NCBI RefSeq assembly: GCF_002288305.1
Contig: NZ_CP016779.1
Coordinates: 310,001 to 374,000 of the forward strand
DNA from: Candidatus Nanopelagicus abundans
GTDB lineage: Bacteria > Actinomycetota > Actinomycetes > Nanopelagicales > Nanopelagicaceae
Length of the DNA stretch: 64,000 bases
Reading direction: 5' to 3'
Program-made: the position numbers and the translations under genes
Part shown: piece by piece, positions 1 to 64,000 of the stretch
How positions within the stretch are numbered: the first letter of the stretch is position 1
Layout: each line of letters starts with the position of its first letter
The notes under the pieces: generated by a model
The model's input: only the letters and a program-made list of their open reading frames with translations
The model's database searches: none
What the model was told of the DNA's origin: nothing

Positions 1-285
1 AATTGCAATAGCGCCACAGGATAAATCAATACCCGCGGTTAAAATAATTAGAGTCTGACCTGCTGCAATTGCGCCAATTACCGCAGTCTGTTGCAGGATA
101 AGGGAAAGGTTGTTAGTAGTTAAAAAATTCTCATTACCAAAATTAAATACGAATACTGCAGCAATTAATACTGCTGCTGAGCTTAACCAGGGATAGTTAT
201 GTAGTGTAGTTTGCACCTTTTGTTTAGTTGTTGCACGATCTTTAAATGTTTCAGCTGCATCTATCGCCGTGTTCTCTTTACTCAC
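1..285 (-). CDS. CUT2-type sugar ABC transporter permease (RbsC/FrcC-like), partial
   Basis: Membrane permease of a ribose/fructose-type sugar ABC transporter. The window edge cuts it, so only the first 95 residues are visible. Translation starts at GTG (285) behind GAGAGGG. A charged cytoplasmic N-terminus (1-31) is followed by a first membrane segment (about 33-52) and a second hydrophobic stretch ending in TAGIDLSCGA, which matches the TGGIDLSVG signature of RbsC/FrcC permeases. It follows the binding-protein gene after a 127-base gap containing a strong hairpin, so the two are probably one transcript. FrcC is the best guess because the binding protein resembles FrcB and a FrcK-like kinase is nearby; the substrate is not certain. 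Confidence 0.85.
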   Translation of the reverse strand, partial: MSKENTAIDAAETFKDRATTKQKVQTTLHNYPWLSSAAVLIAAVFVFNFGNENFLTTNNLSLILQQTAVIGAIAAGQTLIILTAGIDLSCGAIAI

Positions 286-342
286 TATTTTCCCTCTCGC
301 TACTTTTTTGTAGTTTATTAACTGTAGGTCAAATTGTAAATA

Positions 343-373
343 GTGGGGCGGCTGAATTTATCAGCCGCCCCAC
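343..373. terminator. strong hairpin between binding protein and permease genes
   Basis: Perfect 13-base inverted repeat (GTGGGGCGGCTGA and TCAGCCGCCCCAC) with a 5-base loop and no long U tract. It lies between the binding-protein stop (413) and the permease start (285). It is likely an attenuator or 3' mRNA stabiliser that lets more binding protein than permease be made. Confidence 0.7.
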
Positions 374-412
374 TTACTTCTTAACTATTAGTTTTAACTA
401 ATAGATCTGGGT

Positions 413-1495
413 TTAACCCCAGGCGTTATCTAGACCGTATTGAACTGACTCTGATGGAACTCCCTCTTGTGGGTCATCAGTAATCAACTTAACTCCGGTA
501 TCAAAGAAATCTAGACCATCAGTTGTAGAAGGCTTTGTGCCAGTCTTGATGATGTCATAGATTGCTTGTACGCCAAGGTCAGCCATTAATAGTGGATACT
601 GTTGTGAAGTAGCACCAATAACGCCAGCCTTAACATTCTCAACACCTGCGCGGCCACCGTCTACAGAGACGATAACTACACCCTTCTCTTTTCCTGCAGC
701 CTTAAGCGCAGCGAATGCACCAGCAGCAGCTGGCTCATTTAGAGTGTAAACAAGGTTGATGTTTGGATTCTTAGCAAGTAATTGCTCCATGCCAGTACGT
801 CCACCATCTTCAGCGCCAAGAGTAGCTACGTTACCAACGATCTGGTATGAACCGCCCTTACCACCTGTGTACTTACCAGTCTTTGGCTCATCAGCAAGCT
901 TCTTAGGATCTCCTAGTGGAATTCCCATGCCCTTTAAGAAACCATTATCACGGCAGTAATCTGTTGGTACGTTCTTGTCATTGAAAATATCTAGAAGAGC
1001 GATAATAGCTTTCTTTCCGCCCATCTTTGCAGCTGCCCACTGACCGATTAACTCGCCAGCTTTGCAGTTGTCTGTTGCAAAAGTAATGTCAACAATGTCT
1101 GCAGGATCTGTTGGTGTATCAAGTGCGATTACATATAGACCAGCTTCGCGAGCCTTAGTAATTGCAGCATAAACTCCACCTGAAATAGGTGTAATTAAAA
1201 TACCAGCATCCTTCTTTGAGATTGCGTTTTCAATTGCAGCAATCTGTGCAGCATCATCAGTCTCATCTTTTCCGGATGCAACGCTTAGGTCTACGCCAAG
1301 TTCGGCTGCCTTAGCTTTTGCTCCAGCAATCATTGCGACGAAGAATGGGTTTGTATCATTCTTAGTGATAAGCGATACGCCTACCTTGTCGCCACCAGCA
1401 TCATCAGAAGATGATGAGCAAGCGGTTAGTATTAACGACGAAGCACCAATTACTGCGAATGCAGCTAAGGTGCGACGTGAGAAGAGTTTCTTCAT
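413..1495 (-). CDS. sugar-binding lipoprotein of ABC transporter (FrcB-like)
   Basis: Extracytoplasmic substrate-binding protein of the RbsB/periplasmic-binding-protein-1 family, 360 residues. The start at 1495 (MKKLFSRR...) is chosen because AGGAGGA precedes it and because it places a lipoprotein signal with lipobox LTAC at residues 22-25; an upstream in-frame ATG (1531) has no such support. The motifs TKNDTNPFF, ALDTPTDPADIVD and TFATDNCKAGELIGQ closely resemble FrcB, the fructose-binding protein of the frcBCAK system. It is the first gene of a leftward operon with the permease at 1-285. The divergent 238-base gap to the aldolase gene (1734) must hold promoters in both directions. Fructose or a related sugar is a reasonable but unproven ligand. 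Confidence 0.88.
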   Translation of the reverse strand: MKKLFSRRTLAAFAVIGASSLILTACSSSSDDAGGDKVGVSLITKNDTNPFFVAMIAGAKAKAAELGVDLSVASGKDETDDAAQIAAIENAISKKDAGILITPISGGVYAAITKAREAGLYVIALDTPTDPADIVDITFATDNCKAGELIGQWAAAKMGGKKAIIALLDIFNDKNVPTDYCRDNGFLKGMGIPLGDPKKLADEPKTGKYTGGKGGSYQIVGNVATLGAEDGGRTGMEQLLAKNPNINLVYTLNEPAAAGAFAALKAAGKEKGVVIVSVDGGRAGVENVKAGVIGATSQQYPLLMADLGVQAIYDIIKTGTKPSTTDGLDFFDTGVKLITDDPQEGVPSESVQYGLDNAWG

Positions 1496-1733
1496 ACTTG
1501 TTCCTCCTATAGGGTTGAACTGCATGGACATGTCTACTCTTTTACCCTAATTTAGGCAACAAATTTGATGTTAAATGCTGAAAATTACGCAAATGTTATA
1601 TTCAAATACCTTTAATACAGGTCTATACCCTTGCCCCAGCCATCTACCCCCAAACTTTAAATAAATAGCGCATAAGGGCAGATTTTCCTTTGCTCTATAG
1701 TTCAGTAATTAAGAATCCAGGGATGGGAAGATA

Positions 1734-2552
1734 ATGAGTATTGGTCGCCAGGTAAGGCTTAAGCGGATCTTCTCAAACCCTTCTACTAATTTATTCGGCG
1801 TAGCGGTGGACCACTTTGTTGGTTACGGCAACGCAGTCTCTGGCGGCTTAGCTTCTCTACCAAAAGCACTGGCAGCAACAATGGCGGGAAAGCCTGACTC
1901 AGTAACAATTCAAGCAGGAACTGCTAAAAACTTATGGGTCCCATATGCAGGTAAGGCAGCATTAATTGTGCAAGGTGGTTGCTTCACTGTTGATGATCGA
2001 ATCTCTGAATTAATTGCCACACCGCTTGATGCAATCAGACTTGGCGCTGACGCGCTCGCTGTTGCAATTCCAGTAAGAGGTAAAACTGAGGGTAAGTATT
2101 TAAAGTGGCTAACTGATTCAGTTCGCGAGGCAAATGAATTTAATATTCCAATCATTGCTCATATCTATCCACGAGATTATTCAAAGAATAAAGATGGTGA
2201 AATTACTTTCACACCAGATGAAATTGCCTGGGCAGTTAGATGCGGTATTGAAACTGGCGTTGATGTAATTAAGGTTGGTTACCCAGGAGATAAGAAAGCA
2301 TTTGCCCAAATTGTTGAATCTTGTCCAGTGCCAATTGTTATTGCAGGTGGACCAAAGGAGCCAACACTAGGTGCGGCGCTGGCTAGTACAAGGGACGCCC
2401 TCGATGCTGGCGCAAAAGGTGCGGTAGTTGGTCGAAACGCTTGGGGTGCTAAAGATGTTTCAAAAGCATCACGTGCTTATTACACAGTAATTCACGATGG
2501 GTTAAATGCCCAGGATGCACTTAAAGCTGCAGGCCTGTCGGCAGATGAGTAA
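1734..2552 (+). CDS. class I aldolase, LsrF/FbaB (DeoC-like) family
   Basis: TIM-barrel Schiff-base aldolase of the FbaB/LsrF/DhnA group, 272 residues, cytoplasmic. The start is RLKRIF(S)NP...VDHF, similar to the RLSRIFNP...AFDHG start of LsrF. VIKVGYPG (about residues 179-186) holds the probable Schiff-base lysine. CPVPIVIAGG and the C-terminal GAKGAVVGRNAW form the phosphate-binding end of the barrel. The ATG at 1734 has GGGAAG upstream. It leads a rightward run of aldolase, PfkB kinase and P-loop kinase, opposite a fructose-type transporter, so cleavage of a ketose phosphate (for example fructose 1-phosphate or bisphosphate) is likely. A thiolase-like LsrF reaction is possible but cannot be judged from sequence alone. 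Confidence 0.85.
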   Translation: MSIGRQVRLKRIFSNPSTNLFGVAVDHFVGYGNAVSGGLASLPKALAATMAGKPDSVTIQAGTAKNLWVPYAGKAALIVQGGCFTVDDRISELIATPLDAIRLGADALAVAIPVRGKTEGKYLKWLTDSVREANEFNIPIIAHIYPRDYSKNKDGEITFTPDEIAWAVRCGIETGVDVIKVGYPGDKKAFAQIVESCPVPIVIAGGPKEPTLGAALASTRDALDAGAKGAVVGRNAWGAKDVSKASRAYYTVIHDGLNAQDALKAAGLSADE

Positions 2553-2569
2553 GTAAATTACTTTAAGTA

Positions 2570-3502
2570 ATGATTATTGGATTAGGTTGTATAGCTTTTG
2601 ACCAAATTTTAGCTACTAATGCAAAATGGAAAGATGAAAAAGGCAAGATAGTAAGGCGTGAATTTCGCTTTGGCGGCAATGTTAGAAACTCATTAGTTGC
2701 AGTCGCAGCACTTGGAGTTAAAGCGGCCTACATCGGCACGATGAGTGGTGAAGTGAAATGGAAATCAGCACTAGATGACTTTAAAGAAAACGGTGTTAGT
2801 ACCGAGTTTGTAGATTTTTCAGATAAATCACACCCAGCTGAGGCAACAATAGTTATAACCGGTGATGGTGAGCGCTTTATTGTTTATGACGATACCCCGC
2901 TGCACCACTTAGGACTTCCTAGTGAAGAAAAACTAGCAAAGGCTTTAGCTGGAGCTGATCTTTTGTTAGTAGATGCTGGAATTTGCCCACCTGGCACACT
3001 AGATGTAATTAAAAGGTGTGCTGACTTAAAGATACCTATTATTTTAGATGCTGAGCAGTTCTTTGTTAAAAAAGAGATTATTTTAGAGATGATCACTCTT
3101 TCAACAGATTTAATTTTGCCACTTAATTTTGCCCGCTTACTCACTGATAAAGATGACATAAGTGAGGTAATTGATACTTTGTGGAATGATTCTAAAAACT
3201 TAGTGGTAATTACTGAAGGATCAAAAGGTTGTTATTTGCGCGAAAAAGGTGACTCAGTTAAGAAACATATGTCCGCCTATGAAATTAACGCAGTTGATAC
3301 CAATGGCACTGGCGATATTTTCCATGGTGCTTACGCATACGGGTTATTAAATGGAATGAAAACTATTGAAAATTTAGAGTTTGCAAGCGCCGCTGCAGCA
3401 TCCGTTGCCAGCTTGCCTCATGGATCGGTTCGAAAACCTACTCTTTCTTCAATTAAAGAGTTCATGTCCACCAGGCCAGCACTTAAGTGTTCTAATATTT
3501 AA
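2570..3502 (+). CDS. PfkB-family sugar kinase
   Basis: Ribokinase/PfkB-fold carbohydrate kinase, 310 residues. The N-terminal GLGCIAFDQ and FGGNVRNSLVA (about residues 33-43) give the sugar-binding GGN region. The C-terminal DTNGTGDIFHGAYAYG (about 244-259) is the family signature DTxGxGD with the catalytic Asp and anion hole. It lies 17 bases after the aldolase gene and so is probably co-transcribed; phosphorylating the imported ketose before aldol cleavage is the natural role. The exact sugar cannot be read from the sequence. Confidence 0.85.
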   Translation: MIIGLGCIAFDQILATNAKWKDEKGKIVRREFRFGGNVRNSLVAVAALGVKAAYIGTMSGEVKWKSALDDFKENGVSTEFVDFSDKSHPAEATIVITGDGERFIVYDDTPLHHLGLPSEEKLAKALAGADLLLVDAGICPPGTLDVIKRCADLKIPIILDAEQFFVKKEIILEMITLSTDLILPLNFARLLTDKDDISEVIDTLWNDSKNLVVITEGSKGCYLREKGDSVKKHMSAYEINAVDTNGTGDIFHGAYAYGLLNGMKTIENLEFASAAAASVASLPHGSVRKPTLSSIKEFMSTRPALKCSNI

Positions 3503-3547
3503 GTTATTACTCTATAATTTTTTAAAATACTCTGATTAGATCTAGTA

Positions 3548-4177
3548 ATGGTTTCAACCTTTAGCCTAGAAGAGCTTGTCGAAAAGGCGAGGTCGCTAGC
3601 TGAAACTGGGCAGCGAAAGATTCTAGGAATTGCTGGCGCCCCCGGTAGTGGGAAAACAACAATTAGCCAAGCAATTCTTAATGGCTTAACACCAGGAAGT
3701 GTTGTAGTTGCTCCAATGGATGGATTTCACTTTTCTAATGCAACGCTAATTAATTGGCAAAGGCGGGATCGAAAAGGAGCCTGGGACACCTTTGACGCAG
3801 ATGGTTATGTAAACCTGCTGCAGCGTATTAAAGGACAGAAAGATTTAGTAATTCATGCACCAGATTTTGATCGAGATATTGATGAATCAATTGGTAGCGC
3901 CATACCTATTTATCCCACAACATCACTGGTAATTGCAGAAGGAACATTTCTTTTATCGCAGCAGGGTAATTGGCCCCAAGTACTGCCTCTACTTGATCAG
4001 AGTTGGTTTGTTCATTTAGAAGATGAGAGCCGGCATGAGCGTTTAATTAAGCGTCATAATAAACATGGAATGAGTATTGAAGAAGCTAAAAGTTGGACCT
4101 TAAATACTGATGAAAAAAATGCGCAGATGGTTAAATCAGACCATGCGCGAGCTACATTATCTTTTAAGGTTATCTAA
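3548..4177 (+). CDS. FrcK-like P-loop kinase (uridine kinase-like fold)
   Basis: Nucleoside/nucleotide kinase-like P-loop protein of 209 residues. Walker A is GAPGSGKT at about residues 30-37, followed by APMDGFHFSN (substrate loop), RKGAWDTFDADGY and VIAEGTFLL, all typical of the uridine kinase/phosphoribulokinase-like family that includes FrcK of the rhizobial fructose operon frcBCAK. Its position beside an FrcB-like binding protein supports a sugar-kinase role. Its last 21 bases overlap tail to tail with the xylulokinase gene on the other strand, so the two convergent transcripts share a 3' end and no terminator is visible between them. Confidence 0.75.
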   Translation: MVSTFSLEELVEKARSLAETGQRKILGIAGAPGSGKTTISQAILNGLTPGSVVVAPMDGFHFSNATLINWQRRDRKGAWDTFDADGYVNLLQRIKGQKDLVIHAPDFDRDIDESIGSAIPIYPTTSLVIAEGTFLLSQQGNWPQVLPLLDQSWFVHLEDESRHERLIKRHNKHGMSIEEAKSWTLNTDEKNAQMVKSDHARATLSFKVI

Positions 4178-5572
4178 AGGTAGTGATTTATCTTTAACAT
4201 TGCGGTGTTGATCTAATACAAATTCAGATGGTTTTTCTGAGTAAGAAATAACATCAGGTATTGCCCAATCTGGCACATTTTTTAATAATGCCCAAGCAGC
4301 TTGCCTAGCCGCACCATCTGCAACAAACTCACGTGGAGGAAAAGTTAAAACTTGCCTGCCAAGAATTGCAGAAGCAATTGGGCCAACTCCTGGATTTTTT
4401 GCAGCCCCACCAATAACTAAAACTCTTTCAATTTTAGCTCCCGTTGATTTCAGGTTATCAAATGAATCAATTAAGGCACATAAAATAGATTCAATAGCAG
4501 CTCGTGAAATATTTTCCTTTGTTAAATTATGGTTATTAATTCCAGCAAGTAAACCTTGCGCGTTTGGTCGATTTGGTGTGCGCTCACCTTCAAAATAAGG
4601 AAGCAGAGTTAATCCTTCAGCTCCAGGCTTTGCAGCCAGTGCTAGCTTTCCAATCTCATCATGGGAAACACCAAGTAATTTTGAAACAGTATCTAAAACT
4701 CTGGCCGCGTTTAGGGTGCAAACTAATGGCAAAAATCTGCCAGTTAAATCTGCAAAGCCAGCGACTGCACCAGATGGATCATGTGTTGGCGTATCTGAAA
4801 CAAAAAAAGCAGTTCCACTTGTGCCGAGTGAGATAACTAAATCACCACTTTTAGCGCCAACTCCAAATGCTGCGCCAGCATTATCACCAGCACCTGGCGC
4901 AATCGGAATTCCATCTGTTGTAGTTGCTGCAAATTGATCAAAGGCTGCAATTTTCGGTAAGGCAATCTCGCGCTTATCTCGCAGTGCAATTGCTAATAAA
5001 TCTCTTTGATACTCATTTGATGTGGCGGAGAAATAACCAGTACCAGAGGCATCACTTCTATCGGTAAATAACTTATTAAAATCAACACCGCCTTGCAGCT
5101 GCCATGAGATCCAATCATGGGGCAGTGCTATAGCTGCTAGTTTTTTTGCATTTTCTTTTTCATTATCAACCATCCACCTCAGCTTTGAAACTGTAAAGGA
5201 TGCAACAAGTAAGGAACCAACCGCCTTTGCAGTTTTCTCAGCACCACCAAATTCAGTATTTAATTCAGAGGCCGCATTAGCTGAGCGCAGATCATTCCAA
5301 AGTAAGGCATTTCGAATTACATTACCTTTTTCATCTAGTGCAATAAAGCCATGTTGTTGTGCGCCAATTGAAATTGCTGCAACATCTGATAAGCCACCTG
5401 CTGCTTCAAAAGCTTTTTTAAGCGCACTCATCCACTCTGCTGGATTTACCTCAGTGCCTTCTGGGTGGGCAGCTTTACCTTCTCGTACTAAATCACCAGT
5501 ATCGGCATCTCTTATTACTACTTTGACTGATTGGGTTGAGGAGTCAACACCTGCTACTAGTTTTCTACCCAT
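4157..5572 (-). CDS. xylB: xylulokinase
   Basis: FGGY-family kinase of 471 residues phosphorylating D-xylulose (or a close ketose) with ATP in the cytoplasm. GVDSSTQSVKVVIRD (8-22) is the N-terminal phosphate loop. IGAQQHGFIALD (about 72-83) carries the QQHG segment typical of xylulokinases. PGAGDNAGAAFGVG and SLGTSGTAFF mark the second domain, and VLVIGGAAKNP (about 387-397) the adenine-binding loop. No xylose isomerase is seen in the window. It reads leftward, converging on the FrcK-like gene with a 21-base overlap. Xylulokinase is the most likely of the FGGY activities. Confidence 0.85.
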   Translation of the reverse strand: MGRKLVAGVDSSTQSVKVVIRDADTGDLVREGKAAHPEGTEVNPAEWMSALKKAFEAAGGLSDVAAISIGAQQHGFIALDEKGNVIRNALLWNDLRSANAASELNTEFGGAEKTAKAVGSLLVASFTVSKLRWMVDNEKENAKKLAAIALPHDWISWQLQGGVDFNKLFTDRSDASGTGYFSATSNEYQRDLLAIALRDKREIALPKIAAFDQFAATTTDGIPIAPGAGDNAGAAFGVGAKSGDLVISLGTSGTAFFVSDTPTHDPSGAVAGFADLTGRFLPLVCTLNAARVLDTVSKLLGVSHDEIGKLALAAKPGAEGLTLLPYFEGERTPNRPNAQGLLAGINNHNLTKENISRAAIESILCALIDSFDNLKSTGAKIERVLVIGGAAKNPGVGPIASAILGRQVLTFPPREFVADGAARQAAWALLKNVPDWAIPDVISYSEKPSEFVLDQHRNVKDKSLPLDNLKR

Positions 5573-5596
5573 TACTACCTAGCGTTACTAACCTTA

Positions 5597-5887
5597 TTAA
5601 TCCAAGTTTTTCATTACAGTAATGCTTTCACCAAAGACATACTCTGGTGCAACCTTTTGCCAGGCTTTGCTACTTTCATTAACCATATGTGCATCCCAAG
5701 CTGGGCGATCACTCCATATTTCCCAAACATTTAACACATCTTCTTTTTGGGTATTACGGTAAACCTCAAGAAACTCACACCCAGCCTCTGTACGGATAAC
5801 TGCGCCGTGAGCCTTAACTTTGTTTATAAACTCATCCATTTTTCCAGGCTTAACATTTACTTCTACGAATAAAAATACTTTGCTCAT
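5597..5887 (-). CDS. ABM-fold protein (YgiN/LsrG-like)
   Basis: Small cytoplasmic antibiotic-biosynthesis-monooxygenase fold protein, 96 residues, the usual length of YgiN and LsrG. FVEVNVKPGKMDEFINKV, EAGCEFLEVYRN and NVWEIWSDRPAWDAHM follow the beta-alpha-beta-beta pattern of the family. Members act as quinol monooxygenases or, like LsrG, as sugar-phosphate isomerases. It follows 24 bases from the start of xylB on the same strand. A -10 box TATCTT sits exactly 6 bases before its ATG, so it is probably expressed from its own leaderless promoter. A second ABM gene ends the 44-57 kb locus. Confidence 0.75.
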   Translation of the reverse strand: MSKVFLFVEVNVKPGKMDEFINKVKAHGAVIRTEAGCEFLEVYRNTQKEDVLNVWEIWSDRPAWDAHMVNESSKAWQKVAPEYVFGESITVMKNLD

Positions 5888-5893
5888 GCGGTA

Positions 5894-5899
5894 AAGATA
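5894..5899 (-). promoter_or_regulatory. -10 box, leaderless promoter of ABM gene
   Basis: TATCTT, then six bases (TACCGC), then the ATG of the gene starting at 5887. This matches the TANNNT-N6-start pattern seen at nine other genes here and implies transcription starting at or next to the start codon. Confidence 0.6.
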
Positions 5900-5944
5900 T
5901 CTTTAATTACTCTTTATTACTACAGTGAATTCAAACTTTCATGG

Positions 5945-5996
5945 TGGGGCGGGTAGGGCTGCCAGCTATGAGGATTAGATTATGAGTTTCTAGGGC
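5945..5996 (-). pseudogene. decayed tRNA-Met copy (3' part) or attachment-site remnant
   Basis: Seventeen bases (one upstream G included) are identical to the 3' acceptor/T-arm end of the intact tRNA at 8049-8122. An ungapped alignment continues through the anticodon arm with about 20 of 36 bases matching, including GATTATGAGT around the CAU anticodon. The 5' half of the tRNA is not recognisable and the arms no longer pair. A short flank (TGAATT-x-AAACT) outside both copies also matches. It is in the same orientation as the intact gene, with the two Gfo/Idh genes between them. Confidence 0.65.
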
Positions 5997-6007
5997 ACGC
6001 TGGCTAA

Positions 6008-6955
6008 CTAGTGAGAGCTTTGAAGTTGGCCGAGCATTTTCTGAACCGATAGTGATGTTTCTAGTGGGAGAACCCAACTCACTTGATCGTGAATTTTTTT
6101 ACCAAAATTTTCAATCATCAGCATGTATGGGTCCACCGCTTCAAACTCTTCAACTTGCTCACCTAATCGCAAGCTACTTGCAGAGTGCCATGAGGTAAAT
6201 GCTTGTGTCCCAATAAGTTCGGCAGAGCTCTTCTCACCACGGATGATCAAACTTTGGTTCTCGGGCATTTCAAATGAAGCCAAGCCAGAAGCGGTGATCA
6301 AATCATTAATGCTCATCGTCCATCTACTTGTCAGATCAATTCCCGTAGGTCCAATTTTTACATCACAACTTTTAATTACTGTATTTGCATCATCACCGAT
6401 TAGAGCTGTGATCGCATGGAGTGGATAAATACCGACATCAAAAAGTGCACCCCCTCCCATGGCTGGTGAGAGTCGAGAATTTCCTTCAAGAGAGGCAGGG
6501 AAAGTAAATGATGAATCAATAGAAACTAGTTCGCCAATATTTCCAGCTTTTACGTAATCAACTACCCGCTTCATCCTTGGATGCCACATGGCACTAACTG
6601 CCTCAACTAGTAATCGATCATTATCACGTGCTGCGCGGGCCATGGATTCAACCTCTGCAACGTTCATCGCAAATGGTTTTTCACACAAAACATGTTTGCC
6701 GGCGTTAAGAGCCTTAATACTCCACTCACAATGTAAGTGATTAGGAAGGCTGATATAAACCGCATCAACTAATGGATCATTTATCAGTGCTTCATAACTA
6801 TTGTGAATAGTAATTGGGTTAAGCAGTTGTGCACGTTTGAGATCACTACTAGCTACCCCTTGAACTATCGCGTTAGGTTGTGCATGCATCGCTGGCGCGA
6901 TTGCTTTGGTTGCAATCCAGCCTGCACCAATTAATCCCCAACGAGTGGTGTTCAT
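6008..6955 (-). CDS. Gfo/Idh/MocA-family oxidoreductase
   Basis: NAD(P)-dependent sugar or polyol dehydrogenase of 315 residues. GLIGAGWIA (7-15) is the Rossmann dinucleotide loop. CEKPFAMN (91-98) holds the catalytic lysine of the EKP motif. GGGALFDVGIYPLHA (about 161-175) holds the conserved substrate-side region with the active-site Asp. The resemblance is to the trans-1,2-dihydrobenzenediol/xylose dehydrogenase branch. Its ATG overlaps the TGA of the upstream paralogue by 4 bases, so the pair is translationally coupled. Its stop lies just beyond the tRNA-like remnant at 5945-5996. Substrate unknown. Confidence 0.85.
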   Translation of the reverse strand: MNTTRWGLIGAGWIATKAIAPAMHAQPNAIVQGVASSDLKRAQLLNPITIHNSYEALINDPLVDAVYISLPNHLHCEWSIKALNAGKHVLCEKPFAMNVAEVESMARAARDNDRLLVEAVSAMWHPRMKRVVDYVKAGNIGELVSIDSSFTFPASLEGNSRLSPAMGGGALFDVGIYPLHAITALIGDDANTVIKSCDVKIGPTGIDLTSRWTMSINDLITASGLASFEMPENQSLIIRGEKSSAELIGTQAFTSWHSASSLRLGEQVEEFEAVDPYMLMIENFGKKIHDQVSWVLPLETSLSVQKMLGQLQSSH

Positions 6956-7983
6956 TTAATCAGTAAAGGTATTACCGAACGACCATTAGATAGCGCAGAC
7001 TCTTCCGCTGCTTGCATTATTGCAACTACATCACGAGATTGACGAGTTGTTACATTCATTGGAGTTTTATGATTTAGATATGCAACCACGCTTTGGTGAA
7101 ATGAATAAGGAGTAGCTGGTGAGTTTGGTATTACTTCATCAGTTCCGTCTGATCGATGCACCGTAAGGATTGCCGGTAAATCAGCTGGTGCTGAAGCAGC
7201 TGCTGGGTCCCAATTACCAGTTATCGCACCGGTTGTTCCTAGAATATAAAATTTAGGTTTACGCGCCGCCGCAAGATCTGAATTAGTAAATGATGCCCGA
7301 GCACCATTTGAAAATGTGATTAAAACATCTGCATGATCAGCATTTGTAACATGCTTCCAAACACGCTTCTGATTAATTGCACTCACTGTATCTACTTCAC
7401 TTGGAATTATTGCCAGAATCTGATCGATAAAGTGGCTACCCCAATCAAAAATAGCACCACCAGAGACTTGCGCATCTGAATGCCAGTATGAACATGGTTT
7501 GGAGTATCCGCCAACAAAACTCTCATAGGAGAAGACTTCACCGATAACTCCTTCATCAATTAATTTTTTTATTGTTATGAAATCGGCATCAAAGCGCCGA
7601 TTTTGATAGACAACTAGAAGAAGATTTTTTGAAGCAGCCAGCGCCATTAACTCATCACAATGCTCAACTGAAAGCGCCATTGGTTTTTCTAGGATCACAT
7701 TAAGACCCCGATTTAAAGATTCTTTTGCCCACAGGTAATGACTATTTGGGGGAGTTGAGATGACTACCAGCTGAATTAATCCAGAATCTAACATCTGTAA
7801 GGAATCAGTAAATGTTGTTATATCTGGCGCCAAATCTTTTGCAGCCGATAACCTATCTGGATTTGTGTCAGCTACCGCGGTAAGTCTTAGGCCATTAACT
7901 GCAGTAATTGCCCGACTGTGTTCATCACCGATTGCCCCGTATGCAAGTAAGCCGACATTAATTTCTTTTACACTTTCAGACAC
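6952..7983 (-). CDS. Gfo/Idh/MocA-family oxidoreductase
   Basis: Second NAD(P)-dependent dehydrogenase of the family, 343 residues, only distantly similar to its neighbour. GLLAYGAIGDEH (11-22) is the Rossmann loop. ILEKPMALS (about 97-105) is the EKP motif, and GGAIFDWGSHFIDQIL carries the conserved D..H active-site pair. The start is GTG at 7983 behind AAGGGG. It is first of a two-gene operon transcribed away from tRNA-Met. Paired Gfo/Idh enzymes often oxidise and re-reduce sugars or inositols; which one cannot be told here. Confidence 0.85.
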   Translation of the reverse strand: MSESVKEINVGLLAYGAIGDEHSRAITAVNGLRLTAVADTNPDRLSAAKDLAPDITTFTDSLQMLDSGLIQLVVISTPPNSHYLWAKESLNRGLNVILEKPMALSVEHCDELMALAASKNLLLVVYQNRRFDADFITIKKLIDEGVIGEVFSYESFVGGYSKPCSYWHSDAQVSGGAIFDWGSHFIDQILAIIPSEVDTVSAINQKRVWKHVTNADHADVLITFSNGARASFTNSDLAAARKPKFYILGTTGAITGNWDPAAASAPADLPAILTVHRSDGTDEVIPNSPATPYSFHQSVVAYLNHKTPMNVTTRQSRDVVAIMQAAEESALSNGRSVIPLLIK

Positions 7984-8048
7984 TCAAACCCCTTAAATTT
8001 ATTTACCTTCAATATTTGAACAATTCTAGTCAATGAATTGAAACTACG

Positions 8049-8122
8049 TGGGGCGGGTAGGGCTCGAACCTACGACGACCGGATTATGAGTCCGGGGCTC
8101 TAACCAACTGAGCTACCGCCCC
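8049..8122 (-). tRNA. tRNA-Met (anticodon CAU)
   Basis: Complete cloverleaf: acceptor GGGGCGG/CCGCCCC, D-arm GCTC...GAGC, anticodon arm CCGGA-CTCATAA-TCCGG, variable loop, T-arm GTAGG-TTCGAGC-CCTAC, discriminator A. CCA is not encoded. Anticodon CAU with A73 fits elongator tRNA-Met; a lysidine-modified tRNA-Ile reading AUA cannot be fully excluded. Its 3' end faces the Gfo/Idh pair. Confidence 0.93.
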
Positions 8123-8214
8123 GCTATTTACGGAGTTAGTGTCATACCTTACATCTAACCCAACACTAAGTATTAATTGCCATTATTCACATGCTCACGT
8201 TGGATAATCAAAGT

Positions 8215-8802
8215 ATGAAAATTAAGGTGGCAATACTTACTACAGCTTTTATGTTCGTGGTTTTAACAACTGCCACAGCCGCCCCCATCTACACCTTCCC
8301 AATTGCAGGCTGCACCGTTAAGTATGGAAAGTATCACCATGATTATCCAGCCACAGATATTGACGCTAAAAAAGGTTGCGCATTTGTTGCACCTATTGCT
8401 GGCGTAGTTGATGAGGTAAACACAGAAGATAAGTGGAGTGGTAAAACAAATAAAGGCGCAGACCGTGGTGGGTTATCAATTTCAATAATTGGCGATGATG
8501 GAAATAGATATTACGGCAGCCATCTTTCTAAGATTGAAGCCAATATTGTGCCAGGATATAAAGTTGTAACTGGTGAAAAGTTAGGTGAGATTGGAACTAG
8601 CGGAAGTGCTAAAGGCACAAAGCCTCATCTGCACTTTGGAATCTCATATCCAACTGATAAAGGTGTTTGGTGGATAAGAAGAGGTGTTGGATTAGAAAAA
8701 GGTAAAACATCACCCTGGAAGTATTTACAAGCATGGCAGGTAGGTAAGGATTTAAAACCTAAGGTTGTAATACCTGCAGTTATTCCAGCTGAGCCAAAGT
8801 AA
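8215..8802 (+). CDS. secreted M23 (LytM) family peptidase
   Basis: Exported zinc peptidase-like protein of about 195 residues with an N-terminal signal peptide (residues 1-23, ending TATAA). The LytM metal-binding pattern is present: HHDYPATDID (41-50) gives the first His and Asp and HLHFG (138-142) gives the H-x-H pair, with a further His in GSHLSK (about 103). Such proteins cut peptidoglycan cross-links or act as amidase activators. An upstream ATG at 8191 would put charged residues before the signal peptide and has no ribosome site, so 8215 is preferred. The C-terminus is proline-rich (PAVIPAEPK). Two hairpins separate it from the convergent cold-shock gene. Confidence 0.85.
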   Translation: MKIKVAILTTAFMFVVLTTATAAPIYTFPIAGCTVKYGKYHHDYPATDIDAKKGCAFVAPIAGVVDEVNTEDKWSGKTNKGADRGGLSISIIGDDGNRYYGSHLSKIEANIVPGYKVVTGEKLGEIGTSGSAKGTKPHLHFGISYPTDKGVWWIRRGVGLEKGKTSPWKYLQAWQVGKDLKPKVVIPAVIPAEPK

Positions 8803-8817
8803 ATAGGTGAAAAAAAT

Positions 8818-8843
8818 AAGGCCTGCTATTTCTAGCAGACCTT
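8818..8843. terminator. terminator hairpin after M23 gene
   Basis: AAGGCCTGCTA pairs with TAGCAGACCTT with one mismatch around a 4-base loop, and is followed by an AAATCTTTTT stretch. It ends the rightward M23 transcript. Confidence 0.65.
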
Positions 8844-8850
8844 AAATCTT

Positions 8851-8869
8851 TTTCGAGACTAGCTCGAAA
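8851..8869. terminator. hairpin downstream of cold-shock gene
   Basis: TTTCGAG and CTCGAAA separated by ACTAG, 14 bases beyond the cold-shock stop codon. It is probably the terminator of the leftward transcript and may work in both directions with the neighbouring hairpin. Confidence 0.5.
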
Positions 8870-8882
8870 GGTTAATGGTTAT

Positions 8883-9086
8883 TTAAGCAGGATTTACAGC
8901 GTCAGCCTGAGGACCTTTTGGACCTTGGACTACTTCGAATGTAACTGCTTGACCCTCTTCAAGAGATTTGTAACCGTTTCCTTGGATTGCTGAGTAGTGA
9001 ACGAAAACATCTTGTCCGCCACCATCAACTGCAATGAAACCGAAACCCTTTTCAGAGTTGAACCACTTAACTGTACCTGTTGCCAT
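8883..9086 (-). CDS. cold-shock protein (CspA family)
   Basis: Single cold-shock domain protein of 67 residues, the standard size. KGFGFI (13-18, RNP1) and VFVHY (27-31, RNP2) are the RNA/ssDNA-binding motifs, and the protein starts with the usual [10 protein letters not shown]. It melts RNA structure and often binds broadly to mRNA. The ATG is preceded by AAAGGA. The 235 bases upstream, up to the next gene, leave room for a long 5' leader such as those of temperature-controlled csp genes, but no specific leader structure could be proven. Confidence 0.95.
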
Positions 9087-9242
9087 TTAGCTTTTTTCCT
9101 TTGGTTATGTTGGACGCTAGTAAATTTAACAAGCGCCGGTCTTTCTTCTTATACAGCTAGACCCAATCAACAAACCGTAGAGCGGGTACTGCCAAGCGTC
9201 GGACTAGTGCAAAGTTTACCCTGCTATTGGCTAATTGCGAAA

Positions 9243-9262
9243 AGAGATGTATAAATCTCTTA
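9243..9262. repeat. inverted repeat in cspA/DUF3145 intergenic region
   Basis: AAGAGAT and ATCTCTT with a 6-base spacer. It lies between divergent genes and so may be an operator or part of the cold-shock leader. Nothing else recognisable was seen in 9087-9321. Confidence 0.3.
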
Positions 9263-9321
9263 CTGCATAAGCACTGGTGGGCTGGGGAAGGTCACACCGA
9301 GTGATCTGAAGGCAGGTACTA

Positions 9322-9825
9322 GTGAGTAAATCTTCTAATTACGCTGGGCGGATACTTATTTATTCAGCCCCAGCTGCCCTACAAGAACATATTACGTGGG
9401 CGATAGAGCAAGGACTTGGGCAGGTAATTAAATTGCCCTGGCAAAATCAACCATTAAACCCAGCTACTAAAGCGCTGCAGCTTGAGTACAAACACCACAT
9501 GCCAATTGCTGCAAAACTTGCTACCGCTCTTAAAGCTTGGCACTACATCAGATTTGAAATTAGAGAAGTAAATAAAAATACTCAAGATGCAACTTATTAC
9601 CGCGCCACCCCGGATCTAGGACTTCATCAGGCACAACTTGCTTCAAATGGTGATGTAGTTTTAAATGAAAATCAGGTTAATAGCATCTTAAAAAACTCTT
9701 TGAGTTATGAAAAACTCCAAGCAAATCTTGAGAACGCACTGGGTATTAGTTGGGACCTTGAACTTGAGCCATACCGGCTCGCACTGGCAACTCCAATATT
9801 AGATACGGTAAGTAAAAGTGGATAA
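9322..9825 (+). CDS. DUF3145 family protein
   Basis: Actinobacterium-specific DUF3145 protein of 167 residues, function unknown. RILIYSAPAALQEHITWAIEQGLG near the N-terminus, the central SKLATALK-like AAKLATALKAWHYIRFE, and YYRATPDLGLHQAQLASNGDVVLNE match the family pattern known from streptomycetes and mycobacteria. The start is GTG with a GAAGGCAGG-like site. It has no signal peptide or membrane segment, so it is cytoplasmic. Its last codons overlap or abut the start of the SIMPL-domain gene. It is a useful taxonomic marker for Actinobacteria. Confidence 0.85.
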   Translation: MSKSSNYAGRILIYSAPAALQEHITWAIEQGLGQVIKLPWQNQPLNPATKALQLEYKHHMPIAAKLATALKAWHYIRFEIREVNKNTQDATYYRATPDLGLHQAQLASNGDVVLNENQVNSILKNSLSYEKLQANLENALGISWDLELEPYRLALATPILDTVSKSG

Positions 9826-9828
9826 GAT
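9823..9828 (+). promoter_or_regulatory. possible -10 box for SIMPL gene
   Basis: TAAGAT seven bases before the ATG at 9836. It resembles the leaderless promoters seen elsewhere in the window but with one extra base of spacing. Confidence 0.35.
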
Positions 9829-9835
9829 TAAGAGT

Positions 9836-10579
9836 ATGAATTTTGAAGCAAGTGATCGAATTAAATTTGCTGCATCAGTACTAGCGGCTGCAATTTTATC
9901 CTCTGGCTTAACACTTGGTCTTTATAAAGTAGGCGGCGGTTTAGCAGCGCGCGCAGGAAATGCCATTACCGTTACAGGAACTGCTTCTGAGAACGCCACT
10001 GCAGATAATGCAGTATGGACACTTAATTTAAATGAGTCACAAAAAACCTTAGCTGCATCGGTAAGCACAATCGATGCAAGTGCTAGTGCATTAAAGAAGT
10101 ACTTATTAACTGGTGGTATCACTGAAGATCAGATTGAACTTGGCCCTATTAATAGCAACGCCATTATGGAGTATGTAAATGGTAATCAGACTGGGCGAAT
10201 CTTGTCTTATCAGGCATATCGCTCTGTAACTGTTAGAACTAAAGATGTGCAACTTGTAGCTAAATTAAGTAATAACATCGGCACACTTCTTGCAACCGGA
10301 GTAAATGTTGGTAACTACGGTCCTGCTTATTACCTTTCAACCTTAGATAAAATGCGAGCTAAGTTATTAGCTTCAGCCATGAAGGATGCCAAGGAGCGAG
10401 CAACTGCGATTACTGAAGCGGTGGGTGGAAAAGTTGGCGCACTAGTATCTGTTTCAGGTGGACCAACTCAGGTAACAACTAAGAACTCACTAGATCGAGC
10501 AGCCGGTGGTATCTATGATGTTTCAACGATAGAGAAGACGGTTAATGTGACCTTGTCTGCGAGCTTTAAAACTAAGTAA
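9836..10579 (+). CDS. SIMPL-domain (DUF541) membrane-anchored protein
   Basis: Exported or membrane-anchored SIMPL/DUF541 protein of 247 residues. One N-terminal hydrophobic segment (about residues 11-29) is followed by ITVTGTASENATADNAVWTL, the start of the domain, and by RAKLLASAMKDAKERATAITEAVGGKVGALVSVS, its best conserved stretch. Homologues include E. coli YggE, linked to oxidative stress; the molecular role is unknown. Two starts are possible: GTG at 9818, overlapping the DUF3145 gene, or ATG at 9836, favoured by a TAAGAT box seven bases upstream. It converges on the SGNH hydrolase gene with only four bases between them. Confidence 0.8.
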   Translation: MNFEASDRIKFAASVLAAAILSSGLTLGLYKVGGGLAARAGNAITVTGTASENATADNAVWTLNLNESQKTLAASVSTIDASASALKKYLLTGGITEDQIELGPINSNAIMEYVNGNQTGRILSYQAYRSVTVRTKDVQLVAKLSNNIGTLLATGVNVGNYGPAYYLSTLDKMRAKLLASAMKDAKERATAITEAVGGKVGALVSVSGGPTQVTTKNSLDRAAGGIYDVSTIEKTVNVTLSASFKTK

Positions 10580-10583
10580 GTTT

Positions 10584-11441
10584 TTAGCTAGCCTTTAATA
10601 TTTCAAGTTTTACCGGATCAGATTCAATCTTTGATAAAAAAGATAATTCAGCTGATTTTCTAGCTGGTGAAATCTTTTCAAGAAGTACGCGGGCAAACTC
10701 AAAGAACATTAAAATAATCGCAGCCGGCAGAAGGTCAACACTTCGCTTTAAAAACCAGGGTGTGCCATTGCGCAGCATCCACTTAACTTTTTCCGCCCTA
10801 CTCTTTCTAGTAATTGATAATTGATATGGCATTGAGATAGCCCAACCACGGCGGCGTAGTTGATCGGCGATATTGCGGGCTAACATAAAATGACCAGCAG
10901 GGCCTGGGTGCATCCGATCAATATGCCAATTTCCTAAATTATGCACATCATTAATTGCTCTAGTTTTAACGGTAATTATTTCAAACTCCGCCGCTACTTT
11001 TCGATAAACCGCATTAACAGCAGTAACTCTTCGATTTAATACTCTTCGCATAAGAACAGGTAATTTAAGTAATTTATTTGGGTCATGTAGTTCAACCATA
11101 ATTACCTCACTACCCATTGCTAATAATTGCTGACAGCAGTTTCGCAGATTGTTATATAGCAAAACTGGATCAAAGCCATTACGAAGCATGTCATTGCCTC
11201 CAACTATCACCGCGCAAATATCTGGTTTCTCTCGTAGCGCTTTTGGTAGTTGTTTTTCTAAGACTTCAGTTGATTTAGCACCGGGCCTTGAAAAATTAAA
11301 GTAATCACAACCATCTTGAAATGCTTCAGCAATAAAGCCTGCCCAACCACGAAACTTCCCAGTACTTACTTCATCTCCAGTACCAAATGCTGCGCTATCA
11401 CCTAAAACTACAAATGTTGGATGGGGACGAATCGCATCCAT
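10584..11441 (-). CDS. SGNH/GDSL hydrolase
   Basis: Serine esterase/acyltransferase-like protein of 285 residues. GDSAAFG (14-20) gives the nucleophile Ser16, IVGGNDM the oxyanion Asn, and DRMHPGPAGH the catalytic Asp-x-x-His. A hydrophobic stretch near the C-terminus (LLPAAIILMFFEFARVLL) may bind membrane. The ATG at 11441 is preferred over a TTG three codons earlier; it lies immediately after the stop of the glycosyltransferase gene. As the third gene of an operon with two GT4 enzymes, it probably acylates or deacylates a glycolipid. Confidence 0.82.
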   Translation of the reverse strand: MDAIRPHPTFVVLGDSAAFGTGDEVSTGKFRGWAGFIAEAFQDGCDYFNFSRPGAKSTEVLEKQLPKALREKPDICAVIVGGNDMLRNGFDPVLLYNNLRNCCQQLLAMGSEVIMVELHDPNKLLKLPVLMRRVLNRRVTAVNAVYRKVAAEFEIITVKTRAINDVHNLGNWHIDRMHPGPAGHFMLARNIADQLRRRGWAISMPYQLSITRKSRAEKVKWMLRNGTPWFLKRSVDLLPAAIILMFFEFARVLLEKISPARKSAELSFLSKIESDPVKLEILKAS

Positions 11442-11442
11442 A

Positions 11443-12603
11443 TTAGGCAACCTTTAACCGCCGTTTAGTAGTAATCATTGGTTGCTTAGCGCCATGAACA
11501 TCTAACATCGCATCAACTGTATTGGCCCAAGAGAATTTTTCAGCTTGCTCGCGCGCAACTTTGCGTAGTCTGCCTTTATTTAGCAACTGCTTAATCGCTA
11601 TTGCAAAGTCTGCGCCATTATCACTTGCAACAGCTCCAGCAGGTCTTATTGAATTAATATTTAAAATTTCACCAACCGCACTTGATTTAGATGCAACAAC
11701 TGGTGTGCCACTGGCGAGTGATTCAAGGGCTGATAAGCAAAATGTTTCTAGTGGGCCGGGTGCGATAGCAATATCTGCGGCCGCTAAGTAGCCTGCCACT
11801 TTTTCGCGGCTAGCCACATAACCTAACATCTCAATAGGTAGCCCTAAACTTTGTTTTCTAATCTTGTTCCAAAGTGGTCCACCGCCAACAATAATTAATC
11901 GCACGTTAACACCAGCTTTTACTAACTCACTAACCGCCTGCACGCTTCTAGCCGGCTCTTTTTCTGGTGACATTCGCCCGCAATGAACTAGTAGGTATTC
12001 AGCACCCTTTAGTAACTCTTTACGTAATTTATGGTCACGGTTTTCCGGTTTAAAACCTTGAAGATCAACACCTAGTGCAACCTTGCGCAGGTTAGTAGTT
12101 TTTATCCGCACAAACTCTGCAGCGGCAAATTCAGTAGTAGCAATTACGGTGTCAAAGCTTGCTGCTAATTTGCGGTTATGCCAATTAACAAATCTATTTC
12201 TAAATGAGACAGGTATTAATGGTGCATACTTTTTAACTAGGCCATTTAAGGTTTCATGAGAGAAAACTAATGAGGCCACTTTATGTTGCTTTGCCCATCT
12301 GCCGACCTTAAGTAAGGTAAAGCGATCTGAAACCTCAATACGATCTGGGTTTAAAAACTCTAAAAGATTTAATAACTGCTTATTACTTCGAATGATCTGA
12401 TACCCACCACTTGCCGGCAAGGTGAAGCTAGGTAGAGTTATTTTTAAACCAAAAGGTGTTTGCTCTTTAATGTACCTAGGCCCAGGGACGATATAGATAA
12501 ATTCATGGCCATACTTTAAGTAACCACGGCCTAACTCGTGCAGGGTAGTTTTAATTCCACCTGAGCTTGGGCCATAAAAATTAGCTACATGGACAATTCT
12601 CAT
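11443..12603 (-). CDS. GT4 glycosyltransferase
   Basis: GT-B fold family 4 glycosyltransferase of 386 residues, cytoplasmic face of the membrane. The N-terminal glycine loop is MRIVHVANFYGPSSGGI, the mid-protein VHCGRMSPEKEP marks the second domain, and ETFCLSALE with GTPVVAS gives the E-x7-E nucleotide-sugar motif. Its start overlaps the upstream glycosyltransferase by 4 bases. Related actinobacterial enzymes mannosylate phosphatidylinositol or diacylglycerol lipids; the acceptor here is inferred, not shown. Confidence 0.85.
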   Translation of the reverse strand: MRIVHVANFYGPSSGGIKTTLHELGRGYLKYGHEFIYIVPGPRYIKEQTPFGLKITLPSFTLPASGGYQIIRSNKQLLNLLEFLNPDRIEVSDRFTLLKVGRWAKQHKVASLVFSHETLNGLVKKYAPLIPVSFRNRFVNWHNRKLAASFDTVIATTEFAAAEFVRIKTTNLRKVALGVDLQGFKPENRDHKLRKELLKGAEYLLVHCGRMSPEKEPARSVQAVSELVKAGVNVRLIIVGGGPLWNKIRKQSLGLPIEMLGYVASREKVAGYLAAADIAIAPGPLETFCLSALESLASGTPVVASKSSAVGEILNINSIRPAGAVASDNGADFAIAIKQLLNKGRLRKVAREQAEKFSWANTVDAMLDVHGAKQPMITTKRRLKVA

Positions 12604-13748
12604 GCCACACCGATTTCTGATAACCCTGAAATTTTTCTTTGATCAATTACTGCTTGATAATGTTCTTTAAGCTCTTCATTAATTCGATTCCAAGTTCGCA
12701 TACTTACGCTATCTCTGGCTGCAATTCTCATCTGTTTACGATCAGTTCTGGCATGATGAAGATTTACAGTTTGATTTAATTTAATTGGATCAGCAATATT
12801 AATTACATATCCAGTTCGTCCATGGGCTACCAAATCTGCTGGTCCACCAGTTAAGGGAACAATTGCTGGAATTCCAGAGGAGAGCGCTTCTTGAACCGCT
12901 TGGCAAAAAGTTTCATTTGGTCCTGGGTGGATAAACAAATCAAAGCTAGCATATATTTGCGCAAGCTCTTCTCCTGCTTTAAATCCTAAGAAAATTGCCT
13001 CAGGCAATTGCTGTTTAAGTTTATTTCGGTGCGGGCCATCTCCAACAATTACTAACTTTATATTTGGATTACTTTGCAGCACTTTAAGATCTGCTACTCG
13101 CTTTTCTAGGGCAAGGCGGCCAACAAAGCCAACAATAATTTTATCTGGCTCGCCATTTTTCCAAGTAGCCCTTAATGTTTGACATCTTTTGCTTGGATTA
13201 AATAATTCAGTATTAACCCCGCGCCTCCACAAATAGACCTCAGGAACTTTGGCTAAATGAAGATCAAGGCAAGCAGCGGTGGAAGGAGCAAGAGTTCGAT
13301 CTGTTTGTGAGTGAATTTTATATAAAATCTTTTGCAATGAGTGTTGGGCAATTCCAAAACCATATTGCTTAGCAAATCCACCCAGATCAGTTTGATAAAT
13401 AGAAATAGTTGGAATATTTAACTGCTTAGCAACTTTGTTAGCGTATGAACCGAGGGCAAATGGTGAGGCAAGGTGAATTACATCGGGTGCAAAACCATCT
13501 AATAGATGCTTTATTCGTTTTTGCGGTAAACCCATCGGCATTCCGGTGGGTAAAAAGTTTTGAGCATTTATAACTGGCACAGTTTTAACTGGGTGCCCAG
13601 CATAGGAAGTTGGAGTTTGTGCAGCGGCGGGTGCTATTACTAAAGCTTGATCACCAGAGTTTGAAAGTTGTTCAAGGATGCGAAGTACAGAGTTCGTTAC
13701 CCCATTGATGTTAGGTAAGAAAGACTCTGTGACTATCGCTACTCTCAT
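12600..13748 (-). CDS. GT4 mannosyltransferase, MgtA/PimB-like
   Basis: GT-B family 4 enzyme of 382 residues. MRVAIVTESFLPNINGVTNSV (first residues) is nearly diagnostic for the GDP-mannose-dependent alpha-mannosyltransferase MgtA/PimB group of Actinobacteria. VGFVGRLALEKRV, VIVGDGP and HPGPNETFCQAVQEAL (E-x7-E) follow in the C-terminal domain. First gene of a three-gene leftward operon (mannosyltransferase, second GT4, SGNH hydrolase), suggesting synthesis of a mannosylated membrane lipid. It diverges from etfB. Confidence 0.85.
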   Translation of the reverse strand: MRVAIVTESFLPNINGVTNSVLRILEQLSNSGDQALVIAPAAAQTPTSYAGHPVKTVPVINAQNFLPTGMPMGLPQKRIKHLLDGFAPDVIHLASPFALGSYANKVAKQLNIPTISIYQTDLGGFAKQYGFGIAQHSLQKILYKIHSQTDRTLAPSTAACLDLHLAKVPEVYLWRRGVNTELFNPSKRCQTLRATWKNGEPDKIIVGFVGRLALEKRVADLKVLQSNPNIKLVIVGDGPHRNKLKQQLPEAIFLGFKAGEELAQIYASFDLFIHPGPNETFCQAVQEALSSGIPAIVPLTGGPADLVAHGRTGYVINIADPIKLNQTVNLHHARTDRKQMRIAARDSVSMRTWNRINEELKEHYQAVIDQRKISGLSEIGVA

Positions 13749-13835
13749 ATGAGTAGGGTGCGTAATTTAGAAAGCCTAAAGTAGCCCTTGAGGTTAAGTG
13801 TTGGTAAAGAGTAGGTTAAGCCTTATACCGCCGAG

Positions 13836-13841
13836 TAATAT
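13836..13841 (+). promoter_or_regulatory. -10 box, leaderless promoter of etfB
   Basis: TAATAT followed by six bases and ATG at 13848. It decides between two candidate starts (13842 and 13848) in favour of the second. Confidence 0.6.
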
Positions 13842-13847
13842 ATGAGC

Positions 13848-14657
13848 ATGAAAATCGCGATCTGCATCAAACAAGTACCTGATTCTTGGGCTGAGAAAAA
13901 AATGGCTGCTGGTGTATTAGACCGCGCAAATGTTGATGCAGTTTTAAATGATTTAGATGAATACGCCGTTGAAGAAGGATTACGAATAGTTGAGGCGAAC
14001 TCACCAACTAAAGAAGCTGGTGAAGGCAGTGGTCACAGTATTACTTTAATTTCAATGGGACCTGAGCGAGCTACTGAGGCAATTAGAAAAGCGCTTTCAA
14101 TGGGGGCTGATGATGCAATTCTTATTAGCGATGCCGCCCTGGCAGGTTCTGACGCACTTTCCACCTCATTAGTTTTAGCTGAAGTAATTAAAAAAGGAAA
14201 TTATGATTTAGTAATTTGTGGAACAGAGAGCACAGATGCTCGAATGAGTGTGGTGCCGGCGATGATTGCAGAGCGGCTAAATTGGGCGCAATTAACTTTT
14301 GCAGGCAAAGTTAAGGTTGATCCAGCAGCAGCCAGTGTTGAAATTGAGCGAGTAACTGAGTTTGGTAATCAAGTAATGAATGCAAAATTTCCAGTAGTTC
14401 TTTCGGTAGTTGAAAAGATTAATGAGCCAAGGTATCCATCATTTAAAGGAATTATGGCGGCAAAGAAGAAAGTAATTACCACTATGTCACTTTCTGATAC
14501 TGGCTTAGCTGCAACTGCAGTTGGCGCATCTGCTGCATGGAGTGCGGTTAAAGATGCACTACCAAGGCCAGCTAGAGGAGCCGGCGTTAAGTTAACTGAT
14601 GAGGGTAGTGGCGGGGAAAAATTATTTGATTTCTTAGTTGAGAAGAGACTGGCATGA
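13848..14657 (+). CDS. etfB: electron transfer flavoprotein beta subunit
   Basis: Small subunit (FixA/EtfB) of the heterodimeric flavoprotein that carries electrons from acyl-CoA and related dehydrogenases to the quinone pool; 269 residues. KIAICIKQVPDSWAEK at the start, GADDAILISD and DLVICGTESTDARMSVVPAMIAE (the AMP-binding signature region) identify it. The start at 13848 gives a leaderless mRNA; ATG at 13842 is the alternative. It overlaps etfA by 4 bases (ATGA). Confidence 0.93.
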   Translation: MKIAICIKQVPDSWAEKKMAAGVLDRANVDAVLNDLDEYAVEEGLRIVEANSPTKEAGEGSGHSITLISMGPERATEAIRKALSMGADDAILISDAALAGSDALSTSLVLAEVIKKGNYDLVICGTESTDARMSVVPAMIAERLNWAQLTFAGKVKVDPAAASVEIERVTEFGNQVMNAKFPVVLSVVEKINEPRYPSFKGIMAAKKKVITTMSLSDTGLAATAVGASAAWSAVKDALPRPARGAGVKLTDEGSGGEKLFDFLVEKRLA

Positions 14658-15598
14658 GTAGCGTAATATTTTTAGTAGATCACTCTGCTGGCAAAGTTGC
14701 TAAGGCAACTGCTGAGTTAGCCACCTTTGCTAAATCAATTGGTGAATCTGTTGCGGTAGTTTTTGCATCTAATCCTGCTGAGATCATTACTCAATTAAGT
14801 ACTTTTCCAATTGATAAGGTGATTACGGTAAGTGGTGATTGGGATAAGAATGGACCAGCTGTAATTGCAGATGGGCTTGCTCAAATTATTGCAAGTAAGA
14901 AACCAAGTGCGGTATTAATAACATCATCGGCCTCTGGCAAAGAGATTGCCGGCCGAGTTGCTGTAAAAACTGGCTCAGGCATTATTACTGATGCTATTGG
15001 TGTTGATAAGGATTTAATTACTACTCAATCTGTATTTGGTGGCTCAACAACTGTTCATGCCAGTGTTACAACTGGTACACCAATTATCACTTTACGTGCT
15101 AACTCAATTGAGCCAGTAGCAGCAACATCTTCTGCAGTTGCTGAAGAATTTGTAATAACACTTTCTGATTCATCAAAACTTGCAACTATTACAAGTGCAA
15201 CACCGGTTGTTAAAGGTGGGCGTCCTGATTTAACTGAAGCATCTGTTGTGATCTCAGGTGGACGTGGCACAAATGGAGATTTCAAACCAGTTGAAGCATT
15301 AGCTGATGCACTAGGCGCGGCAGTTGGTGCATCTAGGGCTGCAACTGATGCTGGCTGGTATCCACACTCACATCAAGTAGGACAGACTGGTAAAACTGTT
15401 TCACCACAACTCTATGTTGCAGCTGGAATTTCAGGGGCTATTCAACACCGCGCTGGCATGCAAACTTCTAAGACAATTGTGGCGATTAATAAAGATCCAG
15501 AGGCGCCTATTCTTGAGATCGCAGATTTTGCTGTAATTGGTGATCTCTTTAATGTTTTGCCACAGGCAACTGAAAAAATCATCGCTCGTAAAGGGTAA
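14654..15598 (+). CDS. etfA: electron transfer flavoprotein alpha subunit
   Basis: Large subunit (FixB/EtfA), 314 residues, which holds most of the FAD site. The C-terminal domain shows [12 protein letters not shown], then [41 protein letters not shown], and INKDPEAPI, the conserved FAD-binding sequence order. Translationally coupled to etfB. The following gene block (iscS, mnmA, ligA) is the usual actinobacterial neighbourhood. Confidence 0.95.
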
Positions 15599-15623
15599 TT
15601 CTGCCGGTATCAGGGGCAACCTT

Positions 15624-15629
15624 TAGACT
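15624..15629 (+). promoter_or_regulatory. -10 box, leaderless promoter of iscS
   Basis: TAGACT, six bases, then the GTG start at 15636. It lies in the 37-base gap after etfA, giving iscS-mnmA-ligA a promoter of their own. Confidence 0.6.
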
Positions 15630-15635
15630 TAGCAA

Positions 15636-16789
15636 GTGAGTATCTACTTTGATCATGCTGCCACCACACCAATGGTGGAGTCATCAATTCTTGTCTTAAA
15701 TAAGCAAATAAAAAAACTTGGTAATGCCTCATCCCTGCACTCTGCCGGAAGATCAGTTAGAAAAGATTTAGAGACAGCACGGGAGGAGTTAGCGGCAGCT
15801 GTTGGCTGTGATGCTAGTGAGATTATCTTTACTGCAACTGGCACTGAGGCAAATAATTTGGCGATTAAAGGTTTATTTTGGAAAGGTGCTAAAGCTAATA
15901 AGAAAGTAATTATTACCTCAACCTTTGAGCATCATGCAGTAATGGATCCAATCGTTTGGCTTACCGAGCATGAAGGTGCTCAAGTTGTTGGTATTAGTGT
16001 TGATCGTAAAGGTTTTATTGATTTAGCAGAGTTAGAAGAAGTAATTGAGAAATACCATGATGAAATTTCATTTATTTCGATTATGCACTCCAATAATGAG
16101 GTTGGCACCTTGCAAGATATTGCCCAAGTTGTGAAGATGGCTAGAGATATTCCAGTTCACTCAGATTGCGTGCAAAGCTTTGGCAAGGTTGATCTTTCCT
16201 TTAAAAAGTTAGGTTTAACGGCGGCAACAATTAGCGCCCACAAAATTGGTGGACCATTAGGTGTTGCAGCTTTAATATTAAAAAAAGGATTAGATATTGA
16301 GCCAATTCTTCATGGCGGTGGGCAAGAGCGAGATATTAGAAGTGGCACATTTAATACCCCAGGTATTACCGCCTTTGCAGCTGCTGCAACTGATGCAGTT
16401 GAAAATAGGAAAGAGCGAGAATTAAAAGTTAGAGAGTTAAAAAAAGAACTAATACAAACAATTAAGAAAAATGTTTCAGATATTGTCGTAAATGCTGATC
16501 AGGAGAAATCACTTCCTGGGATTTTATCTATTACCTTTCCTAAGACAGATTCAGAAGGACTACTTCTTTTATTAGACGCAGAAGGTATTGCCTGCTCAAC
16601 CGGATCTGCTTGTAGTGCTGGCGTGCAGCGGCCAAGTCATGTTCTACTTGCGATGGGATTAAGTGAGGATGAGACCACATCGACTTTAAGATTCTCACTT
16701 AGTTACACAAATACAATAAATGAGATTGCAAGGCTTGGATCAGTTATTTCATCCGTTGTGGCTAGATCAAAGAGTGCGTCAGGGAAAAA

Positions 16790-16793
<4 letters not shown>
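15636..16793 (+). CDS. iscS: cysteine desulfurase
   Basis: PLP-dependent NifS/IscS-type desulfurase of 385 residues that supplies sulfur for tRNA thiolation and Fe-S clusters. The start is IYFDHAATTPM, SAHKIGGPLG (about 195-204) holds the PLP lysine, and ACSTGSACSAG (about 317-327) carries the persulfide cysteine. The GTG start fits a leaderless promoter. It overlaps mnmA by 4 bases, so the enzyme very probably feeds MnmA directly. Confidence 0.95.
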
Positions 16794-19904
<3,111 letters not shown>

Positions 19905-19908
19905 CACT

Positions 19909-20028
19909 ATGAATTTACTTGAGGAGACCACACGGGAATTACCAGCTCCACCTTTAGCATTTGGTCTTATTGCATTTGGGATTTTATCTTTACTTCTTTA
20001 CTTAACCCTTCGAATTGATCGAGATTAA
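19909..20028 (+). CDS. 39-residue single-span membrane protein
   Basis: Very small protein: MNLLEETTRELPAPPLAFG, then a single hydrophobic segment (about residues 16-34), then RIDRD. It fits exactly between ligA (stop 19904) and nadD and resembles short unnamed membrane proteins found upstream of nadD in other actinobacteria, such as streptomycetes (from memory). The proline-rich head and basic tail suggest an outside N-terminus. Its TAA overlaps the only usable start codon of nadD, so translation of the two may be coupled. Function unknown. Confidence 0.6.
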   Translation: MNLLEETTRELPAPPLAFGLIAFGILSLLLYLTLRIDRD

Positions 20029-20609
20029 TTATTTCTGCAGTAAATAAAGAGTTTGCAATATTTGGCGGAACCTTTGATCCAATTCACTTAGGACACATTC
20101 ACCTTATAAAAGAGGTATCTAATAGATTTGAAAAGGTTTTAGTAATTCCCTCAAGGACTCCATGGCTTAAAGAGAATCAACCAGTAGCAACAGCTGAGCA
20201 GAGATTTCAAATGGCAGATCTAGCTGTAACGGCTATGGGCCTTAGCCCACAAGTTGAGGTTCTACCAGTAGAGACAAGACGAGAAGGAAATAGTTACACA
20301 ATAGATACAGTTGAAGAGTTAACTAAAATGTATCCAGGCAATAATTTCACATTAGTTTTAGGATCGGATGCGGCAAATAATCTAAGTAAATGGCATAGAT
20401 CTGAAGAATTACTCAAAATGGTTGCAGTTTTAGTTGTTAAAAGGCCAGGAGCAAAACCAAGTGATTATGATGAAATACCAATTAAAGCATTAGACATATC
20501 ATCATCTAAGGTTAGGGCGGCAATTGCAAAGCGCGAAAATGTCAGTAATTTACTTCCCGCAAAGGTAGTTACATTTATTAGAGAGTTTGGGTTATATGGC
20601 AGTCGCTAA
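20028..20609 (+). CDS. nadD: nicotinate-nucleotide adenylyltransferase, with an ATT start
   Basis: Adds AMP to nicotinate mononucleotide in NAD synthesis; about 193 residues. FAIFGGTFDPIHLGH is the nucleotidyltransferase signature with the H-x-G-H motif. NSYTIDTVEEL, LVLGSDAANNLSKWHR and DISSSKVR complete the family. The reading frame is open only from 20019, after an in-frame TGA, and contains no ATG, GTG or TTG before the catalytic motif: the candidates are ATT at 20028 or 20031. The first ATG (20211) would delete the active site. ATT at 20028 overlaps the TAA of the preceding small gene. Confidence 0.88.
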   Translation: MISAVNKEFAIFGGTFDPIHLGHIHLIKEVSNRFEKVLVIPSRTPWLKENQPVATAEQRFQMADLAVTAMGLSPQVEVLPVETRREGNSYTIDTVEELTKMYPGNNFTLVLGSDAANNLSKWHRSEELLKMVAVLVVKRPGAKPSDYDEIPIKALDISSSKVRAAIAKRENVSNLLPAKVVTFIREFGLYGSR

Positions 20610-20961
20610 GGCAACTATTGAATTAACCAAGATCGCCGCTGCAGCTCTCGCCGATAAATTAGGTGATGAAATCATTGCTATTGATCTTTCTGAACAATTA
20701 GTTTTAAACCAAGTCTTCTTACTTGTCACCGGAAATAATGAACCTCAACTACAAGCATTAGCGGAAGAGGTTATGAAAAAGCTGGCTGAAGTTGGTGAGA
20801 AACCAGTGCGTAAAGAGGGAAGTGGATCTTGGATTCTCCTTGATTACTCCGACTTAGTAATTCATATTCAAAGTGTTGAGCTTCGTAATTACTACATGCT
20901 TGATCGACTTTGGAATGATTGCCCTAAAATTGAACTAGATTTAGCAAAGGCGCAAAGATAA
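20596..20961 (+). CDS. rsfS: ribosomal silencing factor
   Basis: RsfS/Iojap-family protein of 121 residues that binds ribosomal protein L14 and blocks subunit joining under starvation. LVTGNNEPQLQALAEEVMKKL, GSGSWILLDYSDLVIHI and LRNYYMLDRLWNDCP are the conserved family stretches. The ATG at 20596 lies inside the end of nadD (14-base overlap), and the stop overlaps the start of the next gene by one base. The nadD-rsfS-phosphatase order is the standard actinobacterial arrangement. Confidence 0.94.
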   Translation: MAVAKATIELTKIAAAALADKLGDEIIAIDLSEQLVLNQVFLLVTGNNEPQLQALAEEVMKKLAEVGEKPVRKEGSGSWILLDYSDLVIHIQSVELRNYYMLDRLWNDCPKIELDLAKAQR

Positions 20962-21623
20962 TGGTAAATATCGAATCACTAATCAGAGTTGTACTTTGGC
21001 GACATGGACAAACAGATTGGAATGTTCAAAATCGATTTCAAGGCCACTCAGATATTCCATTAAATAAAGTAGGCCAATATCAGGCGACTGAGGCAGCTAA
21101 AGTTTTAGCAGCGCTTCGGCCTAATCGAATAATTTCAAGTGATCTAATTCGTGCGCAGCAAACAGCGGCTCCACTTGCGCAGTTAACTGATATTAAAGTT
21201 GAAATTAATCCTGGAATTAGGGAAACAGATGGCGGTCTATGGGAAGGCAAACTTGCATCAGAGAATAGAGAATCTCATGGTGAATTATTTGCTAGTTGGT
21301 ATGAAGGCGGAGATGAGCCAGCAGGTGTAACTGGTGAGAGAAGAAGTGATGTTGCAAAGCGCGCTGTATCAGTAATTGAAAAAGAGACTGCAAATTTTTC
21401 TGGAACAATTGTATTTGTTACCCATGGTGGCACAGTACGAAGTGTTTTAGGTTCAATACTTAATTTACCAATTTCTAAATGGGGCGTAATTGGTGGATTA
21501 TCAAATGCATGTTGGTCAGTGTTGGAATTAACTAAACATCACACTGGCAGTAAATGGTATTTAGCAGAACACAATGCTGGCTCACTACCTGAGCCTGTCT
21601 TTGGAGATGATGCGGTTAATTAG
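20961..21623 (+). CDS. histidine phosphatase (GpgP/phosphoglycerate mutase-like)
   Basis: Branch-1 histidine phosphatase of 220 residues. LWRHGQTDWN (12-21) holds the phospho-accepting His15, RETDGGLWEGK the acidic loop, and VTHGGTVRSVL the second histidine. The mycobacterial gene in the same place after rsfS encodes glucosyl-3-phosphoglycerate phosphatase (GpgP), so that role is plausible; general phosphoglycerate-mutase-like phosphatase is the safe name. The last residues are acidic. Confidence 0.85.
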   Translation: MVNIESLIRVVLWRHGQTDWNVQNRFQGHSDIPLNKVGQYQATEAAKVLAALRPNRIISSDLIRAQQTAAPLAQLTDIKVEINPGIRETDGGLWEGKLASENRESHGELFASWYEGGDEPAGVTGERRSDVAKRAVSVIEKETANFSGTIVFVTHGGTVRSVLGSILNLPISKWGVIGGLSNACWSVLELTKHHTGSKWYLAEHNAGSLPEPVFGDDAVN

Positions 21624-21650
21624 ATAAGGTTGGCACTCGTTTGAAATAGC

Positions 21651-21723
21651 GGGGCTGTGGCGCAGCTGGTAGCGCACTTGCATGGCATGCAAGGGGTCAG
21701 GGGTTCAAATCCCCTCAGCTCCA
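21651..21723 (+). tRNA. tRNA-Ala (anticodon GGC)
   Basis: Cloverleaf with acceptor GGGGCTG/CAGCTCC (one G-U pair), anticodon arm CTTGC-ATGGCAT-GCAAG giving GGC, T-arm AGGGG-TTCAAAT-CCCCT and discriminator A. CCA is not encoded. Confidence 0.95.
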
Positions 21724-21754
21724 CTTAAAAACTATTTAAAATTAAGGAGCATCG

Positions 21755-22687
21755 GTGTCAAATGCAATAGCAATTCCAGATAACTGGACTGCCACTGATA
21801 TCCCAGATTTAACTGGAAAAAGATTTCTAATAACAGGTGCAACTTCAGGTATTGGCTTAGCTGCTGCATCTGAGTTAGCAAGGCGAAATGCTCAGGTAGT
21901 AATAACAGCGCGAAGTGTTGAAAAAGCTCGCGAAGCCATTAAAAAGATAGGCCCAGGATTAGTTGATTATTTATTGATGGATTTAACTGATTTAGATTCA
22001 GTAAGAAAAGCAGCAGCTAGAGTAGATAGAGCATTTGATGTTGTAGTTTTAAATGCTGGCGTAATGGCTACTCCATTTATGAAAACAACAGATGGTTTTG
22101 AGCTTCAGATGGGCACAAATCACTTAGGTCATTTTGCTTTTGCTGGACTAATTAAAAATCAAATTAAAGATCGACTAGTTGTAGTCTCAAGCTTTGCCCA
22201 TAAAATGGGAAATTTTGGTGATAACAGTATTGATAGCATTAATAATATGTGTCTTGGAATTGGTAAGTATCAAAAATGGCCAGTATATGGTTCAACTAAA
22301 TTAGCCAATCTTTTATTTGTTGCAGAACTTGAGCGGCTTAGAATTACAAATAAGTGGTCATTTATTCCTATTGCAGTCCACCCTGGTTACTCAGATACCA
22401 ATTTGCAAGCAGTTGCTTCACAGATGCGTGGTGCTGCGATGGAAGAAAAAGTAACAATGGCAATTAATAAGGTATTAGCCCAGCCTGCAAAGCAAGGGGC
22501 GCTACCAACTCTGGCCGCCTGTGTTTACCCAGGGTTAATTGGCGCTAGTTTTATTGGACCAAATGGATTTCTTGAGATGCGCGGAACTCCAAAGCTAACT
22601 CGGGCTAGGGCGCTTGCTTATGATCAAGTATTAGCGAAGAATTTATGGACGGTAAGTGAAGAATTAACCAAAGTTAGTTGGAATTAA
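21755..22687 (+). CDS. short-chain dehydrogenase/reductase
   Basis: SDR-fold NAD(P)-dependent oxidoreductase, 310 residues, similar in layout to retinol-dehydrogenase/protochlorophyllide-reductase-like SDRs. ITGATSGIG (about 26-34) is the cofactor loop, VVLNAGVMATP the NAG motif, VVSSFAHKMG carries the catalytic Ser region and VYGSTKLAN the Y-x-x-x-K pair. GTG start with AAGGAG upstream. It lies three bases before leuS and is probably co-transcribed. Substrate unknown. Confidence 0.85.
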   Translation: MSNAIAIPDNWTATDIPDLTGKRFLITGATSGIGLAAASELARRNAQVVITARSVEKAREAIKKIGPGLVDYLLMDLTDLDSVRKAAARVDRAFDVVVLNAGVMATPFMKTTDGFELQMGTNHLGHFAFAGLIKNQIKDRLVVVSSFAHKMGNFGDNSIDSINNMCLGIGKYQKWPVYGSTKLANLLFVAELERLRITNKWSFIPIAVHPGYSDTNLQAVASQMRGAAMEEKVTMAINKVLAQPAKQGALPTLAACVYPGLIGASFIGPNGFLEMRGTPKLTRARALAYDQVLAKNLWTVSEELTKVSWN

Positions 22688-22690
22688 ATT

Positions 22691-25147
22691 ATGGCGCAGG
22701 CTTATGATTTTAAGGCGGTTCAAGATAAATGGCTGCCGATTTGGGACAAACTAGAACCATTTAAATCAGGTAAGACAGATGATAATCGTCCTAAAAAATA
22801 TATTTTAGATATGTTTCCTTATCCATCAGGGGATTTACATATGGGCCATGCTGAGGCATATGCATTAGGGGATGTCATAGCAAGGTATTGGATTCAAAAA
22901 GGTTTTAACGTAATGCATCCAATTGGTTGGGACGCATTTGGTTTGCCAGCCGAAAATGCTGCAATTAAACGAGATGCTGATCCAAGAGCTTGGACCTATG
23001 AAAATATTGATGTGCAAAAAGCATCCATGCGCAGATATGCCTGCTCATTTGATTGGGATCGAGTTCTTCACACATGTGATCCTGAGTATTACAAATGGAA
23101 TCAATGGTTATTTCTTCAGATGTTTGAAAAGGGTTTGGCCTATCGCAAAGATTCAGCAGTTAACTGGTGTCCTGATTGCCAAACTGTATTAGCGAATGAA
23201 CAGGTAGTTGCAGGTCTATGTGAGAGATGCGATAGCGCGGTAACAAAGAAGAAGCTTAATCAATGGTATTTAAAGATTACTGATTACGCAGACCGCTTAC
23301 TTGATGACATGGAGCAGCTAGAAGGTGCTTGGCCTGAAAAAGTATTACTTATGCAAAGAAACTGGATTGGTAGATCAACTGGTGCGCAGGTGGAGTTCGC
23401 AGTTGATGAAATGGATCAAAAAATAACTGTTTACACCACAAGGCCTGACACTTTATATGGCGCAACCTTTATGGTCGTTGCTGCAGATTCTGAGTTAGCA
23501 GCAAAATTAGTAGCAGGAACACCAGTTGAAACCGAGTTTAAAAAGTATTTAGAAACTGTTAAGGCAGCGAGTGATATTGACCGACTTGCTACTGATCGAG
23601 TGAAAACTGGCGTATTTTTAAATCGCTATGCAATTAATCCAGTAAATAACGAGAAGATTCAAATCTGGGCATCAGATTATGTATTAGCTGATTATGGAAC
23701 TGGCGCCATTATGGCTGTTCCAGCACATGATCAAAGAGATTTAGATTTTGCTAAAGCGATGAAGCTACCAGTACGCGTAGTAATTAATACCGGCCAAGAG
23801 GATCCAAATACATCAGGTATTGCAACATCTGGAGATGGTGAAGTTATTAACTCTGGATCAATCTCGGGACTTGGCAAAGATGAAGCGATTGCAAAAATTA
23901 TTAAAGAAATTGAGAGTAAAAAGATTGGCAAAGCAACTAAAAATTATCGACTACGTGATTGGTTAATCTCTCGTCAACGTTTTTGGGGAACACCAATTCC
24001 AATTGTGCACTGCGATAAGTGCGGACTAGTACCTGTACCGCAAGATCAACTACCGGTGGCATTACCGGATGTAAAGGGATTAGATCTAAAACCAAAGGGA
24101 TCATCTCCACTAGGAGCAGCATCTGATTGGGTAAATGTTAAATGTCCAAAATGTAATGCTCCTGCTAAGCGAGATGCGGACACGATGGATACATTCATGG
24201 ATTCATCTTGGTACTTCCTTCGTTACACATCAATTAACAATCATGATGTTGCATTTGATCAAAAAGCAGTTGAGACCTGGCTTCCAGTTGATCAATATGT
24301 TGGTGGAGTAACTCATGCAATCTTGCACCTTTTATATTCACGCTTTTTCACAAAAGTATTACATGATCTTGGCATGCTCTCATTTACTGAACCATTTACT
24401 AGGTTATTAAATCAAGGCATGGTCTTAAAAGATGGCTCAGCAATGAGTAAGAGCCGGGGAAATTTAGTTAAGTTATCTGATGAGTTAGATAAGCATGGTG
24501 TGGACGCAATTCGGGTTTCATTAGTATTTGCTGGTCCACCTGAAGATGACATTGATTGGTCAGATGTTTCACCCACTGGTTCATTAAAGTTTTTAAATCG
24601 TGCTTGGCGAATTAGCCAGGATGTAACTAGTAAACCTGGAATAGATTTTAAAAAGGGTGATCTTGAGCTTAGAAAAGTAACTCATAAAGCGATTGCAGAT
24701 ATTGAATTAGCAGTTGAATCATTTAGATTTAATGTTGTAATTGCCAGAATTATGGAGTTAGTAAATGCCACAAGAAAAGTAATTGATTCAGGTGCTGGTC
24801 CAGGTGATGCAGCAGTGCGTGAGGCAGCAGAGGCAATCGCGTTATCACTATCCCTAGTTGCTCCATACACAGCTGAGGAAATGTGGGAGTTCCTTGGACA
24901 TAAACCAGCAATCGCTAATGCTGGTTGGCCAGTCGTAGATAAATCATTGCTTGGCGCAGATAATGTAATTGCAATCTTGCAGGTAAATGGCAAGATTAAA
25001 GATCGTATTGAGGTCTCACCTAATATCTCTCAGGATGAGCTAGAAAAGCTTGCAACAGATAATTCTCAGATTAAAGCTGCCTTAATGGGTATGCAGGTTA
25101 AAAAAGTGATCACAGTTACACCAAAGCTCGTAAATTTTGTAATCTAA
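22691..25147 (+). CDS. leuS: leucyl-tRNA synthetase
   Basis: Class I synthetase of 818 residues charging tRNA-Leu. [12 protein letters not shown] (about 43-54) is the HIGH motif, a zinc-type cysteine set occurs in CPDCQ...CERC, the editing domain shows [12 protein letters not shown] and [15 protein letters not shown], and AMSKSRGN (about 588-595) is the KMSKS loop. Full length; the C-terminal domain ends VNGKIKDRI...VKKVI. Confidence 0.97.
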
Positions 25148-25153
25148 GAAGTG

Positions 25154-25159
25154 TAAAAT
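25154..25159 (+). promoter_or_regulatory. -10 box, leaderless promoter of TPR gene
   Basis: TAAAAT, six bases, ATG at 25166, in the 18-base gap after leuS. Confidence 0.6.
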
Positions 25160-25165
25160 TTACCT

Positions 25166-25690
25166 ATGCGCCTAACTTTAATTATCACTCTACTTCTTGC
25201 ACTTACTCCTTCTGCTAATGCTGCAAATACTGGAGGTGGATCCGCCCCGGCCCCAGCTCCGGTAGCAACTCCAACACCTACGCCAACCCCAACACCAACT
25301 CAAGTTGCGCCGACTCCAACACCGGCAGCTGTTAAGACAGTAAATGCTGAGTTAGCTAAGGTAACAACTTTGCTTAATGCAAATAATTTTAAGCAAGCAC
25401 TCTCAGATCTAAAAGTAATTGATTCTGAATTTAAAAATAATGCTGATGTTAATAACCTGCTTGGATACAGTTCTAGAAAACTTAAGCAATACAAACCAGC
25501 TGCTACATACTATGAAAAAGCATTAAAGATAAACCCAAATCATCTTGGCGCCCTTGAGTACCAAGGTGAGTTATTTGTATTAACCAATAAAGTATCTGCT
25601 GCAAAAAAGAATCTAGTAAAGTTGGAAAAACTTTGTGGATTAAAATGCGGTGAGTACTTGGATTTAAAGAAAGCTATTGGCAAGAAGTAA
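25166..25690 (+). CDS. exported TPR-repeat protein with Pro/Thr linker
   Basis: Secreted or membrane-tethered protein of 174 residues. Signal peptide at 1-19 (ending NAA), then a low-complexity alanine/proline/threonine linker (about 28-52, repeated PTPTPT units), then a tetratricopeptide-like region: VNAELAKVTTLLNANNFKQAL, NLLGYSSRKLKQYKPAATYYEKALKINPNHLGALEYQGELF (about 95-135). Two late cysteines (LCGLKCGEY) may form a disulfide. Probably a scaffold outside the membrane; the partner is unknown. Confidence 0.8.
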   Translation: MRLTLIITLLLALTPSANAANTGGGSAPAPAPVATPTPTPTPTPTQVAPTPTPAAVKTVNAELAKVTTLLNANNFKQALSDLKVIDSEFKNNADVNNLLGYSSRKLKQYKPAATYYEKALKINPNHLGALEYQGELFVLTNKVSAAKKNLVKLEKLCGLKCGEYLDLKKAIGKK

Positions 25691-25691
25691 T

Positions 25692-26489
25692 TTGCTAGCT
25701 TTACTTAAAGCTTCACATTTTGGCCCCACCATTGCAGTCACCACAGTTTCATACCTACTTACCACCTCACTTTGGTGGGAAGGACCAGCATTTGTAATAG
25801 CCATTGGGGTATTTCTTGGTCAATTACTAGTTGGCTTTACCAATGATTTAATTGATTACTCAGATGATCTAAAACATAATCGATTATCTAAACCACTAGT
25901 TAGTGGTGAACTTACGACAACTAAACTACGCAGAGCTATAAAAGTTGTTATACCTTTCACTATTTTGTTAAATATTTTTGGCCCACTTGGTATTAAGGGC
26001 GGGCTGATTTATTTATTTGGTGTTGGTATGGGAGTTAGCTATAACTTTTACTTTAAATCCACACTGCTCTCACCAATTCCATACGCTCTTGCCTTTGCTG
26101 CCTTAGTTTCATCCATAATAGTTTCAACAGATCGCACGCCACCGCTTTGGTTTATCACCGCAGCAGCATCCCTTGGTGTTGCTGCCCACTTTGCTAATGT
26201 GCTTAAGGATATTGATCAAGATTTAGCATCAAAAATTAAAGGCTTACCTCAGCGGATTGGTAAGAAGGGCTCAAGAATAATAACTAGCCTCTTACTAGTT
26301 ACAGCTACATTAATTCTTCATAACGCTAATCCAAATATGCCACTACTTATAGTTGGACTAGTTTTTGCAATTATCACCTCATTTGCGCCTAATAGGATCA
26401 TCTTTAAGTCACTAATGATCACAGCAGTAGTTGATGTAATCATGTTTATAAATGCCACTGATCAAACTCTCGGTAGTTTTACAGTATAA
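25692..26489 (+). CDS. UbiA-family prenyltransferase
   Basis: Polytopic membrane prenyltransferase of about 265 residues and 7-9 hydrophobic segments. GFTNDLIDYSDDLKHNR (about residues 47-63) is the first Asp-rich Mg-diphosphate motif, and NVLKDIDQDLASKIKGLPQRIG is the second. The TTG at 25692 is preferred because it yields (M)LALLKASHFGPT, matching actinobacterial homologues; TTG at 25677, inside the TPR gene, is possible. The aromatic or other acceptor cannot be told; menaquinone-type or decaprenylphosphoryl-type chemistry are both candidates. Confidence 0.82.
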   Translation: MLALLKASHFGPTIAVTTVSYLLTTSLWWEGPAFVIAIGVFLGQLLVGFTNDLIDYSDDLKHNRLSKPLVSGELTTTKLRRAIKVVIPFTILLNIFGPLGIKGGLIYLFGVGMGVSYNFYFKSTLLSPIPYALAFAALVSSIIVSTDRTPPLWFITAAASLGVAAHFANVLKDIDQDLASKIKGLPQRIGKKGSRIITSLLLVTATLILHNANPNMPLLIVGLVFAIITSFAPNRIIFKSLMITAVVDVIMFINATDQTLGSFTV

Positions 26490-26528
26490 ATACTTGCTTT
26501 AAGTAAGCATTACTAAGAGTATTACTAG

Positions 26529-27158
26529 ATGAGACGGATAGTTGTATTAGCCCTACTACTTACAACTCTGCCACTTTCAAATACTGCCCAGGCTGATCAA
26601 GATGCTCTGATGGTTTTAAACTCTCTTGAGGTTAAGGGCAGAGCAGCAAAGACTGGTTATGCCAGATCCCAATTTCCACACTGGTCAGATCCAGACCGAA
26701 ATGGCTGTGATGCTAGAAATGACACCCTAAAACGCGACTTAACTCAGATTAGTTTTAAAGGCGGAACTCGTGATTGCAAAGTATTAACTGGTCAATTATT
26801 AGATCCATTTAGTGGCAAGGTAATTGCATTTAGTAGTACAAAATCAATGATCGATATTGATCATGTGGTGGCCTTATCTAATGCATGGCAAACAGGGGCG
26901 GCCTACTTTGATAAAACGAAACGAGCAGCAATTGCCAATGATCCACTTAACTTAATTGCAGTTGATGCTAAGTTAAATCGACAAAAAGGTGATGGTGATG
27001 CTGCTACATGGCTACCACCACTTAAGAGTTACCGATGCGATTATGTTGCAAGGCAAATTGCAGTTAAAGCGAAGTATGGCCTTTGGGTAACACAGCCAGA
27101 AAAGGGTGCAATCATTAAATTGCTAGAAAAGTGTGAAGGGCAGAAGATTTCAAATTAA
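26529..27158 (+). CDS. secreted HNH nuclease (DUF1524-like)
   Basis: Exported nuclease-like protein of 209 residues: signal peptide 1-22 (ending TAQA), then ARSQFPHWSDPDRNGCDARNDTL and, in the C-terminal half, IDIDHVVALSNAW (about 113-125) and NDPLNLIAVDAKLNRQKGDGDAATWLPP, the His-Asn-Asn arrangement of DUF1524/HNH proteins. Probably degrades extracellular DNA to release nucleotides and phosphate. A hairpin terminator follows immediately. Confidence 0.85.
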   Translation: MRRIVVLALLLTTLPLSNTAQADQDALMVLNSLEVKGRAAKTGYARSQFPHWSDPDRNGCDARNDTLKRDLTQISFKGGTRDCKVLTGQLLDPFSGKVIAFSSTKSMIDIDHVVALSNAWQTGAAYFDKTKRAAIANDPLNLIAVDAKLNRQKGDGDAATWLPPLKSYRCDYVARQIAVKAKYGLWVTQPEKGAIIKLLEKCEGQKISN

Positions 27159-27160
27159 AA

Positions 27161-27200
27161 AACATCCCCAGCCAGTGGAAGGGTACCGGCTAGGGATGTT
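27161..27200. terminator. bidirectional terminator hairpin
   Basis: AACATCCC...AGCC pairs with GGCT.AGGGATGTT around an 11-base loop, between the convergent nuclease and PhoX-like genes. It probably ends both transcripts. Confidence 0.7.
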
Positions 27201-27218
27201 ATTAGTTAGACAGAGATC

Positions 27219-28808
27219 TTATGAATAGATTTCTGTCCAATTATTTACCTTCATCACATACCACTGACCACCCTCTACGGCATTTTCAATTCCGAAAGGA
27301 GTTGGTGATAAGTCTGGTCGTGACTTTGCTGGGGTTGCATGGATCTGCGCAACTAGCATGTAGTACTTAGCTTTATCACTACTGCCACTCTTTAAATACT
27401 TAGTGACATCGATAATTCCACTTGATTCCTCATCTTGAGTAATAAAAGCGGTAGCACCAGTAGTGAAGTATTCAGACTTGAATTGAGCAACAGTTGCTAA
27501 CTTGCCATCTGAGATTCGGTAGGAAACTACTCGAGCAATCGCTGCGTTATTACCTGGATCCTCCTGGATTAAAATGTTTCCAAGATCATCAACAACAATA
27601 TTATCTGGCTTAGATAGATATGGTGCCTCTGAGCCATCTAATAACATCGTTAATGTGCCACCCTTAAGTGGATCATTAACATCCTTAAGACGCAGACGCC
27701 ATAGCGCTCCACCATCACGAGAAACAGTTGGTGTTGCTGGGTTTGGCGCAGTTGCCTTTGGATCCTTATTTGATTCAGTAGTTACAAAGTAGTAATCATT
27801 TGGCTTCTTTGGATCAAAGTGGCCGTCTTCAACGCGGGCTAGCTCCATACCAAGCTTATTAGCCTGAGCATTTTGAGTCTTGCCGTTTACTTTCCAATCA
27901 ATGCTTTCAAATGAGATTGGTGCGCCTTTGCCCTTGCCATACTTTGCACGGAACTCATTGTCATTAGCAACATCAGTTGCTAAAACATAGAGTGAACCAT
28001 TTGCAAGTCCAGCCTGCTCATACCAGCTACCATCTTTTTGCTTATTGCCTTTATACATCCAAAGTTGGCTATCAATTGCAGAGCCATCCTCATTACCAAA
28101 GACCACTGTGCTCTTTGTTGTAGTTGGTGCTGGCACAAATGTTTCCCAAGCAGAAAGTCCAAATCTTGGCATCTGCGCAAAATCTCCCTCTTCATTACCA
28201 GCAAAGCCACGGGACTCATCTCCGCCCTCTTCACCAGTTAGATAAACTGCACCTTTGTAACCAATACCGGCGCTCTTGCTATAAAAAGTGCCAGCATCTG
28301 CAAGTGTTGATGAACAGAAACGATTCATTAGAGTTGCGTGATTAATGCTGCCGTATTGATCTTTTGCTTCAGCACCCTTCGGAGCAGTTGGCTCATAGGT
28401 GTAGTCAAGTGCTTTGTAATCAAACCACTCAACAAACTGCATGAAATCCTTGCCAGCAACAATCTCTTTTTTACTTAAGTCATAATGCATTTCACTAACA
28501 TATGAACCATTAGTTAAGCCAGCACTTGAAGCTCTTGCAGCTGCAACAGCATTGCTGTTACTCCACTCATGATTTGTTACTACTCTTAATTTATTTCCAC
28601 TTTGAATAACGCCCATACCATCTGGGATACCACCAATTAGGTAATTACCAATTCGATCACCTGCGGTGGCAAATGGGGTAAGTGTGACGGAAGCATTTGC
28701 CCCTTGCATATATGTAATTCCAGCTGCTGCATTCGCCGGAACAGTTGAGCTAATTAAAGCGGCAACCAAAGCGGCTAGCAGTAAATTAGATTTTTTTACT
28801 TTAAGCAT
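27219..28808 (-). CDS. secreted PhoX/DUF839-type phosphatase-like protein
   Basis: Exported protein of 529 residues with signal peptide 1-27 (ending NAAA). The DUF839/PhoX pattern is visible: DGMGVIQSGNKLRVVTNHEWS (about 63-83), YLTGEEGGDESRGF, ARVEDGHFDPKKPNDYYFVTTE, and DNIVVDDLGNILIQEDPGN, a metal-binding beta-propeller layout. PhoX enzymes are Ca/Fe phosphomonoesterases; DUF839 proteins without proven activity also exist. The ATG has AAAGGAG upstream. Converges on a nuclease gene, so the pair could release phosphate from external DNA. Confidence 0.8.
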   Translation of the reverse strand: MLKVKKSNLLLAALVAALISSTVPANAAAGITYMQGANASVTLTPFATAGDRIGNYLIGGIPDGMGVIQSGNKLRVVTNHEWSNSNAVAAARASSAGLTNGSYVSEMHYDLSKKEIVAGKDFMQFVEWFDYKALDYTYEPTAPKGAEAKDQYGSINHATLMNRFCSSTLADAGTFYSKSAGIGYKGAVYLTGEEGGDESRGFAGNEEGDFAQMPRFGLSAWETFVPAPTTTKSTVVFGNEDGSAIDSQLWMYKGNKQKDGSWYEQAGLANGSLYVLATDVANDNEFRAKYGKGKGAPISFESIDWKVNGKTQNAQANKLGMELARVEDGHFDPKKPNDYYFVTTESNKDPKATAPNPATPTVSRDGGALWRLRLKDVNDPLKGGTLTMLLDGSEAPYLSKPDNIVVDDLGNILIQEDPGNNAAIARVVSYRISDGKLATVAQFKSEYFTTGATAFITQDEESSGIIDVTKYLKSGSSDKAKYYMLVAQIHATPAKSRPDLSPTPFGIENAVEGGQWYVMKVNNWTEIYS

Positions 28809-28941
28809 TTAGCTATATCTCCTTTAGAAGTTATTTATGGCGAGGAAGTTGAGGGTATTTAATAATTTTTTAGTTAATAGATGATTACTTAACGCCAACT
28901 GGAGGCTAACAAATATGAAATTTTTAGATAGATTCAATTAC

Positions 28942-28975
28942 TTAGTTAACCCATTGTGAACAAAGGGTTAACTAA
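28942..28975. terminator. long palindrome after photolyase gene
   Basis: TTAGTTAACCC and GGGTTAACTAA pair perfectly (11 bp). Inside, one A-A mismatch is followed by TTGT/ACAA. It lies 16 bases past the photolyase stop codon with no U run. It acts as terminator or, less likely, as a regulator site. The remainder of 28809-28991 shows nothing else. Confidence 0.55.
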
Positions 28976-28991
28976 TTTCTGAAAATATTGA

Positions 28992-30464
28992 TTAAATCTC
29001 GCCCTTTTCCAACCCCGCTAAAACCTTAGCTGCTCGCTGCCTAACCTCTGGCATATCTTTAAGTCTGCCGATTCCAAATAATTGCTGACTCATTCGGTGA
29101 TTGCCTTTAAACTCTTCTAAATTTCTATCTAGAAAGTCCCAATATAAAGTTGTAAATGGGCAGGCATTATCACCAACTCTAAGCTTTGGATCATAAAAAC
29201 AACCTTTGCAGTAATTACTCATCTTTGAGATGTAAGCCCCACCTGCTGCATATGGCTTAGTCATCAACACGCCATTATCTGCGTGCACACCCATCCCAAT
29301 TACATTTGGCACCATCACCCAATCACTAGCATCAATAAATACCTGCCTCATCCACTGCAGAAATTGCTGCGGATTAGTTCCAGTAATTAAAGCTAAATTA
29401 CTAAGCAGCATGAGACGGGGGATATGGGCAACCCAAGCACGCTCATTAATATCTGACACGGTAGTTTTAATGCAATTCATTTTGGTTTTATCTGGATCAG
29501 TAAATAGAGGCAAGAGATCACGCTTTGCATTTAAATGATTACCTTCTTTGTAATCCTGCCCTAAATACCAATACATTCCATTTACATACTCACGCCAGCC
29601 AATAATCTGGCGGATAAAACCTTCAGCTGATGCAATTGGAATATCACCTTTTTCAAACCTTTTAACGGCTGCATCTATCACTTCACTTGGATGAAGTAGG
29701 CCGTTATTTATATAAGGACTAAGCAGTGAATGATGAAGTGCCCAGTTATCACTAGTCATGGCATCCTCATAAGGACCAAAGCTTTTAAAGTGATTATCTA
29801 GGAAGTTTTTTAATACTTTTTTAGCACCAGCTCTGTTTGTTGCCCAGGTAGTACTAGTTTTAATACCTAATTCCTTTGCAACTTGAATATCAATCTCATC
29901 TGGTTTGTGATCTAAATATGGCGGAAATTTGTAGCCCTTAGGAAGTGGTGAGCGATTTTCTTTATCAAAGTTCCAAGCACCACCTACTGGCTTACCTTTT
30001 TCTACCAAAATATTTAGCCGCACCCGTTGGTTTCTATAAAAGGATTCCATTAGATAACTTTTTTGATTATCTGCCCACTCTTTAAATAATGATTTAGGTG
30101 TTAAAAAGAAATCACTTTCAACAAATTTAACGCCAAAATCAGATAATGATTTGTGTAATCTAAATGATGAGGGCGCACAGGCTGTGATTGGCAGATTCTT
30201 ATACTTACCTTGCACTATTTTTAATCCATCAACAGTCGTGCCAGCTTTTTGATAGATAACTGTAAAACCAGCATCTTTTAGCTCTTCGGCAAAGTGAAGA
30301 GCACTTGAGATAAGAAAATAGAGTCGTATTTTGTTCCAATGATCACCAGTGACCATTCGATCACTTTGAACTAAAACAATTAGATCATTTTTTGGATCAG
30401 CGTTTTTAAGAGCACCGTACTTTGTATTTAATTGATCATGACTGACATAGATTATTTGCTTCAT
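28992..30464 (-). CDS. iron-sulfur photolyase (PhrB/FeS-BCP family)
   Basis: Light-driven DNA repair enzyme of the bacterial FeS cryptochrome/photolyase group, 490 residues. The N-terminal Rossmann domain begins [16 protein letters not shown]. The C-terminal FAD domain contains [32 protein letters not shown]-like [19 protein letters not shown], and [16 protein letters not shown]. Four cysteines expected to bind 4Fe-4S occur in MNCIKTT and [21 protein letters not shown] (about 440-460). The known member PhrB repairs (6-4) photoproducts. The ATG overlaps the TGA of a small DUF2256 gene. Confidence 0.93.
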
Positions 30465-30598
30465 TTCTTACCCGAACACCGTTTACTACAGTACTTAACC
30501 TGCTCCCAATTCTTTGCCCATTTTTTTCGCCACTCAAAAGCGAGGCCACATGTGACACATACTTTTGGCTCAAAGCCATTTTTAATCTTTGCCCGCAT
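30461..30598 (-). CDS. DUF2256 small zinc-ribbon-like protein
   Basis: Protein of 45 residues: [19 protein letters not shown], then [25 protein letters not shown]. Cysteines at 14, 17, 37 and 41 form a C-x2-C...C-x3-C zinc-binding set, and FEWRKKW with YCS.RC is the DUF2256 signature. The gene's TGA overlaps the photolyase ATG by 3 bases, so the two are translationally coupled; DUF2256 genes commonly neighbour photolyases. It could assist cluster loading or DNA binding, but this is inference. Confidence 0.85.
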
Positions 30599-30620
30599 AG
30601 GGCAATTCTAGGCGTCTGCC

Positions 30621-30992
30621 TTAATTTCTTATTAGATTTACTAGGTATGAGATAGAAAAGCCAAAGCCGATAATTGCATAAGCGATCGCAAATGGGGTTA
30701 ATTCATTCGGTATAAAGATAGTTAAAAAGCCAAGGCCAGCTGCTGCGATGAACATCACTTTTGCAACAAAGCCTAATGATGAAGCATTATTTAACTTTGA
30801 GTTCTGCCACATATTTCCAGCCAGAGCAAATAAAGTTATTGCAATCATTCGCATCGCCCAGATCATAGAATTTGAATCATCAGCGCCGAGTAGATCTAAA
30901 AATAAGGCGGGTGCGATTAGAAGAAATAGCGCAGATGCACCAAAGACTATTGAGCCAGCTTTAAGTGTGTTCTTAATCCCGTGCTGATACAT
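30621..30992 (-). CDS. four-span membrane protein, unknown function
   Basis: Protein of 123 residues with four hydrophobic segments (about 13-33, 46-62, 75-92 and 97-118) separated by short loops (GADDSNSM; NSKLNNASS; IPNEL). No known catalytic motif was recognised. It lies 22 bases upstream of the DUF2256-photolyase pair on the same strand and starts from a leaderless promoter (TAGCCT box), so it probably heads that operon. Confidence 0.7.
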   Translation of the reverse strand: MYQHGIKNTLKAGSIVFGASALFLLIAPALFLDLLGADDSNSMIWAMRMIAITLFALAGNMWQNSKLNNASSLGFVAKVMFIAAAGLGFLTIFIPNELTPFAIAYAIIGFGFSISYLVNLIRN

Positions 30993-30998
30993 GAAATA

Positions 30999-31004
30999 AG
31001 GCTA
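30999..31004 (-). promoter_or_regulatory. -10 box, leaderless promoter of photolyase operon
   Basis: TAGCCT, six bases (TATTTC), ATG at 30992. Likely promoter for membrane protein, DUF2256 and photolyase genes. Confidence 0.55.
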
Positions 31005-31094
31005 GACCTCTATAAATATGAATAACAAGAGGGCGTGGGGGAAAATCTGAAGATTTCTAACCAATTTTTAAGTTCCATATGCTTAAATCACCAA

Positions 31095-31835
31095 ATGAAA
31101 AAGTTGGCATTTGCTTCACTAGTGACTGCATTCTCACTATTTAATACTGGCTTAGCTACTGCTCATCAGCCAGTTGAACTAGGTTTGAAAAACACAAGAG
31201 CTACTCAGGGACCGATTTTAGTAGATGGCACAATCTCATTTGCACTACGAGCAGAGTTCACCAAAGCAAATCAAGAGCGAGGCTTTAGAGCATCGCTTAA
31301 GCAAGGTGAGTTACTAAATTTTGAATACTTGATAATTGATAAAGCACCTGAGAATAAAATGGCCCTTAATAAATTACCTACCGTCACAATTACAGCACCA
31401 GATGGCGCAAAGAGTGTTGTTAAATTTACTGAGCGAACAAAGTTTTATGAACCCTATGGGCGAACAAATTATTTGTACTTAGCTAGATTTTCTAGTGCCG
31501 CACTCGATGGTATCTATAACTTCTCAATTAAATCAAAGGCTAAAGCAAGTATTACGGTATCAACTGGAAGTAAAGAAACTTTTGGGCAAGTTTTTCAGCC
31601 TAGTATTTGTCCAACTATTGAGCAACAGCAAACACCTACAGTTACCAATGCCCAAGCAGCCACATTAATTGGAATGAAAAAAGATGCTGCCACCTCTTGT
31701 GCAGCTAAATTAGGCTGGGGATATCGAGTAGGCCAAGAAGATGATCAGTTATTTGCTTTAACTAAAGATTACCGACTAGATAGGGTTACGGTAGTTATAA
31801 AGAAAGGGATAGTTACTGAGTCAGTAGTTGGTTAA
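31095..31835 (+). CDS. secreted protein with C-terminal I78-like inhibitor domain
   Basis: Exported protein of 246 residues. Signal peptide 1-23 (ending ATA, then HQPVELG), an all-beta-looking middle (about 30-160), and a C-terminal 60 residues reading AATLIGMKKDAATSCAAKLG, then YRVGQEDD, DYRLDRVTVVIKKGIVTESVVG. That order (LIG..., DYR.DRV.V, ...G) is the pattern of peptidase inhibitor family I78. The start at 31095 is chosen because it begins the signal peptide; GTG at 31035 would add a non-signal head. Converges on a lipoprotein gene with a 4-base overlap. Target protease unknown. Confidence 0.65.
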   Translation: MKKLAFASLVTAFSLFNTGLATAHQPVELGLKNTRATQGPILVDGTISFALRAEFTKANQERGFRASLKQGELLNFEYLIIDKAPENKMALNKLPTVTITAPDGAKSVVKFTERTKFYEPYGRTNYLYLARFSSAALDGIYNFSIKSKAKASITVSTGSKETFGQVFQPSICPTIEQQQTPTVTNAQAATLIGMKKDAATSCAAKLGWGYRVGQEDDQLFALTKDYRLDRVTVVIKKGIVTESVVG

Positions 31836-32278
31836 GTTGTAAGAGCAGTTGATTGCTCAGCTAAATTAGCAGCCTCAACTCCAAGTTTCTCATCAACTGT
31901 AGATAACCTATAAGAAAGATCTATTTTTCCATTACTTGAATTAACGGTGACCTCTTGAAAAATTTTGTCCTCTTTTATCTCACACCCACCAAAAGTTATA
32001 CCTTGATTATCTATCAAGAATGAATATGAGTCAGTGATGATCACTTCAAATGATGTGAGATCAATCGAGTCTTGAAATGATTTAGCAGCAAAGCTATAGG
32101 CAAGTGGCCAATCTTGTTTAGATATTGCAGATATTTGAGAGCTAATGTGATCATCAACTAACTGCTTTTGCTCACCACTACAGGCACCTGCTGTAAGTGA
32201 TTTAAAAGGTGAGCTAGTAGAACATGCAGATAGCAGAACTAAAGCTAGGCAAGTTGATATCAGTTTTTTTAACTTCAT
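31832..32278 (-). CDS. small lipoprotein, DUF4864-like
   Basis: Protein of 148 residues with a lipoprotein signal (lipobox LLSAC at about 15-19). The mature part has ISAISKQDWPLAYSFAAKSFQDSIDLTSFEVII, an alpha-plus-beta layout like DUF4864/NTF2-like domains. No catalytic residues are evident. Probably surface-anchored; role unknown. Confidence 0.65.
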   Translation of the reverse strand: MKLKKLISTCLALVLLSACSTSSPFKSLTAGACSGEQKQLVDDHISSQISAISKQDWPLAYSFAAKSFQDSIDLTSFEVIITDSYSFLIDNQGITFGGCEIKEDKIFQEVTVNSSNGKIDLSYRLSTVDEKLGVEAANLAEQSTALTT

Positions 32279-32353
32279 TAGGTGCTCAGTTTAACTCAAA
32301 ACCCTCACGCCCTTGATGCTTGGTATATTCAATAGAAGTTGACTTAATTAGTA

Positions 32354-32359
32354 TATAAT
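32354..32359 (+). promoter_or_regulatory. -10 box, leaderless promoter of PsiE-like gene
   Basis: Perfect TATAAT, six bases, ATG at 32366. The clearest leaderless promoter of the window. Confidence 0.7.
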
Positions 32360-32365
32360 TTGTGT

Positions 32366-32863
32366 ATGGCTGAAATTAAGAAAAGTAAAGACGAGCAAAA
32401 GAGTCAATCTGGATTTGAAACCTCAGTAATACCGGTTAAGTATGTGGATTTAATTGAGGATGCATTTCATGCGATCCTAGCGATTGCCCTACTTGCTATT
32501 GGTGTCGGAGCTTTCTTCTTTAGCATCAAGCGGCTCATCCAAACAGCACCCTTCTTTCCTAATGGAATGATTCAGGGAGTTAATGACATTTTATTTATTG
32601 TTATTATTTTAGAAATTCTACGTACAGTAATCTCACGCTTTACTGATGGTGTTTATCAACTAGATAAGTTTTTAATTATCGGTGTGATTGCAGCTGTTCG
32701 ACACATATTAACTGTGGGTGCATCCCTTACTCTTGAATCCGGTAAAAGTGATGAGGCGTTTAGACGGGCAATTTATGAGATGGGGCTTAATGCCGGCATT
32801 GTGGTTGCTTTAGTATTTGCTTTCTTCTTATCTAAATCAGCCCTTAGAGGTTCTAAAAAATAG
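32366..32863 (+). CDS. PsiE-family membrane protein
   Basis: Integral membrane protein of 165 residues with four hydrophobic segments (about 28-50, 65-85, 95-115, 135-155). VIILEILRTVISRF and DKFLIIGVIAAVRHILTVGA fit the PsiE (phosphate-starvation-inducible E) family, function unknown. The start at 32366 follows a perfect TATAAT by six bases; a TTG two codons earlier lies inside that spacer and is rejected. A strong intrinsic terminator follows. Confidence 0.78.
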   Translation: MAEIKKSKDEQKSQSGFETSVIPVKYVDLIEDAFHAILAIALLAIGVGAFFFSIKRLIQTAPFFPNGMIQGVNDILFIVIILEILRTVISRFTDGVYQLDKFLIIGVIAAVRHILTVGASLTLESGKSDEAFRRAIYEMGLNAGIVVALVFAFFLSKSALRGSKK

Positions 32864-32864
32864 A

Positions 32865-32993
32865 TTAGCTTTCAAAGTCACCGCCCCGGCCTGTTAGCCG
32901 AGGGCGGTTTCTTTTTTTGTTTGACTCATAACGAAAGATCAGAGTTAGTACAGATGCTGCAAAAAGTGCAATTAGTACAAACCCGATTTCCAT
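32865..32993 (-). CDS. 42-residue single-span membrane protein
   Basis: Small protein: MEIGFVLIALFAASVLTLIF (membrane segment about 4-20) then RYESNKKRNRPRLTGRGG and DFES. The hydrophobic head and basic tail follow the positive-inside rule. Its ATG lies two bases after the TAA of the upstream membrane-protein gene, as expected for an operon. Its 3' end contains the terminator hairpin of the convergent PsiE-like gene, so the basic NRPRLTGRGG segment is also RNA structure. Function unknown. Confidence 0.5.
   Translation of the reverse strand: MEIGFVLIALFAASVLTLIFRYESNKKRNRPRLTGRGGDFES
32880..32920 (+). terminator. intrinsic terminator of PsiE-like gene
   Basis: ACCGCCCCGGC pairs with GCCGAGGGCGGT (one bulge) around CTGTTA and is followed by TTTCTTTTTTT. 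Classic rho-independent terminator, 17 bases after the stop codon. Confidence 0.85.
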
Positions 32994-32995
32994 AT

Positions 32996-33370
32996 TTAAC
33001 CTAGTACTGCCCAAACTACTAATGCGAATATTGCCACACCGCTACCAACGATTGCGATTGCAGATAGTGATAGTAGGCCGCGAGATTCAGCAATCTTCTT
33101 TCCTAATGCTGATTTACTTGCAATCTTACTAAGATCTTCAACTAATGCTTCACCTTCGCGCACTGCTGCGTATTGGCTAATTATTGCCAAGATACCAGTT
33201 ACTGCCGCAACACCAACTGCTAGGTATTTAGCGCCATCTGATGCGGTTGCAAACTTATCAAATCCTGCTAAAACAAATACACCGATTAACATCAAGGTCG
33301 GAGCAATCTGAGCAGTGATGATTTGGGAACGTTTTTCATTCCAAAGTTTAATTAGGTCTTTCTCGTTCAT
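32996..33370 (-). CDS. multi-span membrane protein, unknown function
   Basis: Protein of 124 residues. Short charged head (MNEKDLIKLWNEKRSQ), hydrophobic segments at about 18-35, 48-65 and 100-122, and a polar amphipathic stretch between (REGEALVEDLSKIASKSALGKKIAESRG). No motif was recognised. It is the first of two genes with the 42-residue membrane protein. Confidence 0.65.
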   Translation of the reverse strand: MNEKDLIKLWNEKRSQIITAQIAPTLMLIGVFVLAGFDKFATASDGAKYLAVGVAAVTGILAIISQYAAVREGEALVEDLSKIASKSALGKKIAESRGLLSLSAIAIVGSGVAIFALVVWAVLG

Positions 33371-33500
33371 TTATTTTCTCCAATTTCAGGTTGCAAAGTT
33401 TGCTACCTTGTGTTTCTAATATACACGGCAAATAAATGTCTGAGGTTATTGGGCAATTAAATTCTGGCAAATTATGATGAAATACACCACCTTTTTACCC

Positions 33501-33510
33501 CACCTAGGTG
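33501..33510. repeat. palindrome upstream of hisN
   Basis: CACCTAGGTG, a perfect 10-base palindrome 8 bases upstream of the TAAACT box of hisN. It is well placed for an operator; binding protein unknown. Confidence 0.35.
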
Positions 33511-33517
33511 TGGTGGC

Positions 33518-33523
33518 TAAACT
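33518..33523 (+). promoter_or_regulatory. -10 box, leaderless promoter of hisN
   Basis: TAAACT, six bases, ATG at 33530. Confidence 0.6.
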
Positions 33524-33529
33524 ACTCAG

Positions 33530-34312
33530 ATGAATGATCTGACCTTGGCCCAACAGTTGGCAGATATCGCCGATCAGGTATCACTTGCAAGATTTAGAGC
33601 TAATGATTTGGTAATTGATTCAAAACCTGATTTAACTCCAGTATCTGATGCTGATAAAAAAATTGAACAATTAATCCGCGAGCACCTACTTAAGTTAAGT
33701 CCTGAAGATGGCGTAATTGGGGAAGAGTTTGAAAATAAGGTATCAACTAATAATCGAGAATGGATTTTAGATCCAATTGATGGCACTAAAAATTATATTA
33801 GAGGTGTTCCAATCTGGGCTACCTTAATTGCTCTTCGCCAAAATAATGAGATCACCTGCACAGTTGTCTCAGCCCCAGCAATAAATCGACGTTGGTATGC
33901 CAGCAAGGGTGAGGGTGCCTACGTTTTAGAAAATATTTTAGGAAAAGAAGAGAAGAGAAAGTTAAAAGTAAGTGCGGTCAGTAAAATAAGTGATGCTAGC
34001 TTTGCATTTGCTGAAGTGATTAAAAAGGATCATTGGGAAGATTATTACGATAAGTTTTTAAAGTTAACAAATGATGTTTGGCGAAGCCGCGGCTTTGGAG
34101 ATTTTTGGGGTCATATGTTGGTAGCTGAGGGCGCAGTTGATATAGCCATTGAACCAAAGCTTGCACTCTGGGATATGGCCGCCCTTTATTTGATTATCAA
34201 AGAGGCGGGTGGCTCCTTTACTAATCTAAAGGGAGTAGATGGAGTAGGTGGTCCGGGTGCGATCTCATCAAATACTCTGCTACATAATGAACTACTTACT
34301 CGTTTTAAATAG
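33530..34312 (+). CDS. hisN: histidinol-phosphatase, inositol-monophosphatase family
   Basis: Mg-dependent phosphatase of 260 residues. GEEFE (about 64-68) supplies metal ligands, WILDPIDGTKNYIRG (about 81-95) is the DP(I/L)DGT metal and substrate motif, and ALWDMAALYLIIKEAGG (about 215-231) the second signature. Among IMPase-like proteins the actinobacterial HisN branch has exactly this layout, and a histidine-pathway gene (priA) follows, so histidinol phosphate is the likely substrate; inositol monophosphate is the alternative. Confidence 0.85.
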   Translation: MNDLTLAQQLADIADQVSLARFRANDLVIDSKPDLTPVSDADKKIEQLIREHLLKLSPEDGVIGEEFENKVSTNNREWILDPIDGTKNYIRGVPIWATLIALRQNNEITCTVVSAPAINRRWYASKGEGAYVLENILGKEEKRKLKVSAVSKISDASFAFAEVIKKDHWEDYYDKFLKLTNDVWRSRGFGDFWGHMLVAEGAVDIAIEPKLALWDMAALYLIIKEAGGSFTNLKGVDGVGGPGAISSNTLLHNELLTRFK

Positions 34313-34453
34313 CCAGCACTAATTTGGTTATTTAAATATTGATTAAATAATATAGTTAAGTGATGAAAATATGGTTGGTAAGAACAAAATCTTTAAAAGT
34401 TAATAACCAGATCAGGCTGGGCTTGGTTTATCGAAGGATTGAGTAAGTAATTT

Positions 34454-35182
34454 ATGAAAGCTTTAGAGATACTGCCAGCAATTGATGTTAAAGATGGCGT
34501 TGCAATCAGGCTTGCTAAGGGTGAGCTTGATAAGCAAAGTGAATATGGCGACCCACTTGAAGTTGCCGCTGAGTTCACATCTTCTGGTGTTAGCTGGATT
34601 CACTTAGTAGATCTTGATGCCGCCTTTGGATTGGGCAATAACTTTGAAATAATAGATTCAGTAATTAAAAGTGTTGATATTAAAATTCAGTTATCAGGTG
34701 GGATTAAAGATGGTGAAAGTTTAAATAGAGCCCTTTCTACTGGCGCTCACCGGATTAATTTAGGAACTTCTGCGTTAGATAATCCAGAGTGGGTTGAATC
34801 GGTGATAAAAAAGCATGGCAATAAAATCGCGGTTTCACTAGATGTGATGGGAAGAGTTTTATCCGCTAGAGGTGGCACAAAAAGTAGTGGTGATTTATTT
34901 CAGATGATCACTCGATTAGATAAGGCAGGCTGTGCCAGGTATGTATTAACTGATGTAGATCGTGATGGCACATTAACTGGTCCAAATCTAGAGTTACTTA
35001 AAGAGGTAACTAGCTTTACTAAAACACCAATTGTGGCAAGTGGTGGCATTTCATCCTTAAGTGATGTTAAAGCGCTCATGCAACTAACTGATCAAGGAGT
35101 AGAGGCTGTGATTATTGGTAAAGCGCTCTACACCGGTGCTTTCACGTTAGCGCAAGTTATCGCAGCAGCTAAGGGTGAATAA
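34454..35182 (+). CDS. priA: phosphoribosyl isomerase A (HisA/TrpF type)
   Basis: TIM-barrel isomerase of 242 residues for the ProFAR step of histidine synthesis; in Actinobacteria the same enzyme also does the TrpF step of tryptophan synthesis. ILPAIDVKDGVAIRL (6-20) holds the first catalytic Asp. IQLSGGIKDG, LDVMGRVLSARGG and YVLTDVDRDGTLTGPN (about 164-179) hold the phosphate loops and the second catalytic Asp. The dual function is inferred from lineage and the absence of other information; no trpF was looked for outside the window. Confidence 0.9.
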   Translation: MKALEILPAIDVKDGVAIRLAKGELDKQSEYGDPLEVAAEFTSSGVSWIHLVDLDAAFGLGNNFEIIDSVIKSVDIKIQLSGGIKDGESLNRALSTGAHRINLGTSALDNPEWVESVIKKHGNKIAVSLDVMGRVLSARGGTKSSGDLFQMITRLDKAGCARYVLTDVDRDGTLTGPNLELLKEVTSFTKTPIVASGGISSLSDVKALMQLTDQGVEAVIIGKALYTGAFTLAQVIAAAKGE

Positions 35183-35201
35183 GTAACAAATCTTGCCAGC
35201 T

Positions 35202-36110
35202 TTAAGATTTTTGTGTAACTGTATTTAATGCGTTTTTAAACTCAACTGACTTAAAATCTTTCATCGCAACCTCATACTTTTGCATTCCCCAATCCCAAAA
35301 ATTAAAATCAATATCGGAGACTGAGTTTTGAATAGATGCCCATAATGTCCAGCCATAGCGGGCAAGGAGGGCGTATAGCCAAGCTCTAGCTACTTTTTCA
35401 GGTCGGTGTTTGCCGTAGTAACTATCTACTAACTCAATTAGTTGATCATAAGAAAGATTAGATTCACTATATATATTGCCAAGCTCAAAGCAGGCGTCAT
35501 TATTACCAGAGTACTCATAATCTATTAGCCAGATTTTCTGGCCATCATCAATAAAGTTTGCTGCTAATAGATCATTATTACATGCCACTTTGCCCTCATC
35601 TAAGATGGCAAGCGCCTTTTTCATCTGATTAACTGAATCTGCATAATCTAAGTAATTATCAGGCATTTTAAAACCACGCTCACTTACAATCTTTAAGTAA
35701 TTTTGCTGAATTACAAACATATCAAAATCACTAACAAATGCTTTTGCGCTATGTAGTTGCTTAACACTTTTGGCAACTCTTCCCAGGTTATTTGCCACAT
35801 CATGGCTATTAAATGTTTTCCCAGGTAGATAACCAATTACTAACAAACCTGACTGGGGCAGAAAGTCATAGACAGGGGCGCCAATACCGATATCAGCAGC
35901 AATCTTTGAGTTTTCATACTCAGCATTTCGATCAATTGATAACAGAGCTGATTTATTACTTGAGATGCGGGCAACAAAATCACCATTTGGGGTAGTGATC
36001 TTTAAGTTTCGATTAGTTAGGCCACCAGATAACTCATCTACTGAACTTCGAGTAAGCAGCCTTGGTACTTGGTTTAGTAGATCACTAAAATCATTACTAG
36101 AGGAGCTCAC
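35202..36110 (-). CDS. choline/ethanolamine kinase-like phosphotransferase
   Basis: Protein-kinase-fold small-molecule kinase of 302 residues (APH/choline kinase family). LTNRNLKITTPNGDFVARIS (about 26-45) is the glycine-loop and lysine region. The catalytic loop reads ACNNDLLAANFI where relatives have C-H-N-D...N: the Brenner-motif His is Asn here. WLIDYEYSGNNDACFELGNI is the metal-binding DxE-type region. The GTG at 36110 is chosen from a TATCCT box six bases upstream and because a longer form would read through the start region of the divergent dehydrogenase. Choline is plausible, given the methylamine enzyme next door. Confidence 0.75.
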   Translation of the reverse strand: MSSSSNDFSDLLNQVPRLLTRSSVDELSGGLTNRNLKITTPNGDFVARISSNKSALLSIDRNAEYENSKIAADIGIGAPVYDFLPQSGLLVIGYLPGKTFNSHDVANNLGRVAKSVKQLHSAKAFVSDFDMFVIQQNYLKIVSERGFKMPDNYLDYADSVNQMKKALAILDEGKVACNNDLLAANFIDDGQKIWLIDYEYSGNNDACFELGNIYSESNLSYDQLIELVDSYYGKHRPEKVARAWLYALLARYGWTLWASIQNSVSDIDFNFWDWGMQKYEVAMKDFKSVEFKNALNTVTQKS

Positions 36111-36116
36111 AGAGAA

Positions 36117-36122
36117 AGGATA
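36117..36122 (-). promoter_or_regulatory. -10 box, leaderless promoter of choline-kinase-like gene
   Basis: TATCCT, six bases (TTCTCT), GTG at 36110. It overlaps the ribosome-binding AAAGGA of the divergent gene at 36130, so the two starts share the same few bases. Confidence 0.5.
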
Positions 36123-36129
36123 CAGTTGG

Positions 36130-38592
36130 ATGATGAGCACACAAGTGTTACCTACTAGGGCCAAAATTGTTGTAATAGGTGGTGGCGTTGGTGGCACATC
36201 AGTTGCATATCACCTGGCTAAGTTTGGTGAAAAAGATGTGGTCTTACTTGATCGCTCTGATCTAACTAGTGGCTCAACTTTTCACTCAGCAGGTTTAGTT
36301 GGACAACTACGTGCTGATCCAACCCTTACAAAAATGAATATGTACTCAGTTGAGTTATACCGAGAGTTAGAAAAAAGTGAAACGCCAGCCTCATGGCGAG
36401 AGTGTGGTTCAATTAAAATTGCATCTAGTAATGAGCGGATGGCTGAGATCAGGCGCCAAATTGGCTGGGCTAAAACATTTGGCTTAGATCTAGTTGAGAT
36501 ATCTAATGATCAGATTAAAGATTTATTTCCACTAATTAATTTAGATGGGGTAGTTGGTGGTTGCTATATGGCCTCTGATGGTCAAGTGGATCCATCTTCA
36601 TTAACTGGCGCACTAGCAGCAGGGGCTAGGCGTGGTGGGGTTAAAATCTTTACCCACACCAGAGTGCTATCAATTAATACCAAAGATAATCGCATTGCCT
36701 CAGTAACAACAGATAAAGGTGAGATCCAGTGTGAGATTGTTATAAATTGTGGCGGAATGTTTGCCGCAGAGATTGGCCGATTAGTAGATGTTCGAATTCC
36801 AATTATTCCAATGAGTCATCAATACTTAATTACTGAAAACTTTATCCCAGATGAGGTGAAGTTTTTGCCCTCACTTCGGGACCCCGATAATTTAATCTAC
36901 TTCCGCCAAGAGGTTAAAGGTTTAGTTATGGGTGGATATGAACGTAATTCAAAACCTTTCACAGCATCTGCCAACTCATTTGATCAAATTCCAGCAGATT
37001 TTAACTCTAAGTTACTACCGGATGAGTGGGATCGCTTTGAAGAGATTGCTGAAAATGCAGCTAAGCGTGTGCCAGTTATGGGTGAGGTGGGACTTAAAAA
37101 CTTTATTAATGGACCAGAGGGCTTCACACCAGATAATGAGTTTTGTTTAGGTGAAACATCAGTTGGTGGTTTTTATGTTGCAGCCGGATTTTGTGCTCAT
37201 GGAATTGCCGGAGCTGGCGGGATTGGCAAGGTAGTTGCTGAATGGGTAATAGCTGGTGAGCCAACGATGGATCTTTGGCATATGGATATTAAAAGATTCT
37301 CAGATGCTTATAAATCACCTAAGTTCACATTAGAGCGTGTTAAAGAAAACTATGAGGCTTATTACGATATTCATTATCCAGGGGAGGAGCGCGCTAGCGC
37401 TCGCGGTGAGAATAAATCTCCAATTTATAATTGGCATAAAGAAAATGGCGCCATCTTTGGTGAGAAAGCTGCCTGGGAGAGAGTTAATTACTATTTAAAG
37501 GCAACTGAGAAAGATTTAGATCAAAGCCTTCAGCCAAATGGTTGGGTTGGAAAGCATTGGAGCGCAGCTGTTGCATTAGAACACCATGCCACTAGAAATA
37601 GCGCAGGCCTATTTGATGAATCAAGCTTTGCCAAGATAAAGGTAAGGGGCGCGCGAGCAGGTGAGTTTTTAAATCTAATTTGTGCAAATAATGTTGTAAA
37701 AGGTGTTGATAAGACTACCTATACCCAAGTACTTAATAAAAAAGGTGGCATAGTCTCTGACTACACCATTACACAAGTAGCAGATAGTGAGTTTCTAATT
37801 ATTACCGGCACCGCCTTTTTAAATCATGATAAGGGCTGGCTTGAAAAGCAGATGCGTGAGAATAACTTTGATCAAGTAGAGATAAGTGATATCACCAAAG
37901 AGTTAGCATGTTTTGGAATTTGGGGACCAAATGCTAGAAAGATATTACAGAAAGTAACAGATTTTGATCTATCAAATCAGGCCTTTGGTTTTATGAACTC
38001 CAAGATGATAAAAATAAAAGATATTTCATTACGGGCAACTCGAATTACCTATGTTGGTGAGTTAGGTTGGGAGTTATATATTCCAGTAAAAGATGGTTTA
38101 AGCATTTGGCTCGCACTACTTGATGCTGGTCGTGATTTAGGCATTAGGCCATGTGGTTATCGAGCTATTGAATCACTACGACTTGAGAAGGGCTATCGCG
38201 CGTGGGCTGGTGAGATAAATACTGAAACAAATCCTTATGAGGCAGGCCTTGGCTTTGCGGTCTCATCTAAAAAAGATAATTTTATTGGTAAGGCTAGTTT
38301 AGATGCGATCAAAGATAAGTTAAGTAGAAAATTAACCGCACTTACCTTCACTGATATCAAAGATGTGGCAATGGGTAATGAGCCAATCTTTATTAACAAC
38401 AAAGTAGTCGGCAGAGTTAAATCAGCTGGTCAGGGTTACACCTTAAATAAAGCAATTGCCTACGCATACTTGCCGACAGAACACACCAGCCCCGGTACAT
38501 CTGTTGAGGTTGAGATGTTTGGGGTTAAAAAAGTAGCAATAATTATGGCCGAGCCACTCTTTGATCCAACTGGGGAGCGGATTAAGAGTTAG
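36130..38592 (+). CDS. dimethylglycine/sarcosine dehydrogenase-like fusion protein
   Basis: Flavoenzyme of 820 residues removing methyl groups from dimethylglycine, sarcosine or a similar amine and passing them to tetrahydrofolate. Domains in order: FAD-dependent DAO fold (VVIGGGVGGTSVAYHL near the N-terminus, GFCAHGIAGAGGIGKVVAEW at about 345-365), the FAO_M linker region (KSPKFTLERVKENYEAYYDIHYPGEE, about 395-420), and a GcvT-type folate domain (from about 470; YVGELGWELYIPV and GYRAIESLRLEKGYRAWAGEI). The start at 36130 follows AGAAAGGA; a longer frame to 35965 would overlap the divergent kinase. The next genes encode a polyamine-type transporter, perhaps importing the substrate. Confidence 0.85.
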   Translation: MMSTQVLPTRAKIVVIGGGVGGTSVAYHLAKFGEKDVVLLDRSDLTSGSTFHSAGLVGQLRADPTLTKMNMYSVELYRELEKSETPASWRECGSIKIASSNERMAEIRRQIGWAKTFGLDLVEISNDQIKDLFPLINLDGVVGGCYMASDGQVDPSSLTGALAAGARRGGVKIFTHTRVLSINTKDNRIASVTTDKGEIQCEIVINCGGMFAAEIGRLVDVRIPIIPMSHQYLITENFIPDEVKFLPSLRDPDNLIYFRQEVKGLVMGGYERNSKPFTASANSFDQIPADFNSKLLPDEWDRFEEIAENAAKRVPVMGEVGLKNFINGPEGFTPDNEFCLGETSVGGFYVAAGFCAHGIAGAGGIGKVVAEWVIAGEPTMDLWHMDIKRFSDAYKSPKFTLERVKENYEAYYDIHYPGEERASARGENKSPIYNWHKENGAIFGEKAAWERVNYYLKATEKDLDQSLQPNGWVGKHWSAAVALEHHATRNSAGLFDESSFAKIKVRGARAGEFLNLICANNVVKGVDKTTYTQVLNKKGGIVSDYTITQVADSEFLIITGTAFLNHDKGWLEKQMRENNFDQVEISDITKELACFGIWGPNARKILQKVTDFDLSNQAFGFMNSKMIKIKDISLRATRITYVGELGWELYIPVKDGLSIWLALLDAGRDLGIRPCGYRAIESLRLEKGYRAWAGEINTETNPYEAGLGFAVSSKKDNFIGKASLDAIKDKLSRKLTALTFTDIKDVAMGNEPIFINNKVVGRVKSAGQGYTLNKAIAYAYLPTEHTSPGTSVEVEMFGVKKVAIIMAEPLFDPTGERIKS

Positions 38593-38720
38593 TAGCGCTT
38601 ATATTTATGCTTTTTCTATAACTTTTATGTAATTTAGCCTTAGCTGTGCCTTTCCATTAAATATCTAAGCGAGTAGTTTAGGCTCAACCAAATCAGCGGC
38701 GCCGACAAAGGGGTCAATTC

Positions 38721-39749
38721 TTGAGCACAGGTTTAGTTTCACTTCGCGGCGTAAATAAGTTCTTTGATGAAGTCCATGCTGTCGCTAATTTAGATTTAGA
38801 TGTTAATGCTGGCGAATTTTTCTCAATGCTTGGCCCATCTGGTTCTGGCAAGACAACAGTTCTTAGATTAATCGCAGGTTTTGAAAATGCTAGCTCGGGA
38901 AAAATTATGATCGAGTCACAAGATGTCACAGATTTAGCGCCCTTTGATCGCCCAGTAAATACAGTTTTTCAAGATTACGCATTATTTCCTCATATGAGCA
39001 TTCAAGAAAATGTTGAGTATGGCCTTCGCACTAGAAAAGTTGCAAAGCCTGAGCGAGCAAAGCAAGCACTTGCAGCAATTGATTCCGTAAAACTTTCACA
39101 TCTATCTCAGCGATTACCACACCAATTATCAGGTGGGCAGCGCCAACGTATTGCATTAGCAAGAGCTTTAGTTCTTAGGCCAAAGGTATTACTTCTAGAT
39201 GAACCACTTGGCGCCTTAGATAAGCAGCTGCGTGAGGAAATGCAGGTTGAGTTAAAGCGTATTCAGCGTGAAGCCGGAATTACTTTTATTTTTGTTACCC
39301 ATGATCAAGAAGAGGCAATGCGGATGAGTGATCGGATTGCAGTCTTTAATGAAGGATCAATTGAGCAAGTTGGCACACCAGCAGAGGTTTATGAAAGACC
39401 GCAAACAAAGTTTGTGGCAAGTTTCTTAGGTGTTTCAAATATATTTTCAGGCGATGATGCCAAAGTAATCTTTGGCAGCTCAACTATGGTCAACATCAGG
39501 CCAGAGCGAATTAAACTAGTTCCAGCAGATACCAAGTTAAAAGTGGGTGAAAGCGGAGTAGTAGGAAGCATTATTGAGTCCTCTTATATTGGGGCAACCA
39601 CAATTTACTTAATCCAAACACAATCTGGGCAGAGAGTAATTGCCACCAGATTAAATGAAGAATTGCCAGATCAGATCAATCGATTTGAAACTGGCGATCG
39701 GGTTGGTGCCGTTTGGAAAAGCGACCACTCGGCAGTAATACCAACCTAA
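38721..39749 (+). CDS. potA: spermidine/putrescine-type ABC transporter ATPase
   Basis: ATP-binding subunit of 342 residues. Walker A GPSGSGKTT (about 37-45), Q-loop FQDYALFPHM, signature LSGGQRQR (about 133-140), Walker B VLLLDEPLGALD, switch VTHDQEEAM, then a C-terminal TOBE-like regulatory domain (from about 250: NIRPERIKL). TTG start behind AAAGGGG. Order potA-potD-potB-potC. Polyamines are the textbook substrate, but a methylated amine is possible given the upstream dehydrogenase. Confidence 0.9.
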   Translation: MSTGLVSLRGVNKFFDEVHAVANLDLDVNAGEFFSMLGPSGSGKTTVLRLIAGFENASSGKIMIESQDVTDLAPFDRPVNTVFQDYALFPHMSIQENVEYGLRTRKVAKPERAKQALAAIDSVKLSHLSQRLPHQLSGGQRQRIALARALVLRPKVLLLDEPLGALDKQLREEMQVELKRIQREAGITFIFVTHDQEEAMRMSDRIAVFNEGSIEQVGTPAEVYERPQTKFVASFLGVSNIFSGDDAKVIFGSSTMVNIRPERIKLVPADTKLKVGESGVVGSIIESSYIGATTIYLIQTQSGQRVIATRLNEELPDQINRFETGDRVGAVWKSDHSAVIPT

Positions 39750-39783
39750 TAAGACTAAAAATAGTCGAGTGAAAGGAATCTAA

Positions 39784-40953
39784 ATGAAGGGTAAGAAACT
39801 CTCAGTACTTAGCCTATTGGCGGTATCGGCGATGATTCTCACTAGTTGTTCATCAAGTAATGATGCATCCGGTGTGAAGATTGAAGTGCCAGATATTCCT
39901 ATGCATGAATCGATGGGCGATTTCGAAGGTGAATTAAATATTGTTAACTGGGCTGGCTTTGTTGATCCAAAGTGGACCAATAAGTTTGAAGCAGATACTG
40001 GTTGCAAGGTTAAGCCACGCGTAGCTGGAACAAGTGATGAAATGGTTACCTTGATGCGAACAGGTCAATATGACATTGTTTCAGCTTCAGGTGATGCCGC
40101 ACTACGTTTAATCGTAGGTGGAGATGTTCAACCACTTAATGTTGAATTAATTCCAAACTTTGGTGATGAGATTGCAACAGGAATGCGCAATAACATCTAT
40201 GACACTGTAAATGGCAAGCCATACGGTGTACCAATTGGTAGAGGTGCAAATCTTCTTCAGTACAACGATGACATAACTAAGGGAGCACCTGCTAGCTGGG
40301 ATGTTGTTTGGGAGACAGATAGCCCATACAAAGGCAAGATCACAGCATATGACGCACCAATTTACATCGCAGATGCTGCTGTGTACTTGATGCATCACAA
40401 TCCTGAGCTAGGAATTAAGAATCCTTATGCTCTAGATAAGACTCAATTAGATGCAGCAATTGCATTGCTTAAGCAACAAAATACGATTATTGGCGAGTAC
40501 TGGTCAGATGCAGTAGCGCAAATAACCTCATTTGTTGGCGGCAATACAGTTGTCGGCACATCTTGGGAAATTCTTCGTAAGTTTGCTGGCAAGCCAAACA
40601 TTAAGACCACACTTCCAATAGAAGGTTCAACTGGTTGGTATGACTCTTGGTTGGTTAGCTCAAAGACTAAGAACACTAACTGTGCATATGCATGGATGGA
40701 TTACACCAGCACATCTTCAGTTAACGGCGCTATTGCCATGAACTTTGGTATGGCACCAGCGAACGTTGCATTCTGTAAGTCCAGTCCAACTGCGCAAGCT
40801 CACTGTGATGAGTTTGCTGCTGAGGATGAGGAGTTCTTCAAGAAGGTATGGCCTTGGACAACTCCAATTGAAACCTGTGTTGATGGTCGCAAAGATGTTA
40901 AGTGCACCAGCTTCCAGGAATGGACCAATGCTTGGTTAACGGTAAAAGGTTAA
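39784..40953 (+). CDS. potD: PotD-like substrate-binding lipoprotein
   Basis: Extracytoplasmic binding protein of 389 residues of the polyamine class. Lipoprotein signal with lipobox ILTSC (about 18-22). NIVNWAGFVDPKWTNKFEADTGCKVKPR and GVPIGRGANLLQYNDD are family-typical, and WYDSWLVSSKTKN is in the hinge region. The acidic/aromatic ligand pocket of PotD cannot be confirmed by eye, so ligand identity is open. Good AAAGGA site before ATG. A very strong hairpin follows at 40978, before the permease genes. Confidence 0.88.
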   Translation: MKGKKLSVLSLLAVSAMILTSCSSSNDASGVKIEVPDIPMHESMGDFEGELNIVNWAGFVDPKWTNKFEADTGCKVKPRVAGTSDEMVTLMRTGQYDIVSASGDAALRLIVGGDVQPLNVELIPNFGDEIATGMRNNIYDTVNGKPYGVPIGRGANLLQYNDDITKGAPASWDVVWETDSPYKGKITAYDAPIYIADAAVYLMHHNPELGIKNPYALDKTQLDAAIALLKQQNTIIGEYWSDAVAQITSFVGGNTVVGTSWEILRKFAGKPNIKTTLPIEGSTGWYDSWLVSSKTKNTNCAYAWMDYTSTSSVNGAIAMNFGMAPANVAFCKSSPTAQAHCDEFAAEDEEFFKKVWPWTTPIETCVDGRKDVKCTSFQEWTNAWLTVKG

Positions 40954-40977
40954 TCAGTAGGTATAACAAGTAAGTAA

Positions 40978-41014
40978 AGAATGAGGGGATTTAAGAAATT
41001 AATCCCCTCATTCT
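40978..41014. terminator. attenuator hairpin between potD and potB
   Basis: Perfect 14-bp stem (AGAATGAGGGGATT and AATCCCCTCATTCT), 9-base loop, then TTTT. It lies between binding protein and permease genes, so it probably reduces but does not abolish read-through. Confidence 0.75.
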
Positions 41015-41035
41015 TTTATAAATAGTTAGGTAGAG

Positions 41036-41917
41036 ATGAGCACAATTACAAGCAAAGCTGGCAGTAGGCCAATCTCTGCTTATTTATATAAACGTGCCAA
41101 ACTCAGATTATTTTCCCTTCTCGCCCTGCCAATGTTTTGGATTGTGGGCGTATATATCCTCTCCTTATTTTTATTATTAATAACCGCCTTTTGGTTTGTT
41201 GATCCCTTTACCTCAAAGGTAATTGTTGGCTTTACCTTAGAAAATTTTGTTTCAATCTTTACCGTTCCAGCTTATATTTCAACTTCAATTAGAACTTTAT
41301 TAATAGCACTAGCTGTTACAGCCTTATCAGTTTTATTTGCAATACCTCTTGGAATTTATATGGCAAAAATTGCGCGCCCTTGGGTGAGAAACGCCTTGGC
41401 TGTGGCAATTACCTTGCCGTTATGGGCTGGTTACTTAGTTAAAATTATTGCGATGCGCTTGGTATTTACTGAGCAAGGATTTTTTAATTGGGCACTTGCA
41501 CCATTTGGTTTATCTGGTCCAACTTTTTCGATACCAATTGTGATTTTAACTCTTACCTATCTTTGGTTTCCCTATATGGCGCTCCCTGTCTTTACTGCTA
41601 TTAGGCAAATTCCACCTAATCTTTTTGATGCATCAAGTGATATGGGTGCTAAGGGCTTCACCACGATCTATCGAGTAGTTCTACCGTTAATCGTGCCAGC
41701 AGTAATTGCCGGCTCAGTTTTCACATTTTCCCTAAGTTTAGGAGATTACATAGCAGCTAAATTTACTGGGGGCTCTACCCAGATGATTGGTTCAATAATT
41801 GCAGCTAATATCAATTTAAATCCACCTGTGGCAGCAGCCTTTTCAATGGTGCCAATCGCATTTGTAGTTATCTACCTCATGGTTGCTCGTCGCACCGGAT
41901 CATTAGAGCGGATGTAA
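41036..41917 (+). CDS. potB: PotB-like ABC transporter permease
   Basis: Inner-membrane permease of 293 residues with six predicted spans (first at about 30-55). The EAA loop that contacts the ATPase is NLFDASSDMGAKGFTTIYRVVLPLIVPA (about 199-226). Follows the attenuator hairpin; two bases separate it from potC. Confidence 0.9.
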   Translation: MSTITSKAGSRPISAYLYKRAKLRLFSLLALPMFWIVGVYILSLFLLLITAFWFVDPFTSKVIVGFTLENFVSIFTVPAYISTSIRTLLIALAVTALSVLFAIPLGIYMAKIARPWVRNALAVAITLPLWAGYLVKIIAMRLVFTEQGFFNWALAPFGLSGPTFSIPIVILTLTYLWFPYMALPVFTAIRQIPPNLFDASSDMGAKGFTTIYRVVLPLIVPAVIAGSVFTFSLSLGDYIAAKFTGGSTQMIGSIIAANINLNPPVAAAFSMVPIAFVVIYLMVARRTGSLERM

Positions 41918-41919
41918 TT

Positions 41920-42732
41920 ATGCTGCGACTATCTGCTTTAAGTAGAGGAATTTTAATTGCATTAGTTGGTTTTATTTTAATCTTTATGTATGTGCCACTT
42001 TTAGTACTGGTCTTAAACTCATTTAATCAATCAAACATCTCAAGTTGGCCAATTCAAGGCTTCTCTTTTAAGTGGTGGGAGTTTGCATCTACCTATGAAC
42101 CAATACGCACCGCACTATTAAACTCACTAGTAGTTGCAACCGGCTCAATGATTATTGCCTCTATCTTGGGCACATTAGTAGCCTTTGCTTTAAAGGGCTT
42201 TGATTTTTTTGGTAAGGGCACAGTTAACCTTTTAGTAGTACTACCAATCGCACTCCCTGGTGTTGTAACAGGTGTGGCATTTAGTAATACCTACAATACT
42301 TTTTTATCTCCAGCCGGTTTTAATATTGGCTACTTTGGCATGATTGTTGCTCATGCTACCTTTTGTATTGTGATGGTATTTAATAATGTATTTGCAAGAT
42401 TAAAGCGCATGAATCCCTCACTACAAGAGGCTTCAGCAGATTTAGGTGCTGGGCTATGGCAAACATTTAGATTAGTTACCTTTCCTCAATTTAGAACTGC
42501 ATTTGTTGCAGGTGCTTTACTTGCCTTTGCGCTCAGCTTTGATGAGGTAGTAGTAACAATCTTTACCGCACCTCCTGGTGTTGACACCTTGCCACTTTGG
42601 ATCTTAAAAGAGATGTCACGTCCTAATCAGGCGAGTGTGGTTAATGTTGTAGCAACAGTTGTCATCTTAATTTCACTAATCCCTGTTTACATCTCACAGC
42701 GATTAAGCCGGGCTCAAGATGAAGTTAAGTAA
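41920..42732 (+). CDS. potC: PotC-like ABC transporter permease
   Basis: Second permease, 270 residues, six spans. EAA loop SLQEASADLGAGLWQTFRLVTFPQF (about 166-190). The C-terminal stretch AFALSFDEVVVTIFTAPPGVDTLPLWI is typical of PotC. The last ~200 bases of this gene occur again, frameshifted, at 43946-44147. This copy is intact. Confidence 0.9.
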   Translation: MLRLSALSRGILIALVGFILIFMYVPLLVLVLNSFNQSNISSWPIQGFSFKWWEFASTYEPIRTALLNSLVVATGSMIIASILGTLVAFALKGFDFFGKGTVNLLVVLPIALPGVVTGVAFSNTYNTFLSPAGFNIGYFGMIVAHATFCIVMVFNNVFARLKRMNPSLQEASADLGAGLWQTFRLVTFPQFRTAFVAGALLAFALSFDEVVVTIFTAPPGVDTLPLWILKEMSRPNQASVVNVVATVVILISLIPVYISQRLSRAQDEVK

Positions 42733-42742
42733 GTAGCTGGGC

Positions 42743-43855
42743 TTATTCTTTTAAGTTAAGAATTAACAACTTTCCACTATCGGTTGTAGCAACTAATTGC
42801 CCAGAATTTAAAACTTCAAGATCTCTAATCCGCTCACCAATATCAAAGTTTTGTGTATCAGTAATTGTTAAATTATCAGTTAGTGAGATGAAAACTAGGA
42901 CCTGCTCCTTAAGTGATCCTGAAACTAATTGATTACTCCACGCTGCCCAACCACTCTTAGGTAGTTGCACCAACTCAGTTATTGCAATTGATGGCACCCA
43001 ATATTTAAGTGGCTCTTCATATCCAATATGCGTGCCAGATTTTGTCGGCTTAACATAATCACCTGAGCCATAAGGCTGTCCGTAGCTAACAAATGGCCAG
43101 CCGTAATCAGCTCCGGCTTTAATTAAATTAAGTTCATCCCCACCACGTGGGCCCTGCTCAGTGGCTAATAAATCTTTACCGTTATATAAAAGAATTCCTT
43201 GCGCATTTCTATGACCCTGAGAGATTTTAGTTATCGAATTACTACTTAATTTAAAGATTGATCCTAAATCTCCTCGCTTACTTCGATTTGATATTTGTGG
43301 ATAACCTAAATCACCAATAGTCACATAAGCAGATTTTTTATCAATCACTGCAAATCTACCGGAGGTGTGTTGCACAGCTGAGATTGGCACACATGGCTTT
43401 GTAACTAACCAATTCTTAACTCGCTTAATTTTTTGATTAACTCGATCATAATTTATATTTTCAACAACAATTTCAACACAATTTTTCTGTGAACCCAGTC
43501 GTGGGTAGGAAACAAGTAGATTTGCACTGCTCTGCGTTTCAGATAAGACTGCAATATCATTGATAGCAAATCTTGAGTCATCATTTCTTCTGTTCGCAGC
43601 AATTACTGCGCCTAACTTAGTTAGCTGTTTAGTTGCTAAATTATATAAAAATAACTCACCACCTGTCTTACCACCACCTAGAAGTAGATCATCATTTGCT
43701 AACACAGCAAGTGCGGGTCCGCGCATATTCCCACCTGAGGTGGTAGCTGTTTTAATCTCATCTGATCTAATTTGTAGATTAGGCAGGGGCGCACTATTTG
43801 CGGTGGCAGCAGATAAAATTGAGGTAAGTAGTGAGATTAAAAGCAGGTAGATCAT
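42743..43855 (-). CDS. secreted PQQ-type sugar dehydrogenase (GSDH family)
   Basis: Exported beta-propeller of 370 residues resembling soluble aldose (glucose/sorbosone) dehydrogenases such as YliI. Signal peptide 1-21. The active-site segment reads GHRNAQGILL (about 215-224), followed by ATEQGPRGGDELNLIKAGADYGWPFVSYG (about 233-261), the family signatures for the catalytic His and PQQ/Ca site. No PQQ synthesis gene is in the window, so cofactor may be scavenged or the protein may be non-enzymatic. A TAGACT box sits six bases before its ATG. It is bracketed by potC and a decayed copy of the potC end. Confidence 0.83.
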   Translation of the reverse strand: MIYLLLISLLTSILSAATANSAPLPNLQIRSDEIKTATTSGGNMRGPALAVLANDDLLLGGGKTGGELFLYNLATKQLTKLGAVIAANRRNDDSRFAINDIAVLSETQSSANLLVSYPRLGSQKNCVEIVVENINYDRVNQKIKRVKNWLVTKPCVPISAVQHTSGRFAVIDKKSAYVTIGDLGYPQISNRSKRGDLGSIFKLSSNSITKISQGHRNAQGILLYNGKDLLATEQGPRGGDELNLIKAGADYGWPFVSYGQPYGSGDYVKPTKSGTHIGYEEPLKYWVPSIAITELVQLPKSGWAAWSNQLVSGSLKEQVLVFISLTDNLTITDTQNFDIGERIRDLEVLNSGQLVATTDSGKLLILNLKE

Positions 43856-43861
43856 CTGCGT

Positions 43862-43867
43862 AGTCTA
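43862..43867 (-). promoter_or_regulatory. -10 box, leaderless promoter of sugar dehydrogenase
   Basis: TAGACT, six bases (ACGCAG), ATG at 43855; the same hexamer as before iscS. Confidence 0.6.
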
Positions 43868-43945
43868 GAACAGATGACCTACCTTATAAGTGTTAGTTAA
43901 ATTACTTTAAGCAACTACTAAGCAGTTTAAGTAGGTGAATTTTCC

Positions 43946-44147
43946 GCTCAGCTTTGATGAAGTAGTGGTAACAATCTTTACCGCACCTGCTGGTGTTGAT
44001 ATTTTCCACTTGGATCTTAAAAGAGATGCCACGTCCTAATCAGGCAAGTGTGGTTAATGTGGTGGCAACAGTTGTCATCTTAATTTTACTAATCCCTGTT
44101 TACATCTCACAGCGATAAGCCGGGCTCAAGATGAGGTTAAGTAGCTA
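43946..44147 (+). pseudogene. frameshifted duplicate of the potC 3' end
   Basis: About 200 bases match 42532-42735 (end of potC) at roughly nine bases in ten, same orientation. A two-base and a one-base deletion break the frame and there is no start, so it is not expressed as protein. Most substitutions outside the frameshift zone fall at silent third positions (GAG/GAA, GTA/GTG, GCG/GCA, GAA/GAG), as between two functional homologues. It fills most of the 300-base gap 43856-44155. Confidence 0.88.
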
Positions 44148-44155
44148 ACTAAAGA

Positions 44156-44743
44156 TTATTTAAGTGCCTCAAATACAACTGCAATTACATTTGCACCCGC
44201 ATCTTCAATACCTTTAGCACGTTCACCAATCCAACCGGCTCGGCCATGTTTTGGCATCATATTTGCAGTTGCAGTTGCACCAGATCTTGCGGCAATTGCG
44301 GCTTGAGATAAACCAGATTTTAAATCTTTAGCAGAATTTAAAGCTTCAATTGCAGGATGAAGTGCGTCAAGTAATGTTCGTTCGCCAAGTGCGGCCTTAC
44401 CTCTTGCTGAGATTCCATCAAAAGCTGCTTGAAAAGATTTTCGAGTATTAGTTAACGCATCATCATCGACAGAAACAGCAGCGGATGCTCTAATAAAACC
44501 GGTAGCAAATAAAGTACCAAATGTTGAGGATGCAAATTTAGAGATTTCCTTACCAACCAACATTAAATCAGATTTTAAATCTCCAGTCAGTAAGCCATTC
44601 GCTGCTCTTATTCCTTCTGCAATCTTTCTGGCAGTGATGCCAAGATCAGCATCTCCTGCAGCGGCATCTAGATCTTCAAATTTTTTTGAATTTAATTCAA
44701 GGGCTACCGCCACTTTTTCTAAGGCAGTTGAAAGTTCACTCAT
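44156..44743 (-). CDS. dhaL: dihydroxyacetone-kinase-type subunit DhaL
   Basis: ATP/ADP-binding helical subunit, 195 residues. AAGDADLGITARKI (about 27-40) replaces the usual GDGDTG with the metal-binding aspartates kept. STFGTLFATGFIRA and KAALGERTLLDALHPA are conserved nucleotide-site helices, and ATANMMPKHGRAGWIGERAKG is the typical C-terminal signature. The start overlaps the dhaK stop by 4 bases. No DhaM (PTS) partner is present, so ATP is the probable phosphate donor. Confidence 0.9.
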   Translation of the reverse strand: MSELSTALEKVAVALELNSKKFEDLDAAAGDADLGITARKIAEGIRAANGLLTGDLKSDLMLVGKEISKFASSTFGTLFATGFIRASAAVSVDDDALTNTRKSFQAAFDGISARGKAALGERTLLDALHPAIEALNSAKDLKSGLSQAAIAARSGATATANMMPKHGRAGWIGERAKGIEDAGANVIAVVFEALK

Positions 44744-45741
44744 GCCTGAGTAAAAAATGGTGTGTGGGCAGGTGCGTTGATATAACTGAGTAGCTCATCA
44801 TCTACACGAATTATTGAAATAGAAGCACCAGCCATCTCAAGTGATGTTGCAAACTCACCAACATGCACTCTTGCCACATTAACACCATACCCAGTTAATA
44901 CTTTCTTAGCATGTCGATACATAATATAAAGTTCTTCAGGTGGTGTAGCGCCAAGACTATTCACTAAGACACAAACTTTGTCACCAGACTTTAAATCTAA
45001 ATCATCTTTAATCGCTGAAACTAGTTGTTCAGTTATCTGATCAGCACTTTCTAACTTAGTTTTCTTTATTCCAGGCTCACCATGAATACCCATGCCAATT
45101 TCCATCTCACCAGGCTTAACCTCAAAAGTTGGGTGCCCAACAGTTGGCAGAGTTACTGGGCTTAGTGCAACTCCCATAGTTCTAGTTTGGGCAGCAGCCT
45201 TTCTTGTAACAGCTACGACCTCATCTAAAGATTTACCAGCTGCTGCAGCAGCGCCTGCAACTTTGTATAAAAAGAATATTCCAGCAATACCTCGTCGGCG
45301 AGACTCCTCACCTTTTGGAGCTGACGCAACATCATCTGCACCAAGTATTGTCTCAACTCTAATTCCTTCAGCTGCTGCCATCTCAGCTGCAAAGTCAAAG
45401 TTCATTACATCTCCGCCGTAGTTTCCGTAAATATAAAGAACACCGGCTCCTGAATTAACTTGCTTAGTTACTGCCAACATTTGCTCGGCGGTAGGACTTT
45501 GAAAAACATCACCAACCGCAACACCATCTAATAAACCTTTACCAACATAGCCAAGAAATAGTGGCAAGTGCCCTGATCCTCCACCAGTAGTAATGCCAAC
45601 TTTCTTTGCAACCGGTGCATCAGCTCGCACTAAAGCATGCGTATCACCCTCTACAGACTTTAGTTGGGTGGGGTAAGCCTGGAGAATTCCATCCAGCATC
45701 TCATTTACGAACTCTTTCGGAGTGTTAATGATTTTCTGCAT
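44740..45741 (-). CDS. dhaK: dihydroxyacetone-kinase-type subunit DhaK (possibly tetrulose kinase)
   Basis: Substrate-binding subunit of 333 residues. GGGSGHLPLFLGYVGKG (about 52-68) contains the active-site His, and GMGIHGEPGI (about 216-225) the His that binds the ketone covalently. Classical DhaK has G-S-G-H-E-P; here the residue after His is Leu and the loop is more hydrophobic, as in DhaK relatives linked to tetrulose (erythrulose) kinases. Substrate could be dihydroxyacetone from the nearby aldolase or a four-carbon ketose. RBS GGGAAAGG. Divergent from the binding-protein gene. Confidence 0.85.
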   Translation of the reverse strand: MQKIINTPKEFVNEMLDGILQAYPTQLKSVEGDTHALVRADAPVAKKVGITTGGGSGHLPLFLGYVGKGLLDGVAVGDVFQSPTAEQMLAVTKQVNSGAGVLYIYGNYGGDVMNFDFAAEMAAAEGIRVETILGADDVASAPKGEESRRRGIAGIFFLYKVAGAAAAAGKSLDEVVAVTRKAAAQTRTMGVALSPVTLPTVGHPTFEVKPGEMEIGMGIHGEPGIKKTKLESADQITEQLVSAIKDDLDLKSGDKVCVLVNSLGATPPEELYIMYRHAKKVLTGYGVNVARVHVGEFATSLEMAGASISIIRVDDELLSYINAPAHTPFFTQA

Positions 45742-45790
45742 ATATTTAGCCTTTCCCTAGGTCAAACAAGAGTTTATAACAAAATTGTCA

Positions 45791-45813
45791 CATTAAATTT
45801 ATGCAATTTAATG
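45791..45813. promoter_or_regulatory. 23-base perfect inverted repeat, candidate operator
   Basis: CATTAAATT and AATTTAATG separated by TATGC, centred in the 169-base gap between divergent dhaK and the transporter operon. Size and symmetry fit a dimeric repressor (LacI, GntR or DeoR type). No regulator gene was found in the window. Confidence 0.65.
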
Positions 45814-45910
45814 GACTATTGACCAATACCCTATCAAACAAATATATTCTCTTCACCTATGGAGGTCAATTTCTGATCCCCATTAAAGGAACGAAAAACC
45901 GAGGAGAACA

Positions 45911-46918
45911 ATGAAAAAATCAAAGCTGATTGCAATTGTTGCAGCGACTGCAGCACTTGCCCTCACAGTAAGTGGTTGCTCATCATCTGGCGATAGTGCA
46001 TCAGATAAGCGCTACGTAGTATCCGTTAAGTTGATCGGCGTTGGCTGGTTCGACAATATGGAAAAGGGAATTTTAGAGTGGTCTGGCGAAAATGAAATTG
46101 ATGCCAGCATGACTGGTGCAACAGATGCTTCACCTGAAAAACAATCAAAGATGGTTGAAGATTTAATTGCACAAAAAGTTACTGGCATTGGAATTGTTCC
46201 AAATGACGTTGCATCTATTGATGGTGTAATTCAAAAGGCTAAAGATGCTGGAATTTTTGTTGTTACTCACGAAGCAGGCGGAACTAAAAATGCTGATGCA
46301 AACATCGAAGCATTTGAGAACGCTGCATACGGTGCAGTAATAATGGATAACCTAGCTACCTGTATGGGATCTGCTGGTAAGTACGTAGCATTTGTTGGTA
46401 CTTTGACAAACGGAAGCCATAACGAGTGGGTTGCCGGCGCAAAGGCTCAACTAGATGCTAAGTATCCAAATATTAAGCGCGTAGAGAATCCAATTGAGTC
46501 TAAAGAAGATGCAGATGTTGCATACAATAAGACTAAGGAACTATTGAAGAAATACCCTGACCTAAAGGGCTTCCAAGGATCATCAGCAAATGATGTAGTT
46601 GGAATTGGCCGCGCAGTTGAAGAGCTTGGTCTAAATGACAAGGTCTGCGTAATGGGAACTTCAATTCCTTCTATGACAACTAAGTTGCTTGACACCGGAG
46701 CGATCGACAAGATCTTCTTCTGGGATTCAGCACTTGCAGGCAAAGCGATGCTAAATATGCTTGAAATTCTAGGCAAGGGCGAGAAGATCACTGCAGGTAT
46801 GGATCTTGGCGTACCAGGCTATGAAGCAATCACTGTTAGCGCTACAAATCCAAAGAGCTTCAATGGAGCTGCTTGGGTAATTGTCGATAAAGATAACGCA
46901 AGCCAATATAATATATAA
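45911..46918 (+). CDS. sugar-binding lipoprotein (RhaS/LsrB-like CUT2 class)
   Basis: Extracytoplasmic binding protein of 335 residues. Lipobox VSGC (about 20-23). Mature part: VVSVKLIGVGWFDNMEKGI, VEDLIAQKVTGIGIVPNDV, VVTHEAGGTKNADANIEAFEN, KGFQGSSANDVVGIGRAVEE. The family contains rhamnose, ribose and AI-2 (LsrB) binding proteins; the H-E-A-G segment in place of D-S-D suggests a ligand different from ribose. Good GAGGAG site. First gene of a six-gene rightward operon. A very strong hairpin follows. Confidence 0.87.
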   Translation: MKKSKLIAIVAATAALALTVSGCSSSGDSASDKRYVVSVKLIGVGWFDNMEKGILEWSGENEIDASMTGATDASPEKQSKMVEDLIAQKVTGIGIVPNDVASIDGVIQKAKDAGIFVVTHEAGGTKNADANIEAFENAAYGAVIMDNLATCMGSAGKYVAFVGTLTNGSHNEWVAGAKAQLDAKYPNIKRVENPIESKEDADVAYNKTKELLKKYPDLKGFQGSSANDVVGIGRAVEELGLNDKVCVMGTSIPSMTTKLLDTGAIDKIFFWDSALAGKAMLNMLEILGKGEKITAGMDLGVPGYEAITVSATNPKSFNGAAWVIVDKDNASQYNI

Positions 46919-46942
46919 AATATTGGACATTCCCATTGGGAA

Positions 46943-46975
46943 GAAAGTGGGGCACGGTTTCCGTGCCCCACTTTC
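46943..46975. terminator. strong hairpin after binding-protein gene
   Basis: Perfect 15-bp stem (GAAAGTGGGGCACGG and CCGTGCCCCACTTTC) with a 3-base loop and no U tract. It shares the AGTGGGGC...GCCCCACT core with the hairpin at 343-373. Confidence 0.75.
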
Positions 46976-47059
46976 GTTAATAAGGTATTAACAATTTGTT
47001 AAAGTAGTAATAATATTGAATTATATTTAACTAACTTATTAGAGGGGTTTATTTACTAA

Positions 47060-48556
47060 ATGGTTAGTACAGAAAGCCTTAACTACAGCGTTAAAAATAT
47101 TACAAAAAGTTTTGGTGGGGCTAAAGCGCTCTCAAATGTTTCGATGTCAGTTTCAAGCAGTGAAGTCCACTGCCTCGCTGGTGAAAACGGCTCAGGCAAA
47201 TCAACATTAATTAAGATTATGTCAGGTGTCCACGCCCCCGATTCTGGTTTAATCCGCTTAGATAGAAAAGAATTTAATCAACTTTCACCAAGGCAAGCAG
47301 TGCAAGAGGGAGTACAGGTAATATTTCAAGATTTTTCATTACTACCAAATCTGACTGCGGCTGAAAATATAGCCTTACCAACATTTATATATGAGAATTC
47401 AAAATTTATAAGTAAGCGTGAAACTAAGAAAATTGCTCAGAGCGCACTTGAACTAATTGGCGTAGATATTGATTTTAATCTTCCAGTTTCTGATATCTCA
47501 ATAGCCTCAAAGCAGTTAATTGCAATTGCCAGAGCTACTAATCTAGGCGTAAAAATGTTGTTTATGGATGAACCAACAACGGCTTTAACAAGAAAAGAAA
47601 TTACCCGTTTATTTGAGGTTATTAATCAAATAAAAGCACGTGGAGTAGCAACCGTTTTTGTAAGTCATAAGATTGATGAGATCCAAGAAATTTGCAATAC
47701 GATTACGGTTCTTCGAAATGGTGAAGTAGTAGCAGATGGACCTATGAAAGACTTTGGAGCAAGAGAAATTTCACAAGCAATGACAGGTCATGATGTTTTA
47801 ACAACTCGAATTGCGCCAGATCTTAAAATAAGTGAGCAAAAAGTGGTTGAGGTATCTCATCTGACTGCTAAGCCAACATTTTCTGATATCTCATTTTCAG
47901 TTGCGCCAGGAGAAATTTTAGGTATTACTGGTTTGCTTGGATCTGGTCGTACAGAGTTAGCTGAGGCAATATTTGGGAAGTATCTTGTTGATTCAGGGGA
48001 GATAGCAGTTAATGGAGTTAAGTTAAGCATAAATTCCGCTAAAGCGGCTCTAGATGCTGGAATTGGATACGTTCCTCCAGATCGTTTAACACAAGGGTTA
48101 TTTTTAGAGCAATCGATATTAAGAAACTTAGTTGCCGTTGGTATTGATAGATATAAGAGTAACTGGGGTTCATTACCTAAAAAAAATCTAACCGCAATTG
48201 GTAATAAGTGGGTTTCAGATCTTAAAATTAAAACTAAAAATCCATCAAATCCAGTGACTTCCTTATCTGGAGGAAATCAACAGCGAGTGGTGTTAGCAAA
48301 ATGGTTTGCCATGAATCCACATTTAATGATTCTAAATGGTCCAACAGTAGGTGTTGACGTCGGGTCAAAGCGGGAGATATTAGAAATTATTAGGGATAGA
48401 GCAAAAAATGGAATGTCATTCTTGGTAGTTTCAGATGATATTCCTGAACTTATCCAAATTTGCCATCGAGTACTGGTAATTAAGAATGGGAAAATATCTA
48501 AAGAATTTCTAGAATCAGAGCTTGATGAAGCTTCTTTATATAAGGAGTTGAATTGA
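47060..48556 (+). CDS. CUT2 sugar ABC transporter ATPase (RbsA/LsrA-like)
   Basis: Double ATPase of 498 residues. First domain: Walker A GENGSGKST (about 39-47), FQDFSLLPNL, FMDEPTTALT. Second domain (from about 270): degenerate Walker A GLLGSGRTE, GYVPPDR, signature LSGGNQQRV (about 398-406), and VGVDVGSKREI. This arrangement is that of RbsA, XylG and LsrA. RBS GAGGGG. One base separates it from the first permease. Confidence 0.93.
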   Translation: MVSTESLNYSVKNITKSFGGAKALSNVSMSVSSSEVHCLAGENGSGKSTLIKIMSGVHAPDSGLIRLDRKEFNQLSPRQAVQEGVQVIFQDFSLLPNLTAAENIALPTFIYENSKFISKRETKKIAQSALELIGVDIDFNLPVSDISIASKQLIAIARATNLGVKMLFMDEPTTALTRKEITRLFEVINQIKARGVATVFVSHKIDEIQEICNTITVLRNGEVVADGPMKDFGAREISQAMTGHDVLTTRIAPDLKISEQKVVEVSHLTAKPTFSDISFSVAPGEILGITGLLGSGRTELAEAIFGKYLVDSGEIAVNGVKLSINSAKAALDAGIGYVPPDRLTQGLFLEQSILRNLVAVGIDRYKSNWGSLPKKNLTAIGNKWVSDLKIKTKNPSNPVTSLSGGNQQRVVLAKWFAMNPHLMILNGPTVGVDVGSKREILEIIRDRAKNGMSFLVVSDDIPELIQICHRVLVIKNGKISKEFLESELDEASLYKELN

Positions 48557-48557
48557 T

Positions 48558-49577
48558 ATGAACTTTAGAAAATTATTACGGCGCAATGAAACTGTATTAA
48601 TATTTGCAATAATAGTTTTTTCACTGGTAATCGGCTCAAAAAGTCCAGAATTCTTTACGATAGCAAACCTTTTTGACATCTTACGATCTTCCTTTGTTCA
48701 ACTTATTTTTGCGCTAGGTGTATTAATTGTAATTATTAGTGGTGGTATAGATGTTTCATTTCCAATAGTTGGTATCTTCGCTGGCTATACCGCAGTTGTA
48801 ATAATGCGCAAGTTTGAATTAAACGAAGAGAGTGTATTGGTGCCAATTGCACTTGCAATTCTAATCGGCATTATTTTAGGCGGTTTAAATGCAATAGCAA
48901 TTGCTGGCTTTGAAATTCCAACCCTAATTGCCACTTTGGGAACTGCTGGTATTTTTCGCGGATTTATGCTTTCATTTATTGGTGCATCATTTATTAGTGA
49001 TATTCCACTTGGATTAGATAAATTTTCTACAGCTGACCTAATTAAATTTGAATCTGAAGCGGGGACATTAGTAAGACTACATGTCTTAGTAATTCCAGTA
49101 GCACTAATTACTCTGGCAGTATCACTGCTATTAAATAGGACAATTTTTGGTAGATCGGTGTATGCACTAGGTGGGGGAGTTGAATCAACTAGAAGACTTG
49201 GTATCTCAGTTAAGCGCACACAAGCAAAAATTTATATGTTAGTTGGAGGATTATCCGGATTAGCTGGAATTTTATATGTTTCTTTGCAACGAAAAGCTAA
49301 CCCATATGACTTGGCTGGTTCAGAACTCGATGTAATTGCTGCAGTAGTACTAGGTGGTGCCAGCATTATGGGTGGATACGGCACCGTGTTTGGAACAGTT
49401 CTTGGCGTACTATTTATTAATATGATAAAAAATAACTTAGTTTTACTCGGTGTTAGCAGTTCATGGCAGCGAGCTGCAGTAGGAGTTTTGTTAATAATTG
49501 GTATAACTATTCAAGCAATAGGTGAAAATCAAAAGCAAAAAAGACAGCGATCTGCTACTAACAAAGAGGCGGAGTAG
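48558..49577 (+). CDS. CUT2 sugar ABC transporter permease (first)
   Basis: Permease of 339 residues with eight to ten spans. VIISGGIDVSFPIVG (about 53-67) is the family signature; the VVLGGASIMGGYGTVFGTVLG loop (about 268-288) is the conserved region facing the ATPase. Paired with a second, different permease, as in LsrC/LsrD systems, whereas ribose-type systems use one permease twice. Confidence 0.9.
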   Translation: MNFRKLLRRNETVLIFAIIVFSLVIGSKSPEFFTIANLFDILRSSFVQLIFALGVLIVIISGGIDVSFPIVGIFAGYTAVVIMRKFELNEESVLVPIALAILIGIILGGLNAIAIAGFEIPTLIATLGTAGIFRGFMLSFIGASFISDIPLGLDKFSTADLIKFESEAGTLVRLHVLVIPVALITLAVSLLLNRTIFGRSVYALGGGVESTRRLGISVKRTQAKIYMLVGGLSGLAGILYVSLQRKANPYDLAGSELDVIAAVVLGGASIMGGYGTVFGTVLGVLFINMIKNNLVLLGVSSSWQRAAVGVLLIIGITIQAIGENQKQKRQRSATNKEAE

Positions 49578-49579
49578 TT

Positions 49580-50605
49580 ATGAACGAGCGCCTACAACGA
49601 TTCAGCACTGCGGGATTATTAGCTGATCGTAAAGTTACCCAATTAATGGGGTTTACTACTTTTACCCTAATTTTTTTCACAGTTTTTTCATTTAACATTT
49701 TCTTTACCCCAGAAAATTTCCGGTCAATGGCATATCAAGTGCCTGAAATTGCGATCTTATCAATTGCCGTTATGTTATCTATGCTAACTGGTGGTATTGA
49801 TCTTTCAATAGTAGGTATATCAAATGCAGCTGCACTAGTTTCGGCTTACATAATGACTCAGAAAATGACTGAAGGTGGAGATATTTCTACCATGTGGATC
49901 ATTGCAGCTTGCTTAGCAGGAATCTTAATCGGATTGATATGTGGAGCAATTAATTCAATACTAATTGCAATTCTAAATGTGACGCCAATTTTAGCTACCT
50001 TAGCAACTATGACATTATTTAATGGAATTGCCATAGGAATTACTAATGGAGTTTCTGTTTCAGATTTGCCAAAGCAATTTATGCGAGTTGGCAATGGTAC
50101 ATTCCTTGGTATACCCACACCATTTGTACTAATGGTTGTTATTGCAATTTTTGTTGGTTACTTAATTAACCGTACTTCACTAGGTTTAAAGGTGTTGCTA
50201 ATTGGAACTAATAGAAAGGCTGCCCAGTACAGCGTGATGGGAGACCGTAAAGTCATCGCATGGACTTATATAATTTCTGGACTACTCTCTTCATTAGCCG
50301 GTTTAATTATTGCTTCTCGTACCTCAGCAGCTAGTCCAGATTTTGGTAATTCCTATATTCTGCTAGCTATTGTTGTTGTAGTTTTGGGTGGAATTAACCC
50401 GATGGGTGGATTTGGCACTGTTACCGGAGTAGTTCTAGCTACGATCGTATTACAGATGGTCTCATCTGGCTTTAATGCTCTAAGATTTAGTCAGTTCTTC
50501 TATTTGTTAGCACAGGGCGGAGTTTTAGTGTTGGTTATGATCCTAAACACTGTGTTTGAAAAGCGTCGAATAAATAGATCTATCAATAAATCATTGGATT
50601 CTTAA
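49580..50605 (+). CDS. CUT2 sugar ABC transporter permease (second)
   Basis: Permease of 341 residues. MLTGGIDLSIVGISNAAAL (about 72-90) and VVLGGINPMGGFGTVTGVVLA (about 272-292) are the same conserved blocks as in its partner, but the rest is divergent, so this is an old heterodimer. GGAG site before ATG. Its stop overlaps the start of the M42 gene by one base. Confidence 0.9.
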   Translation: MNERLQRFSTAGLLADRKVTQLMGFTTFTLIFFTVFSFNIFFTPENFRSMAYQVPEIAILSIAVMLSMLTGGIDLSIVGISNAAALVSAYIMTQKMTEGGDISTMWIIAACLAGILIGLICGAINSILIAILNVTPILATLATMTLFNGIAIGITNGVSVSDLPKQFMRVGNGTFLGIPTPFVLMVVIAIFVGYLINRTSLGLKVLLIGTNRKAAQYSVMGDRKVIAWTYIISGLLSSLAGLIIASRTSAASPDFGNSYILLAIVVVVLGGINPMGGFGTVTGVVLATIVLQMVSSGFNALRFSQFFYLLAQGGVLVLVMILNTVFEKRRINRSINKSLDS

Positions 50606-51693
50606 TGTCATTAATTGAGCGTTTAGAAAAATACTGCCTAACTCCTGCAATGTCAGGGTTTGAAGATGAAATGATTAAGAAGCTTAAGGCTGACTTAACT
50701 GAATATGTTGATGAAATTAGAGTAGATGTACTCGGAAATGTTATTGCCACTATTAAGGGTAGTAAATCTGACTCATCTGACTTAATGGTTTTTGCTCATA
50801 CAGATTCTTTAGGAATGATTGTTAAAAAAGTTGAAGAAAATGGCTTTATTAGAATAGAAAGAGTGGGCGGAGTACCAGAGCGAATATTGGCCGCATCAAA
50901 TGTCGTACTACAAGCAGAAGGTGGCAAGATTGTTAATGGCTTAATTGGTTTTGTTTCTCACCATTTAACTCCACCAGAGGATAAGTACAAAGTTAAGCCA
51001 ATAAATGAATGTTACGTAGATATTGGTGCTAATAGTGCACAAGAGGTAGCAGATGCTGGGGTCCGTATCGGAACACCCGTAATTTATCGACCAAGCTTTG
51101 AAAAGTTACTTAATAATAGAGTTGCTGCCACATCTATTGATGATCGAGCAGGTTGCGCATTACTAGTCGAATTAGCTGCACACTTTAAAAAGAATCGTCC
51201 AAATATCACTTTACATTTAGTGGGAACAGTGCAGGAGGAGTTTAATCTTCGTGGAGCTATGGTTGCTGCCCAGCAAATTAAACCAACTGCTGCAATTAGC
51301 ATTGATTTAGTTGCAGCCTCAGATACCCCAGATATTAAAGATTCAAATTCAGTTGCAGTTGGTAAGGGCCCTATTGTTGGTACTTATACATTTCATGGCC
51401 GTGGCACTTTAAATGGTCTCATTCCAAATCCAAAATTATTAGCACTTGTTGATCAAGCAGCTCTTAGCTCTAAAGTTAATCTTCAACGCCATGCCACAAT
51501 GGGATTACTTACAGATGCCTCCTATGTTCAGTTAGTAGGAGATGGTGTTGCTTGTGTTGATCTTGCTTGGCCAACTAGATATACCCACTCTGGTGTGGAG
51601 AGTTGCTCACTTGATGATTTAAATGATCTTCGTAAGTTATTAATTGAAGTTATTAGTAAATTTCCCTCCGAAGAAAAGTTTTTGCGCGGTTAA
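50605..51693 (+). CDS. M42-family metallohydrolase (SgcX/FrvX-like)
   Basis: Dinuclear metal hydrolase of 362 residues related to M42 aminopeptidases. VFAHTDSLGMIV (about 72-83) gives the first His-x-Asp, SIDDRAGCALLVELAAH (about 177-193) the bridging Asp, VGTVQEEFNLRGA (about 209-221) the catalytic Glu pair, SIDLVAA a metal Asp and RYTHSGVE the last His. Classic enzymes cut peptides, yet SgcX and FrvX homologues sit inside sugar operons as here, suggesting hydrolysis of a sugar conjugate. Coupled to the permease gene upstream. Confidence 0.85.
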   Translation: MSLIERLEKYCLTPAMSGFEDEMIKKLKADLTEYVDEIRVDVLGNVIATIKGSKSDSSDLMVFAHTDSLGMIVKKVEENGFIRIERVGGVPERILAASNVVLQAEGGKIVNGLIGFVSHHLTPPEDKYKVKPINECYVDIGANSAQEVADAGVRIGTPVIYRPSFEKLLNNRVAATSIDDRAGCALLVELAAHFKKNRPNITLHLVGTVQEEFNLRGAMVAAQQIKPTAAISIDLVAASDTPDIKDSNSVAVGKGPIVGTYTFHGRGTLNGLIPNPKLLALVDQAALSSKVNLQRHATMGLLTDASYVQLVGDGVACVDLAWPTRYTHSGVESCSLDDLNDLRKLLIEVISKFPSEEKFLRG

Positions 51694-51725
51694 TAGCAAC
51701 TTTAGGTAATGGGAAGTGGTGAGTA

Positions 51726-53261
51726 ATGGGACAAGATCTTCTTTTAGGAGTTGATATTGGTACCTATGAATCAAAGGGAGTATTAACAACAACAAAGGGT
51801 GAGGTAGTTGCTCAAACTTCAATTGCACACAAACTTCTATTTCCCAGAGCCGGATGGGCCGAGCATGACCCAGAATTAACTTGGTGGGGAGATTTTTGTA
51901 ATATTTCAAAGAAATTACTCACAACCCAAGGGGTTTCTGCCAGTGATATTAAAGGCGTGGGTGTGAGCGCTATTGGTCCTGATGTCCTACCAATTGATGA
52001 GAATTTTAATCCATTGCGAATGGGAATTTTATATGGTGTTGATACTAGAGCCGTTAAGGAAATTGATGAACTAAATGCTCAATTTGGTGAGGATACAATT
52101 TTTAATGCAACGGCTAACTGTTTATCATCTCAATCAACAGGTCCAAAGATCTTATGGATAAAGAAAAATGAACCTGAGGTTTATAAGAAAGCTCGCTGGT
52201 TTGTTGATGCCACAACTTTTATTGTGGCTAGATTAACTAATCGGGTAGTAATTGATCACTTCTCAGCAGGCTGTATGGTCCCTCTGTATGACCCATGGAC
52301 AAGTAAGTGGAGTGATAAGTATTGCAAAGAGTATATAAATCTTGATCAATTGCCGGAGATTTTATGGAGTAATGAGTTAGCTGGCACTATAACTGAAAGT
52401 GCGTCTAAGCAAACTGGATTAGCAGTTGGCACACCAGTCTCAGTTGGCACTATTGATGCTGGCGCTGAAGCACTTAGCGTTAGTGTTACTAAGCCAGGTG
52501 AAATGATGATGATGTATGGCTCTACTATATTTATGATTCAAGTTACTGATAACAATCAAGCTAGAGAAAAGCGGTTATGGGCAGGTCCATATTTGTTTCC
52601 AAATACTTGGTGCTTATTAGCTGGAATGGCAACTAGTGGATCACTTACCAGGTGGTTTAAAGATAACTTTGCAAAGGATTTAATAAGTAAAGAAGAGGCT
52701 GGTGGAGATAATGCATACGCAGAGTTAGTAAATGAGGCAGGTGCAACTCCAGCAGGTGCTGAAGGAGTCATAGTTTTACCTTACTTTAGCGGTGAGCGAA
52801 CACCAGTAATGGATCCAAGGGCAAAGGGAATGATCTTTGGTTTAAGTCTTACTCATACTCGTGGGCATTTATTCCGGGCAGTTTTGGAAGGTATGGGACA
52901 TGGAATTAAGCAGCATGTTGATCTCTTCACTGCAATTGGGGCAAGGCCACACACAATTAAATCTGTTGGTGGTGGCACAAAAAATAAGGTTTGGTTACAG
53001 GCAGTAAGTGATATCTCAGGTGTTCCACAAGAGGTTGCACCTCTAACTTTTGGCGCCTCCTATGGTGATGCCTTACTTGCAGGTGTTGCTACTGGATTAG
53101 TTGCCTCCGCTGAAGAGATAAGAGTTTGGCAGGGCCCACCAACTGTAGTTAAACCAAATGATGAGTTGGCTAAAACTTATGCTCCATTAAGTGAGATTTA
53201 TGCTCAACTTTATGATGCAACTAAAAATCAGATGCACAAACTACATGAGCTTGATTACTAA
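51726..53261 (+). CDS. FGGY-family sugar kinase
   Basis: Carbohydrate kinase of 511 residues. GVDIGTYESKGVLTT (about 8-22) and GWAEHDPELTWWGDF are the N-terminal FGGY features. SVGTIDAGAEALS and MMMYGSTIFMIQ belong to the second half, and IKSVGGGTKNKVWLQAVSDISGVP (about 414-437) is the C-terminal signature. More similar by eye to xylulokinase/LsrK-like members than to glycerol kinase. It converges on the MDR gene (stop at 53261, next stop at 53262), so the two operons meet here. Confidence 0.87.
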   Translation: MGQDLLLGVDIGTYESKGVLTTTKGEVVAQTSIAHKLLFPRAGWAEHDPELTWWGDFCNISKKLLTTQGVSASDIKGVGVSAIGPDVLPIDENFNPLRMGILYGVDTRAVKEIDELNAQFGEDTIFNATANCLSSQSTGPKILWIKKNEPEVYKKARWFVDATTFIVARLTNRVVIDHFSAGCMVPLYDPWTSKWSDKYCKEYINLDQLPEILWSNELAGTITESASKQTGLAVGTPVSVGTIDAGAEALSVSVTKPGEMMMMYGSTIFMIQVTDNNQAREKRLWAGPYLFPNTWCLLAGMATSGSLTRWFKDNFAKDLISKEEAGGDNAYAELVNEAGATPAGAEGVIVLPYFSGERTPVMDPRAKGMIFGLSLTHTRGHLFRAVLEGMGHGIKQHVDLFTAIGARPHTIKSVGGGTKNKVWLQAVSDISGVPQEVAPLTFGASYGDALLAGVATGLVASAEEIRVWQGPPTVVKPNDELAKTYAPLSEIYAQLYDATKNQMHKLHELDY

Positions 53262-54290
53262 TTAAGGATTAAGCATTACCCGATAGCTAGGTGTTGAGGT
53301 TGCTTGCTCAAAAGCATCAGATGCTTGTTCTAATGGATATGAGTTATCGATTAAGGCAGATAGATCTATTTGATTATTTGCAATCATTTCAGTTGCTACT
53401 GCGTGATCACGCCGATCAGCACTAACAACGCCTACCGCCGATGTTTCTTTGTTATGCATAAGATTTGGGTCAATTGCAAATGGCGTAACTGGGTGAGCTG
53501 AGGCAAATAAGCAGATCTTGCCACGATTATTTAATACATCTAAGCCATCTTGATTAACTTCATCACTGCCATAAGCAGTAATTGCAAAATCAACGCCACC
53601 AAGAAAAGCCTCTTTAATTCGCTCTCTAATGCCAGCACCAGTTTTAAAAACTAAATCAGCTCCAATTGCCTTAGCTTTTTCAAGCCGCTCTTCATTGATA
53701 TCAACTACTGCAACTCTAAGTCCTGATTTCTTAAGCACTAATGTGTTCATTAATCCCATTGTGCCGGCACCAAATACAACTGCAGTGTCACCTAATCGTG
53801 CATTAATTAGTCGAGCAGCATGGATGGCGCAAGATAATGGCTCTGCAAGTGCTGCCTGATCCCAATTAGCGTTACCGACTGGAAAAACGCCATCACTGCG
53901 ATGCACTTTATATTGCGCAAATCCACCTGGACCATATTGCCCACCTTTAAGTGAGAAATTTAAAAAGTGATCCACGCATCCTTTATCTTCACCTCTAAGA
54001 CAGGCTCGGCAACTACCACATGAGGATGAACCCATCGTGACTCGATCTCCAACCTTTACATTAGTTACTAGATCACCAATTGCTGAGATCTCACCAGCAT
54101 TTTCATGCCCACCTAAAAAAGGATAATCAGCTTTAGTTTGGCCGGTATAGATACGTTGTTCCCAAGTGCACAGTCCAGCTGATTTAATCTTTAGTAAAAC
54201 ATCTCGTGGACCAATAATTGGCATAGGTACATCAATAACTTCAATTTTTTTAACACCAGTAATAACTGCAGCCTTCATTTTTTCAGCCAT
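53262..54290 (-). CDS. zinc-dependent MDR alcohol/polyol dehydrogenase
   Basis: Medium-chain dehydrogenase of 342 residues. GLCTWEQRIY and GGHENAGEI hold the catalytic zinc ligands Cys and His-Glu. The structural zinc set is CGSCRACLRGEDKGC (about 91-105). VVFGAGTMGLMNTLV (about 169-183) is the NAD loop. Threonine-dehydrogenase/sorbitol-dehydrogenase-like. Last gene of the leftward operon that starts near 57251; 4 bases after the aldolase. Confidence 0.87.
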   Translation of the reverse strand: MAEKMKAAVITGVKKIEVIDVPMPIIGPRDVLLKIKSAGLCTWEQRIYTGQTKADYPFLGGHENAGEISAIGDLVTNVKVGDRVTMGSSSCGSCRACLRGEDKGCVDHFLNFSLKGGQYGPGGFAQYKVHRSDGVFPVGNANWDQAALAEPLSCAIHAARLINARLGDTAVVFGAGTMGLMNTLVLKKSGLRVAVVDINEERLEKAKAIGADLVFKTGAGIRERIKEAFLGGVDFAITAYGSDEVNQDGLDVLNNRGKICLFASAHPVTPFAIDPNLMHNKETSAVGVVSADRRDHAVATEMIANNQIDLSALIDNSYPLEQASDAFEQATSTPSYRVMLNP

Positions 54291-54294
54291 CTAG

Positions 54295-55101
54295 TTATTT
54301 ATCCAAAATCTTCATGGCTTCATCAACAGTTGCATCTTGATGCACAATTGCACGTATTGATTTAATAAATTTAGCTGGGTTTGCATGCTGCACTACATTT
54401 CGGCCATAAACAACACCAGAGGCACCGCTATCAATAGCAATTCTTGTTCGTTCAATTAACTCACGGGGTGTTACTTGGCCACCACCTCGAACTAGTACTG
54501 GCACGCCAGAGGCAATTTCAACTACCTGATGAAAATCACTCATTGGGGTAGTGGCATCGACTTTAATAATATCGGCTCCAAGCTCAACTGCTTGGCGCAC
54601 TAGAGATGCAATCTTATTTACATCACCAACTGAGGCAGAACCTGCTCCAGCTTTTGCTGTCATTACTAACGGTTCAACCATTAATGGAATTGCTGCTTTC
54701 TTACACTTTGCTACAGCTAACTGAATATTTTGAATACATTGTTCTTGTAATCTAGAGTTTTCATCTAAATTAAGAAGATTTAGAACTACACAGGCAACAT
54801 TCTTATCATTTGCAAGATCTAGGCTTGCAATATTGGCGGTATCCCAAGCGTAATCAATATCCCGTGCCTCATATACATTTGTGACATCAAGGCGAAGGGC
54901 AATTGCTACATTAGTTTTTAACTTTAATTTGTTAAATATCTTTAATCCACCTGGATTTAATTGAATAACATCAGGCTTTCCAGCCAAAATTTGGGGTAGG
55001 GCAGTGGCTAAGTTTTCAATACCTTTTGCAAAAGATCGATCACCAAAAACACCTAGATCTAGAGCAATATTTATACATTTTTTTGATTTAGGGTCAAACA
55101 T
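54295..55101 (-). CDS. class I aldolase, LsrF/FbaB (DeoC-like) family
   Basis: TIM-barrel aldolase of 268 residues. ALDLGVFG near the start, LGADIIKVDATTP (about 185-197) with the Schiff-base Lys, VPVLVRGGGQVTP, and SGASGVVYGRNVVQHANP (about 228-245), which aligns with the GASGVDMGRNIFQSDHP end of LsrF. The ATG at 55101 has AAGAAG upstream; a TTG at 55131, inside the dehydrogenase gene, is the alternative. It probably cleaves or rearranges the phosphorylated product of the FGGY kinase, giving a triose phosphate. Confidence 0.85.
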   Translation of the reverse strand: MFDPKSKKCINIALDLGVFGDRSFAKGIENLATALPQILAGKPDVIQLNPGGLKIFNKLKLKTNVAIALRLDVTNVYEARDIDYAWDTANIASLDLANDKNVACVVLNLLNLDENSRLQEQCIQNIQLAVAKCKKAAIPLMVEPLVMTAKAGAGSASVGDVNKIASLVRQAVELGADIIKVDATTPMSDFHQVVEIASGVPVLVRGGGQVTPRELIERTRIAIDSGASGVVYGRNVVQHANPAKFIKSIRAIVHQDATVDEAMKILDK

Positions 55102-55114
55102 TTTACTTCTTGAA

Positions 55115-56002
55115 TTACTCAACGAGATCAACTCCTGCTCGCTTAGATATTACCTTGACAATTGCAGAGGCATTTAATTCACCAAGACCAGCGTCAACAC
55201 CCTCTTTGGCTAACTCTTCGGTAGTACTAGCAATAGTTACAGGAGAGTTAAAACGCTTAGCAAAAGCTTGAATTAATCGGGCATCCTTTAACATAAGTTT
55301 TAGCGGGAAGTTAACCTCATAATCACCCTTAATAACACCAGCACCAACACCAGCGTAGATAGGTGTTTTAAAATCCGCTACTGCAGCTACTTCAAGAACT
55401 TTGCGAAGATCTAGACCAGCATTTTTTGCAAGAGATAGCGCTTCACCAATTGAAACTATTTGAGATGCTACAAGTAGATTTCCTACTAATTTCATTTTGG
55501 CACCATTACCAGATTTACCCATGTAATGAGTGGTTTCACTTATTGGTTTAAGTACAGACAAACTCTTATTAAATACAGTTTCATCTCCACCAATTACTAT
55601 CCAAAGACCACCATCTCGGGCCTCACCTTTAGTACCAAAGACTGGCGCGTCAAGGAAGGCAACCCTATTTTTCTCATAGATCACTCGCTCTTCATCACTA
55701 GTTTGTGGATCAATAGTTGATAGATCAATTGCAATAGTTCCTGGCTTAACTTTGGCTGCTAAATTATGTCCACCGGTAATTACATCTTTAATGGCAGCAT
55801 CATCTGCTAGGCAGTACATGAAGAAATCAGCATCTTTAAGCAAGTCAGCTGGATCTGAAACGGTTTTAGCACCGATCTTCTCAATCTCTTTTAACTTAGC
55901 AGCGGTTCGATTCCATACAGTTACATCATGGCCAGCCTTTACTAAATTTCCCACCATGCCAGTGCCCATGATGCCAAGTCCAATAAAGCTAACCTTTGCC
56001 AT
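55115..56002 (-). CDS. 3-hydroxyisobutyrate-dehydrogenase-family oxidoreductase
   Basis: Beta-hydroxyacid dehydrogenase of 295 residues. GLGIMGTGMVGNLVKAGHDVTVWNRT (7-32) is the dinucleotide loop with Asn-Arg favouring NADP. FLDAPVFGTKGEA is the substrate loop, and GNGAKMKLVGNLLVA (about 166-180) holds the catalytic lysine. Relatives include tartronate-semialdehyde reductase, L-threonate dehydrogenase (LtnD) and HIBADH. GAGAGG before ATG. Its product may be a sugar-acid intermediate for the aldolase that follows. Confidence 0.85.
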   Translation of the reverse strand: MAKVSFIGLGIMGTGMVGNLVKAGHDVTVWNRTAAKLKEIEKIGAKTVSDPADLLKDADFFMYCLADDAAIKDVITGGHNLAAKVKPGTIAIDLSTIDPQTSDEERVIYEKNRVAFLDAPVFGTKGEARDGGLWIVIGGDETVFNKSLSVLKPISETTHYMGKSGNGAKMKLVGNLLVASQIVSIGEALSLAKNAGLDLRKVLEVAAVADFKTPIYAGVGAGVIKGDYEVNFPLKLMLKDARLIQAFAKRFNSPVTIASTTEELAKEGVDAGLGELNASAIVKVISKRAGVDLVE

Positions 56003-56021
56003 GCCAGTTACCTCTCAGAAG

Positions 56022-56825
56022 TTATCTAGATTTATTTGCTGCTTGTACTAATTCAATTACTCGCTTTGGATCAACTGGATTAAAGGTTTTGCCATCAATT
56101 TTCATAGCACTGCCTGAAATCACACCATCTGCCATCTCTAAAGTTTTAGCAACTGTTTGAGCATTCACTCCAGTATTTGCAAAAATAGGTATGTTTTTAG
56201 CAGCACTCTTTGCTTCTAATAGGTCAGCTTCACTAAATGCCACACCAGCTACTGGGCCAGAAATTAATATTGCATCAAATCCAAAGTACTCAGCCGCCTT
56301 AGCCCGTTGGGCAACAGTTCGGCCTTCAAGTGCTGAAGCAAACTCAGGAACAATATTGGTAAATAGTGCAATTTGATCTGCCTTTAATCTTGTGCGAGCT
56401 TGTGCAACTAAGGCTGGATCTGGACTTAGTACACCCATCTCACTGGCAAAGGAACCACACATAACTTCGCGCACAAATGAGGCGCCACAACCAGCAGCAG
56501 CTTCAATTGAAGCAATTGGATCCCATAACAGGTTTACGCCATAGGGAATTTTAATTTGATCATAAACTGCACCAACTAAAAATGTTGTCCAAGCCCCAAC
56601 TTCAGAACTTAATTTTGTGGTGTACGGAAGATCTGACTCATTACAAAATAAGAGTCCATCAATTCCACCATCTTGTAACGCTTTAATATCTGCCTTAACT
56701 GCAGTGATAATTGATTTTAAATCTGGGTTTGATTTTGCTTGCGGCTGTCCGGGTGAGGCAGGTAGGTGCACCATGCCAATAATGGGTTTTTTTGCTTTAA
56801 ATATCTTATCTAGTGGGATAGCCAT
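56022..56825 (-). CDS. BtpA/SgcQ-family protein
   Basis: TIM-barrel protein of 267 residues of the BtpA family, whose enzymatic role is unknown. IIGMVHLPASPGQP (about 15-28), GIDGLLFCNESDLPY, GVNLLWDPIASIEAA, FVREVMCG and FDAILISGPVAG are the family blocks. Members include SgcQ of the E. coli sgc operon. ATG at 56825 follows AAAGGT; a TTG one codon earlier is less likely. Its co-occurrence with the M42 protein at 50605 repeats the sgcQ-sgcX partnership. Confidence 0.85.
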   Translation of the reverse strand: MAIPLDKIFKAKKPIIGMVHLPASPGQPQAKSNPDLKSIITAVKADIKALQDGGIDGLLFCNESDLPYTTKLSSEVGAWTTFLVGAVYDQIKIPYGVNLLWDPIASIEAAAGCGASFVREVMCGSFASEMGVLSPDPALVAQARTRLKADQIALFTNIVPEFASALEGRTVAQRAKAAEYFGFDAILISGPVAGVAFSEADLLEAKSAAKNIPIFANTGVNAQTVAKTLEMADGVISGSAMKIDGKTFNPVDPKRVIELVQAANKSR

Positions 56826-56939
56826 CAATTACCTTTCAGTGAAAGAGAATTATAACATGAAAAATTAGTTCAAATTTACAACAGTTATGCTAAAACATTT
56901 TGGATTAGCAAGTGAAATCTAGTAATACTTCTACTAAAT

Positions 56940-57251
56940 TTAAATACTTGATTTTGCGTTTTCACCACCAAATAGCGCACTGCCTTGGTAAACAGTTAAT
57001 GGATTAGCTAAGAGATCATCTAGCATCCCTAAAAATGCTTTCACATGAGCTGTTTCAAGATGTGATTTAAATGCTGCTTCATTCTCATACACTTCAATAT
57101 TCATAAATACACCAGGACGATCAATTAACTCATGAACGGCGTAACTTTTCACACCAGACTCCTGCCAAGAAGCACTAGCACCATTATGTAGTTGTTTGCG
57201 TAACTCATCTGCTTTGCCTGCCTTGGCCTCAAATATCGCAGTTACTATCAT
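56940..57251 (-). CDS. ABM-fold protein (YgiN/LsrG-like)
   Basis: Small protein of 103 residues: MIVTAIFEAKAGKADELRKQL, SGVKSYAVHELIDRPGVFMNIEVYENEAAFKSHLE, a dimeric ferredoxin-like monooxygenase fold. It is the promoter-proximal gene of the leftward operon, 112 bases before BtpA. RBS AGGAG. In the lsr operon an ABM protein (LsrG) is the sugar-phosphate isomerase acting before LsrF; a similar role is possible here. Confidence 0.75.
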   Translation of the reverse strand: MIVTAIFEAKAGKADELRKQLHNGASASWQESGVKSYAVHELIDRPGVFMNIEVYENEAAFKSHLETAHVKAFLGMLDDLLANPLTVYQGSALFGGENAKSSI

Positions 57252-57277
57252 GATTCTCCTATCAAGTTTAATTTACC

Positions 57278-57308
57278 CTAATTAAGTTAAAGTCTTTCAC
57301 TTAATTAG
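57278..57308. repeat. AT-rich inverted repeat before ABM gene
   Basis: CTAATTAAGT and ACTTAATTAG, perfect 10-bp arms, 11-base spacer. It lies 19 bases past the aldo/keto reductase stop and 27 bases before the next leftward start, so it is either operator or terminator; the low GC favours an operator. Confidence 0.45.
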
Positions 57309-57326
57309 CAGAAATTCAATACTTTA

Positions 57327-58256
57327 TTAACGCTTACTTGCAATATTTAGTCGATCAACCTGCTCTTTAGACAAATTAACAATTTGAATAATCTCATCTA
57401 GCTGCTCAACTGTTCTAGCACTTGCAATTGGTGTGCTAATGGCGTTATTTGACCTTAGCCATGCTAAGGCAATTGCAGCTACTGCAGCTTTATGTTCTTT
57501 GGCAATTTCATCTAAGACAGTTAGGGTTGAAAGGCCAACCTGATCTAAATATTCACTTGCTGAGGTTGATCTAACTGAGTTAACTGTGTTCACACCTCGA
57601 TATTTTCCAGTCAAAAATCCTTTAGCCAAACCATAAAAAGGTAGCGCTGAGAGATTATGTTTTATCACAACCTGTGCTTGCTCTGATTCAAATGGATCTC
57701 TCACCATCAGGTTGTAGTGATCTTGTAGCGCAATGTAGGAGGCTAAGTTATTTCGCTTAGATATCAAGAGCGCTTGTTCAAATCTATCTGCTTTATGTTG
57801 AGAGGCAGCAATGTATCTAATTTTTCCCTCTTTAATTAATTCAGTGTAAGTAACTAATGTATCTATCGTTGGAACTACCAGGTCATCTTCGTGTGAGTAG
57901 TAGATATCAATATAATCAGTTTGAAGTCTTGAAAGTGAATCATTTAGTGCCGCCTTAATGTTATCTGGTGATAATCCACGCCTAGTTGATAGTTTGGCAA
58001 CTTTTGTAGCTAAGACAATTTTGTCTCTATTACCTCGCGCCTTCATCCAGTTACCAATTATGGTCTCAGATTCACCGCCAGTATTACCTTCCTTCCACTG
58101 CGAATAATTATCTGCTGTATCAAGAAAATTACCACCATGGGTGACGTATGCATCTAGGACTTTAAAAGATTGCTCCTGATCAGCGCTCCAACCAAACACA
58201 TTTGTGCCCAAACACAATGGGTACACAGATAAGTTGGTCTGAGCAAGGGTAATCAT
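57327..58256 (-). CDS. aldo/keto reductase
   Basis: NADPH-dependent reductase of 309 residues, (alpha/beta)8 barrel. NFLDTADNYSQW (about 38-49) holds Asp and Tyr of the catalytic tetrad, IVLATKVAK the Lys, and DYIDIYYSHEDD the His. ISTPIASARTVEQL (about 273-286) is the cofactor phosphate loop. Of the YajO/general-stress AKR type. Could be a separate gene or feed the neighbouring catabolic operon. Confidence 0.85.
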   Translation of the reverse strand: MITLAQTNLSVYPLCLGTNVFGWSADQEQSFKVLDAYVTHGGNFLDTADNYSQWKEGNTGGESETIIGNWMKARGNRDKIVLATKVAKLSTRRGLSPDNIKAALNDSLSRLQTDYIDIYYSHEDDLVVPTIDTLVTYTELIKEGKIRYIAASQHKADRFEQALLISKRNNLASYIALQDHYNLMVRDPFESEQAQVVIKHNLSALPFYGLAKGFLTGKYRGVNTVNSVRSTSASEYLDQVGLSTLTVLDEIAKEHKAAVAAIALAWLRSNNAISTPIASARTVEQLDEIIQIVNLSKEQVDRLNIASKR

Positions 58257-58282
58257 TGAGAGATATACCTAAACTCTAAGAC

Positions 58283-59050
58283 TTAGGCAGGTGGTATTAA
58301 TGTGTTTGCAAAGATCTGCCATGCAAGTGCTGACTTTGCAACCAAAGATAGGGTGATATAGGTAGCCTCACCACGAAGGTAATCACTCCATTTACCCACC
58401 TTTTTATATTGCAGAAATTGCACAAGTGCAAATGAGTTAAAGAATAAGAAGATAGTAAATACAATTACATAAACAAATGCTGGAGCCTTTGTTTCTCCGG
58501 CGCCACCTATGCCAAAGACATAAAAACAAAGCGCAATCCAGGGCACAAGCCCGGTAATACAACCAAAGATGTATGGAAGCCAACCACCGTTTCCTGGGCT
58601 CTCATACTTCTCTTGCAACCAGCCAAATAAAATCATTGAAGCATTAACGCCAAAGATAGAGATGATTGCAGTTATATCTGCAACACCAGTAACTTGCGCA
58701 ATTAAAACAATCATTACCGATGAGCTAATTGAGTACTCAACCCAACGGAAATAATTACGTTTTAACGCCAAGCCTGCTGCATATCTTGGATAAAACTTGC
58801 CACTTGCAACTAAGAAGTGGAAAAAGGCCGAAAGACCTAAAAAGATTGCAACTGTTAAACCAATTGGTGTTTCAAATAATGTTACTGGGGGAGCATATGT
58901 GCTTCCTGGTGGGCCAGACATATAGGTAGCATTTATTGGAAGTGAGAAGTCACTACTTAGGGCAAGTACTGCTGCCATTTGAGCTAGGTGTAATACACCA
59001 GCGTAGATATTAGTTTTACGTAATCTTTCAGCCGTTAATGGTTTACTCAT
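58283..59050 (-). CDS. heliorhodopsin
   Basis: Seven-span retinal protein with inverted topology (N-terminus inside), 255 residues. Compared with heliorhodopsin 48C12, all key residues recur at a constant offset of two: His21 (H23), His78 (H80), counter-ion Glu105 (E107) in FRWVEYSISSS, and retinal Lys239 (K241) in LSLVAKSALAWQIF. Function of the family is a light sensor or channel/regulator, not a proton pump. Leaderless start (TATCTT box). It diverges from a DoxX-like gene 46 bases away. Confidence 0.96.
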   Translation of the reverse strand: MSKPLTAERLRKTNIYAGVLHLAQMAAVLALSSDFSLPINATYMSGPPGSTYAPPVTLFETPIGLTVAIFLGLSAFFHFLVASGKFYPRYAAGLALKRNYFRWVEYSISSSVMIVLIAQVTGVADITAIISIFGVNASMILFGWLQEKYESPGNGGWLPYIFGCITGLVPWIALCFYVFGIGGAGETKAPAFVYVIVFTIFLFFNSFALVQFLQYKKVGKWSDYLRGEATYITLSLVAKSALAWQIFANTLIPPA

Positions 59051-59056
59051 AGTTTA

Positions 59057-59062
59057 AAGATA
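59057..59062 (-). promoter_or_regulatory. -10 box, leaderless promoter of heliorhodopsin
   Basis: TATCTT, six bases (TAAACT), ATG at 59050; same hexamer as before the ABM gene at 5887. Confidence 0.6.
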
Positions 59063-59096
59063 GCCTAAATAAGAAAATATCGGCTTTACTTACCCC

Positions 59097-59510
59097 ATGG
59101 CGTTAATAAAAACTCTTGCCCAACTAGGCCTCGGTGCATTTCTGCTATCAGCTGGCATCAGCCACCTTGAATCAAATAGAACAGAGTTCTTAGCCCAGGT
59201 ACCAACCTGGCTGCCACTTGATCCTGACTTTGTAGTCATCGCATCCGGCTTAGTTGAAATTACTCTAGGTGTACTACTTATTACTACCGCATTAATATTT
59301 AAAAAGTATCGCGGGGTAATTGGCATAAGTACTGCAGTATTTTTTATTCTTATTTTTCCTGGCAATATTAATCAGTATGTAAATCAAATAGATGCCTTTG
59401 GCTTAGATACAGATACCAAGCGATTAATTCGCCTCTTCTTTCAACCACCATTAGTTATCTGGGCGCTTTGGTGTAGTAATGCATTTAGATTGATAAAAAA
59501 GTTTAGGTAA
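59097..59510 (+). CDS. DoxX-like four-span membrane protein
   Basis: Membrane protein of 137 residues with four hydrophobic segments (about 7-22, 40-62, 68-88, 112-130). LGLGAFLLSAGISHLESNRTEF and SGLVEITLGVLLITTALIFKKYRG match the DoxX/DoxD-like family, which works in thiol or quinone redox and stress. Divergent from heliorhodopsin with only 46 bases between the starts, so the promoters overlap and co-regulation is plausible. Confidence 0.75.
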   Translation: MALIKTLAQLGLGAFLLSAGISHLESNRTEFLAQVPTWLPLDPDFVVIASGLVEITLGVLLITTALIFKKYRGVIGISTAVFFILIFPGNINQYVNQIDAFGLDTDTKRLIRLFFQPPLVIWALWCSNAFRLIKKFR

Positions 59511-59517
59511 ATAATCT

Positions 59518-60318
59518 CTATAAAAGAGTGTAACCACCATCAATTGATAAAATTTGACCTGTAATATAATCAGAAGCAGGTACAGAGAAAAAAAGAACTC
59601 CTTGACTAATATCAGTCACCTCAGCCATATGGCCAGCCGGAGTTAATTCATTAATTTTTTTACCTATTTTAATCCCATCGGGAGATAAAAGAAGGTCTGT
59701 CAGCATTTTTGTTGCTGTATACCCAGGTGTAATGCAATTTACTCTAACGCCAGACTTTATCCACTCAACGGCCAGGCCTCTAGTTAGGTGGATTAATCCA
59801 GCTTTGCTTGTTAGGTAATGCACATGACTATGTTCACTATTTACAATCAATCCAGATATCGATGAAATATTTACAATTTTGCCGTACTTATTATCAATCA
59901 TCATCTTGCCAAACTGTTGTGAGAGTTGGAAAGCTGATGAAAGATTAGTCTTTATCATCAAGTCCCAATCTTCAGTAGTAATATCAAGAGCAGATTTCCA
60001 TTGACCTATACCTGCATTATTAATCAAAATGTCAGCTCTTTTGTACTTCTTTGCTACATAATCTTGTAATGCTTTAATCTCCACTGTATTAACTAAATCT
60101 GCAACAAAATAACTGGACTGTCCTTTTTTATTTAACTCTGTAGACACCGCATTTAAATTATCTTCATTTCTCCCAACAATAATTACATTAGCACCTGCTT
60201 CAACTAATGCGTGTGCACAAGATTCTCCAATTCCTTGTCCACCACCAGTTACTATGGCAATTTTTCCGTCAATCCTATATTGATCTAAATGTGACTTGTG
60301 CTTCCAATTTTCTGCCAT
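59518..60318 (-). CDS. short-chain dehydrogenase (polyol type)
   Basis: SDR-family oxidoreductase of 266 residues. IVTGGGQGIGESCAHAL (about 22-38) is the cofactor loop, INNAGIG the NAG motif, IVNISSISG the Ser, and HYLTSKAGLIHLTRGLA (Y-x-x-x-K) the catalytic pair. The C-terminus GQILSIDGGYTLL is standard. Second gene of a leftward pair with a sorbitol-type MDR dehydrogenase (12 bases apart). Polyol or keto-sugar substrate inferred. Confidence 0.85.
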   Translation of the reverse strand: MAENWKHKSHLDQYRIDGKIAIVTGGGQGIGESCAHALVEAGANVIIVGRNEDNLNAVSTELNKKGQSSYFVADLVNTVEIKALQDYVAKKYKRADILINNAGIGQWKSALDITTEDWDLMIKTNLSSAFQLSQQFGKMMIDNKYGKIVNISSISGLIVNSEHSHVHYLTSKAGLIHLTRGLAVEWIKSGVRVNCITPGYTATKMLTDLLLSPDGIKIGKKINELTPAGHMAEVTDISQGVLFFSVPASDYITGQILSIDGGYTLL

Positions 60319-60330
60319 GGTATTTTATTA

Positions 60331-61368
60331 TTACTTGTCCATGTCAATATGTATTTTGATACCGTTCGGAGGCATATTTTTTGCAAAATCAAAAGCTGCG
60401 ATACTTTCGCTAAAGCCAAAATGATGAGTTATCAATGGTTTTACATTTAATTTACCGCTGCTCATTAAGTCGAGAGCTTTTGGATAAACATGTGCGTATC
60501 TAAATACGCTTTCAATTCTCGCTTCTTTTACGATCGCAGCTGCTAGATCCCACGACACATTTTCAAGTGGAATTCCAATATGAACTACGGTTCCACCTGG
60601 TCTTAAATGTGTAACCACAGCGGCTGCGACTTTTTCATTTCCAGAGCACTCAAAAACTATATCTACCCCTCGACCTCGAGTAGCTTTTGCAATTACTGAT
60701 GTTAAGTCTTCATTAACTGTATTAACAGGGAATACACCCGGAATTGTTCCTGCAATTTCTAATTTAGGTTGCTGTATATCTGTAATTATTACCTTGCTGC
60801 ATCCTCCTGCTAGAGCAGACATAGCTGTTACCAGACCAATTGGTCCTGCTCCGAAAACTAAAGCTATGTCACCAGGTTTGATTCCAGCCCTAGTTGCAGC
60901 CATCATCCCTACGGCAACTGGTTCGACCATTGCTCCCTCTGCAAGTGAGACACCTTCAGGCAATTTAAATGTGAATTGTTCGGGATGAATTACTTCAGGA
61001 CGTAAGCAACCGTGAAAGGGTGGCGTAGCCCAAAAACTAATTTCTGGGTCTAAGTTGTATCTTCCAATCATTAACTCTGGGCTATGTGGATTTGGTACGC
61101 CCGGTTCCATGCAAACTAAGTCACCAATTTTTAAGGATTTTACTTCAGAACCAATTTCAATTATTTCTCCAGCACCTTCATGACCAAGAATCATGGGTGC
61201 TTTTACAACAAACTTACCAATGTAACCATGGGTGTAGTAGTGAACATCGCTGCCACAAATTCCCACTGTTCGCATTCGAATTCGAACATCATTTGGGCCT
61301 AATTTTTCATCGATTGGAAAGTCACGAAGATTTAATTCATTTTTGCGCTCTAAAACTAGTGCCAACAT
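60331..61368 (-). CDS. sorbitol/xylitol dehydrogenase-like MDR enzyme
   Basis: Zinc-dependent polyol dehydrogenase of 345 residues. [13 protein letters not shown] (about 36-48) and ILGHEGAGE hold Cys and His-Glu ligands; [14 protein letters not shown] replaces the usual four-cysteine structural zinc loop, as in sorbitol dehydrogenases. [13 protein letters not shown] (about 170-182) is the NAD loop. ATG at 61368 with AAGGGTGG upstream is preferred to TTG at 61374. Divergent from a sugar-binding protein gene, so it probably oxidises the imported polyol. Confidence 0.85.
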
Positions 61369-61430
61369 ACCCAACCACCCTTAAGTTAGAGCAAGTAAGT
61401 AATTTCCCTGCCATTTGTATTCTAAGGCGC

Positions 61431-61446
61431 ATTCCTCGCTAGGAAT
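61431..61446. promoter_or_regulatory. inverted repeat in polyol-locus divergent promoter
   Basis: ATTCCT and AGGAAT with a 4-base spacer (CGCT), 63 bases upstream of the leftward dehydrogenase start. Candidate operator. The rest of 61369-61610 is promoter-like AT-rich and C-rich sequence with no gene. Confidence 0.4.
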
Positions 61447-61610
61447 AGTGACAAAGTAAAAATCACATTTTTGTTATAAATCTGCGCAAGCCCTATTAAT
61501 CTTGTGTAAACCATAACCCCAAATTCACCCATAAGCCCCCTAGTAAATCGGGGTGACGGGGATTACCATCCCTTGAGGCTCTGATACACAGGGCACAAGA
61601 GAGGTACGCA

Positions 61611-62975
61611 ATGCAAAAGTTAAAAAAAGTATATGCAGCAACAACTGCAACGCTTTTAGCTTTGTCGTTGACTGTTGGTAATGTTTCAAGTGCAAATGCT
61701 GCTTGGGATGTTAAAACAGCTGCAGCCCCTTACAAGGGAACAACAATTAATTTACCATTCCTTGATCGCCCAGGATATAAAGCTGCTATCAAAATGATTC
61801 CAGCTTTTGAAAAAGCAACTGGTATTAAGGTTAAGTATGACATCATTCCTTACGAGAGTACGCTGTCAAAGCTAACACTAGATTTCACTGGTGGAAAAGC
61901 TGCTTATGATGGTGTTCTTGCCGATGTTGTATGGATTGGAAACTTCGGAGCATCTGGTTGGATGGTTCCATTGAAGAAGTTTTACAACGATAAGAAACTT
62001 GCAGATCCAGCATTGAATCTAAAAGGTTTCTTCCCAATTCTTCTTGACTCTTTTGGTACTTGGAACAAGACTGTTTACGGACTGCCATTTGATAACTACG
62101 CAGGCGTAATGTTCTATAACAAGTGCATGCTAAAAGATGCAGGTTTCTCTGGACCAGCAAAAACTTATCAAGAAATTATTGATACATACGGTCCAAAGAT
62201 TTCCAAGGATGGAAAATATGCCTATGCATTACAATCAGCTAGAGGTGAAACTCAATCAGCTGACTCATTTATGCGTATGGTCTGGGCTGGCGGAGGTTCA
62301 TTATTAGACTCTTCATTCAAGCCAAATCTTTCATCTGCTAAGTCAATTGCTGGATTACAATTACGCCAGGATTTGATGAAGTTCATGCCAGCAAGCATCG
62401 TTGCTGATGATCACTCTGAAGTTGTAAATGCATTTGCTGCCGGAAAAGTAGCAATGATTACTGAGTGGAGTGCGTTTAACGCAACAATTACTGATCCAGC
62501 TACCTCTAAGGTAACTCCAGAATGTCTTGGATATGGATTAGAGCCTTCTGGTCCAGTAGGTAAGCCAATGCCAGCACTAGGTGGATTCTCACTAGGAGTT
62601 AGCACAAAGACATCTGCAAAGAAGCAAGCTGCTACTTGGCTCTTCATTCAGTGGGTAACTTCAGAGGCTAATGCCAAGACTTACGTCAAGAATGGCGGAG
62701 TTTCTGGTCGTCAAGCTGTTTACAAAGATGCTGAAGTTGCTAAGTCAGGACTATTCGGACCAATGGTTCAAACTTGGGAGAAATACGGAAACGCAGTGTT
62801 CCGTCCTCGCTTCCCAGAGTGGCCAGCAATGTCTGAAGAAATTGCCGCAGTAGGTACTGATATCCAATCAGGTAAGACTTCTGTAAAAGATGGAGCTGCA
62901 AAGCTTGATGCATCATTACTGAAGATCCTTACAGACGGTGGCTATTACTCTGGCAAGAAGCCAAAGCTTCAATAG
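61611..62975 (+). CDS. CUT1-type extracellular sugar-binding protein
   Basis: Family 1 solute-binding protein of 454 residues (UgpB/MalE/sorbitol-binding type). A classical signal peptide (1-31, ending ANA) is present with no lipobox. [25 protein letters not shown] (about 50-74) and [37 protein letters not shown] and [27 protein letters not shown] follow the family. RBS AGAGAGG. It belongs to a different transporter class from the CUT2 systems elsewhere in the window; the linked dehydrogenases suggest sorbitol, mannitol or a similar polyol. Confidence 0.87.
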
Positions 62976-62999
62976 TAATAGACACAAAGGTTTGATTAG

Positions 63000-63578
63000 G
63001 TGATTACACAGGGGGATCAAGATTCTCCTGTAAACCTAATCAAAAAAGCTATACAGGAAGTAGAGGGTGTATTTACACCCTCTACTTTCTTGAATTTAAA
63101 TCAGTTGTGTGAATCCCTTGCCACGGCAAAAAATATAATTTGTTACGGGGTAGGGCGCGAGGGCTTAATGATGAAATCATTAACAATGCGATTAACACAT
63201 TTAGGGCTTAATGCATATTTTGTAGGGGACATGAATGTTCCACCTGCAACAAAAGAGGATCTACTGCTTGTAAGTGCAGGACCAGGCTTTTTTTCAACTG
63301 TCGATGCGTTAGTTGGTGTTGCTACCAAGACAGATTGCAAAGCCATAGTATTTACAGCAAGGCCGGATAGACTCAATGAGCATACCTACCATCAAGTTGT
63401 CCATATCCCTGCACAAACCATGGCTGATGACTTGAAAAATCCAAATGGTGTTTTGCCAATGGGTAGTCTTTATGAAGCAGCTCTGTTTCTTTTTTTCGAA
63501 ATAGTTATAATCACACTACGTGAAGTACTCCAAGAAAGTGCCGAGTCCATGAGGGCAAGACACACCAACTTAGAATAG
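63000..63578 (+). CDS. SIS-domain phosphohexuloisomerase-like (PHI/HxlB)
   Basis: Sugar isomerase-domain protein of 192 residues. ICYGVGREGLMMKSLTMRLTHLGLNAYFVGD (about 47-77), LLLVSAGPGFFSTV, and MGSLYEAALFLFFE (about 157-170) then RHTNLE at the end align with 6-phospho-3-hexuloisomerase (HxlB), which interconverts 3-hexulose-6-phosphate and fructose-6-phosphate. No HxlA (hexulose-phosphate synthase) is nearby. GTG start behind AAAGG, 24 bases after the binding-protein stop. The first 90 bases also form two hairpins. Substrate in a polyol operon may be a keto-sugar phosphate. Confidence 0.83.
   Translation: MITQGDQDSPVNLIKKAIQEVEGVFTPSTFLNLNQLCESLATAKNIICYGVGREGLMMKSLTMRLTHLGLNAYFVGDMNVPPATKEDLLLVSAGPGFFSTVDALVGVATKTDCKAIVFTARPDRLNEHTYHQVVHIPAQTMADDLKNPNGVLPMGSLYEAALFLFFEIVIITLREVLQESAESMRARHTNLE
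63060..63085. repeat. perfect hairpin inside PHI-like gene, after binding protein
   Basis: GTAGAGGGTGTA and TACACCCTCTAC, 12-bp perfect arms with a 2-base centre, 85 bases after the binding-protein stop. An outer pair (TTTGATTAGG at about 62991 and CCTAATCAAA at about 63034) adds a second stem. Likely stabilises or attenuates the transcript. Confidence 0.6.
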
Positions 63579-63589
63579 GCAATATTAAA

Positions 63590-64000
63590 ATGAAGTTGAA
63601 AAAAGCTAAACAGCCTAAGTTGCCTACTGCTGCACGTTTATTACTTTATCCGTCGGTTATTACTCTATTTATTATTGGAATTTTTCCATTACTTTTCGCA
63701 GTTTGGGTGAGTACTCGTCAGTATCAACTTTCGAAGGCCTATGAGCCAAAAACTTTTTTAGGACTTGATAATTACGTAACTGTCTTAACTAGCCCTGAAT
63801 TTTGGGAAGCTTTGAGAATTACATTTACGTTTTTGATTATTGCTTTACCCCTGCAATTAATTATGGGAACTTTAATCGCAGTGTATATATACAACCTAAA
63901 ATCGCCTTCGCTTTCATCTTTACTAAGGGTAATTCTAGTTCTACCGATTGCAGTTACTCCTACTATTACCGGGCTATTAGGTAGGCTAATTTTTAATAGT
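63590..64000 (+). CDS. CUT1-type sugar ABC transporter permease, partial
   Basis: First permease (UgpA/MalF type) of the transporter, cut by the right edge after 137 residues. A basic cytoplasmic head (MKLKKAKQPKLP), first span about 16-40 (LLLYPSVITLFIIGIFPLLFA), FLGLDNYVTVLTSPEFWEALR, second span about 85-105, and LPIAVTPTITGLLGRLIF at the end are typical. It lies 11 bases after the PHI-like gene. A second permease is expected beyond the window. Confidence 0.88.
   Translation, partial: MKLKKAKQPKLPTAARLLLYPSVITLFIIGIFPLLFAVWVSTRQYQLSKAYEPKTFLGLDNYVTVLTSPEFWEALRITFTFLIIALPLQLIMGTLIAVYIYNLKSPSLSSLLRVILVLPIAVTPTITGLLGRLIFNS

Follow-up and report, generated by a model that had tools for sequence, protein, structure and literature searches.

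Homology-facilitated illegitimate recombination is an established process which, as outlined in PMC3240628, combines one homologous with one illegitimate end and leaves truncated gene ends beside foreign DNA. In the type VI effector gene arrays of Vibrio cholerae, cassettes are exchanged beside a conserved gene and remnants of displaced genes persist, as described in PMC5361080. In freshwater Actinobacteria, transcripts that carry heliorhodopsin (HeR) together with a glucose/sorbosone dehydrogenase (GSDH) have been reported, and a link to sugar metabolism has been inferred (Bulzu et al., 2021; PMC8612252).

We analysed a 64,000-nucleotide stretch of the Candidatus Nanopelagicus abundans chromosome (the window) that resembles each of these systems in part. 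The locus would share with the process of PMC3240628, as outlined there, its paired homologous and illegitimate ends and its truncated gene ends beside foreign DNA, with the difference that we infer the event from one genome, including its homologous end and second parent. Like the V. cholerae arrays, as that source presents them, it suggests cassette exchange beside a conserved gene with remnants of what was displaced; unlike them, the cassettes are catabolic and do not hold effector and immunity genes. The two gene families of the co-transcribed HeR-GSDH unit (class 3 transcripts of PMC8612252) are both present, and their adjacency is kept in relatives; here, however, they lie 14.4 kb apart, and read-through from HeR to GSDH is unlikely. 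A non-exhaustive literature search found no description of this N. abundans locus.

The repeated potC 3' end

The last 206 bp of the ABC permease gene potC recur beyond the GSDH gene, at the left edge of a block of catabolic genes (Table 1). An alignment of 206 columns puts the two copies at 92.2% identity (E 5e-80); elsewhere in ~460 kb of the genome, the repeat has no match better than E 0.25. A first-pass annotation of the window had reported that the last ~200 bases of potC recur downstream with a dehydrogenase gene between the copies, and both observations stand. Its limits for the second copy (43946–44147) are right to within a few bases, with the start 5 bp and the end a few bp too late, and its two frame-breaking deletions are in fact three single-base deletions, at ~42587 and ~42596, near each other, and at 42703 (positions in the window, given on intact potC). 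Past the stop codon of the second copy (the potC tail), weak similarity extends to 44150. The GSDH stop codon lies 10 bp beyond that of potC, and the dhaL stop codon lies 12 bp past that of the tail, a similarly tight convergent spacing. The tail is 92% identical to potC of its own genome and 82–85% identical to potC of the sampled relatives; because it is nearer to the resident gene than to that of any sampled relative, the other parent of an exchange would be a close relative.

The copies differ by 13 substitutions; nine are third-position changes (p = 0.009 when compared with one third). Of the 13, three fall between or beside the two neighbouring deletions, where the alignment is ambiguous, and without these the count outside the frameshift zone is 6 of 10 (p = 0.077). 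Polarised with four relatives, two silent changes map to intact potC, two to the tail, and three are ambiguous, and all clear amino-acid changes and all deletions map to the tail. With 4–5 replacements against 2–5 silent changes, neutral decay is not rejected. The substitution pattern is compatible with copies that first diverged as working alleles before one decayed, and also with decay alone. The codon argument for divergence as working genes is therefore weak, since replacements and deletions confined to the tail are also expected from simple decay. At fourfold sites, 4 of 29 usable positions differ between the copies, about half the distance to the sister species G005 with a wide error, which again indicates that the other parent, if any, was a close relative.

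Table 1. Features of the locus (window coordinates)
Feature	Position	Strand	Basis or comparison
potC, intact ABC permease gene	41920..42732	+	ORF; best match PRK09500 PotC
potC 3' 206 bp, intact copy of the repeat	42526-42731	+	
GSDH-family (glucose/sorbosone dehydrogenase) protein, apparent signal peptide	42743-43855	-	PF07995
Hairpin holding the GSDH start codon, conserved in HeR-GSDH relatives	43847-43885	-	
Relic (~16 bp) of the HeR 3' end, at junction with the potC tail	43926-43942	-	GSDH-HeR junctions of L050, L049 and L057 compared
Repeated potC 3' end (second copy), broken by three 1-bp deletions; left edge of the block	43941-44143	+	
dhaL, dihydroxyacetone-kinase L subunit homologue; first gene of the block	44156..44743	-	
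dhaK homologue	44740..45741	-	
Sugar-type ABC transporter (binding protein, ATPase, two permeases), M42 peptidase, FGGY kinase	45911..53261	+	Same order in L110, L113
Zn-dependent alcohol dehydrogenase, DeoC/LacD aldolase, NAD-binding_2/11 dehydrogenase, BtpA family, 103-aa protein	53262..57251	-	Same order in L267-L270
Aldo/keto reductase (AKR), last gene before HeR	57327..58256	-	
Heliorhodopsin (HeR), usual upstream neighbour of GSDH in relatives	58283-59050	-	PF18761, NF038020

GSDH and heliorhodopsin in the genus

The dehydrogenase reading frame matched PF07995 with an E value of 1.9e-42 (146 bits, cut-off 25), and scored 62 bits against the PQQ subfamily TIGR03606, far under the cut-off of 434.55. 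Its earlier description as a PQQ-type dehydrogenase is hence right at the level of the family and not for the named subfamily. Judged from these profiles, the product is a GSDH-family protein, with PQQ binding and sugar oxidation predicted. The assignment of HeR, a light-sensor gene, rests on PF18761 (E 1.9e-95) and NF038020 (338 bits, cut-off 100).

In our genus sample, which has one genome per species, GSDH lies directly 3' of HeR in five species (G005, G006, G007, G008 and G017), with 61–74 bp between the HeR stop and the GSDH start in G005, G007, G008 and G017 and the same junction in a partial G006 contig. GSDH adjoins HeR in convergent orientation in G001, G003 and G019. HeR has no adjacent GSDH in G004, G013, G014 and G010, and other core genes adjoin it in the first three of these. 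In G012, a 249-aa gene lies downstream of the pot operon (for a polyamine-type transporter), with GSDH next. The sister species is G005, at 90% nucleotide identity over core DNA against 71–85% for the other relatives; its HeR-GSDH junction is intact, its contig begins inside GSDH, and no close pot operon was seen in its genome, which is 68% complete.

Fourfold-site divergence from G005 was 0.23 for GSDH and 0.27 for HeR, and the background median was 0.28 (5–95% range 0.18–0.46) for 82 genes from the stretches of the genome that were compared. Neither value suggests that the gene was acquired recently from another species. Because both sit at background divergence, no mosaic boundary marks the homologous end of an exchange. 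HeR had appeared more diverged from G005 than the background when taken together with the next gene (86.8%); gene by gene it is 90.3% identical, which equals the background, and an argument for a foreign right flank built on that divergence was dropped. Several HeR matches in G222, G204, G010 and G091 contain one in-frame TAA within the matched stretch; these may be pseudogenes, or the TAA may simply be a stop codon close to where the match ends.

The GSDH start codon lies within the 3' arm of a 15-bp hairpin that is followed by CUUUU. This hairpin is kept between HeR and GSDH in all five species with the tandem arrangement, with folding z-scores of -3.6 to -6.9. In G007 a G-C pair is replaced by A-T through a double change, and G017 and G008 have one-nucleotide differences that match between the two arms. 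The hairpin could be a terminator or attenuator, sequester the start codon, or be an operator. In G013, whose genome lacks GSDH, another strong hairpin 3' of HeR (L118, 11165-11285) surrounds the start of another gene, one homologous to window positions 31832-32278.

The catabolic block between GSDH and heliorhodopsin

The best dhaL match in the other 24 genus genomes is 30% identical, and relatives of dhaK at 86–89% amino-acid identity occur in ten genomes of other genera. Gene order from dhaL to the 103-aa gene is kept in G157, G162, G219 and G106, where dhaL marks the outer edge and unrelated DNA lies beyond, among those relatives' loci that were long enough to be read past dhaL. The 103-aa gene is the right end of the shared module, and the aldo/keto reductase is missing from the corresponding place in other genera. 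The core of the block was found at unrelated sites in other genera, and its GC content and third-position GC content carry no foreign signature. Both the pot operon and the dhaKL module belong to the accessory genome, and the dhaLK/ABC/FGGY/aldolase/BtpA module (44156-57251; L110, L113, L116, L111, L267-L270) appears to be a mobile catabolic cassette of this family. In the four genomes that keep the gene order, an extra gene of 255–260 aa, absent here, lies between the BtpA and 103-aa genes; by eye, its product in G157 resembles a DeoR-type regulator.

The first-pass annotation had predicted sister genomes in which potC is followed directly by dhaL; no such pair was found, either in the 25 genus genomes or among the 36 of 80 potC loci that were examined. 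No other genome examined has the block adjoining HeR, and scanning viral contigs for potC, dhaL and GSDH gave no hits. Downstream of potC and around HeR, almost every relative has a different set of genes. The locus has further accessory segments to its left and right (33530-42732 and 59518-64000), and the core order of relatives, 32996 - (GSDH) - HeR - g59097, is broken here on both sides; synteny with G005 resumes at genome position 375515.

Origin of the arrangement

In relatives, the DNA upstream of GSDH leads directly into the 3' end of HeR. Here, the same upstream DNA leads into a degraded HeR tip and from there, without a gap, into the potC tail, and intact HeR lies beyond the far end of the block. 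The joint between the HeR relic and the middle of potC, at ~43940, has microhomology of at most 2–3 bp and no long homology. We do not claim a 7-bp microhomology (GCAGGTG) near the joint, which would need an extra 8-nt deletion. The HeR tips on the two flanks amount to no more than a short, imperfect repeat. No recombinase gene, tRNA site or clean attachment repeats were found at the locus, where the scanned block genes are metabolic or transport genes, so the block does not qualify as an integrase- or transposase-borne island; the only tRNAs in the window are at 8048 and 21651.

We consider it reasonably probable that recombination with a close relative inserted the block into an inherited HeR-GSDH pair through one homologous and one illegitimate joint. 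The ancestral chromosome would have had HeR next to GSDH, with the pot operon on the GSDH side, and the second parent would have been a closely related strain carrying the dhaLK/sugar-ABC/aldolase block immediately after potC, and HeR after the block. At one end, a crossover would have occurred in homologous DNA, most simply in HeR or beyond it; at the other, the resident HeR 3' tip would have been joined illegitimately to the middle of the incoming potC. The product would read potC - GSDH - HeR relic - potC tail - dhaL...AKR - HeR, with the useless tail decaying since. We infer the second parent, the mixed mechanism and the direction of transfer alike. The last depends on the homologous end: a crossover in HeR or to its right would make the block the incoming DNA, and one in potC would make it GSDH. 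An incoming block is favoured because the HeR-GSDH state is shared with the sister species and is here at native divergence. GSDH is probably not the newcomer, given that it is the usual neighbour of HeR in the genus, shows background divergence from the sister species, and has a relic of the HeR 3' end upstream. Recombination with a related strain, as proposed in the first-pass annotation, is thus the best general explanation, and its identification of the dehydrogenase as the acquired gene is, for the same reasons, not favoured.

The reverse transfer, which is close to that earlier view, would start from a resident potC - dhaL block - HeR without GSDH and bring in a short fragment with the 3' part of potC, GSDH and the HeR tip; this fragment would have crossed over homologously in potC and been joined illegitimately at the HeR tip. 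It yields the identical gene order from a fragment of ~1.4 kb or more, as against at least 14 kb, and a prior loss of GSDH is plausible because four genus members have HeR without adjacent GSDH. However, GSDH would have to be lost and then regained from a donor with native divergence from G005, and the HeR-GSDH pair is the state shared with the sister species; we regard this direction as possible and rather unlikely. That the potC 3' end was instead duplicated beside dhaL within this genome and then decayed would agree with the confinement of clear amino-acid changes and deletions to the tail, for which neutral decay is not rejected. A duplication leaves unexplained the HeR relic, the end of the copy just past its stop codon in tight convergent spacing with dhaL, and the position of the block between HeR and GSDH, for which an extra event would be required. 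We judge such an origin quite improbable. Two arrangements do seem joined here, as in an assembly chimera of two strains. Against such an artefact, which we consider highly improbable, the assembly consists of one contig of 1,161,863 bases (99.9% complete; the window is 310001-374000), any repeat at the 43940 joint is too short to have caused a misassembly, and decay is seen in the relic as well as in the tail.

Insertion of the block by recombination with a relative is a kind of event already known, and the locus is a well-preserved, fairly ordinary scar of exchange between related freshwater bacteria. In this streamlined actinobacterium of fresh water, with a genome of 1.16 Mb, the trace of cassette exchange is still legible and no mobile-element genes were recognised there; the locus also identifies the surroundings of HeR as a region where genes turn over often. 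A more speculative proposal, which we think unlikely, is that HeR and GSDH form a light-linked sugar-oxidation unit with a conserved start-codon hairpin and that the insertion rewired GSDH from HeR to the dhaKL operon; if so, this strain would offer a naturally occurring test of the importance of the heliorhodopsin link. The HeR-GSDH linkage on which the published functional inference is based can be broken with both genes intact, so comparisons between strains could test that inference.
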